This document shows positions 1 to 37,827 of a DNA stretch of 37,827 nucleotides, piece by piece (position 1 is the first letter of the stretch; each line of letters begins with the position of its first letter). A program made the translations under genes and the position numbers. The notes beneath the pieces were generated by a model. It saw nothing but the letters and a program-made list of their open reading frames with translations. It was not told where the DNA came from and ran no database searches. Origin of the DNA: Candidatus Jordarchaeia archaeon (GTDB lineage Archaea; Asgardarchaeota; Jordiarchaeia; Jordiarchaeales; Jordiarchaeaceae); assembly GCA_029856435.1 (NCBI GenBank), contig JAHQXB010000043.1, forward strand, positions 1 to 37,827, given 5' to 3'.

Positions 1-163
1 AATGTCCTCTTTAATGCCTCTAATCTCTTCCCAGATTTTGAGCTGATCCTCCTTGATGCCCCTAATGTCCTCTTTAATGCCTCTAATCTCTTCCCAGATT
101 TTGAGCTGATCCTCCTTGATGCCCCTAATGTCCTCTTTAATGCCTCTAATCTCTTCCCAGATT
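1..163 (-). repeat. 63-bp in-frame tandem repeat
   Basis: Two identical 63-bp units (1-63 and 64-126) are followed by a partial third (127-163). Each unit encodes 21 residues of the coiled-coil gene and itself holds a shorter IRGIKED duplication. The array may continue beyond the left edge. The period keeps the reading frame, so copy number can change the coil length without disrupting the gene. Confidence 0.9.
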
Positions 164-291
164 TTTGTTTGTGTTGCTTCGTGGGTGTCCATTCTTCGGA
201 CTATTTCGTCTAGCCCAAGGTAGCCTAGAACTGTGTATCTGAACACTTCGTCTTTCTTCAATAACGCTAAGAACTCTTCCCTGAGACTCAT
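1..291 (-). CDS. Coiled-coil protein with 21-residue tandem repeats, 5' part only (runs off left edge)
   Basis: An open frame starts at the ATG at 289-291 and reads leftward without a stop to the window edge, giving 97 codons. It begins MSLREEFLALLKKDEVFRY, then a short helical segment (YTVLGYLGLDEIVRRMDTHE), then repeats of IKEDQLKIWEEIRG that are strongly coiled-coil. A helical head followed by repeated IWEE-type heptads resembles archaeal proteins of the DUF3782 kind that carry a PD-(D/E)XK nuclease-like domain further on; that domain would lie outside the window, so the family call is an inference. A TATA-like box about 26 bases upstream implies a leaderless transcript. No function can be fixed from this fragment. 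Confidence 0.7.
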   Translation of the reverse strand, partial: MSLREEFLALLKKDEVFRYTVLGYLGLDEIVRRMDTHEATQTKIWEEIRGIKEDIRGIKEDQLKIWEEIRGIKEDIRGIKEDQLKIWEEIRGIKEDI

Positions 292-312
292 GGTTAAACA
301 AAAACACCTGAT

Positions 313-321
313 GTATATAAA
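313..321 (-). promoter_or_regulatory. TATA box of the leftmost gene (leaderless)
   Basis: On the minus strand the sequence reads GTTTATATAC, centred about 26 bases before the ATG at 291. That is the archaeal TATA-to-start distance, so the transcript would begin at or next to the start codon. No Shine-Dalgarno sequence precedes the ATG, which agrees. Confidence 0.5.
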
Positions 322-678
322 CATTAAGGGTTTTTGTAATGAGAGGGATGAAAGGTATTAGAATGTAAAACATTTCATAATGAGAGGGGGGCTTGCAAAT
401 AGGAGAAATATACGGAAGGAACGTACCTACAAAACCAATGTTAAGAGAGGATAGTGAAATCAAACTGATGTAAAAATAGGAAGAGAACTCATTGGGGAAA
501 TTGAAAAATAATCGAGTTGTAAAGAGTGAAGTTTGAAAAAGGAAAGAGAACCAAGGCAGAAAAAATTGCTTAGCAAAACTTCAGAAAAAGCACATTACTA
601 AAAATTACACGAAGTTGCTTAATTCATCAATTAAAATTATGGTATTTATACTTTTTAGCATTAATTTCTAGGAGGTTG
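322..678. other. AT-rich intergenic region, nothing convincing
   Basis: No supported gene or RNA is seen. A short purine-rich direct repeat (AATGAGAGGG at about 340 and 379) is present. The long minus-strand frame crossing 146-463 overlaps the real gene out of frame and has no protein-like composition. Confidence 0.4.
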
Positions 679-983
679 TTATCCCCCTCCTCTTGCACAT
701 GATAATCCTATGGCTATGGTGTCTCCATCACCTAGTTTGGTTTCCAGCTCTCTCTCACGCATAGCTTGCTAGACGACTGTTTATCAGAACCGCAACACGT
801 CTCTGAAGATTTCCATCTTTTGGGTCGATAACAATTTTTCAAAACGGTTGCCGTAATTCTCAATTAACTTGTTAAGCAAATCTGAAGTGGTCTCTTCACT
901 TACATCCGGCTCTACCATTTTCTTCTTTGATTCCAGCCATACGGACGATTGACTAAATAAATTTCACCCACACATGGCCACAA
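679..983 (-). pseudogene. MoaD/ThiS-like sulfur carrier pseudogene (frameshifted)
   Basis: Three minus-strand pieces in different frames join into one MoaD-like protein. Piece A, through the ATG at 916-918, reads SDLLNKLIENYGNRFEK. Piece B, entered near 838, reads IVIDPKDGNLQRRVAVLINS and ends at a TGA at 755-757. Piece C (762 to the stop at 679-681) reads ETKLGDGDTIAIGLSCARGGG. The order 'DLLxKL..YG..F', 'VLIN', 'LxDGDxIAI...GG' is the MoaD/ThiS pattern, in which the C-terminal GG carries the sulfur. The frame changes at least twice, and the N-terminus (about 920-983) looks degraded too. MoaD-like genes often sit beside AOR genes, and this one lies downstream of an AOR on the same strand. 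Sequencing errors could mimic decay, but two or more shifts in 300 bp favour a real pseudogene. Confidence 0.75.
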
Positions 984-1056
984 CCAATCATCTTCCAGCC
1001 AAAGTAAAAAATAAGAGGTTGTAGGAAATCAAGATTAGCTTCTTAGTCTGTGTTTA

Positions 1057-2898
1057 TTATCCCCATAGATCCTTTGACACATCTTCTAAGCCAAGTTCTT
1101 TCAGCTTATTTTTCGACGGCCTACCGGTTTCCCAGTCCCAGTCCATAAGCCTATTGTATTCCTTTACCATATCTTCCAGATATGGAGCAATGGTCTTTCC
1201 TTTGGCACCTCCATCTGGTGGTGGTTCTAGTAGCCTTGGTGACACGTCAAGGTCAAACTCCGGCTTAAATCCATGTCTAACATTAAACGCCCGCTGCAAA
1301 TTGGCGATTCTCTCACCTATCACATACGCCTCATCAACACTGAGAGGCCAATCAGTAAGAGCCGTGTAAGCTTTAACCATAGTATCCATTGTGGCAAAGC
1401 CAAACCAGCATACTCCTAAACTGTCCTGAAAGAGCTTCAATATCTGGCCCTTTCTAGTATTCTCGGCTTTTCCCTCGATAGTAAATCGACCTGCCCCGAA
1501 CTGAAAAGTCTCATCCATACCCATTTCCCATCTTGGACCAGCTCCAGCGACGCAGAGTCCTAGGAACATATCCCACATAGCTCTAGCATCGTGCGCGTGT
1601 TGGGTTTCTCCCTTAAAGTGCACTGCGAACTCTGTTGCTTCTTTGCCTCCAATTTTCTCTGGTCCCTTCTTCAAACCTAAAGCAAGGATGTCACCTATGC
1701 CCTCTCTGTAAGCTATCCTTCTTAGCAACTCCGCCGCCGCTTTCTCATCACCCCAATTAAGCTCAAGTCCTCGAAGACCCTCTTTAGTAAGGATTCCCCT
1801 TTCATACGCTTCCATCGCCCAGCCTACAATTGTTCCGGCCCAGTTACCATCCAAACCCAATCTATCCACGTAATCTGTCAGCCATATTACAGCACCCGGA
1901 TCTGTTATTCCGATGTTCGAACCCAGATTTGAGAAGTCCTCATACTCAGGCTCTTCTCCCACAAAACCCGTGTAGGGACCCTCTGTTACCTCCATCATGT
2001 GAACATGCTTTAGGCTGCATCCATAACAAGGGTTTGGCTTCAACTTAAATTTCTCCCTAATATACTTCCCTGACAACTTCTCAACCTCTGGAAAAACACC
2101 AGTCAAAAAATTCTTTACAGGTAGGTCTCCGAGTTCATGAACTACTGGAGTATATCCTGCTGTTCCTAAAGAGTTAACAAGGGATCCAAGCATAGTCTGA
2201 AGGCTTTCCTCTCGCCACTTCTTTGCCAATTCTCTGAACTCATCAGGATTAGCTACGGAAACCTTTTCTTTACCGTACACAGCAATGGCTTTGAGATACT
2301 TTGAACCCATAACAATACCTATGTTTCCCTTAGAAGCAATATGGCCGTGTTCGTTCTCCACACATGCCCCAGCGACAAGATGCTCACCTGTGGGACCAAT
2401 AGCTGCAACGGAGGCCTTTTCTTGGCCAAGTTCTTTCTTGATGAGGTCTTCGGTTTCAAAGGTGTCTGCTTTTCCCCATATTCTGCTGGCGTCGCGTATT
2501 TCGTATTCTCCCTCGTGAATCCACAAATAGACAGGCCTTTCGGCAGCACCTTGGATTACTACACCATCAAATCCAGCAAACTTGAGACGTGGTCCCCAGA
2601 ACCCATGGGAATTAGCGACGGCTATGCTGTACCCGGTAATAGGGTTCAATGATATCACTTCAAAGTTCGAGGGAGACTGAACACTAGTCCCTGTAAATGG
2701 CCCAGTCATAAATATTAGTCTATTCTCAGGATGGTACGCATCGATTTCGGGAGGCACCTCGTCATACATGATTCTTGCGCCAAAACCAAGCTGCCCAATA
2801 TATTTCTTTGCAAAGTTCTCATCCAGTTTTTCTTCCCACATCTTCTCGTCAGTTAGGTCCACTCTTAGTATTTTTCCCATGTAGCCCCCTTTTATCAT
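1057..2898 (-). CDS. Tungsten-type aldehyde ferredoxin oxidoreductase (AOR) family protein
   Basis: The 613-residue length is typical of AOR. Family landmarks are the N-terminal GGYMGKILRVDLT, 'TGPFTGT' (66-71), 'GYSIAVANSHGFWGPRLKFAGFD' spread over 89-111, and 'HFKGETQHAHDAR' near 427-439. AOR enzymes oxidise aldehydes or related substrates at a tungsten bis-pyranopterin site and pass electrons through one [4Fe-4S] cluster to ferredoxin. Here the cluster motif is C291-x2-C294-x3-H298 with C497 as the distal ligand, so the usual third cysteine is a histidine. The start at 2898 keeps the conserved GGYMGK segment and has GGAG upstream; ATG at 2880 is the alternative. A TATA-like box lies at about 2926-2935. 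The decayed MoaD-like gene follows downstream, and the tungstate importer is 25 kb away. The substrate cannot be told from sequence. Confidence 0.92.
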   Translation of the reverse strand: MIKGGYMGKILRVDLTDEKMWEEKLDENFAKKYIGQLGFGARIMYDEVPPEIDAYHPENRLIFMTGPFTGTSVQSPSNFEVISLNPITGYSIAVANSHGFWGPRLKFAGFDGVVIQGAAERPVYLWIHEGEYEIRDASRIWGKADTFETEDLIKKELGQEKASVAAIGPTGEHLVAGACVENEHGHIASKGNIGIVMGSKYLKAIAVYGKEKVSVANPDEFRELAKKWREESLQTMLGSLVNSLGTAGYTPVVHELGDLPVKNFLTGVFPEVEKLSGKYIREKFKLKPNPCYGCSLKHVHMMEVTEGPYTGFVGEEPEYEDFSNLGSNIGITDPGAVIWLTDYVDRLGLDGNWAGTIVGWAMEAYERGILTKEGLRGLELNWGDEKAAAELLRRIAYREGIGDILALGLKKGPEKIGGKEATEFAVHFKGETQHAHDARAMWDMFLGLCVAGAGPRWEMGMDETFQFGAGRFTIEGKAENTRKGQILKLFQDSLGVCWFGFATMDTMVKAYTALTDWPLSVDEAYVIGERIANLQRAFNVRHGFKPEFDLDVSPRLLEPPPDGGAKGKTIAPYLEDMVKEYNRLMDWDWETGRPSKNKLKELGLEDVSKDLWG

Positions 2899-3441
2899 TC
2901 CAATTTCTCCTACTACTCAATTCACAATTTATAACATAATGTAAATTAAATAAACGTTATAAGTATGCCGAATCCCCACATTAATGGATATTTTTTCAAC
3001 TAAGGTATAATTCGAGACATTCCGCCGACCGTCCTCTACGAAGTCGCCTAAGAAATTGTAAGCTTTTTATCGTTAGTTATATTGGTCTCCGGGAAAAAGA
3101 GGGCAAAATAACGCCTTTTTTGGAAAAAGAGGCCTTCATTAAACGTTCGTGCCAGGGACAACAAATGACAAAAAATTTTTCAAAACTATTACACCAAGTC
3201 TTATTTGTTTCTAAGGGCACTACCAAAAAACAGCGACTCAACTTTAGAAAAACAGTGTTCTGTAAACATCGATGGCTAAAGGCCTTTTCGATATTAGTAT
3301 AATGGATTATCCACTGAAAAGTGTCAATTGATTCATATTTTTGATAAATCCATAATAATTCTCGATGGCCTTGTTTTAAAAGAAGAATTACGGTTAAAGC
3401 ACTCTCAAAATAAAAATTAAAGGGGTAGGTGATTACTGCGA
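2899..3441. other. Intergenic region upstream of AOR; no supported gene
   Basis: The right half contains a 122-codon minus-strand frame and a 60-codon plus-strand frame over the same bases. Neither has a ribosome-binding site, a recognisable domain or normal composition. The stretch next to AOR (2900-2960) is AT-rich and holds the likely AOR promoter. Confidence 0.45.
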
Positions 3442-4539
3442 TCATATTCTAATTTTTATGTTTTCAATCGGGTATGCCATGCATGGGTGAATGTATCCGA
3501 ATTTGCGGTCGGCTTCCAGCAATGTCACAGTGCGGGGCATGAAAACCTTTCCTGAAACCAGCTTAGTGCGGCATGTTGTACATACACCCGAGCGGCAAAC
3601 TGCGGGGATTACTATGCCCTCCCTTTCCAGCGAGTTCATAAGTGGCTCTCCTGCACGGGCCTTAAAGGTCTTTTTCCCAACTACCTCCACGGTGAATATG
3701 TCGTCGGCTTTGATGCCCTTTGGCCAACCTGGCTCCAATGTGACATCGTCTGGCGGACCGTAAGCCTCACGTTTGAGCCTTCTTCTGGGCAGTTTCAAGC
3801 TGGCTAGTTCGGCGTCGCAGAAATTGTACATTGCCTCTGGTCCACACATGTAGAATGTTTTTCCCTCAGTGTCGCCAATCTGGTTTAGGATGATATCCCT
3901 AGTTAAGAATCCGCATAGTCCCTTGTAACCTTCTGGAGGCTCAGATATGACTACGCTGTAGTGGATGTTTTTGTTCTTTTTTGCAATTTCTTCTAGTTCC
4001 TTGCCGAAAATTATGTCTTCTGGAACACGGCTTCCATAAATTAGCCAGATGTTTAGGTCGAGTTTTCGCTCCACCACTTCCCTTATAATGCTCATGAAGG
4101 GAGTTATTCCACTACCACCTGCGAGGAATACAAGGTTTTTTCCATCTGTAAGTGGTTCATAGTAGAACTGCCCCATGGGCCCCGTGGTTTCGAACTCATC
4201 GCCCACCTTTACATTGTCCAGCAGGTAGTTGGAAACAAAGCCGCCCTTTTTTCGGCGAACTGTGAGGTCGATGTAGCTGGTCTTCGTGGGGGACGAGGAT
4301 ATGCTGTATGGTCTGCTGGTGAGCACATTGCCTATTTTGACGAAAAGGTTAACGTATTGCCCCGCCCTGAAAGGGGGCAACTTTCCCTTGGTTGGCACCA
4401 TCCTGAAGGTTTTAGTACTGGGCGTCTCCTGAATTATTTCTTTTACTTTAAGATACATTCTCTCGGGATGCAAGCTTTCCACGATTTTCTTCACGAAGTC
4501 GGGTTCCTTAGTATAATCTCTCGGTTTTGCTTCCGACAT
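3442..4539 (-). CDS. NAD(P)H:acceptor reductase, FAD + NAD + [2Fe-2S] domains
   Basis: This 365-residue protein has three domains in the order of phenol-hydroxylase or PaaE-type reductases. The FAD barrel is at about 28-130, with R76-P-Y-S as the flavin motif. The NAD(P) domain is at about 135-245, with GGSGITP (141-147) and MCGPEAM (231-237). A C-terminal plant-type ferredoxin (about 280-365) has cluster ligands C315-x4-C320-x2-C323 and C353. It should move electrons from NAD(P)H through flavin to the [2Fe-2S] centre and then to a partner. A typical loader partner is an oxygenase, but none is nearby; the two FAD oxidoreductases directly upstream in the same operon (22 bp away) are the likely partners. 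An AGGAGG-like site precedes the ATG. The N-terminal 25 residues extend beyond the usual family start. Confidence 0.9.
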   Translation of the reverse strand: MSEAKPRDYTKEPDFVKKIVESLHPERMYLKVKEIIQETPSTKTFRMVPTKGKLPPFRAGQYVNLFVKIGNVLTSRPYSISSSPTKTSYIDLTVRRKKGGFVSNYLLDNVKVGDEFETTGPMGQFYYEPLTDGKNLVFLAGGSGITPFMSIIREVVERKLDLNIWLIYGSRVPEDIIFGKELEEIAKKNKNIHYSVVISEPPEGYKGLCGFLTRDIILNQIGDTEGKTFYMCGPEAMYNFCDAELASLKLPRRRLKREAYGPPDDVTLEPGWPKGIKADDIFTVEVVGKKTFKARAGEPLMNSLEREGIVIPAVCRSGVCTTCRTKLVSGKVFMPRTVTLLEADRKFGYIHPCMAYPIENIKIRI

Positions 4540-4561
4540 TTTTTAATTTCCTCCTTTTTAT

Positions 4562-6055
4562 TTATTTTTTTAATTCTTTTATTACCTTTTCCGCGGCCCA
4601 GCGGCCGGATGTTATGCAGGGCTCGTATCCACCTCCTGGCTGAGTCCAAGCCCCAGCAAAGTAGAGGCCCTTAAGGGGTCCCTCATTAGACAAGCGTGAG
4701 AGCGGCCCATCTTTCACAGAGTAGGTGAATCCCAGATAGGTTCCCCCGGGGTTGCCAGAATACCTCATGAGGGTTATTGGGGTGGCGACCTCAATGACCT
4801 CTATGTGTTCCCTTAAGCCCGGAAAATGTTTTTCCGCCTTTTTTATCAGCATTTCTGCATATTTGTTTTTAGTTTCTACATATTTTGAGGATGGGGTGCT
4901 GTACCATGGTTCCGGGTCGCTGAGGGCGGAGAGCACAATTACAGATGTTCCTGGGGGGGAAAAGTTGGGGTCGCCCTTATTGTAGGCTGTTAATAGTAGT
5001 AAGTCGGTGTCGTTTAGTTTTTTCCTTGATTCGTAGACTCGGTCATGGTCGTATGTGTCATAGTACCATATTTCAAAATCGTCTATACCAAGTTCCTTGC
5101 ATGAGGCGTCCATTCCCATATAGGCGGTTACTAATGATGTGCTGATTTCACTGGTTCTTATTCTTTCCAGAAAGGATTGGGGTACCTTGTCTTTTCCAAT
5201 TAGGTTGACTGCTGTGGAGATGGGATTGACGTTTGAAATAATGTGGTCGCTGTGTATTTTTTCACCCTTTTCGGTGATTACGCCCTTTACTTTGCCTCCC
5301 TCTGTGAGGATTTGTTTGACTCCGCAGCCCAGCCTTACCTCTCCACCGTTTTTCTCTATGACATCTATAAATGCGCCGGATAACATGGCGGATTTTCCAA
5401 AGATTTGTTTGGGGCCATTCCCTATGTATGAGGAAAGAGCGATGGCGAATAGAACATAGGATATTTTTGAGGGCGGCAAACCGAAGTAGGGCCAGTACAC
5501 GCTGAGCACCGCCCTGAGCTTCTCATCCTTAACGTAGGAGTTTACCACTTCGCCCCAAGTCTTATCCATCTTTGTGAGCAGGTATTCTTGAAGTTGCTCC
5601 TGAGTCATCTTAGGCTTTCCTGTTTGCAGATAATCAATAGCGTAGCCCGTGTTAAAAGACAACTCAAAAATTTTCTTGATTCCCTCCGCCTCTCTGGGAA
5701 AATGGTCTATGAGAATGCCTTCCGCAGCCTCCCGGTTAGCTGGAATTGTTATGTCAATGTCTGGAAACACCGCCCGATAACAGTCCTCCAGACTCACAAA
5801 TTTAGCCCTGTCCATTATGCCCAGTTCTTCAAGAAAGAGGCATAGCCCACTTTTCTCCTTCAAATTTAGTCCAGACATCTGGTGAAGAGAAATTTCAAAC
5901 TCGAAACGGCCCCTAACAAAGGTTGAGGCGTAACCCCCGGGCTGATGGTGCCGCTCCAAAAGCAATACACTCAACCCATTTTTGGCAAGAGTCGCCGCCG
6001 AAGCAAGGCCGCCCAAACCTGCACCAATAACTATAGCATCGTATCGGTCAGCCAT
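4562..6055 (-). CDS. FAD-dependent phytoene-desaturase-like oxidoreductase (copy 2)
   Basis: This 497-residue member of the CrtI/COG1233 family (amine-oxidase-like fold) opens with the dinucleotide-binding motif GAGLGGLASAATLAKNG and E35 for the FAD ribose. GGYASTF follows. The C-terminal flavin signature is 'GLYFAGAWTQPGGGYEPCITSGR'-like, ending GRWAAEKVIKEL. Family members desaturate, saturate or isomerise polyprenoid chains, using FAD. Archaeal relatives also act on isoprenoid or quinone side chains, so the substrate is open. It lies 105 bp after its paralogue and 22 bp before the reductase. No carotenoid synthase or cyclase is adjacent, which argues against a plain carotenoid cluster. Confidence 0.85.
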   Translation of the reverse strand: MADRYDAIVIGAGLGGLASAATLAKNGLSVLLLERHHQPGGYASTFVRGRFEFEISLHQMSGLNLKEKSGLCLFLEELGIMDRAKFVSLEDCYRAVFPDIDITIPANREAAEGILIDHFPREAEGIKKIFELSFNTGYAIDYLQTGKPKMTQEQLQEYLLTKMDKTWGEVVNSYVKDEKLRAVLSVYWPYFGLPPSKISYVLFAIALSSYIGNGPKQIFGKSAMLSGAFIDVIEKNGGEVRLGCGVKQILTEGGKVKGVITEKGEKIHSDHIISNVNPISTAVNLIGKDKVPQSFLERIRTSEISTSLVTAYMGMDASCKELGIDDFEIWYYDTYDHDRVYESRKKLNDTDLLLLTAYNKGDPNFSPPGTSVIVLSALSDPEPWYSTPSSKYVETKNKYAEMLIKKAEKHFPGLREHIEVIEVATPITLMRYSGNPGGTYLGFTYSVKDGPLSRLSNEGPLKGLYFAGAWTQPGGGYEPCITSGRWAAEKVIKELKK

Positions 6056-6160
6056 AATTTTCCCTCTAATTAATCTCTTAATACACCTCCCAAATCCAAA
6101 TTTTCACTTTGGACTTAATAATCTTTGATACCATCCATATTTTTTATTTTTACTTTTAAA

Positions 6161-7663
6161 TCAGCGTTCTTCATCCTTTTTCCTAATTATCGCCTCAGCC
6201 GCAGCCTTACCAGAAAGTATGCAGTTTTCGTAGGCTCCTCCAGGCTGACTCCAAGCATTTGCCAAGTAAAGTCCTTTAAGGGGACCTTCCTGTGGAAGCC
6301 TTAAGGGTGGAGTTCCAGCAGTGGAGAAACTGAATCCCAGATAGGTTCCTCCATGGTTCCGAGTATATCTCATTATGGTTAGAGGTGTGAACACTTCTAC
6401 CACTTCTATGTGTTCCCGGAGTTCCGGAGCCACCTTTTCTGCTTTTGTGATCAGCCTGTCTGCAAGTCTATTTTTTGTTTCCACGTACTTGTGAGGGGGC
6501 AAATCGTACCAGGGGTCAGCATAACTGGGAGCGGTAAGGGTAATAACTGATGTGCCGGGTGGTGAGAAGTCGGGGTAGGCTAGGTTGTATGTGGTGATTA
6601 GTTGGTGTTCTGGTTCCTCCAAGGTGAAAGCCTTTTGGTAAGCTTTGTCAAAGTCTGGGTGGTCGTTCAGACCTATTTCAAATTCTTTTATTCCAAGCTT
6701 ATGGTGTGGGGTGTCGAGTCCCATGTAAACTCCAATGAGGGAAATTCCCACCTCGTTTGACCTGAGTTTGTCGAAGTATGTGCCTGGTATTTTGTCCGCT
6801 CCTATGAGGTCTAGGGCCATGGTTAGAGGGTTAGCATTTGAAACAATGAAATCCGATTTTATCTGTTCACCGTCATCTGTTAGAACTCCGGTTACTCTGT
6901 CTCCCTCCGTGAGTATCTTCCTTGCACCGCAGCCGAGGCGAACTTCACCACCATACTCTGTGATAAGTTCTACAAAGGCCGCAGCAAGGCCGTGAGATTT
7001 TTCCCTGGGTTGTGCCCCTCCATAGTGGAATAGGTGGGACATGGCGACCGCAAAAATAATGTAGTCAACTTTTTTGGGTGGTAGGCCCAGAAACATCCAT
7101 AGTTGAGAGATTATGGCTCTCACCATGGGATTCTTAACTTCAGGATACATTATGTCAGCACAAGTTTTTCCCAAGTAGCCGAGCAGGTTTTTTGAGAGTT
7201 CCTCCTGAGTTAGACTGGGGTCTCCTCTGCGGAATTTGTTTATGGTTTCAAAGGTTGCAAACATCCGGTTTAGAAATTTGGTTATGTCTTCGCCGTCCTT
7301 GGGAAAATTTTCCTTCAACAAGTTTTCAATATTTTCCTTACCGGTGGGTAGGGTGATTTCAAAGTCTGGAAACACACATTGGTAAACGTTCTTCAGTTTT
7401 GTGAATTCCACCTTCCTGGTAATGCCCAGTTCCTCAAGGTAAGGGATAAGATTTCCAGTTTTCCTCTCCAGATCCGTGCCAGAAAGCATATGGAGTGAAG
7501 AGTCAAATTCGAAGCGGCCCCTAATAAAACCAGTAGCGCAGCCTCCGGGCAGTTCCCTCTTTTCAAGTAGAAGAACACTCAGCCCATTCTTAGCCAACAG
7601 GGCGGCGGAGGAAAGACCACCAAGACCACCGCCAATGACTATCACATCATACTTATCAGGCAT
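6161..7663 (-). CDS. FAD-dependent phytoene-desaturase-like oxidoreductase (copy 1)
   Basis: This is a close paralogue of the next gene in the operon, aligning from the N-terminal GGGLGGLSSAALLAKNG to the C-terminal LYLANAWSQPGGAYENCIL. The start chosen is the ATG at 7661-7663 (MPDKYDVIVIG): GGAGAGAGG sits immediately upstream, and the FAD motif then begins at the usual distance, giving 500 residues. The frame stays open to 7726, but the extra residues are unlike the family. Conserved blocks include LPGGCATGFIRGRFEFDSSLHMLSG (38-62 region) and 'YTRNHGGTYLGFSFS'. It is probably the first gene of the operon. The two copies may form a heterodimer or act on successive substrates; that is inference. 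Confidence 0.85.
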   Translation of the reverse strand: MPDKYDVIVIGGGLGGLSSAALLAKNGLSVLLLEKRELPGGCATGFIRGRFEFDSSLHMLSGTDLERKTGNLIPYLEELGITRKVEFTKLKNVYQCVFPDFEITLPTGKENIENLLKENFPKDGEDITKFLNRMFATFETINKFRRGDPSLTQEELSKNLLGYLGKTCADIMYPEVKNPMVRAIISQLWMFLGLPPKKVDYIIFAVAMSHLFHYGGAQPREKSHGLAAAFVELITEYGGEVRLGCGARKILTEGDRVTGVLTDDGEQIKSDFIVSNANPLTMALDLIGADKIPGTYFDKLRSNEVGISLIGVYMGLDTPHHKLGIKEFEIGLNDHPDFDKAYQKAFTLEEPEHQLITTYNLAYPDFSPPGTSVITLTAPSYADPWYDLPPHKYVETKNRLADRLITKAEKVAPELREHIEVVEVFTPLTIMRYTRNHGGTYLGFSFSTAGTPPLRLPQEGPLKGLYLANAWSQPGGAYENCILSGKAAAEAIIRKKDEER

Positions 7664-8068
7664 TCCTCTCTCTCCATTCATTTCAACGCCAGTACAACAA
7701 ATTTTTTGAGAAAAGCCTTTTTCCAAATTCTTGATTTTAGTCTTTTAGGTGGAAAAATTATTTATGCATATTCTAAGCGCAATCCTAAAATTTTAACATC
7801 GATTCGTAGTAACTAACACTCCTAAAAGCTTCATAAAAGAGCATCGGAATGAAACAATCCAGCCTGATTCGCCGCCTTAGGGACTCAAAATCACAAAAGC
7901 CACAAAATTGCTCCTTTTTAGAAAATCAAAAGCCTACATTCAATTACAAGAATTGTGGCAAGAAAGGCCTCCACCTCAAGAGTCTAGGATAATGTCAATG
8001 GCTCAGAAAGACATTTAACTACACTCTAATATTAATTCTATAATTATTAAAGGTGGAGGAGTGCCCTT
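7664..8068. other. Divergent intergenic region between FAD operon and flavodoxin
   Basis: The region holds both promoters. An AT-rich ATGCATAAATAATTTTT stretch (minus strand, about 7750-7770) suits the FAD operon, and TCTAATATTAATTCTATAATTATTA (about 8026-8050) suits flavodoxin. A 47-codon plus-strand ORF (7849-7992) exists but has no ribosome-binding site and is not called. Confidence 0.4.
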
Positions 8069-8524
8069 TTGCCAAAAGTTTTAATTGTTTATTGGAGTAA
8101 GTATGGGAACACCAAACAGGTGGCTGAAGCAATAGCTAAAGGTATTAATGAAACGAAAAAGGCTGAGGTAGTGGTCAAGAATGTTAAAGATACCAAACCC
8201 GAAGAAGTGCTAAATTACGATGCCTTAATTATCGGTTCCCCAAATCATGGGGGAGGACCTGTTGGAGAGATCAAGAATTTCTTAAAAAAACTAGAGAAAA
8301 TTAACTTGAAGGAGAAGTCAGCTGCCGTTTTTGACACACATGCCAGAGATGACATTAAAACTGTTCAAAAAATGGAGAAACAAATACGGGAAAAGCTCCC
8401 CGGCCTAAAACTTGTAGCTCCAGGCTTAGCAGCGCAAGTCAAGGGACTTTTGAAGGGACCACTTGTTGAGGGGGAACTCGCCAAAGCTGAGGAATTCGGA
8501 AAAAACATTTCCCAGAAGATTTGA
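8069..8524 (+). CDS. Flavodoxin
   Basis: This 151-residue single-domain flavodoxin is an FMN electron carrier. The N-terminal strand KVLIVYWSKYGNTKQVAEAIAKG contains the phosphate-binding S/T-rich loop (SKYGNT). 'YDALIIGSPNHGGGP' supplies the 50s loop, and 'SAAVFDTHARDD' the 90s loop region, where the usual aromatic stacking residue is not obvious. The start is TTG, chosen because GGTGGAGGAG lies eight bases upstream; a GTG at 8061 is out of frame. It could shuttle electrons for the neighbouring FAD oxidoreductases or AOR, but nothing beyond proximity shows this. Confidence 0.9.
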   Translation: MPKVLIVYWSKYGNTKQVAEAIAKGINETKKAEVVVKNVKDTKPEEVLNYDALIIGSPNHGGGPVGEIKNFLKKLEKINLKEKSAAVFDTHARDDIKTVQKMEKQIREKLPGLKLVAPGLAAQVKGLLKGPLVEGELAKAEEFGKNISQKI

Positions 8525-8547
8525 AAAAGTTATATCAAAAAACTTTT
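8525..8547 (+). terminator. Weak hairpin after flavodoxin
   Basis: AAAAGTT and AACTTTT flank a nine-base loop directly after the stop codon, in the 63-bp gap between two convergent genes. A T-rich run follows at 8579-8607, partly inside the opposing gene. AT-only stems like this are weak evidence. Confidence 0.3.
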
Positions 8548-8587
8548 AAGGAAGCGAGTCTAGCAACCTTTCCCCACCCTTTTTTAT

Positions 8588-9739
8588 TTAATTGTTGTTT
8601 TTGTTGTGTCGTAGGTAGAGTATGAAAAACATAAAGCCAGCAAGGGCCATGACTAGAGCGAAGAGCATAGTGTATCTGTATCCCCATATTTGGCTGATGA
8701 CTCCTCCTATTATGGGTCCCACAACAGTTGATAGGCTTATGGTGAAATTGAGTAGGCCCACTGATGTTCCCCTCTCTATACCGCTTTCGGCTACAAATTT
8801 TAGGGAGCCAATGTATAGTAGTGACCATGAGAGGGCTAGAACTAGCTGCATGGGGATTGTCTGCCAAAAGTTTTGTGCAATAAAGTATAAGGCGAAAGTT
8901 AATGCAGAAAAAGAAAGTCCCCCCACAACTAGAGATGTGCTTTTGAACCGGTCCAGGGGTCTCATTATGAAGAATTGGCCAAATGAATTTATTGCGTATA
9001 GTATTCCTATCCAGAGCTCGTTTGCTCCCAGCTGATTTAAGAAAAGCGGGAAAATTATCCATGTAGCGTAAGCGCCCGTGTGCCTAAAAAAGAAGGCTAT
9101 GTAGATGGAGATGTTTCTTTTGATTACATTTTTGGGAAACATAGGCACCTTAAGCCTAACATCGGGTATTGACATTTTGAGAGCCACGAGAAAACCCAAA
9201 AAGAAGAAAACTCCAGCCAATACAAACACTTCCCAGTAAACTGCAACAATGCCCGCCACGAAGTTGCCCACACCCCAACCTAGGGAACCATAAGAGACGA
9301 AACTGCCCATTTTCCTCCTTATCTCGTAACCATAGGCGATTAAGGCTTGGGGATAGATTCCCACACAGAAACCCGCCGCCGCCCAAGTCATTGTAAATAC
9401 TGTAGTGTTGGGAGCTAAAGGCTGCAGGGAGAACATCAATGCGGAGGATAACAGGCCAGCCACTAACAATGTCTTTCTTCCAGTAACATCAGCTGCTCTA
9501 CCAAAAATGTAGTTGGAAATGAGCTGGGTTAGCCCAAAAAGAGTGCCAATGAGACCTATTTGGGTGTCCGTGGCACCCAGATCTTTAGCAAAAAGAGGAA
9601 TAATTATGAAGCTAGTGGCTACAGAAACATTGGCAAAAAACATAATGGCGTTAGGCTTAAACATAGAAACTTGGCCTGTCTCTACTTTTTCAGCCACCTT
9701 TTTCCTGAACATTCTGCTTAGCAGGTTACCGCTCACCAT
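8588..9739 (-). CDS. Major facilitator superfamily transporter
   Basis: This polytopic membrane protein of about 383 residues has eleven or twelve hydrophobic segments. It carries the MFS loop 2-3 signature as 'NYIFGRAADVTGRKTLLVAG' (G-R-x-x-D-x-x-G-R-K), and the second half opens with 'FFRHTGAYATWIIFPLFL'. The start at 9739 (MVSGNLLSRMF) is preferred over the in-frame GTG at 9757: GGAG lies five bases before it, and a TATA box sits 27 bases upstream, almost touching the GTG. The sequence resembles drug- or sugar-efflux-type MFS proteins, but the substrate cannot be assigned. It is convergent with flavodoxin and probably transcribed alone. Confidence 0.9.
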   Translation of the reverse strand: MVSGNLLSRMFRKKVAEKVETGQVSMFKPNAIMFFANVSVATSFIIIPLFAKDLGATDTQIGLIGTLFGLTQLISNYIFGRAADVTGRKTLLVAGLLSSALMFSLQPLAPNTTVFTMTWAAAGFCVGIYPQALIAYGYEIRRKMGSFVSYGSLGWGVGNFVAGIVAVYWEVFVLAGVFFFLGFLVALKMSIPDVRLKVPMFPKNVIKRNISIYIAFFFRHTGAYATWIIFPLFLNQLGANELWIGILYAINSFGQFFIMRPLDRFKSTSLVVGGLSFSALTFALYFIAQNFWQTIPMQLVLALSWSLLYIGSLKFVAESGIERGTSVGLLNFTISLSTVVGPIIGGVISQIWGYRYTMLFALVMALAGFMFFILYLRHNKNNN

Positions 9740-9760
9740 TTGCACTCCATCTTTCACTCT

Positions 9761-9770
9761 TTTTTATACG
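9761..9770 (-). promoter_or_regulatory. TATA box of the MFS gene
   Basis: On the minus strand CGTATAAAAA is centred about 27 bases before the ATG at 9739. This fits a leaderless or very short-leader archaeal transcript and helps decide the start codon. Confidence 0.45.
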
Positions 9771-9967
9771 GATCCAAGAATATTTTTTTAAGGATGAAAC
9801 TGTAAACGAACAAGCTTTAATTCTTTATGGTAAACCCCAGACCCACTCTCCATAAAAAATAAGAGAAAACAGGAATGAAACTTATATTTTCCAAAAAATG
9901 AAGGGGAAAATTCTTAAAAAAAGTAGGTTTAGGGAACCCGAATTGAGGAAGTGTGCTTGTTTCTGCA

Positions 9968-12900
9968 TTATATTTTTTTGGCTCTCGCCGACACATCTTG
10001 AAGTATCAGGTTTAACAGTTTTATTAGTTCCATATTTGTGGTGTATATTCCCAGAGGCTCTGGTGCTGCGACTGCTAGGATCATTTCTTCGCTGTCCCTG
10101 TTGAAGGCGTACACATTTCCGGAGTAATGTTTGATTTGTATGTTTGGCGTGGATATTGGGGGAGCCTTCCCCTCAACGTCTGAGACCAACATGACTCTCT
10201 GTCTGGGCATCTGTGAGAGCTCACTTAAGGGTACGTCCTCAAGAGTGGGTGTTAGGATTGTTATGGTGCTCTTTGTGTTTCTTATGAAGGTTTTGAGCAG
10301 GTTGAGTATTTGCTCTCTTCCCACCACCCTCTCAGTGTCTTCGAATGGTTTGGGCTCAATTTCCTCGGCTAGTTTCATTATTTTGGTAATTAATTTCAGG
10401 GTATCCTGGGTGTTGGTTATGGCTTCATCTATTTTTTCTGGAATTTCTTCTGCGAAGCTATTTAGGGCTAGAGTTGAGTCTCTCTCGTTTTCTTCGATGT
10501 TTATCTTGGTTAGGGTTATGGTTTTGCTTATTTCTTTTAGGTAGTTTGAGGTTGCTTCTTGAAGCTGTTGTTTCAGGGACTGTTCCATGGTTGAGTAACC
10601 TGAGTTTAGGGCCTCTCCAAGTGAGGTGTAACTATCCTTTATGCTTTCAATGGTTTCATAGGTTTTGGATTTGAGGTCAGAGTGTCTTTTTTCAAATAAG
10701 AGACCCAGTTCTCTTTCAAAATCCAAGAGTTTTGTTTGAAGGCTTGCGAAAGGCTTATCAGTTATTCCAGCAACGCTCTTCAGTTCGGTTTCTGTGGCGT
10801 CTCTACTCTCCCTACTATGTTTGTCCAGTGTAGATAACAAATCGTATTTCATTTTTTCCAAGTAGCCTGGCAATTCTTGTCCAATAGCGGATATTACCTC
10901 TTTGGCTCCTTTTAGCACATTGTCCTGTTTCTCCCTAATCTCGTCTCTGGTCTTGGCCAGGTTTTCTTCCAGTTTTTCCTTATGGTCAGTGAGTTGTTTT
11001 CTGAGCACTTGGAATTCTTGTTCTATTCTAGAGGATACCTCCTTCTCCTTTAGGCTCAACAGTTTTACTGCCTTCTCAACGTAGCCATTTAGAGCCTCCT
11101 TTAAATTGGAGTGGAATTCTCCCAGTCTTTGCTCAGTTGTACCAATGAACTCCTTTATCTGGGTTTCCAAGTTTCTTTCAAGCGCCAGCCTCTCATCAGA
11201 TATCTCCTGAATGATCTGGCTTCCAAGGACGGGGACCTCGCTGGCAATTTTATCCGCGAATGTTTCCAAATCCGCTATGGACTCTGAGGAAACTTTTTGT
11301 ATTTCTTCTTTTGAAGCTAGAAGGCCACTAACAGTTTGCCTGGTTCGTGTGAAAATTTTTTGGGCCTCTATATTTGCGTTTTCCAAAGTTTTCTGGAGGC
11401 TTTCAGTGGTTTCCTCAAGTGAACTCTTTAAAGTCTCAGAAAGGCTCTCCACTGTGCCTTTAAACTGGCCCACAGTGTTTTCTATCAGTGCAGTGGACTG
11501 GGCTCTTACTGATGTCAACACCTCGCTGAGGGTCTGCGATACTTGACTTAGCTGCTGTGTGGCCTCACTAAGCATCTCCTCTCCCTGCTGACTCACTCTC
11601 TGGGACATGTTGGAGCATTGTTTCAGAATGTTTTCCCTCCCCTTTTTCATTGCATCTCCAATGCTTCGCTCCAGCTGGTTCTGAAGAGATAAAACGTTTT
11701 TGCCCTGTTCACTTAAGTTATTGATTGTTTCCTCTAAAAACTTGTTCAGAGCCATTCCAGTTTGTTCCTTGAAGCTGTTCTGCTCTTCCAATATTTTGTT
11801 AATTTCATTCTTCACAGATTCGTGTAGTGCCTGATAGGTTTCAACGATTTTTCCAATCTTTGATTCGAAGGCGCCCAGTAGGGTTTTTATTTGCTCAGCT
11901 TTGCCCGACACCTCTTCATCAGCGTATTTTTCTGTGCGTTTAACCATTTCACTGCTTTCTGTAAACATGGATGCTGCGAGTTCTTCCAATTGCTTGGAGA
12001 AGGAATCTGTAGCCTCGGTTAACTTTGAGTGATGATTAGAATTCAGAGTGTTCAGTTTTCCCCGCATCTCCTCCAAGTTTGTGGCTTGGGTCAAAATGGA
12101 GCTAAGTTCTTGGAGAGAGTTTAGATTTGTTTCGGTGACAGCACTGGCGCTGTCTGAGACCAACTTGTAACTGGTTTCTAGCACGTCCTGGACTTGGCCA
12201 AAAAGGTTGCCCAATTGCTCCTGAACATCCGAAGAAAGGGCAGTGGTGGTTTCATAATTTTCAATTATTGCTTTCTGTAAAACTTCAGAGGTTTCCTCCA
12301 ACTGTTTACTGATTCTAGTTTTAGCTGATTCAAACGCTGTTAAGCAGCTGTCTTCATGGCTTCTCATCTGGCTTGAGGCGTCTTTTATAATCTCCATTAT
12401 TTCTTGAAGATAGCTGTCTAATTGCTTGTCAACCTCCAGGAATGATTCGCTCAAACTGCTCTCGTTTATGTTCTTGAGGTTAATTATTTCGGAGTTCACA
12501 ACATCTTCGTAGGTTACCTTCACCGCTTGGTCAATTTCCCCTTTAGTTTTGGCGTCCTGGTCAACGAATAGGCGAATTGTTTTTTCAGTGCTCTTTCCGA
12601 GCGACTCTCTAATGTATGTCAAACTCCTGTCAAGCTCATCGAGGATGTTTGTGGAAACCATATTAATATTCTGGTTAACATCATTAACGGAGCTGCGTAG
12701 TTCACCTTTTAGAACCATAATTTCCTTTTTACTTGCAGCGATTCTATTCATAAGCTCCTCTGTTTCTTCCTTTCCCAGTGAGAACTTTTTCTTATCGCCC
12801 GACTTGTCCTCAATGTACTGGAGGATGTCAACCATTTTGTTAATCGCGGTGGTGAAGGTTTCTTCAAAACTGGTCATTTTACTCTTTTGAACCGCAACAC

Positions 12901-15406
12901 TATCTGTAAAGTTAACTGAAAGATTTTTTCTAAGAGACTCTGACTCGGAAGCGAAGTTGGACATAAAGTCTTCTAGGTGTTTCTTGGTTAACTGTGTCCT
13001 ATTCTCCAAGTACTCACCAATTTTTCCCACCAGACTCTTGTCCGCTTCACTTATCCTTTTTAGAATATTTTCTACAACTGTTCTTAAGTCTTTAGAGGCG
13101 CTGTCTTTTCTTTCTTTTAAGTTTTGCTTTAGGGATTTGGTTCTCCCGTCTATTTCTGCGCCTTTTGTTTCCAGCTCGACCTCCACTTTTTGGAGCCCTT
13201 CGCTTAGGGACGATTTTAACAGTTTTTCCTGCTCCCCCAAAATTTCCCAGATTTTTTCCAATCCCTTTTTTACTTTGTCCGAGTCAATGGTCTTTTTTGT
13301 GAATAGAGTCTCTTCCCACTCCTTAGTCTTTTTCTCCAATTTCTCCTTCAACTGTTCAAGATTTTTCATCAGCTCTTCTTGATTGGTTCTAAGGGTTGAT
13401 GCAACCTGCTGGCTCTGCGCATTTATTTTTTCTTCCACAATTGTACGGGTTTTGTTAAAGGACCCCATTATGTAGTTAACCTTGTTCTCCAATCCCTCAA
13501 TTGTCTGTTTTAGGGCTTCATCGATTTCCACCAAGTAACTGTCCCTAAGGACCGTTATTCTGTCACCAACGCTTTTTGCCAGCCCAACAAATCTCTGTAA
13601 CACCTGGTCACTGTGTTTACGAAATTCTTGAACCAAGTTTTCCCGCAGTTCATTTAGGGTGTTGTGGAATTCTTGTATTGCATCTTTGACCAAGTTTTTC
13701 ACAGAGTCATTAGTCTGGCTAGTTACAGAGTCAAAAGCCTGTTTTGACCAGTTATCGAAGCCAATCAAACTGTTTTCCCGAGCATCTAAAACCTCGTGGA
13801 AATTGTCCAGAGAGATTTGCACTGCTTCCTTAAATTTGTCCTGAAGTTTGTTTAGAACCGCAGCCTGTTCTTTTATGCAGCTCTCCACTTCACTCATAAC
13901 CATTGCGGAGTAGCCCTCAAAGAGATGTGTGGTGGACTTCTCAATTATTGTTCCCTGTTCTTCCACAGCCCTCATCAGAGACTCTTTTAAGTTTCGGGAA
14001 GCTTCTCCGATCATATTTATTTGTGTTTGGATTTTCTCTCCCAGAGTGAGTAAGCTGCCACCCAAAGAGTCAGCCATTTGCTCCCACTGTTTCGAAATCT
14101 GGAATACTGTTCGCTCAAAGAGGACTCCCTGTCCACCCTCATATTTTTTTAGTGTAGTTGTGATATCTTGCATCCTTTGTCCTAGTGCCTCAAATGATCT
14201 ATCTAGTGTGCTTAGGGGTTCTGTGGTTTCATCCTTATATTTCTCCATTATGCGTGATGCTTCCGTTTGGAAATTGTTTATGAATTCTTTAATCTTGGAG
14301 TTTACTCTCTTTGATTCTTCAAGTATTAGACCTCTAAGCTTTGCGGTTTGAACCTTAACCTTTTCCTCAGCTTCTCCTAGGAAGCCGACTAATTTTTTCT
14401 GGTTCAGATCGAGGTTTTTTCCGATATCCCCTAAAAGTGCCGAGTTAACGTCCCTCACTCTTGATAATTGTGTTTCAGTTAGGGGCTTCAATTCCTCCAC
14501 AAATTCCGAAACTCCAGACATCACGGTCTTAGCAATTTTTAGGGTGTTTTCATTTATAGTGTTTAGTGATTGGAGTTTGATGTCTCTAACACCTTTTAGA
14601 GATTGGTCTAAGGTATAATCTATGTCTGAGAATAGGGTTATGAGTTCAGAGTTTGTTCTTGCGGATACATCGCTTGTTCTTGTTTCTATGGCTTTTAAAG
14701 TATCGTTTACAGCGGTTTCCAGCTTTTCTTGAAACTCATTTATGGAGTTTCTTGTATGTTCTATGAAGTCCTTCAAAACTTTCTCGGAAGTTTCCTTTAC
14801 CCTTTCTATGTCGCTTCGAAAGGTGTCCACTGCTTCTTTGGCTCTGCCGACGAGGGTTTTTATTATTTCGCGGGAATCCTTCTCGTGGTGTTCAAGCATC
14901 TGTGTTAGGAGCTCTCCAACGCTTTGTGATTGTTGATTTGCTTCGGTTTGAAAATTGTCCAAGGATTCTTTAGTTGAAGCCAGAAGCTGGCCTAGCAGTT
15001 GAGAACTACTGTCTTTAACTTCCTTCAAATAAGTGGCTAAGCGCTCATCCAGACGAGTTTTGAGAGAAAGCACGCTCCTACTAAGTTGTTCAATGGCGCT
15101 TTTGGCACGTTCCACCATGTTTTTCTTCAAGTTTTCCAGCTTTGACTGAAGTGTTTCGGCAACCATACCAGTAAGGGCTAGGCGGGGGGTTAAAGCAATG
15201 TAGAAGTCAATTTTTCCCGGAATTTTTTTAATAACTCCCATAGACTCCAGTTTTTCCAGCTCCCGTGTAACTTCCGGAATGGTTAGATTCGTGTAGACTG
15301 CTAATTCTGAGGCTGTTTTTGCGCCAAGTCCCACACATGTTGCGTAAACTTTTGCCTGTACGCCGGTTATTCCAATATCCTTCAGAGTGTCTTCCCAAAC
15401 GGACAT
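9968..15406 (-). CDS. Giant TrmB-like HTH - coiled coil - PLD-like protein (1812 aa)
   Basis: Residues 1-75 form a winged helix of the TrmB type, including ITGVQAKVYATCVGLGAKTA and a recognition-helix region TIPEVTRELEKLESMGVIKK. Residues about 80-1670 are almost unbroken helix rich in S, T, E, K, Q and L. I count only about half a dozen prolines and three cysteines there, with loose 7- and 11-residue periodicity. Residues about 1690-1812 (VVGREQILNLLKTFIRNTKS, then TITILTPTLEDVP, to the end) match the C-terminal PLD-like domain seen in TrmB-family regulators. TrmB regulators are usually 250-350 residues, so here the short linker coil has become roughly 1600 residues, over 200 nm if a straight helix. 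It is the third gene of the operon, one base after the previous stop. A DNA-tethered filament or spacer is the inference; no function is known to me. No transmembrane segment is visible. Confidence 0.85.
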   Translation of the reverse strand: MSVWEDTLKDIGITGVQAKVYATCVGLGAKTASELAVYTNLTIPEVTRELEKLESMGVIKKIPGKIDFYIALTPRLALTGMVAETLQSKLENLKKNMVERAKSAIEQLSRSVLSLKTRLDERLATYLKEVKDSSSQLLGQLLASTKESLDNFQTEANQQSQSVGELLTQMLEHHEKDSREIIKTLVGRAKEAVDTFRSDIERVKETSEKVLKDFIEHTRNSINEFQEKLETAVNDTLKAIETRTSDVSARTNSELITLFSDIDYTLDQSLKGVRDIKLQSLNTINENTLKIAKTVMSGVSEFVEELKPLTETQLSRVRDVNSALLGDIGKNLDLNQKKLVGFLGEAEEKVKVQTAKLRGLILEESKRVNSKIKEFINNFQTEASRIMEKYKDETTEPLSTLDRSFEALGQRMQDITTTLKKYEGGQGVLFERTVFQISKQWEQMADSLGGSLLTLGEKIQTQINMIGEASRNLKESLMRAVEEQGTIIEKSTTHLFEGYSAMVMSEVESCIKEQAAVLNKLQDKFKEAVQISLDNFHEVLDARENSLIGFDNWSKQAFDSVTSQTNDSVKNLVKDAIQEFHNTLNELRENLVQEFRKHSDQVLQRFVGLAKSVGDRITVLRDSYLVEIDEALKQTIEGLENKVNYIMGSFNKTRTIVEEKINAQSQQVASTLRTNQEELMKNLEQLKEKLEKKTKEWEETLFTKKTIDSDKVKKGLEKIWEILGEQEKLLKSSLSEGLQKVEVELETKGAEIDGRTKSLKQNLKERKDSASKDLRTVVENILKRISEADKSLVGKIGEYLENRTQLTKKHLEDFMSNFASESESLRKNLSVNFTDSVAVQKSKMTSFEETFTTAINKMVDILQYIEDKSGDKKKFSLGKEETEELMNRIAASKKEIMVLKGELRSSVNDVNQNINMVSTNILDELDRSLTYIRESLGKSTEKTIRLFVDQDAKTKGEIDQAVKVTYEDVVNSEIINLKNINESSLSESFLEVDKQLDSYLQEIMEIIKDASSQMRSHEDSCLTAFESAKTRISKQLEETSEVLQKAIIENYETTTALSSDVQEQLGNLFGQVQDVLETSYKLVSDSASAVTETNLNSLQELSSILTQATNLEEMRGKLNTLNSNHHSKLTEATDSFSKQLEELAASMFTESSEMVKRTEKYADEEVSGKAEQIKTLLGAFESKIGKIVETYQALHESVKNEINKILEEQNSFKEQTGMALNKFLEETINNLSEQGKNVLSLQNQLERSIGDAMKKGRENILKQCSNMSQRVSQQGEEMLSEATQQLSQVSQTLSEVLTSVRAQSTALIENTVGQFKGTVESLSETLKSSLEETTESLQKTLENANIEAQKIFTRTRQTVSGLLASKEEIQKVSSESIADLETFADKIASEVPVLGSQIIQEISDERLALERNLETQIKEFIGTTEQRLGEFHSNLKEALNGYVEKAVKLLSLKEKEVSSRIEQEFQVLRKQLTDHKEKLEENLAKTRDEIREKQDNVLKGAKEVISAIGQELPGYLEKMKYDLLSTLDKHSRESRDATETELKSVAGITDKPFASLQTKLLDFERELGLLFEKRHSDLKSKTYETIESIKDSYTSLGEALNSGYSTMEQSLKQQLQEATSNYLKEISKTITLTKINIEENERDSTLALNSFAEEIPEKIDEAITNTQDTLKLITKIMKLAEEIEPKPFEDTERVVGREQILNLLKTFIRNTKSTITILTPTLEDVPLSELSQMPRQRVMLVSDVEGKAPPISTPNIQIKHYSGNVYAFNRDSEEMILAVAAPEPLGIYTTNMELIKLLNLILQDVSARAKKI

Positions 15407-15407
15407 T

Positions 15408-17720
15408 TTAGGCTTCCCCTACTTTTGAGATTTCTTTTTCAACGGCCTCTAATTGTTTTTGAGCTTCGCTCACAGACTTCAAAAAGTTTGCGAGTCCCTT
15501 TGATATGCTTCCTCCACTCTTTTTCACTTCACCCTCAACAGAGGAGAGGCTGGTAATAAGCGTTTTAATGTTCTCCTGTATATTGCTCATCTCTTCCTTC
15601 AATTCTTTGAGCAGCTGGTTTCCCTGTTCTGATAATTCACTGCTTGTTTTTTTGCCTTGCTCCGACAGTTTTTTAGAAATACTTGCGTAGGAACCTTCAA
15701 GGTTTTCCTTCACCTTTACTTTAACGGAAGTCAAGCTGGGTTCAGCGTCCTCAGCCACACTTTTTATATATTCGCTTAGGGAGTATTTTTCCGCATCTGC
15801 GGTTTCCAAAATGCTCGATTTGCTCTCCTCCAACTCCTTCTTGAGACTACTTATACTATTTGTGACGATGTTCTTTAGGGTGGACTCCAATCTCTCAACA
15901 GACTCCATAGTTGCTGAAGAACTCTCATTTATTCCTTCACCCATTTTTTGCTGGAACTCATTTACCAGATTTTCAATACTTTTTCCCAAATTCTGGTCCA
16001 GCTCCCGCAATTTCTTGATGAAGGCTTCCTGCACTTCTATCGTTTTCGTTTTGGTTCCTTCAAGAATTTGACTAAAATTCCCTTTTGATTCTCCAACGTC
16101 TCTAATCACTCTTTCTAGGGATTGCTCTATTTCTGTGGTCATGCTTGTTGATGCACTTTCTCCAATTTCACCCATCAATTCACTGGTGCTTTTAATAAGT
16201 CCTGAGGTCTTACTCCTGAAATCAGCATTCTGAGATAGGATTAAGGCTTGGTTGGCGTCGAGGACGCTCCTAACATTCCTTGTGACACTATCTTTAATGG
16301 ACTTGTTCTTTTCAACATATCCCTCCAAAGATTCAGACAGTTTTTCTAGGAATTTTTTTAGAGCCCCATCAAAATCCTGCTTTGTTTCTGCCAGTCCAGA
16401 GTCGAAATTGGACTTTATTAGTGAGGCGTTATCATAGAAGGATTTAACGGACACAGTTGCCATTTGTGTGAATTGCTCCTCATAGCTTTGAAGAACGGAT
16501 TGAATCTCCTTCAGTTGCGAAACAAACATTTCATTAATATTAGTATTTATTGAGTCTACCAATTTGGATATCTGCTCCAAAGCACTCGAGAGATCCTCTC
16601 TTATCTGTTCCTGTAAAGATAGCACACTTCCCTCCAGTCGTTCCAGCTGACTCACAAGTTGGGAAGAGAAGCTGGAAATCAGGTTTCCCACACTCTTGGA
16701 GAACTCTTCCTCCTTTGAACTGACTACTTCCGAAAGTTTATCCTTGGCTCTGCTGCTAATCTCTTCAATTTCCTTGATTTTAGCTTCCGCAATGCCTTTT
16801 AGTTCTGTTTTAAACTCTTCTTTCACCTTCTCCAGAAGGGATGTAGCCTCCTCAAATTTTTCGTCCGCATCACCCTTAAGCCTTTCGTGAGACTCAGCCA
16901 CCTTACCCTTATACTCGTCACAAATCTTGTCCAGAGAGCTTATGGTTTCTGTATCCAGCGTTTCCAGCCTATTTTTCATCTGGAGAACCATGGATTCAGC
17001 TTTCCTTTTGGCGTCCGCAAATATGGATAAGAGATTATCTTGATGCTTATCTAAAATTTCAGATGCCTGTGTTCCAAAATCCCCAATTTGAGTCGTAAAG
17101 CGTGCATAGTTTCCTTTTATTTCGCTGCCTTCCTCCTCTTCGAATTTTTGTATGCTTGAAAGGAGTTGACTGCTTAACTCTTCAGAGACTTTTGATAATA
17201 GTTCCTCCTGTTTCTTTCGGTTTTCCTGAGTTTTGGAGCGAAACTCCGCCGCTAGTTCACCAATCTGTGAAATCATTGATTCTACTTGGGTGTCCAGGTT
17301 TGATTGTGTGCTTGTGATACTTTGGCTGAAACTGCCCTTTGAAGCCTCAATTTTTTCCGTGATTCTACTATCTACTTGTTTCAGGTTTGCAAGTAGCCCC
17401 TCAGTTATGCGGTCAATTCCCTGGCTGAGAGCATCAACCTGAGTGTTAATTTCTTCCCTCAGGCTTGCCTCCATCTCTTGCATCCATTTAATGACATTGC
17501 TTTCAGCATCCTTAAGTGAGGCCAAAAACTTCTTCCTTAACGCATCCTCATTCGACTGCAGCTGTTTTGAAGCAGTTTTCAATTTTTCAGATGAGGAACC
17601 AATTTGCTCAGTTAAGCTGGAAAACGTCTGGTCTAACCTCGTTTCCAATTCCTTGACACTATTTTTTGTTTCTTCCAATGATTCCCTTTTGGCTGCAACC
17701 TTCTGCTGAATTTTTTCCAT
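15408..17720 (-). CDS. Large proline-free coiled-coil protein (about 770 aa)
   Basis: The protein is helical coiled coil throughout, with a single proline (in EDAEPSLTSV, near 690) and one cysteine (KICDEY). Composition matches the middle of the following giant protein (S/E/K/L/Q-rich; phrases such as 'LxxxLESLxxxVExxx'), but it has no HTH and no C-terminal domain. The start chosen is ATG at 17720 (MEKIQQK): AAGGAGGA lies about ten bases upstream, whereas ATG at 17729, which makes a four-base overlap with the ATPase stop, directly abuts that site. It ends one base before the giant gene begins. The two probably co-assemble through their coils. No family beyond generic coiled-coil or apolipoprotein-like repeats is recognised. 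Confidence 0.8.
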   Translation of the reverse strand: MEKIQQKVAAKRESLEETKNSVKELETRLDQTFSSLTEQIGSSSEKLKTASKQLQSNEDALRKKFLASLKDAESNVIKWMQEMEASLREEINTQVDALSQGIDRITEGLLANLKQVDSRITEKIEASKGSFSQSITSTQSNLDTQVESMISQIGELAAEFRSKTQENRKKQEELLSKVSEELSSQLLSSIQKFEEEEGSEIKGNYARFTTQIGDFGTQASEILDKHQDNLLSIFADAKRKAESMVLQMKNRLETLDTETISSLDKICDEYKGKVAESHERLKGDADEKFEEATSLLEKVKEEFKTELKGIAEAKIKEIEEISSRAKDKLSEVVSSKEEEFSKSVGNLISSFSSQLVSQLERLEGSVLSLQEQIREDLSSALEQISKLVDSINTNINEMFVSQLKEIQSVLQSYEEQFTQMATVSVKSFYDNASLIKSNFDSGLAETKQDFDGALKKFLEKLSESLEGYVEKNKSIKDSVTRNVRSVLDANQALILSQNADFRSKTSGLIKSTSELMGEIGESASTSMTTEIEQSLERVIRDVGESKGNFSQILEGTKTKTIEVQEAFIKKLRELDQNLGKSIENLVNEFQQKMGEGINESSSATMESVERLESTLKNIVTNSISSLKKELEESKSSILETADAEKYSLSEYIKSVAEDAEPSLTSVKVKVKENLEGSYASISKKLSEQGKKTSSELSEQGNQLLKELKEEMSNIQENIKTLITSLSSVEGEVKKSGGSISKGLANFLKSVSEAQKQLEAVEKEISKVGEA

Positions 17721-17725
17721 AAAGT

Positions 17726-19447
17726 TCATTCCTCCTTAATTGTAACTTTTTTGTTTAAAGCCTCAAACTCCTTTAGAAAAATCGGCTGATTAGTAAAGGC
17801 GTTTGTAGCCTTTTCATATAACCTCTTTATTCTATCTTTGTCACCCGCCCGCATGTAATGTTCAAAGGCTTTGTGATAAAAAACTCGAGCCATCATTTTG
17901 AAGCCCATACCATCATATTCGTCTCCAATTTCCTCGTAAATTAAAGCAGCACTCCTAGCTACGGAGCGGGCCTTCCACTCCACACCCAATGCGGCAAAGA
18001 GTTCCGAAGCGTGGGAAAGAAGGAATCGTGAATAGAAGCGTTTACCCTTACCCTCAAAAAGTTCAGCGGCCTTCTCCAGAATCATTCCCGCCCGCTCCCT
18101 ATCCCCCAACCTTTCATAAATACTTACAGTTATCCGGAAAAGCTGAAAAGATTCACTATAAAGCTTCTTCTCCATAGCAGAGTATGCATAAACCTCGGCG
18201 TTTGCAGCAATCTCTAAGGCAAGGGCCGGTTTATCCTGAGAAATCAACATGTTCGCTGAATCCCTCAACCATTCAAAATAAATACGATCCAACCTCTCCC
18301 TAGTCTCTATCATCCTTCCAATAACCTTCAACAACGTTCTTGCTCGGCCATAAATCTGATCCACGTTTACAAGAAGCCTCAACATTTCATAGATGGCTTC
18401 AGACTTGAGCCACACCGTGGACTCATCAACCTCCACTATGCCCTCTCCAACCAAGAGGTTTAGAACCTCCCGACTGGTTTTCTTATCACCCTCCTGACTT
18501 ATCTCCTCTATGGGAACCATGTTAAATTTTTGCGAAACAATCCTCTCTATTACCGTCTCCTTTTCCACAGTGAGATCAGTTATAGCATTGAGAGCATTAT
18601 CTTGGATCTTTCCATTTACCATTCGAAAAAGTTCTACGCTTGGCTGAGAACCACTCTTAACGGTTTCCCGCAGCAAGCCACACATAAACAAGGCTAGTTT
18701 GAAAGGAATACCCCCCGAAGCTTTGGTTAATTCCTCCTTAAGAGCATCATCAATTTTGATTCCAGTTAAAGCCTGATATTTCTGTATTAACAGTCGAATA
18801 TCTTGGGTGGAGAAAACATCCAACTCCACAACATAAAAGAGTTCAGGCCTATCACCTATCAAAGCCTCAAGAAACCTTCTGTCCACGCAGAGCACAAAAA
18901 ACAAGTTAAATTTCATTTCGCCCAGTTTAGCTGCCACCTCTCTCAATAGAAGATAAGCGGTCTCGTAACCCAACCAGGCGAAACGCTCAAAATCGTCGCA
19001 GAAAAACATCAAAGTCCTGCGAAGCTTTTCCTGAACCTTATCCATATCCTCAAAAAACTGCTTCAAAAAGTATTCCAGCTCACCTTCCCCAAGCTCCTTG
19101 GACACGGGGGGAGCCGCAACATATTTTTTTTCTCCCATAAACTTTTTCCTAGCCTCAGGAGCATAACCATCAACAGTCTTCTTAACATCATCAAAAAACA
19201 CTCTCACATTGGACGCAGAAACCCTTCTAACCACCACTTCGATGCCTTCCTTTTCCGCTATCTGCGTAAACCTTTTTAGCAGGGAAGACTTTCCAATACC
19301 GGGAATCCCAGTTATAACGAAAATCCTCCTATCCTCAGAACCAGTCTTCGCCCGAGAAATAAAGTCCTGAAACAAGCTAACCTCTCTGGTTCTACCCGTA
19401 AAAAGCTCCCTATCAACAGGCTCAACACAACTAATTTTCTTCTCCAA
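17726..19447 (-). CDS. STAND/AAA-type ATPase with winged-helix and TPR-like tail
   Basis: The start chosen is the TTG at 19445-19447 (M-EKKISCVEPVDRELFTGR), five bases after GGTGG; the frame is open to an ATG at 19510, but that stretch has no ribosome-binding site and looks like AT-rich promoter. From this start, 'FTGRTREVSLF' precedes Walker A GIPGIGKSS (47-55). Walker B is LMFFCDD (about 146-152), and 'NLFFVLCVDRRFLEAL' is the sensor strand. 'ASGGIPFKLALFMCGLL' is typical of AAA_16/STAND ATPases of the archaeal DUF-ATPase group. Then follow a winged-helix region (about 305-360) and helical TPR-like repeats (about 400-570). STAND ATPases act as nucleotide-controlled switches. As first gene of the coiled-coil operon, it is the likely motor or switch for the two coiled-coil proteins. 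Confidence 0.85.
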   Translation of the reverse strand: MEKKISCVEPVDRELFTGRTREVSLFQDFISRAKTGSEDRRIFVITGIPGIGKSSLLKRFTQIAEKEGIEVVVRRVSASNVRVFFDDVKKTVDGYAPEARKKFMGEKKYVAAPPVSKELGEGELEYFLKQFFEDMDKVQEKLRRTLMFFCDDFERFAWLGYETAYLLLREVAAKLGEMKFNLFFVLCVDRRFLEALIGDRPELFYVVELDVFSTQDIRLLIQKYQALTGIKIDDALKEELTKASGGIPFKLALFMCGLLRETVKSGSQPSVELFRMVNGKIQDNALNAITDLTVEKETVIERIVSQKFNMVPIEEISQEGDKKTSREVLNLLVGEGIVEVDESTVWLKSEAIYEMLRLLVNVDQIYGRARTLLKVIGRMIETRERLDRIYFEWLRDSANMLISQDKPALALEIAANAEVYAYSAMEKKLYSESFQLFRITVSIYERLGDRERAGMILEKAAELFEGKGKRFYSRFLLSHASELFAALGVEWKARSVARSAALIYEEIGDEYDGMGFKMMARVFYHKAFEHYMRAGDKDRIKRLYEKATNAFTNQPIFLKEFEALNKKVTIKEE

Positions 19448-19616
19448 AATAACCACCAACCAAAAATGAACACTAAACAAAAATAATAGAGAAAAACGAT
19501 AAATAAACATTTTTTAACTAAACCAGAAAAGGGGAAAAGTTTAGAATAGAATTTCACAAAAACAAAATTATACATCCTCAGCACAAAATCCCAAGCTTAG
19601 AGAGGAGGAAATAGTT

Positions 19617-20429
19617 TTGAGGGCAAACCTAGATGGTTTTCAAATGTACTATGAAGATGTGGGTAAAGGGGCGCCAGTGATTTTTATTCACGGGTGGGGC
19701 GGAGACTCCAGAGAGTGGAAACTCGTTATACCTGAACTGGCCAAAGAGATTAGATGCATAGCCGTTGACCTCAGGGGCCATGGACAATCGGATAAACCTA
19801 ATGAACCCTATACCCAGTCCCTTTTTGCCAGGGACTTGATATCTTTGCTAAACTATTTGGGCATAGATCGCGCATACTTTTGCGGTGCCAGCATGGGAGG
19901 ATACGTGGCTCAAAAAGTTGTTTTGACTTATCCCCAAAGAGTCAGAGGACTAATATTGGTAGGCGCATCACCCTACATTCCAGAGCAAACCGTAAAAGTT
20001 TCGGGAAAATGGGCGGAAACCCTCCTGGGCAAGGGGTTGGAAGCCTTCGTAGAAGCCCAAGTCAAAGACGTTTTTCATCCCGCCTTTGCCAGACGACACA
20101 AAGAAACAATCGATATCTTTCGGGAGAGTAAGCGGGTGCCACCCTCTGAAGTTTCAGGATTAATAAATAAGGGCATGCAGATTGAGCCCATAGACTTCAG
20201 GAAAAGTCTGAGGGAAATTAAGGCGCCCACCCTAATTATCCACGGGCGCGACGACCAAATAGTTCCAGTAGAATATGCGGAACATATGCACAAACAAATC
20301 CCCAACTCCCAGCTAGCAGTCCTCCCACTTTGTGGCCACCTACCCGTAATGGAACGACCAACATATTTCGCGGACCTACTGCTCTACTTCATAGAAAAAA
20401 CAGAGAAAAAGGCCGGGAGGAGAAAATGA
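19617..20429 (+). CDS. Alpha/beta hydrolase
   Basis: This 270-residue alpha/beta-hydrolase has oxyanion motif HGWGG (25-29), nucleophile elbow G-A-S92-M-G-G, acid D212 or D213 in GRDDQIVP, and catalytic H241 in CGHLPVMERP. The serine nucleophile makes it an esterase- or C-C-hydrolase-type enzyme (MhpC/BioH/menaquinone-SHCHC-like range), not an epoxide hydrolase. The start is TTG, with GAGAGGAGG eight bases upstream. It is divergent from the giant coiled-coil operon and shares a 169-bp promoter region with it. The substrate is unknown. Confidence 0.9.
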   Translation: MRANLDGFQMYYEDVGKGAPVIFIHGWGGDSREWKLVIPELAKEIRCIAVDLRGHGQSDKPNEPYTQSLFARDLISLLNYLGIDRAYFCGASMGGYVAQKVVLTYPQRVRGLILVGASPYIPEQTVKVSGKWAETLLGKGLEAFVEAQVKDVFHPAFARRHKETIDIFRESKRVPPSEVSGLINKGMQIEPIDFRKSLREIKAPTLIIHGRDDQIVPVEYAEHMHKQIPNSQLAVLPLCGHLPVMERPTYFADLLLYFIEKTEKKAGRRK

Positions 20430-20514
20430 ATCATTCATTTGCTCAAAAAAACATCCAAATAAATAAAATGGCACACACAAACATTTTGTATGAACGCCCG
20501 GCGAGTAAATATTC

Positions 20515-20566
20515 CTTACCTTAAAAGTTTTGGACCATACGATTTTTAACATTATTTTTTAAGGTA
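20515..20566. terminator. 11-bp perfect inverted repeat between convergent genes
   Basis: TTACCTTAAAA (20515-20525) and TTTTAAGGTAA (20556-20566) are perfect inverse copies 30 bases apart, in the gap between the hydrolase and the receiver gene. A run of T precedes the right arm. A bidirectional terminator hairpin is the simple reading; terminal repeats of a tiny mobile remnant are the alternative. Confidence 0.4.
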
Positions 20567-20645
20567 AACATGCACTACGCCTAAATTCTTAAGCTGATTG
20601 GCTATCTTAATCTAGAAGGCTAGTGTCTGCTTTAGAATTGTAGTT

Positions 20646-21098
20646 TTATTTGGAGGATTTGCCTAGTTCTCTGATTCTGGACTGTATGAACTCCAAAACT
20701 TTCTCTTCACCGTATTTTCTCTCTTCTTGTTGTTTTTTCAAAAGTTCTCTAACTGCTTTTAGGAGTTCTTCCATGTTTAGGGGTTTAAGTAGGTATCTAT
20801 CGGCGTTCCTATTTACGGCTTCTATGGCATTCTGCATAGTGGGGTAGCCGGTAATTATTATTTTAGCCATTTTTGGAACTGTTTCTTTCATCATGCTTAG
20901 CAATTTTGTTCCCTCTATGTCTGGAAGGCGAATGTCTACCAGTGCCAAGTTGTAGAAATTGTTTTCCGTTTTTTCTATCGCCTCCTTACCATTTCTAGCA
21001 GTATCAACGGTGTAGCCTTCCTCTTGAAGTATAGCAGTTAAAACTTTTCTTATGCTTTCATCATCGTCCACAATAAGAATCCTAGCGGGTTCACTCAT
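20646..21098 (-). CDS. Response-regulator receiver protein (single domain)
   Basis: A CheY-like receiver of 150 residues is seen. The acidic triad is DDD (11-13), phospho-acceptor D55 (LALVDIRLPD), T83 (IIITGYPT) and K105 (YLLKPLN), so all key residues are present. The tail (about 120-150) is a charged helix with no DNA-binding domain, so output is by protein contact. The start is ATG at 21098, preceded by GGTGA and overlapping the kinase stop by eight bases; the open frame could begin at GTG 21107. The overlap implies translational coupling to the kinase, its evident phosphodonor. Confidence 0.93.
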   Translation of the reverse strand: MSEPARILIVDDDESIRKVLTAILQEEGYTVDTARNGKEAIEKTENNFYNLALVDIRLPDIEGTKLLSMMKETVPKMAKIIITGYPTMQNAIEAVNRNADRYLLKPLNMEELLKAVRELLKKQQEERKYGEEKVLEFIQSRIRELGKSSK

Positions 21099-23811
21099 AA
21101 TTTTCACCGTCCTTAATTTTTCGTTTAATCGGAAGCGTTATCGTAATAGTGGTGCCCTTCCCAAGCAAACTTTCTAAAAGAATGGAGCCCCCGTGAGCCT
21201 CCACCAGTCGTTTACAGATTGGTAAGCCCATTCCAAGCCCCCTCGCCTTTGTAGTGAAGAGCGGGGCCCAAATTTTATCCAAAAGCTCAGGGGGCACTCC
21301 TCTTCCGGTGTCCGCAAAAATTATTTTTAAGTTACCGCCAGCCAATCTAGTTTCTATTGTGAGCTCGCCACCCTCCGGCATAGCATCAACACTGTTTTTA
21401 ACAATGTTCACAAACACTCTCTTCAGTTTCTCCACATCAACCATAACTACTGGATCATCAATAACCACTTTTGACACTCGAATATTGTCTGGCACATCCA
21501 CCAAACTTAAAGCCACATCCACAACGCTTTTAACACTGGCCTCAGCTAGTTCCAGTTGAACCTCTCCTGAATACTCCAGAAGATCCTCGACTATTTTATT
21601 AGAATACTGTACGTTTTTCTCGATTAGTTCAAACATTTCAGCTGTTTTCTCATCCATGCTTGAAGCCAGCTTCTTTTTCAAGTAATAAACAGCGCCAGCA
21701 ATGCCGGTCAAAGGGTTGCGGAGATCGTGGCCCACCATCATCGCCACCTCACCTATGGTGGCCAGTCTCTCCGACTTGAGAAGGGCTTCCTCCATCATTT
21801 TGCGTTCAGTTATATCTTTCGTTATCGCCACAAAACCTATGGGTTTGCCTGAAGCATCCCGCAAAACACTCGCAGACAACTCAGCCGGAAATTCTCGTCC
21901 ATCTCTAGTCAAAAGAGTATACTCAACATTACTCACAGAACCTAGCATCAAAGTTTTCATCAGATTACGATTGGCTTTTTCCCTATCTTTTTCAGCAATA
22001 TACTTGAAAGCACTTTGACCAATCACTTCCTCCCTAGATGAGAAACCGTGAACGTCCAAGGTTGCTTGGTTGCATTCAATCACATTTCCATTAAGGTCAG
22101 TGACGGTGATTGCATCTGGGGAGGAAGATAGAATGGTTCTAAGCTTCTCCTCGCTCTCCTTCAACTCCTTAGTCCTTTCTTCCACCATTGCCTCAAGACG
22201 CTCCGCATATTCCTTCAACTTCTTCTCCAACCTTTTACGCTCGGTTATGTCTCTTAAAAAGACCAAATCTGCGGTTTTCCCCTGAAAATTGATGCGCGCC
22301 GCGTTTATTTCTACGGGTAAGGGTGCGCCGTCTTTTTTTATGATTTCAATCTCATATATTGGTGGTACTTTTTTGCCCTCCAGTCGGTCATTGTATCTTT
22401 CAAGAACAAGTTCCCGGTAATCGGGAGCGACGAAATTCAAGAAATTAGCGCCTTTGAGTTCTTCAGGCGTGTATCCCGCAAGCTCTACTGAAGCAGTGTT
22501 AACAAATTTAAGTTTGCCGTCTTGGATTATTATGATACCATCCTTTGAGTTCTCAACCACAGCAGAATATTTAGCCTCTGATTCCCGCAACGCTTCCTCC
22601 GCAAGTTTACGCTCAGTAATATCCCTTGACACTGCAAGTATAGCTTTAGGCTTCCCATACGCATCCGCTATTACCGACATATTGGTCTCAATTGAAACGA
22701 CTGTGCCATCCATCTTAACTATTTTGTATTCAACGTTGCGTGCGCTACCTGTTTCAAGAAGACATCGCATAATCTCCAGTGCGTGTTGACGGTATTCAGG
22801 CGCTATAAATTCAAAACCATTTTTCCCAATCAACTCCTCTTCCTTTTCGCACCCTAATACCTTTAAGCCCTCCCTGTTAACCATAAGTATTTTGCCATCT
22901 AGGTCAGTGAGTGTGATTGGGTCGGGTGAAGTGTCAACCAGGCTACGATATTTTTCTTCGCTCTCCCGCAAAGCCTCCTCTGCACGCTTGCGTTTAGTGA
23001 CTTCTAAGGTGACCTCAACAACACCTATAATGTTTCCTTTTTCGTCTCTAACAGGATAACCGCGAATAAGCCAAATTCGCCCATCCGGGGCAACCATCTC
23101 TCCTTCCTGCGGTTGACCAGTTTCTAAAGATTTTGTCACTGGGCAGCCTACACAGGGTTTGCTGCGCTTCTGCCAAACTTCATAACAATAGCGTCCCACT
23201 AGTTGTTCTGCTGTTAAAGAAGCGGATGTGCCAGCAGTCCTATTTGTCCATACAATCCTATGATCCTTATCTTGATAAATAACATCCTCAGCTATACTAT
23301 CTAAGATTAGTGCTTTTTCCCGCTCAGCCTTTTTTAAAGCCTCCTCCATACGTTTACGCTCAGTTATGTCTATAACTACTCCTATTAAACCCACACACTT
23401 ATTTTCCCTAGTAAGGCGATTCGCAAGTATGGCGACTGGGAATGTGCTGCCATCCTTTCTACGAGCCGTGTACTCGATACTTCCCAGTTTCTCTCCCACA
23501 AGTACTCTTTGGAAATTTTTTACGGCTCTATCCAAATCTTCGGGAATTAACATTTGAAAGACATTTAAACCTTTATCATAGTCTTCCTGCGTGTAGCCAA
23601 ATGCTTTAAATGCGTAGCGGTTAGCAAAGGTAATATTGCCCTTGTCATCCGTTTCCCAAACAATTTGAGGTAAGGAATCAACCAATTCACGGAATCTATC
23701 TTCGTTCCGCCGAAGAAAATTCTCCATCCCCCCAACCTCACTGATTCCAAGCTGAAGTTGCCCATTAGCCTCCGATAATTTGGCGGTTTCCTTCAACACT
23801 ACTTCCTCCAA
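21091..23811 (-). CDS. Soluble multi-PAS sensor histidine kinase
   Basis: The sequence, counted from the TTG at 23811, holds five PAS/PAC units at about 37-152, 163-275, 285-400, 412-525 and 553-672, most ending in D-I-T-E-R-K. The second carries a C220-x2-C223 pair (KPCVGCP), so it could bind a metal or sense redox. HisKA has the phospho-acceptor H695 (MMVGHDLRNPL). HATPase_c has N806 (NIVKNSVDA), DTGRG (834-838) and GLGMGLP (858-864). No transmembrane helix is present, so it senses a cytoplasmic cue. The first residues (ETAKLSEANGQLQLGISEV) match the linker that normally precedes PAS in such kinases, so the true protein probably begins further upstream, in the frame at 23765-23968. ATG at 23727 is a possible internal start. 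The receiver gene follows with overlap. Confidence 0.9.
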   Translation of the reverse strand: MEEVVLKETAKLSEANGQLQLGISEVGGMENFLRRNEDRFRELVDSLPQIVWETDDKGNITFANRYAFKAFGYTQEDYDKGLNVFQMLIPEDLDRAVKNFQRVLVGEKLGSIEYTARRKDGSTFPVAILANRLTRENKCVGLIGVVIDITERKRMEEALKKAEREKALILDSIAEDVIYQDKDHRIVWTNRTAGTSASLTAEQLVGRYCYEVWQKRSKPCVGCPVTKSLETGQPQEGEMVAPDGRIWLIRGYPVRDEKGNIIGVVEVTLEVTKRKRAEEALRESEEKYRSLVDTSPDPITLTDLDGKILMVNREGLKVLGCEKEEELIGKNGFEFIAPEYRQHALEIMRCLLETGSARNVEYKIVKMDGTVVSIETNMSVIADAYGKPKAILAVSRDITERKLAEEALRESEAKYSAVVENSKDGIIIIQDGKLKFVNTASVELAGYTPEELKGANFLNFVAPDYRELVLERYNDRLEGKKVPPIYEIEIIKKDGAPLPVEINAARINFQGKTADLVFLRDITERKRLEKKLKEYAERLEAMVEERTKELKESEEKLRTILSSSPDAITVTDLNGNVIECNQATLDVHGFSSREEVIGQSAFKYIAEKDREKANRNLMKTLMLGSVSNVEYTLLTRDGREFPAELSASVLRDASGKPIGFVAITKDITERKMMEEALLKSERLATIGEVAMMVGHDLRNPLTGIAGAVYYLKKKLASSMDEKTAEMFELIEKNVQYSNKIVEDLLEYSGEVQLELAEASVKSVVDVALSLVDVPDNIRVSKVVIDDPVVMVDVEKLKRVFVNIVKNSVDAMPEGGELTIETRLAGGNLKIIFADTGRGVPPELLDKIWAPLFTTKARGLGMGLPICKRLVEAHGGSILLESLLGKGTTITITLPIKRKIKDGENYE

Positions 23812-23968
23812 CTTTTTTCATTCTTTCTATAACTTCTTTGGGAGCACGCTTCAAATTAGAGAAGGTTCTGGAAATATTCAGCCCTAAACTAGGCGGAGTC
23901 TCATCCCTTACCAACATAGTATTTTCATCCATGCTACCTACAACTCCGATGCTACTATTTTTGCCCAT
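23765..23968 (-). CDS. Short ORF, probably the frameshifted N-terminus of the histidine kinase
   Basis: This 67-codon frame begins at ATG 23968, overlapping the preceding stop by 14 bases, and ends inside the kinase start. Its second half (SNLKRAPKEVIERMKK) would join the kinase frame as VIERMKKLEEVVLKETAKLS, a smooth coiled-coil linker, if one A were removed from the AAAAAA run at 23813-23818. The likely explanations are an assembly error, a real frameshift mutation or programmed slippage. The N-terminal 30 residues match no domain I know. As an independent small protein it would have no obvious role. Confidence 0.55.
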   Translation of the reverse strand: MGKNSSIGVVGSMDENTMLVRDETPPSLGLNISRTFSNLKRAPKEVIERMKKVGGSSVEGNRQIIGG

Positions 23969-24314
23969 CTTTTCCCATGGAACTATTACCTCTCAACTCA
24001 GTTATATAGTCTAGAAAGTCGTAGCCTTCCTTCTCTTCATATTTTAACCCAAGCACTAAGTGCAAGTTCTTCAGAACCAGTCTCTCAATAGGGGAGGACG
24101 CGAAACCAAGAATGCTTCTTAGTGCTCCAATTAGAACCTTAACTCTTTCAGGGCCCTCTTCACTTTTTGGATAGCTTTCAGTCACGTATACATAAATGGT
24201 CTTTGCTGCCTCTTCACCGAGAATCATTTTTAATTTGCCAATAATTGTTTTTAGAACTAAATCATCGAGGCCTTTCCCGCTCAAGGGCTCCGAAGTATGT
24301 CCATTGGACTTCAT
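23955..24314 (-). CDS. NitrOD5-like domain protein
   Basis: The protein has about 119 residues. The C-terminal 85, including 'IERLVLKNLHLVLGLKYEEK' then EGYDFLDYITELR, resemble the NitrOD5 output domain known from archaeal signal-transduction proteins of Thaumarchaeota and Bathyarchaeota; I recognise this from memory. The start is ATG 24314, with GGAAG seven bases upstream. The frame is open to a TTG at 24362, but a TATA box (24345-24350) lies inside that stretch. It is the first gene of the kinase operon and overlaps the next ORF by 14 bases. It may be the output or adaptor partner of the kinase and receiver. Confidence 0.65.
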   Translation of the reverse strand: MKSNGHTSEPLSGKGLDDLVLKTIIGKLKMILGEEAAKTIYVYVTESYPKSEEGPERVKVLIGALRSILGFASSPIERLVLKNLHLVLGLKYEEKEGYDFLDYITELRGNSSMGKDGQK

Positions 24315-24342
24315 GCCGCTTCTTCCAAGCAGCTTTACTTTA

Positions 24343-24352
24343 CATATATAAC
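24343..24352 (-). promoter_or_regulatory. TATA box of the kinase operon
   Basis: On the minus strand GTTATATATG lies about 33 bases upstream of the ATG at 24314, giving a leader of a few bases. It also lies within the frame that would extend the NitrOD5-like protein, arguing against the longer start. Confidence 0.45.
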
Positions 24353-24454
24353 AGTTTTTCAAATAAGACTTTCCTAAACCCGCCTACCAGGCAACATTTA
24401 ACAGAAGTTATAAAATGCGAATTGTAGAAATAGAGAAATGTCGAGGTGTAGAAC

Positions 24455-25672
24455 CTATAGGCGGACGTCTCTGAGAAGAGTAATAATATTGTTTCTTCCC
24501 CGAGGCTCCCTCTTAATGAAGCCCTTCTTCTCCAATATGGAAAGCGTGATGCTCACCTTAGCTTTACTATAATTGGTGGCCTTCTGAATCTCCTTCTGCG
24601 TGACACGCTTATTTTCAGATGAAGCGATAACTCGGAGAATCTCAATCTCTGCCTCGTTAAGCAGGGTGAGAGAAGTGTCAGTCACCGTTTCAACCAGTTT
24701 TGTTCTATGATAAAGATAGAAAACAAACATCCCAATAACAAGACCCAACAAAAAAATAGCAACAAAAAGTGAGGGACTAGAAGAGGTGGGGTATAAAACT
24801 GGAAAATAAAGTATTTGTGGTATCAGGGCCGCATCTGAGAGTTGGTATCGTATCACAAAAAGCTCGGTGCTCCCCTCATCTAATTTTAAGCTCCACTGGA
24901 AAAGTAAAGAGGAACCATCTGTAAAGTTTAAACTATCTATGGGATAGAGGGGGTCGACACCGGAATACAAAAACCTCTCAGGCGGAAGCTTCACCCGGAA
25001 AACTATATTTTTCATGTTAACATCCGCTTTGAGCATGTAAGAAAACTGAGTGTAACTGGTGGTAAGTGAAACCACCTGGGAAGTATCAAAATCAACAGTA
25101 AAATTATAAAAAGAATTGGGCTCAAGATTAGATACATTCAGACGAACAACAGTTTTGGTAGACAAAGTATCAATTATCGTGTCATAAAGCGGCCCAGTTT
25201 TATTTTCCACCCGGAGGTTTATGATATTGGTTAAACTGAAGGAAACGTTTAACTCATCTATAGGTGTGGCTCCCGTATTATTTGCGGAGAAAAAGCAAGA
25301 GAAATGAGCAGTATCATTATCATAAAGGATAATATTAAACTCCACATCAACATACTCAAACGAAGAAGGAGACTTAACAGTCAAGAATGGAGAATCACAG
25401 TAATGATAAAGAGGAGAAATGCAAAAAGAACTGTTGTGAAATTGTCCATAGGAAAGATATGAAAAACAGGCGAAAAGTAAAACAAGTATCACAATTAAAA
25501 AGAATGCTCCCTTTAGACGAGTATACCCCACTGGACTTTTTAATATAGGAACACTAGCACACATTAAAACACCGTCAAGCGAACTTACTCCTATTCTACA
25601 TTTCCTGCAGATTACTTTAAGTTTTACCAATAGGGCACAAAAATAAATAACCGCCATTTTTGACCAGCCCAT
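24455..25672 (-). CDS. Membrane-anchored winged-helix regulator
   Basis: From the ATG at 25672 the frame has 405 residues. A hydrophobic segment (GAFFLIVILVLLFACFSYL, about 55-73) precedes an extracellular beta-rich domain with many N-x-S/T sequons (about 80-298), then a second membrane segment (about 300-320). A cytoplasmic C-terminal winged helix (about 338-405) follows, with 'VTQKEIQKATNYSKAKVSIT' as the HTH and 'LEKKGFIKREPRG' as the wing. This layout is a one-component surface sensor, common in archaea. The first 36 residues are unlike the rest, and no ribosome-binding site decides the start; ATG at 25564 is equally likely. The decayed IS605-like remnant lies just upstream. Confidence 0.8.
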   Translation of the reverse strand: MGWSKMAVIYFCALLVKLKVICRKCRIGVSSLDGVLMCASVPILKSPVGYTRLKGAFFLIVILVLLFACFSYLSYGQFHNSSFCISPLYHYCDSPFLTVKSPSSFEYVDVEFNIILYDNDTAHFSCFFSANNTGATPIDELNVSFSLTNIINLRVENKTGPLYDTIIDTLSTKTVVRLNVSNLEPNSFYNFTVDFDTSQVVSLTTSYTQFSYMLKADVNMKNIVFRVKLPPERFLYSGVDPLYPIDSLNFTDGSSLLFQWSLKLDEGSTELFVIRYQLSDAALIPQILYFPVLYPTSSSPSLFVAIFLLGLVIGMFVFYLYHRTKLVETVTDTSLTLLNEAEIEILRVIASSENKRVTQKEIQKATNYSKAKVSITLSILEKKGFIKREPRGRNNIITLLRDVRL

Positions 25673-25894
25673 TGTGAAGCATTACAAACACGAAAACAAG
25701 CATGGTCCAGCAGTGAATCTATGGTTTACTAAAGGTGATTTTCCTGCTTTGTTTCTTCCCACCGCCATCCTAAAAGGTGCTGTTCTTATGCTTCTCGACC
25801 CGCTAGGCTTAAAGTACCATTTGCAAACTATATTTGAAAATATCCCCTTCAAACAAGACCCTGAAGGAGCTTTGAATTAAAATTAGAATCGGAG

Positions 25895-26285
25895 GGAATA
25901 GTGACCTCCTCCACTATTTGAAAATGGTGGCTTCCAAGTTTCGTTCACCATTTCCCGCTTGTCGCCAAGGCGGCTTTTTATGGATGCTTGCGAGGTTGCA
26001 CCTCTACCTTCAAGGCTTTAACGGTACACAGACCAACGCCTCTCAGGCTTATCTCCCTCTTCCTTGTGCTTCAGGGCTTGGTCACCTAGTGAATGGTACT
26101 CCAGTCAAGACCCTATGCCAGACGTCGAGACTAGCATTCGTTCGTTGCCGAACGTATCGAAGCCCTTTTTGGGTATCCCAAGCTTCATCCGCACAGCGTG
26201 GCTTGGGTTTCTCCGATTGTTCCACTTGTGGAACATTTTGATATTCTGTTCACTTCGCCGGCTTTACCTCGATTCATCCACGTTT
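25895..26285 (-). mobile_element. Decayed IS200/IS605 (TnpB) 3' end with guide-RNA-like hairpin
   Basis: On the minus strand, 26280 down to a stop at 26185 reads NRISKCSTSGTIGETQ, close to a TnpB zinc-ribbon knuckle (K-C-S-x-C-G-x-I-G-E) but with serine in place of the second cysteine. Downstream the frame is broken. At the far end, 25901-25930 (minus strand) reads GAAGCCACC-loop-GTGG then AGGAGGTCAC. This is the form of an IS605 right end and TnpB guide-RNA scaffold: stem CCAC.ATTT / AAATAGTGG with one mismatch. No TnpA and no intact TnpB are present, so the element is dead. The ORFs of 107 and 105 codons on the opposite strand are shadows. Confidence 0.5.
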
Positions 26286-26377
26286 GAAAACGTTGGTCTT
26301 CTTGAGGTGGTCTTTATAAAGGGTTCGTTGATAGCTGGTAAATTTTGGGAAAGTTTTTGGTGGGATCAAGTAATAAA

Positions 26378-27517
26378 TTAAATTCCTTTTCTTTTCAGGT
26401 AATAAACGATGACGGCTATTAGAGCACCAGCAGTAACTCCTAAAATAATGAGAGGGGCCGGTTCCATTGAAAATGTGTAATAGTACAAAACTAGGTGAAG
26501 AGGAGGGATGATTTCTGGGGCATTGTCAGAGGGAGGATTATGCATCGAGAAGGAAGGGTCCAAAAGGATGCTGCTGTCAAAATGGGGCACCGATGAGTAA
26601 AGGTTAAAGGCTGTTCCATTCGTCATGAATGAGGAATTCAGAGGTATAAGAGATTCATCCTCCTTTACTGCCAAGTTAAACCAGCGTATCTGACCATGAG
26701 TCACATTGTCAGGTGTAACGAGGGAAATTAAGCTCTCATTTTTATTACCAGTGACGGAGGGTACAGGACTGGTATTAACCATGATGTTAGTGCTGTCAAT
26801 TTTGCTTCCATTAGCAAGCTGGAACAAGTGTTTCAAATTTCCCGGCATAACTTCACTCTTAAGAGCTATATTTAAGGCGAGCATTCTGCTGCTATAATTT
26901 CCATACCCGTCCTCTGGTGCCCACTTGTAGTTACTAATTAAGATGAGAGTTTTAACCGTTAAATCTCCCAGCACTGTGAAATTAATTTCGGGGTAATGCT
27001 CACTGATTGCTACGGTTTTTGTTGTAAGGTAAAGATTTTGCCAAAAAATGATAATCATAGGTGGCGTGAATTTCAAGTTTATTCCAATCTGGTATAAGAC
27101 CACTTCACCAGAATTGGACATGATGTGATACGACCAATCGAATTCCGCCAGATCAGTGGTATTGATTTGGGTGTCGGTAAGGTCAAAAATGCCATTTTGG
27201 TTGGTGTCGTTAAATTCAATTAGTTTGTTGTAGTGAACTCCGAATTGAATGTTTTTTGTGTGATTTTGTGTGAAGGAAAAGATTCCGGAAGGCAAGTAGC
27301 TCCCATTGTCAGAGGGTAGCAGGCTTAGCATAATTTTGTTTGAGAAAAGCACCCCTTGGCTTTGGTTGAAGCCTGATGACGTTTCAACTTGAGGCGCGCC
27401 GTATTCCCAAATACTTAATGTCGCCACACTAGGCGCAGAGAGTAAGGGAACAATTACGATGAAGAATAGTAGAACCAATGTAAAGAGTATGGTGAATAGT
27501 TTTGAGCTGCGAAACAT
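26378..27517 (-). CDS. Secreted, membrane-anchored surface protein
   Basis: The 379-residue protein has an N-terminal signal or anchor (LFTILFTLVLLFFIVIVPLLS, about 7-27) and a C-terminal membrane helix (about 353-373) followed by KRKGI. The exported part is beta-rich with many N-x-S/T glycosylation sequons. It includes one EF-hand or dockerin-like calcium loop, D-T-N-Q-N-G-I-F-D-L-T-D, at about 103-114. No enzyme motif is seen. It lies upstream on the same strand as the membrane regulator, with the IS remnant between them; the two may once have been a sensor and ligand pair, which is inference. A TATA-like TTTTTAAATAATG (27543-27556, minus strand) precedes the ATG. Confidence 0.75.
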   Translation of the reverse strand: MFRSSKLFTILFTLVLLFFIVIVPLLSAPSVATLSIWEYGAPQVETSSGFNQSQGVLFSNKIMLSLLPSDNGSYLPSGIFSFTQNHTKNIQFGVHYNKLIEFNDTNQNGIFDLTDTQINTTDLAEFDWSYHIMSNSGEVVLYQIGINLKFTPPMIIIFWQNLYLTTKTVAISEHYPEINFTVLGDLTVKTLILISNYKWAPEDGYGNYSSRMLALNIALKSEVMPGNLKHLFQLANGSKIDSTNIMVNTSPVPSVTGNKNESLISLVTPDNVTHGQIRWFNLAVKEDESLIPLNSSFMTNGTAFNLYSSVPHFDSSILLDPSFSMHNPPSDNAPEIIPPLHLVLYYYTFSMEPAPLIILGVTAGALIAVIVYYLKRKGI

Positions 27518-27860
27518 TTTCTATCCAGAGTCACTAATGCATCTCATTATTTAAAAATTCTTTATAAACAATTTACGTCACGACAAAAATAAAACCTCTA
27601 AAAAACTAGAAAAGAGAAAAAAACTATAAAATTGCCCAAAACAGTTTATAAAAACTAAAAAAGTTTTTAAATTGAAAAAAGGGGTTTTTCCAAAAATTTT
27701 ACTAAATACAAAAGACCGATATTCAACAAGGTATCCTCTTGGTTAATACTCATCGGCTCCATAAGGCTGTTGAGAAAATTCTAACGGTTCTGTCCAAAAG
27801 CAGGGGGATGTTTATTTTTTCGAATTCTGGTGGCGAAGCATTCTAAAAGTGATGAAAATA
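27518..27860. other. AT-rich divergent intergenic region
   Basis: Promoter for the surface protein lies on the left. Around 27680-27700 is a short AAAAAA-GGGG-TTTTTCC palindrome. At 27703-27846 one plus-strand frame (47 codons, ending GEAF) has protein-like composition but no ATG or ribosome-binding site. It may be a remnant of a lost gene and is not called. Confidence 0.4.
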
Positions 27861-27868
27861 TTTATATG
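27861..27868 (+). promoter_or_regulatory. TATA box of the tungstate-uptake operon
   Basis: TTTATATG is an excellent archaeal TATA match, with a purine-rich BRE-like GATGAAAA just upstream. Transcription would begin at about 27888, that is, on the ATG of a 26-codon leader ORF. Confidence 0.6.
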
Positions 27869-27886
27869 TAGGGTAGCCCAATCGAT

Positions 27887-27967
27887 ATGAAGGATAATAC
27901 ATATCGGTTCGTGGCAAAAAAGGAAGTTTCTCCCAATGAAGAAGGATGCTACAGGTTGATGCAATAA
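27887..27967 (+). CDS. Possible leaderless 26-codon leader ORF of wtpA
   Basis: The ATG lies 26 bases after the start of the TATA box, the distance for a leaderless mRNA. The frame encodes MKDNTYRFVAKKEVSPNEEG plus CYRLMQ and stops two bases before the wtpA ATG at 27970. Such spacing would couple its translation to wtpA, which has only a weak ribosome-binding site of its own. No homologue is known to me, and the length is close to chance, so this is a candidate only. Confidence 0.35.
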   Translation: MKDNTYRFVAKKEVSPNEEGCYRLMQ

Positions 27968-27969
27968 AA

Positions 27970-29058
27970 ATGAGCAGTGACTTGAAACTATCTCGAGGCG
28001 CGGGCATAAAGGCAGTAGCCCTAATTTTAATCTTCTGCATAGTGCTAGGAGGCACTGCATTATACTATGGGTGGTACATTCCCCAGGAGGAAGAACAACA
28101 ACAGAATGTTTTAAGCCTAATCGGCCTACCAACTGGAAGCCTTAACATTCTCTGTGCGGGGAGTCTATCCAGAGTTTTAACCGCTGCAGCCCAAAACTTC
28201 GAGGCGAAACACCCTGGAGTTGACATTTTCATTTCGGCTCACGGCTCACTGGAATGTGCAAGTCTACTGAAGCAGGGAATTCAGTGCGACATAATATTTG
28301 TCTCCGACTTCAACGTAATTAAAAAAGAACTATACCTCTACCCCATACCCTGGAATCCCATTGTTAACTATGCAGATTGGTGGGTGGATTTCGCGGGAAA
28401 CCAAATCGTAATCGCCTACAATCCCACCACTACCATAGGAAGAATGATTAATGAAACCAACTGGTACACGATTCTAGTCACAGGTCAGGGACATTGGGCT
28501 CGAGCTAACCCCGACGCAGATCCCTGTGGATACAGGACGCTAATTACTCTAAACATATCAGATACTTATTACCCAAGTAATCCCGGCGAGTATCCTAATT
28601 ATCCCCCAAGCGGCGTATTAAGTTATGTGCTGAATCCCAGTTGTCCAAACATGGTGGTGGCAGCTAAAGAGTACGATATTATGGGTCCCTTGCAGGCGGG
28701 ACAGTGTGATGCGGGTTTCACCTATCTCTCACTTGCCATCCAGTTTGGGCTGCGCTACATTAAGCTTCCAGAGAACGTTAGTCTAGGAAGCGTGTTGCCG
28801 GAATACGATGAGTGGTATTCCCAGTGGTCAATTTCTACCCAAGCGAAGACTTACTGGGGTTCAGCTATCAAATATGCTGTTACAATTCCCAATACTGCTC
28901 AAAACCGTTTTTGGGCCATTGAGTTTCTGAAATTCTTATTGTCCTCTGAGGGACAAGCTATACTCACCGCCGGGGGACAACCAGTGATTAATCCACCAAT
29001 AGCGGAGGGTAATTTGGCTAAGGTTCCAAGCCAAATATTAAGCCTCTGCAACTATTAG
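27970..29058 (+). CDS. wtpA: Tungstate/molybdate-binding protein WtpA
   Basis: WtpA is the extracytoplasmic oxyanion receptor of the WtpABC importer. The protein (about 362 residues) has an N-terminal membrane anchor (AVALILIFCIVLGGTALYYG), then a ModA-like periplasmic-binding fold. Recognition is by LNILCAGSLSRVLTAAA (oxyanion-binding first loop), 'SAHGSLECASLLKQG', 'CDIIFVSD' and the family motif DADPCGYR. 'IQFGLRYIKLPENVSLGS' fits the C-lobe. The start at 27970 (MSSDLKLSRG) is preferred over ATG 27946, where the only purine-rich site abuts the codon. It heads an operon with wtpB and wtpC. In a genome with AOR the cargo is most likely tungstate; molybdate cannot be excluded. Confidence 0.9.
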   Translation: MSSDLKLSRGAGIKAVALILIFCIVLGGTALYYGWYIPQEEEQQQNVLSLIGLPTGSLNILCAGSLSRVLTAAAQNFEAKHPGVDIFISAHGSLECASLLKQGIQCDIIFVSDFNVIKKELYLYPIPWNPIVNYADWWVDFAGNQIVIAYNPTTTIGRMINETNWYTILVTGQGHWARANPDADPCGYRTLITLNISDTYYPSNPGEYPNYPPSGVLSYVLNPSCPNMVVAAKEYDIMGPLQAGQCDAGFTYLSLAIQFGLRYIKLPENVSLGSVLPEYDEWYSQWSISTQAKTYWGSAIKYAVTIPNTAQNRFWAIEFLKFLLSSEGQAILTAGGQPVINPPIAEGNLAKVPSQILSLCNY

Positions 29059-29094
29059 ATAGGAGGATTCAAACAGTTAAAGCATAGGAAAAAT

Positions 29095-30006
29095 TTGAGG
29101 GTGAGGTCAATGGTTTGGTGGAGCAGAGTTAGTGTTTATACTGTTCTTTTGTTTTTCATCGGATTCACCTTTTTTGTAGTTTTCTTTTTATCTCCACTTG
29201 GAGCTCTTATATATTCTACCATTAATCCCTTGTATGCGGATCCCGGATTTCTCCAAAGAGTTTACAACATTTATCTGAGTTTGGGGCCCGTAGATGCCTT
29301 CAAAGAGTTTTTGATTGTAGTTGGAAATCCGATAATCAAGTCGCTACAGAGTGACATCATCATCAGCGCTATTCAGGTAAGTTTAATCACCACATCTGTT
29401 TCTAGTGTAATATGTGTCTGTTTCGGTATACCCCTAGCTTACATTTTATCAAGGTATGATTTTTGGGGTAAGAAGATTATTGACACCGCGGTGGATTTGC
29501 CCATGGTTCTTCCCCCCACAGTCGCTGGAATAAGCCTGATACTGTTTTTGGGACCCAATACTCCTCTGGGAACCTTTTTACACAATAGTGGCATTGACAT
29601 AATTTTTACTTGGAGGGCCATCATATTTGCGCAAATTTTTGTTTCAGCGCCCTTCTTTATAAGAACTGTTTCCACAGCCTTTTCGGGGGTGCCCAGAAAC
29701 CTTGAGCTTGCCGCCACAAACCTTGGAGCATCGCCTATCCGAACTTTTTACACGGTCACCCTACCTCTCTCAACTAGGGGAGTCTTTGCCGGTTGGGCCA
29801 TGATGTGGGCTCGGGCGATGGGAGAGTTTGGAGCGACAATAATGGTTTCCAACAATGTGCCCGGACAGAGTTACACTCTTACAACTGCAATATACTGGGA
29901 GTTTTGGTCTGGTGGACTATTCCAAAGCATTTCAGCCGCGATCATTTTGCTAATTGTAGCTTTTTCGGTTCTGATTTTGGTGCGCATAGTGATGAGTAGG
30001 AGATGA
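29095..30006 (+). CDS. wtpB: Tungstate ABC transporter permease WtpB
   Basis: This ModB/WtpB-type permease of 303 residues has six membrane helices. The EAA loop that docks the ATPase reads 'ELAATNLGASPIRTFYTVTLPL' near 205-226, and the preceding conserved PPTVAGI lies in TM4. The extended first periplasmic loop (about 40-90) is usual for archaeal WtpB. The track start is TTG 29095 with AGGA five bases upstream; ATG at 29110, behind GGGTGAGG, is an equal candidate. It follows wtpA by 36 bp and overlaps wtpC by four bases (ATGA), so the three are translationally linked. Confidence 0.92.
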   Translation: MRVRSMVWWSRVSVYTVLLFFIGFTFFVVFFLSPLGALIYSTINPLYADPGFLQRVYNIYLSLGPVDAFKEFLIVVGNPIIKSLQSDIIISAIQVSLITTSVSSVICVCFGIPLAYILSRYDFWGKKIIDTAVDLPMVLPPTVAGISLILFLGPNTPLGTFLHNSGIDIIFTWRAIIFAQIFVSAPFFIRTVSTAFSGVPRNLELAATNLGASPIRTFYTVTLPLSTRGVFAGWAMMWARAMGEFGATIMVSNNVPGQSYTLTTAIYWEFWSGGLFQSISAAIILLIVAFSVLILVRIVMSRR

Positions 30007-31136
30007 GCCGGGAAATGGCATTCTTGGAACTAGAAAAGATAAGTAAAAGCTTTAAGGAAACTGTAAGCCTGAGAGAGAGGTTCTCTGGAATAAGTAGAGA
30101 AAATCCTGTTTTGAAGGATTTAAGTCTAAAGGTGGAGAAAGGAGAGCTAATGGTCATACTGGGTCCTACGGGTTGCGGGAAAACCACGCTGTTACACATA
30201 GTTTGTGGGTTAATTAGACAGGATTCGGGTCACATCTATCTAGATGGAGAGTGTATTGACAGTTTGCCTCCAAACAAGAGGGAGGTGTGCATGGTTTTTC
30301 AAGACTTCTGCCTTTTCCCACATATGAATGTGGCAGACAATGTTGCTTATGGATTGTCTTCTCGAAAGGTTAAGAGAGAAACGCTAATTGAAAGGGTTAA
30401 GGAAGTTTTGGAAAATTTGGATTTGTACCATCTCCGGTATCGTAAGCCGGAAACCCTCAGCGGCGGGGAGAAGCAGAGGGTGGCCTTAGCAAGGGCTTTG
30501 GTTGTTCAGCCCAAGGTTTTGCTTTTTGATGAGCCTCTTAGCAACCTAGATTTAAACGTCAGAAAAAGTGTGAGGAGTGAAATCTTGAGGATTCAGAAGG
30601 ATTATGAGTTAACATCTATTTATGTGACCCATGACCAATATGAGGCCAGAAGTATGGCTAATCGGGTGGCCATCATTCATAATGGTAAAATAGAACAAGT
30701 GGGGAAACCTGAAGACATTTTTTACAAGCCCCAAACTGAATTTGTCGCTTCATTTACTGAAGCCGAAAACATACTACAAGGCAAAGTGTCGGAAAATCGG
30801 CCCTATGAAGGTCTCTCAGAGGTGCTTGTGGGAAACGTTAAAATCAGCACCGCCTTTGATTCAAGCCTAACAATAGGGCAGGATGTGAAATTAATGATAA
30901 GGCCTGAAGACATAATTATAGCTAAGGAAAAACCAGTTACAAGTGCCAGAAACGTTTTAATGGGGAAGGTGTCAAGTGTTGAGCCTCATGGTTCTCTCTT
31001 TAAAGTAGACTTAAACATAAAGGGGGTATCTTTAAGCTGCCTAATATCCAGAATTTCGCTCGAGGAATTTGGGGTTGCACCCGGCTCAAACTTGTATGTA
31101 GCTTTTAAATCCTCAGCAGTGCACATAATTAAATGA
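30003..31136 (+). CDS. wtpC: Tungstate ABC transporter ATPase WtpC
   Basis: This 377-residue ABC ATPase has Walker A GPTGCGKTT (54-62), Q-loop Q100, signature LSGGEKQR (152-159), Walker B LLFDE (173-177) and switch H210 (VTHDQ). A C-terminal TOBE-like region (about 240-377; 'LMIRPEDIIIAKE' and 'SSVEPHGSLFKV') may bind oxyanion and inhibit transport, as in ModC and WtpC. The start overlaps the wtpB stop by ATGA. It powers tungstate import through WtpB. It ends 29 bp before the convergent endonuclease-like gene. Confidence 0.93.
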   Translation: MSREMAFLELEKISKSFKETVSLRERFSGISRENPVLKDLSLKVEKGELMVILGPTGCGKTTLLHIVCGLIRQDSGHIYLDGECIDSLPPNKREVCMVFQDFCLFPHMNVADNVAYGLSSRKVKRETLIERVKEVLENLDLYHLRYRKPETLSGGEKQRVALARALVVQPKVLLFDEPLSNLDLNVRKSVRSEILRIQKDYELTSIYVTHDQYEARSMANRVAIIHNGKIEQVGKPEDIFYKPQTEFVASFTEAENILQGKVSENRPYEGLSEVLVGNVKISTAFDSSLTIGQDVKLMIRPEDIIIAKEKPVTSARNVLMGKVSSVEPHGSLFKVDLNIKGVSLSCLISRISLEEFGVAPGSNLYVAFKSSAVHIIK

Positions 31137-31165
31137 AAATTTAGACCAAGAAAATCCGGGTGGGG

Positions 31166-31867
31166 CTAAAATTTACAGTATGTTTTTACTGGGCACGCGT
31201 CGCACTTGTTTTTTCTGCAGTAGTTCTTCCCTATCCTGAGGAGTGCGGTTTCAAAATTTTGGAAATGGTATCCTTCTACCTTGTTTTGGTTCCAAATTTG
31301 GTAAAGTTCTTGAAGGTTTCTGGTTTTATCAGCTTTTTTAATTAGGCCCAGATTCTTGGCAGAGTTAATGGTTAATTCTTGGAGGGGAGGATTTGCCTTG
31401 TCCCAGATACCTCTAAGCTCCCTCAAAAAAATATTTACTGTAACATCTCCTATTCCCTTCCCCAAGTTTTTAAGTCTTTGCTCCAGATCTTTAGAATCAA
31501 TTGATTTTTCGTGGAGGAGGTTTAAGTCTCCACCATACTCCTTCTCAAGGTTGCCCATAACTTCCAAGAACTTGTCGGCTGTTTTGTAATCGTATCTCAC
31601 ATATCCACCCCTATCAAGAATGTAAACCAAGCCGTGCCAACCTGTTTTCAGAATTTTTCCAGCAGACAGAAGACCAGTCCTCTCAAATTCGTGGTAAGTG
31701 TTTTTGGCTATGGTTTCCGAAATCCTGGCTCCAAAGAGCAGTGAGGCCACAAACCATTTGAACACCTCATCTGAACTCCTTTTTTGCAGATTTATTCCCA
31801 GCTCAGTCGAAAACAATCCACCCATCTTAACAGTGATTTCTTCTACAAGATCCTTCACGTAGCCCAT
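31166..31867 (-). CDS. Endonuclease III-like HhH-GPD protein with Fe-S loop
   Basis: The 233-residue protein has the HhH-GPD layout. 'WFVASLLFGARISETIAKNTYHEF' resembles the first helices. The HhH segment is LKNLGKGIGDVTVNIFLREL (132-151), and the C-terminal cluster ligands are C217-x4-C222-x2-C225-x5-C231 (Nth uses x6, x2, x5). The position of the lyase lysine of Nth (GVGRK) is V142 here. The general-base aspartate is not certain (D156 is a candidate). A monofunctional glycosylase or a repurposed Fe-S DNA-binding protein is therefore more likely than a bifunctional endonuclease III. The gene is solitary, with an AT-rich TTTAATTAAAG just before the ATG. Confidence 0.8.
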   Translation of the reverse strand: MGYVKDLVEEITVKMGGLFSTELGINLQKRSSDEVFKWFVASLLFGARISETIAKNTYHEFERTGLLSAGKILKTGWHGLVYILDRGGYVRYDYKTADKFLEVMGNLEKEYGGDLNLLHEKSIDSKDLEQRLKNLGKGIGDVTVNIFLRELRGIWDKANPPLQELTINSAKNLGLIKKADKTRNLQELYQIWNQNKVEGYHFQNFETALLRIGKNYCRKNKCDACPVKTYCKF

Positions 31868-32165
31868 ACTTTAAACTTTAATTAAATCCCTTTAAAACCC
31901 TTGTTAATGGGGGTGCGCCGCTCAATCTATAAATTTTTTAATAAGCAGCTTAAAATTTCCAAAAAGAGTTAACCGTTAAGAATTGGTCATAATGCTTATG
32001 AAAATTAACATTTTCGTTTTTCGTTTTTTCGCTTTGGGCAATTCGAGCGTATCTTGAAGCGATGTGGGTTAAAGGCACGCAGTTATAAAATAAATGTAAG
32101 GAGAGAATTAGTGCCTTATACCTTTTTTTAAGAATAATAAGAATTGGAAAAGGAAAAATTTATTA
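31868..32165. other. Divergent intergenic region, no gene seen
   Basis: It holds the promoter of the endonuclease-like gene at its left end and that of the membrane protein at its right. T-rich tracts (TTTTCGTTTTTCGTTTTTTCG at about 32011-32031) are present. Only very short frames occur. Confidence 0.4.
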
Positions 32166-32173
32166 TTTAAATA
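32166..32173 (+). promoter_or_regulatory. TATA box of the polytopic membrane protein
   Basis: TTTAAATA, within the longer TTTATTATTTAAATATTAG, lies 36-43 bases before the ATG at 32209. This gives a leader of roughly 15 bases that contains the AAAGGAG ribosome-binding site. Confidence 0.4.
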
Positions 32174-32208
32174 TTAGAGTAAATTGAACATTAAAAGGAG
32201 ATTGGCGA

Positions 32209-33075
32209 ATGTCGGGAACATTAAGGTATGCAATGGTGTCCGGAATCTTTGCAGGTATAGTTGCAGCGTTTATGGGACTACTTCTCTTCGTTATGTTTCA
32301 CAGTTTCAACTCTACCATTTTTGCCACAGTACTGAGCGCGATAGGAACACTGATTGTAACCTTGTTTTTGGGATTATTGGTTGTAATTGTGGTTATAGTT
32401 CTTGTAGCGATTTTCGGCGGCAATCCAGCGGAGGCAATAGGGAAGTTCTTCGAAGAGTTATTAGCCCCCATATCCGTAGTGGTTATGTTGGGCTATTTCC
32501 AAGGGCTTGGCTATAGTTTGAGTGTTTCTTCGTTTAACCCTGTTTTCACAATTTTCATGACTATTTCTGGCATTTTGACAGCTGTGGGGTATTTCCTGAA
32601 GTTTAGACTGGAAAGAAGGTCTACCCACCTTGCGAGAGGCTTCTTTGCTATTGTGGGAATAGATGTTGCGGGTATACTCATATATTTAGGCTTGAGTCCA
32701 GTGTCAAACTATGCTCTGGGGGTGTTCTCACTCACCCTATTGTTTATCGCCTATCCCAATTACTTTTATCTAAACATTGCGGCAGTTCTACTCCTTTTGG
32801 TATTTATGGGATTAGGCATCATACAACTGAGGGATAGACAAGAATCAGCAAAACCCATACTATGCGTAGGAATTGGAATTATGGAAGTCCTATCCGGAAT
32901 CCTCTTTCTTGGAGGAACAGTTAGTTATATAATGTTCATACCTGGTTTCGCCTCAATGCTCATAACACTCATTCTTTGGATGCCATACGCCTGGTCAGAA
33001 AACGAGGCACCACCCAGCCTTTCCAAAAAAACATCTAGAAAAGGCCCTCAAGAAGGTGTGCAAAAATGGGAATAG
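32209..33075 (+). CDS. Polytopic membrane protein of unknown function
   Basis: This 288-residue integral membrane protein has about eight hydrophobic segments and a short charged cytoplasmic-type tail (KKTSRKGPQEGVQKWE). There is a loop with 'GGNPAEAIGKFFEELLAP' at about 70-87. No transporter signature, catalytic residue pattern or named family is recognised. The start has AAAGGAG nine bases upstream. It stands alone, followed 158 bp later by the epoxide-hydrolase-like gene on the same strand. Confidence 0.75.
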   Translation: MSGTLRYAMVSGIFAGIVAAFMGLLLFVMFHSFNSTIFATVLSAIGTLIVTLFLGLLVVIVVIVLVAIFGGNPAEAIGKFFEELLAPISVVVMLGYFQGLGYSLSVSSFNPVFTIFMTISGILTAVGYFLKFRLERRSTHLARGFFAIVGIDVAGILIYLGLSPVSNYALGVFSLTLLFIAYPNYFYLNIAAVLLLLVFMGLGIIQLRDRQESAKPILCVGIGIMEVLSGILFLGGTVSYIMFIPGFASMLITLILWMPYAWSENEAPPSLSKKTSRKGPQEGVQKWE

Positions 33076-33233
33076 AAGCAGAAGTGAACCACACCCACTA
33101 TTTTTTCGTAGTTAAACCCGTAAATTAGAAGATTGGGAAAAGCTTAATACAATTCTTCTCTTATAGCTCACAACACAAATGAAGGGTGTTTAAGCACGTG
33201 TATTGAAAAAGTATATTTCATAGTGGTGGTTGG

Positions 33234-34121
33234 ATGAATATAGGTGAGTCTTGGGAGCATAAATTTGTTGAAACCAATGGGGTTCGCCTGCACTGCGTTA
33301 TTCAGGGTCAGGGTAAACTGATGATTCTTTTGCATGGTTTTCCCGAGTTCTGGTATTCTTGGAGACATCAGATACCCGTTATGGCAAAGTACTTCAAAGT
33401 TGTAGCTCCAGACATGAGGGGATATAATGAGAGCGATAAACCAGAGGGCGTTGAAAATTACAGGCTTAACATACTGGCTGAAGACGTTATGGGTCTCATT
33501 AAAGCCTTAGGAGAGGAAAAGGCAATAATAGTGGGTCACGATTGGGGAGGCATAGTAGCTTGGTACTTCGCAATGGCCCACCCTGAAGCCACAGAGAAAC
33601 TAATAATTATGAATGTTCCCCACCCCCAGGTGTGGCAGGAAAAAGCAAAATACAATGCTAGGCAGCTCCAGAAGAGCTGGTATGTGTTCTTCTTTCAGAT
33701 CGAGAAGGTCCCCGAAAATTATTTCAGTAGGAATAATTTTCTCGCCATGAGGCTAATGCTTAGCAATTCAACTTTTAAGAAAGGAGTATTCAGCGAGGAG
33801 GACTTAGAAAAATTTGTGGAGGCGTGGTCGAAACCCGGAGCGCTAACCGCCGCCATAAATTATTACCGGGCAAACATCAGACCCGAAATTTTCATGGAAG
33901 ACATTGATTTAAAACTTCCAAAAATAAAGAGCCCCACACTGGTAATTTGGGGAGAGGAAGACCTAGCTCTTACACTTGAGGTTAGCAAAGGGGCGGAAAA
34001 ATATATTGATGCCCCCTACACTATAAGATATATCACCAAATGTGGGCACTGGGTGCAACAGGAAGAACCAGAACTCGTAAACAAGTATATGCTAGAATTT
34101 CTGAGGGAATACACCAAATAG
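33234..34121 (+). CDS. Epoxide hydrolase / haloalkane dehalogenase-type alpha/beta hydrolase
   Basis: This 295-residue enzyme has HGFPE (34-38) and the nucleophile elbow G-H-D103-W-G-G with aspartate, which separates epoxide hydrolases and dehalogenases from serine esterases. H in KCGHWVQQEEP completes the triad, and GEEDLAL supplies the acid. The lid motif AINYYRANI matches the tyrosine that polarises the epoxide ring, so soluble epoxide hydrolase activity is favoured. The expected reaction is epoxide to vicinal diol by a covalent ester on D103. GGTGGT lies three bases before the ATG, and a TATATTT at 33212-33218 could serve as promoter. It differs from the serine hydrolase at 19617. Confidence 0.88.
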   Translation: MNIGESWEHKFVETNGVRLHCVIQGQGKLMILLHGFPEFWYSWRHQIPVMAKYFKVVAPDMRGYNESDKPEGVENYRLNILAEDVMGLIKALGEEKAIIVGHDWGGIVAWYFAMAHPEATEKLIIMNVPHPQVWQEKAKYNARQLQKSWYVFFFQIEKVPENYFSRNNFLAMRLMLSNSTFKKGVFSEEDLEKFVEAWSKPGALTAAINYYRANIRPEIFMEDIDLKLPKIKSPTLVIWGEEDLALTLEVSKGAEKYIDAPYTIRYITKCGHWVQQEEPELVNKYMLEFLREYTK

Positions 34122-34230
34122 ATTTCTAGTACCCTGAGCTCATAATAGGAGGTCGGTAGAATAATAGAGAAATATTAATTCAATTTTACCATATATTGTG
34201 GAGTTCACAATTTAATCAACAAAGTTTAAA

Positions 34231-34270
34231 TAAATACGTGTTTCTAATCAACACAAATACACAAGTATTT
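34231..34270. promoter_or_regulatory. Paired AAATAC palindromes, possible operators
   Basis: AAATACGTGTTT (34232-34243) is a near palindrome. AAATAC-ACAA-GTATTT (34255-34270) is perfect over its six-base arms and overlaps a TATA-like TATTTAAG. The two sites are about two helical turns apart, as expected for a dimeric regulator. No binding protein can be named. Confidence 0.3.
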
Positions 34271-34391
34271 AAGCAAAACGTTTGTATTCGGGAAAGCGGT
34301 TTGAAAACTTGGAAGAAGTAGGTTAATTTGATTTTACATCCACCTTTGTAGTTCCATGACGGTAATAGCCACAGAAATTATATGCGAGGCA

Positions 34392-34438
34392 CAATCAATT
34401 TCCTTAGATGTGGGAAAATGAAATTTTCAAATTGATTG
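34392..34438 (+). promoter_or_regulatory. Nested hairpin next to the ribosome-binding site of the V4R-like gene
   Basis: Outer arms CAATCAATTT (34392-34401) and AAATTGATTG (34429-34438) are perfect inverse repeats. Inner arms GAAAAT (34414-34419) and ATTTTC (34423-34428) form a second perfect stem with a three-base loop. The right arms are contiguous and run into GGAG (34438-34441), the likely ribosome-binding site, 10 bases before the ATG. The structure could act as a cis-acting RNA switch or, as DNA, an operator. Confidence 0.45.
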
Positions 34439-34451
34439 GAGCTGAAGAAAA

Positions 34452-35636
34452 ATGGTTTGGAGTGAGATTGCCAAAATAGCAGCTTCTTATGGATTGAATT
34501 TAGAGAACGCTTTAGTGGACGGATGGTTTCTGGCGGGTATGCAGATAGCCACCTTCGGCGGAGAATTTGTAAAAAGTTTTGGGGAGGGAGCAAGGGGAAT
34601 ACTTCTACGTGGAGCCGTGGCAACGGGAAAATACGTAGGAAATAAAATAACCAATGACTTTGGATTAGGCAAAGAACTAATTGACGTGGGAAGAATACAG
34701 AACCTAGTTATGTATTCAGTTCTTATGCCCCACACGGTGGAACAGTTAGAAAATGGGGATGTTAAACTGTCAGTTTTTGACTGCCCCTTTGCTCCCTTTG
34801 CGGTTTTACTATCCGACCCTATGGCTTGCGAGATGTGTGTAGGATACGTTAGAGGTGCGGCCAAGTATGTAACAGAGGGTAAAGCAGGCGTTTTCAGAGT
34901 AACACACATTCCCGCAGGAGACGAGAGATGCGACTTCTTTGTTAGGGATGGCGTGCCCCATGGGCTAACCCGCTACCAAATAAAAGCAAATATTCCATCT
35001 CAAGAGTACCTCTCAACACTTATCCAAAAAGATTTGAGATTCGTCAAAGAAAACTACCTTCCAAAGGCCTTCTCAAATCCAAAAATAGTAGACCAGAATG
35101 CAAGTGAAGAGGAGAAAAAGAACCAAGCATTAGCATACCTAATTGAGATAATGTCTTTGGTTTTACGGGGGTTAGTAATGACTGAGTCTTATAGTGCTTA
35201 CAGCATCCTCGGAAAAGGCATCTCCTATAGAACTGCGGAGGGAGTTGGAAAAGCCGCCGCTGATCTTATGCTTGCTGGTTTTCCACCAGTAGTCTCCGGT
35301 TGGAATGAGAGATTTGGTCTATCTAATTCGGAGAAAAGAGCTGAGAAGGCCGCGGTGTTATATTCAACTGTGATGAAGCTTGATGGTGAGATCGGAGACG
35401 GATGGTTTGAAGTTAGCAATTGCCTCTGGAAAAATATGGTTGAGGAAATGTTGAAGGATCCGGCTGGTTATGATATGGCCAGCCTCAGTGAGTCAGATAA
35501 GATGGAGGCAATGAAGTGTGGTTGCGTCTCCTGCGATAGCTGCCTTAAAGGGCTCGTAGGTTCAAACGGTATTCATGTAGAACAAGCCAGTTGCCAAGCT
35601 GATGGAAAGGACAGATGCCGCTGGGTTTTTAAATGA
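34452..35636 (+). CDS. Duplicated V4R/ATC-hydrolase-like cysteine-rich protein
   Basis: This 394-residue soluble protein is built as two related halves. The N-terminal half (about 45-165) has C111, C126-x2-C129 followed by GYVRGAA, and C160-DFFV. The C-terminal half (about 250-394) has C324, C356, C358, C361-x2-C364 followed by LKGLVG, C381, and C389-RWVF. The pattern (a helical lead, C-x2-C before a helix, then a terminal 'RCxFxF') matches V4R/4-vinyl-reductase and L-2-amino-thiazoline-4-carboxylate-hydrolase-like domains. V4R domains bind small hydrophobic molecules or metals; the cysteines suggest a metal site. The hairpin upstream and the AAATAC palindromes point to regulated expression. 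The methyltransferase pair on the opposite strand starts 1.7 kb away and may be functionally linked. Confidence 0.65.
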   Translation: MVWSEIAKIAASYGLNLENALVDGWFLAGMQIATFGGEFVKSFGEGARGILLRGAVATGKYVGNKITNDFGLGKELIDVGRIQNLVMYSVLMPHTVEQLENGDVKLSVFDCPFAPFAVLLSDPMACEMCVGYVRGAAKYVTEGKAGVFRVTHIPAGDERCDFFVRDGVPHGLTRYQIKANIPSQEYLSTLIQKDLRFVKENYLPKAFSNPKIVDQNASEEEKKNQALAYLIEIMSLVLRGLVMTESYSAYSILGKGISYRTAEGVGKAAADLMLAGFPPVVSGWNERFGLSNSEKRAEKAAVLYSTVMKLDGEIGDGWFEVSNCLWKNMVEEMLKDPAGYDMASLSESDKMEAMKCGCVSCDSCLKGLVGSNGIHVEQASCQADGKDRCRWVFK

Positions 35637-35686
35637 GCTTATCGCCTATTTTTCATCCTTCAACTTTTCCTGTCTAATCTCACCAT

Positions 35687-35990
35687 TCAATGTTGACGTG
35701 GATTGACTGATTCTACTTCTATCCTATTATTTTTTAACGTTAGATCGGCAACATCAAGTGGTGTAGGTATTACCGTCTTGTCCCCGAGTTTTTCTTGGTT
35801 GCTGACAAATTTTTAGCAGTCTCCTTGTTAAATGCATCTTCCTTTTCATCTCCAACTATCTTGTGAACCTAGTAAAATATGCCTCCTATAAGTACTGCTG
35901 CGTTCTCCCTCCTGTTTCCTCCAATCCTACACCTAGAATTTCAAGTGCTTTCTGTTCAGTTTTGAATTCAAATGTGTTAACCACTCTCAT
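35687..35990 (-). pseudogene. Decayed gene of unknown function
   Basis: On the minus strand the pieces lie in three frames. ATG at 35990 reads MRVVNTFEFKTEQKALEILG. A second frame reads NAAVLIGGIFY, stop, VHKIVGDEKEDAFNKETAKN. A third reads EKLGDKTVIPTPLDVADLTL and ends at the TGA at 35687-35689. The pieces are consecutive and protein-like, as in a gene broken by two frameshifts and one stop. No family is recognised. It would have followed the methyltransferase gene in the same direction. Confidence 0.5.
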
Positions 35991-36044
35991 TCAAATAATC
36001 CAAACTATCAGAACGAATTGTTTAGAAAGGATAATGCTTCCTTT

Positions 36045-37307
36045 TTAGTATTTCCCGTACTTCTTTACTGCATCCGTCAATGCTTTAATGTTTTCTGGTT
36101 TCACATCCAGCGACGATGCCTCAGCTGGAGCTAGTGCAAATCCGCCGCCAGGTTTTAGGTCTTCAAGCAGGCTCTTAACATGCTCTCTAACCTTTTCAGG
36201 CGTCCCTCCAGCCAGTAAAGATCCCGGTATGCCACCCATTATGCATGTATGGCCTCCCAGTACCTCTTTAGCTTTTCTTAAATCAGCTCTCTCAAAATAT
36301 GCCACTGTCTTTCCCTTTGGTAGTTCAAGCATTGTTTCCAGATGAGGTGTATGGTCTCCCTCATAGAATATGAAAGGCGTTAGTCCCGCTTTGATTAGTT
36401 CCCCAATAACCTTCTTGAGGGCTGGCCAATAATACTCATTGTATAGTTTTGGCGATAGTATCGAGTTTAGGTGTAAGGGTATGAAGGCAAGCACAATGTC
36501 CGTTCCAAAAAACTTCTTAACCTCTGGCGGTACTTGGCCAGAAATAACCCCGACTTTAGCTGCAAGGGGTGTTAATACCTCAGTGGCCTGCTGAACCTTG
36601 TCGGGAATTCGGTGAAGGTCAACAACGACATCTGTTACGTGGCGCATAAAATCCCCTATAAGATCAAGTGGCGAGTAGGACCAAGCAAATGGAAATGATG
36701 GGAATCCGAGATTTTTAAGTTCCAAAGTTAATTCCTGCATCATAGCGCCATACTTTGCAACATCCATTCCCAGCTTAATCATCGCACCATATGCTTTAGC
36801 TGAGTTTGGTTTTTCTAAGCTCGCGCACACCCTTGGCAACAGAACCTCGTTGATAAAGCCAAGTGGGTCGTCTATTAGTTTACCGTATTCTTCTGGTTCC
36901 ATAAATTTTCCGCCGAGGAATTGTGGATACGTGTTCTCCGAAGTTTCCCTTCCGGGCCACTTAGTGTACTTATCCTGTAAAATATCATGCATGGGTCCTG
37001 TCAAAAAGCGAACAAAGGGGGCTATGTCAGGGTGACTTTCAATGAGGGCCAAACTAAATATGAAACCTTCTAATCCTGAAAAACAGCCAAACATGTCGAA
37101 CCCGAAGTCTGATGCAACCTTTATAACTCCCTTTTTACATTCTTGGTAGTCGAAGGCTATTTTCTCATAAGTCGTCTCTAAGTAACTTACCGGGAGAAAG
37201 CAAGCAGCCATCATTAATGGCACTCTGTCTGGTTCCTTTACACGTATTACTTTCTCCAGCCTTTCAAGCCTCTCCTTTAAGAGGACTTCACGTTTAGGTT
37301 TTGACAT
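36045..37307 (-). CDS. Uroporphyrinogen-decarboxylase-fold methyltransferase
   Basis: This 420-residue protein has the UroD/MtaA/CmuA fold. 'IRVKEPDRVPLMMAACFLP' is the family opening, and 'GGIPGSLLAGGTPEKVREHV' is the C-terminal block. Family members transfer methyl groups between corrinoid proteins and thiols or other carriers, with Zn ligated by H-x-C and a later C. Here the H-x-C site reads EGDHTPHLE, so it lacks that cysteine, while the late C (GGHTCIMGG) is kept. The corrinoid protein gene stops directly before this ATG, with no bases between them, so it is the partner. Which methyl donor is used cannot be read from the sequence. Confidence 0.85.
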   Translation of the reverse strand: MSKPKREVLLKERLERLEKVIRVKEPDRVPLMMAACFLPVSYLETTYEKIAFDYQECKKGVIKVASDFGFDMFGCFSGLEGFIFSLALIESHPDIAPFVRFLTGPMHDILQDKYTKWPGRETSENTYPQFLGGKFMEPEEYGKLIDDPLGFINEVLLPRVCASLEKPNSAKAYGAMIKLGMDVAKYGAMMQELTLELKNLGFPSFPFAWSYSPLDLIGDFMRHVTDVVVDLHRIPDKVQQATEVLTPLAAKVGVISGQVPPEVKKFFGTDIVLAFIPLHLNSILSPKLYNEYYWPALKKVIGELIKAGLTPFIFYEGDHTPHLETMLELPKGKTVAYFERADLRKAKEVLGGHTCIMGGIPGSLLAGGTPEKVREHVKSLLEDLKPGGGFALAPAEASSLDVKPENIKALTDAVKKYGKY

Positions 37308-37827
37308 TTACTTTATCCCCACAAATTCTTTAATGAGTTTTATACCTGTTGCAGCATCTCTCGTCCATGCGTCCGCCCCAACGTATTTCTCGGCATCCTC
37401 GTCCACCCTTCCGCCACCAATTATTACCTTAACTTTATCTCTGAGACCTGCATCCTTGATTGCGTCAATGGTTCTCTTCATCGACTCTATGGCTTCCGTT
37501 AATAAGCCACTTAGCCCAACAGTTTCTGGCTTATTCTTCTTAATTGCCTCTACAAATTTCTTTGGTGAAACATCTACTCCAAGATCTATTACCTCAAATC
37601 CACTTGCTTCAAGAAGAGCTGTGACAATGTTCTTACCTATATCGTGAATATCCCCTTCAACAGTACCAATAGCAACCTTGCCAACTTTCTTGACTTCCTT
37701 CACGCCAATTGCAGGCTTTAGTATCTCGAGTGCTTCCTTCAGCAGTTCTCCAGCGATTATGAGGTCAGATATGAAGTATTGCTTCTCCTCAAACAGTTTG
37801 CCAATTTTGTCCGTAGACCTTCTGATG
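37308..37827 (-). CDS. Corrinoid (B12-binding) methyltransferase protein, C-terminal part
   Basis: The frame is open to the right edge, so the N-terminus is missing. The visible 172 residues hold the helical cap (IGKLFEEKQYFISDLIIAGE, 'LLKEALEILKP') and the Rossmann-like cobalamin domain. The lower-ligand motif is GTVEGDIHDIGKN (D-x-H-x-x-G), and the nucleotide-tail loop is IIGGGRVDEDAEKYVGAD. This is the MtaC/MtbC/MtmC class of corrinoid proteins, which carry a methyl group on cobalt between a substrate-specific methyltransferase and a UroD-type partner. An internal GTG at 37703 is not the start, because the conserved cap precedes it. The substrate methyltransferase would lie beyond the edge. 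Confidence 0.93.
   Translation of the reverse strand, partial: IRRSTDKIGKLFEEKQYFISDLIIAGELLKEALEILKPAIGVKEVKKVGKVAIGTVEGDIHDIGKNIVTALLEASGFEVIDLGVDVSPKKFVEAIKKNKPETVGLSGLLTEAIESMKRTIDAIKDAGLRDKVKVIIGGGRVDEDAEKYVGADAWTRDAATGIKLIKEFVGIK

What the first reader, a model, noticed from the sequence alone, without database searches (positions are those of the whole stretch)
9968..19447. Three-gene operon: STAND-type ATPase plus two giant coiled-coil proteins
An ATPase with TPR-like tail, a coiled coil of about 770 residues and a 1812-residue HTH-coil-PLD protein lie almost end to end (gaps of 5 and 1 bases). Together they form an ATP-switch, a filament and a DNA-binding filament. I know no described system with this set. 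Possible roles (inference) are chromosome organisation, an SMC-like tether, a cell-scale ruler or a defence scaffold.
Basis: partly seen in the sequence, partly recalled or inferred. Interest (0 to 1): 0.85.

Follow-up and report, generated by a model that had tools for sequence, protein, structure and literature searches.

The report
Asgard operon: ATPase plus giant rods
Asgard archaea, the closest known prokaryotic relatives of eukaryotes, carry a strictly conserved three-gene operon that couples a STAND-type nucleotide switch to two exceptionally long, straight coiled-coil rods (predicted at about 65-115 nm and 140-240 nm); no described system matches it, and it is most likely a cell-scale scaffold or tether of unknown target.

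Summary
The window is a 37.8-kb contig of a Jordarchaeia (Asgard) genome. It holds a STAND-like ATPase (17726-19447), a 770-aa coil (15408-17720) and a 1812-aa TrmB-type HTH/coil/C-domain giant (9968-15406), nearly end to end. In Asgard genomes with enough contig the coil follows the ATPase in 43/43 cases and the giant follows next in 36/37; the 37th shows the giant's start at a contig end. About 55 of 228 Asgard genomes carry the ATPase, once each, inherited vertically. It is absent full-length from about 165 other archaea, plasmids and viral contigs. The coil is one uninterrupted hendecad (11/3) over ~730 residues; its length stays 767-773 aa at ~20% identity, while the giant varies from 1168 to 1812 aa. 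Operon giants have lost the recognition-helix basic residue of TrmB (1/34 versus 19/20 in ordinary TrmBs), so DNA binding is doubtful. ATPase catalytic residues erode in some families, so it is a switch rather than a motor. Best reading: a nucleotide-gated long-range scaffold or tether, target unknown. Defence, Zorya and SMC membership are not supported.

The parts
17726..19447 (-). STAND-like ATPase, 573 aa from TTG 19447 (ORF open to ATG 19510): Walker A GIPGIGKSS, Walker B FFCDDFERF, STAND GxP-type motif SGGIPFK, probable winged helix, C-terminal TPR/SNAP-like alpha-solenoid
   Evidence: Pfam AAA_16 1.9e-11, nSTAND1 6e-6, SNAP 5e-4; motifs across families; AF2 tail (A4 residues ~385-568) pLDDT 70-87, Foldseek best hit KLC1 TPR 3.8e-5
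15408..17720 (-). Coil protein, 770 aa from ATG 17720 (773 aa from ATG 17729): one uninterrupted hendecad coiled coil, no globular domain found
   Evidence: Constant phase over ~730 residues; power 96.9 at 11/3 vs shuffle max 6.2; length 767-773 in f1, f2, f13 at ~20% identity
9968..15406 (-). Giant protein, 1812 aa: TrmB-type wHTH, ~1600-aa hendecad coil with phase breaks, TrmB-type C-domain
   Evidence: Pfam TrmB 1.6e-8 over cut-off; PDB profile TrmB 3qph 1.4e-12, TrmBL2 3e-10 for the N-terminus
15183..15385 (-). wHTH (residues 8-74 of the giant) with degenerate recognition helix
   Evidence: Pfam PF01978; recognition-helix K/R in 1/34 operon giants vs 19/20 short TrmBs
9971..10339 (-). C-terminal PLD-like domain of the giant (about residues 1690-1812), conserved ...RDxEE...
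   Evidence: Alignment A2; PDB profile top hits 2f5t/3qph TrmB E~0.25 and TrmBL2; 5/24 relatives hit PF11495 Regulator_TrmB, best 3.7e-6

Best explanation
A dedicated Asgard scaffold or tether machine. SHOWN: a conserved operon of a STAND-like ATPase with a TPR tail, a 430-770-aa continuous hendecad rod (about 64-114 nm if fully helical) and a 1168-1812-aa rod derived from a TrmB protein (about 140-240 nm of coil) with a globular cap at each end. INFERRED: the rods are coiled-coil oligomers. The giant's two caps (degenerate wHTH and PLD-like domain) are docking modules, one of them held by the ATPase's TPR tail or by the coil protein. Nucleotide binding, rather than sustained hydrolysis, gates assembly or release, as in other STAND proteins. 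The result is a nucleotide-gated rod that bridges or spaces two cell structures over 100-250 nm. The target (nucleoid, membrane or cytoskeleton) is unknown.
For: Gene order 43/43 and 36/37 with gaps mostly -8 to +34 nt, across nine GTDB families. In f22 (two genomes examined) the giant stays within ~8 kb even when split from the pair. One copy per genome and monophyly of every family in the ATPase tree. Coil length conserved per clade (767-773, 479-487, 427-437, 463-464) while sequence drifts to ~20% identity. Period 11/3 in all coils and giants, with a/e/h plus half of d hydrophobic, an arc of ~130 degrees nearly free of charge, and strongly acidic outside: a coiled-coil rather than a lipid-binding pattern. 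TPR tail modelled at pLDDT 70-87. Walker A Lys lost in f21 and f26 and Walker B second acid lost in f17, which argues for a switch rather than a motor.
Against: No interaction, oligomer state or location is shown. No confident model of the caps was obtained (AF2 with two sequences: pLDDT 36 for the C-domain). The giant's coil has phase breaks and variable length, so it need not be a rigid rod. A sensor/regulator function is not excluded.
Confidence: 0.42

Rival explanations
1. Chromosome-organising system: the giant binds DNA by its HTH, like the chromatin protein TrmBL2, and tethers or loops the chromosome under control of the ATPase.
For: The HTH and C-domain are nearest to TrmB and TrmBL2. 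TrmBL2 coats DNA as thick, stiff filaments (PMC4877046). The operon is near-universal in four Asgard families with no detectable canonical SMC.
Against: The operon giants' HTH lost the recognition-helix K/R (1/34 vs 19/20) and the invariant Tyr (0/34 vs 20/20), with net charge -1.3 vs +2.2 (p=3e-4), down to -8 in f13. Families f1, f2, f11, f13, f22, f23 and f25-27 have the operon together with SMC.
Confidence: 0.22
2. Signal-transduction pair: a STAND sensor regulates a TrmB-family transcription factor, and the long coils are only spacers.
For: STAND proteins and TrmB proteins are both commonly regulators (family knowledge; TrmB in PMC4877046). Neighbouring window genes include a two-component pair.
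Against: A regulator does not need a 1600-aa coil plus a second 770-aa coil of conserved length. The recognition helix has degenerated. Neighbouring genes differ between families, so no regulon is apparent locally.
Confidence: 0.13
3. Membrane-surface system: the 11/3 helices are amphipathic lipid-binding helices (apolipoprotein or perilipin type) that coat membranes.
For: Pfam Apolipoprotein hits above cut-off in coil and giant; exact 11/3 period.
Against: Narrow hydrophobic arc (~130 degrees), hydrophobics focused at a/e/h, and net charge about -6 per 100 aa, unsuited to anionic membranes. 11/3 periodicity is equally that of hendecad coiled coils.
Confidence: 0.1
4. Anti-phage defence system (Zorya-like or Avs-like STAND).
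For: PADLOC ZorA profiles match the coils at up to 2.8e-30; STAND ATPases occur in defence.
Against: The matches are confined to coil regions of ZorA with no MotA/TolQ membrane part. Single copy, monophyletic in every family, present in all f17 genomes found, no mobile or defence neighbours; absent from plasmids and viral contigs.
Confidence: 0.04

Closest known systems
TrmB / TrmBL2 family (archaeal regulators and chromatin protein)
   Same: wHTH, coil and PLD-like C-domain order; N-terminal profile hits TrmB at 1.4e-12 and TrmBL2 at 3e-10; C-domain top PDB hits include TrmB and TrmBL2
   Different: Coil stretched to about 1000-1600 aa; recognition-helix basic residue and Tyr lost; encoded with an ATPase and a second rod
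STAND NTPases (nSTAND1 / AAA_16 / archaeal ATPase_2)
   Same: P-loop, hhhhDD Walker B, GxP-type motif, TPR superstructure-forming tail
   Different: Catalytic residues erode in several families; fixed partners are coiled-coil rods, not an effector enzyme
SMC / condensin and archaeal coalescin
   Same: Long coil plus ATPase; possible structural role in the cell
   Different: No ABC head, no hinge; ATPase and coil are separate genes; operon giants' probable DNA-contact residue lost
Long tethers of eukaryotes (golgins, EEA1) and lamins (from memory, analogy only)
   Same: Cell-scale coiled-coil rods with globular ends
   Different: No homology was tested or found; hendecad rather than heptad repeats

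Membership tests
STAND NTPase | Walker A P-loop | tested here: met
   GIPGIGKSS in the window; K replaced by R in f21 and f26
STAND NTPase | hhhhDD Walker B and GxP motif | tested here: met
   FFCDDFERF and SGGIPFK in the window; second acid lost in f17, GxP eroded in f17
STAND NTPase | Superstructure-forming repeat tail | tested here: met
   AF2 tail pLDDT 70-87, Foldseek KLC TPR 3.8e-5; Pfam SNAP 5e-4
STAND NTPase | Nucleotide-gated oligomerisation | not testable with these tools
   needs biochemistry
TrmB family | TrmB wHTH | tested here: met
   PF01978 34.7 bits vs cut-off 25.6; PDB 1.4e-12
TrmB family | PLD-like Regulator_TrmB C-domain | tested here: inconclusive
   5/24 relatives hit PF11495 (best 3.7e-6), the window protein itself does not; profile-to-PDB TrmB E 0.25
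TrmB family | DNA-reading recognition helix (P..[RK].Y) | tested here: not met
   K/R 1/34 and Tyr 0/34 in operon giants vs 19/20 and 20/20 in short Asgard TrmBs; that the residue contacts DNA is inferred from conservation
SMC | ABC head and hinge | tested here: not met
   No SMC Pfam hit in any of the three proteins at E<=1
Zorya (ZorA) | MotA/TolQ membrane domain | tested here: not met
   Matches only to coil parts of the profiles; no membrane domain match
Hendecad coiled coil | 11/3 period with a/d/e/h core | tested here: met
   period 3.66-3.68 in all rods; a, e, h 57-77% and d 38-49% large hydrophobic

The most novel reading that the evidence does not exclude
An Asgard-specific, nucleotide-gated nucleoskeleton-like or tethering machine built of fixed-length hendecad rods, which carries part of the job of SMC in the Asgard families (f15, f17, f20, f21) where no canonical SMC was detected: a third kind of long-coil ATPase organiser beside SMC and MukBEF.
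Probability: 0.12. Interest if true: 0.95.

Novelty: categorically new. Interest (0 to 1): 0.74.

Why it matters
Asgard cell organisation is central to the origin of eukaryotes, and its structural proteins beyond actin, tubulin and ESCRT are little known. Here is a core, vertically inherited operon whose products would be among the longest rods in any prokaryote. It suggests how a transcription-factor family can be turned into a structural protein by stretching its coil. It gives testable length predictions (about 114 nm and up to about 240 nm). Its ubiquity in Asgard families without detectable SMC raises a concrete question about how those cells organise DNA.

Tried and rejected
Zorya/defence: profile hits are coil only. 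Apolipoprotein-type lipid binding: arc and charge disagree. Motor: catalytic residues erode. Flanking genes as part of the system: aldehyde oxidoreductase, V4R, M24 and other neighbours are not shared between families. Indels in the giant as exact multiples of 11: only 31 of 110 indels and 6 of 35 distinct lengths, and distinct lengths show no clear phase preference (mean cos 0.08), so the idea of strict unit-wise gain and loss was dropped. Literature searches for this set in the held open-access library found nothing; subscription papers and preprints are not covered.

Full report
OBSERVATION. The window is a complete 37,827-bp contig (G000:C83) of a 3.5-Mb genome. The same locus at 88-92% protein identity lies in JAHAWU010000038.1, 'Candidatus Jordarchaeia archaeon' (L026; L027), so the host is an Asgard archaeon. 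Three minus-strand ORFs occupy 9968-19510.

CONSERVATION. With the ATPase alignment (A1), strong matches occur in about 55 of 228 Asgard genomes, essentially one per genome. I fetched the surroundings of nearly all of them. Leaving aside families f22, f23, f25-27 and f18, the coil follows immediately in 43/43 cases with room downstream, and the giant follows it in 36/37. The 37th (G016) shows the giant's HTH at the contig end. Gaps are nearly all between -8 and +34 nt; two larger overlaps stem from one fragmentary and one alternative-start ORF. In f25-f27 a 1048-1123-aa giant follows the ATPase directly; in one f27 genome (G115) its frame is split. In f22 the ATPase-coil pair stands and a 1538-aa giant (seen whole in G099, cut by the contig end in G092) lies about 8 kb away on the other strand. 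Flanking genes differ between families, so the conserved unit is exactly these three genes. In the ATPase tree every GTDB family represented by more than one row is one clade; all f17 genomes found carry it. With A3, full-length matches outside the phylum were 0 in about 165 archaea (two partial matches at 1e-11). The C-domain profile matched 1 of 80 other archaea. Viral contigs and plasmids gave none. This is an Asgard core feature of certain lineages, inherited vertically.

THE ATPASE. Pfam gives AAA_16, nSTAND1 (just under cut-off), ATPase_2 and SNAP/TPR. Walker A, a DD Walker B and an SGGIP motif are present in the window. AlphaFold with two sequences is poor overall, but the tail (~385-568) reaches pLDDT 70-87 and Foldseek finds kinesin-light-chain TPRs. 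Across families the catalytic set erodes: K to R in Walker A (f21, f26), no second acid in Walker B (f17), no Walker B Asp in f26. The sequence supports a STAND-like switch, not an obligate motor.

THE COIL. All coil proteins peak at period 3.66-3.68, that is 11/3. In the window the phase is constant over about 730 residues. Power at 11/3 is 96.9 against a maximum of 6.2 in 1000 shuffles and 0.8 at the heptad period. Positions a, e, h and partly d are hydrophobic; the arc is about 130 degrees, essentially free of charge at its centre, with net charge near -6 per 100 aa. This is the pattern of a hendecad coiled coil; Apolipoprotein and ZorA database hits follow from the same periodicity. Length is fixed by clade: 767-773 (f1, f2, f13, at ~20% identity), 479-487 (f17), 463-464 (f21), 427-437 (f15), apart from one fragment. 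In f13 the phase is broken twice, so the uninterrupted state is not universal. At 0.1485 nm per residue (general knowledge) the 770-aa class would span about 114 nm.

THE GIANT. The N-terminus is a TrmB wHTH (PDB TrmB 1.4e-12, TrmBL2 3e-10). The C-domain profile has TrmB and TrmBL2 at or near the top of its PDB list, though weakly (E 0.25-0.65), and 5/24 relatives hit Regulator_TrmB directly. Between them lie about 1600 residues of hendecad coil with several phase breaks. Length is not fixed: 1168, 1339, 1812 and 1812 within one genus. TrmBL2 is a chromatin protein that coats DNA as stiff filaments (PMC4877046), which invites a chromatin reading. I therefore tested the recognition helix against 20 ordinary short TrmBs from the same phylum. 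The conserved K/R is present in 19/20 short, 13/23 solo-giant and 1/34 operon-giant proteins; the following Tyr in 20/20 short and 0/34 operon proteins; mean HTH charge is +2.2, -0.6 and -1.3 (p = 3e-4 operon vs short). Related rows are not independent, and that this residue contacts DNA is inferred from its conservation, not shown. The operon HTH has probably become a docking domain.

SMC. Canonical SMC (PF02463 with ~1200-aa frames; PF06470 hinge) was not found in f15, f17, f20 or f21, except for fragments in two bins at 6-8% contamination; best hits there are Rad50-sized frames. These four families form one clade in the ATPase tree, and nearly all carry the operon. Other operon families have SMC. 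The raw association (Fisher 8e-9) uses hinge detection and ignores phylogeny; it is in effect one event, and the hinge is also missed in f22, which does have SMC heads. It is a lead, not evidence of replacement.

MECHANISM. Shown: three linked products, a switch-like ATPase with a TPR tail, one rod of conserved length, one longer rod with two caps. Inferred: coiled-coil oligomers, TPR docking to a cap or rod end, nucleotide-gated assembly, a scaffold or tether role over 100-250 nm. I give this 0.42, a DNA-binding chromosome organiser 0.22, a regulator 0.13, a membrane coat 0.10 and defence 0.04.

NOVELTY. The parts belong to known superfamilies; the set, the hendecad rods of clade-fixed length and the structural re-use of TrmB match no system I could find (open-access library only). 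I rate the system categorically new, with an unproven mechanism.

Noticed in passing
L090:9717-10571, L091:7029-7913, L094:6948-7748, L096:10335-11168, L097:8760-9587, L098:7349-8299, L099:7953-8816, L103:1681-2625, L105:7287-8114, L110:622-1497, L046:4414-5322: Giant TrmB-coil proteins without the ATPase (753-2084 aa) occur in most Asgards; many sit directly downstream of a mutually homologous ~260-316-aa protein without Pfam hit, with a Cys-rich motif (C..C...R..C..RP.C..R) like a zinc site. A second, apparently undescribed two-gene system.
   Followed up: partly
Asgard families f15, f17, f20, f21 (e.g. G051 single contig, G040, G059, G079): No canonical SMC detected by head or hinge profiles, apart from fragments in two contaminated bins.
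   Followed up: partly
L111:5023-6408 (small single-contig Asgard genome G010): A 461-aa protein with a ~130-aa N-terminal domain without Pfam hit in front of a TrmB HTH; the start resembles a longin/roadblock domain by eye only.
   Followed up: no
G000:C123 (L103:1-1597) and G000:C74 (L104:1-1824): The window's own genome also has a solo-type giant, apparently split over two contig ends (N-terminal 532 aa and C-terminal 607 aa).
   Followed up: no
window 20646-23811: PAS-rich histidine kinase (906 aa) with an overlapping single-domain response regulator next to the operon.
   Followed up: no
window 1057-2898 and 27946-31136: Aldehyde ferredoxin oxidoreductase, and an ABC transporter (SBP_bac_11 binding protein, TOBE-domain ATPase) that may import molybdate or tungstate; AOR homologues also sit beside the operon in L029, L030 and L035.
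   Followed up: no
window 4562-7726: Two tandem CrtI/CrtD-like FAD desaturase-family genes next to a ferredoxin-type oxidoreductase.
   Followed up: no
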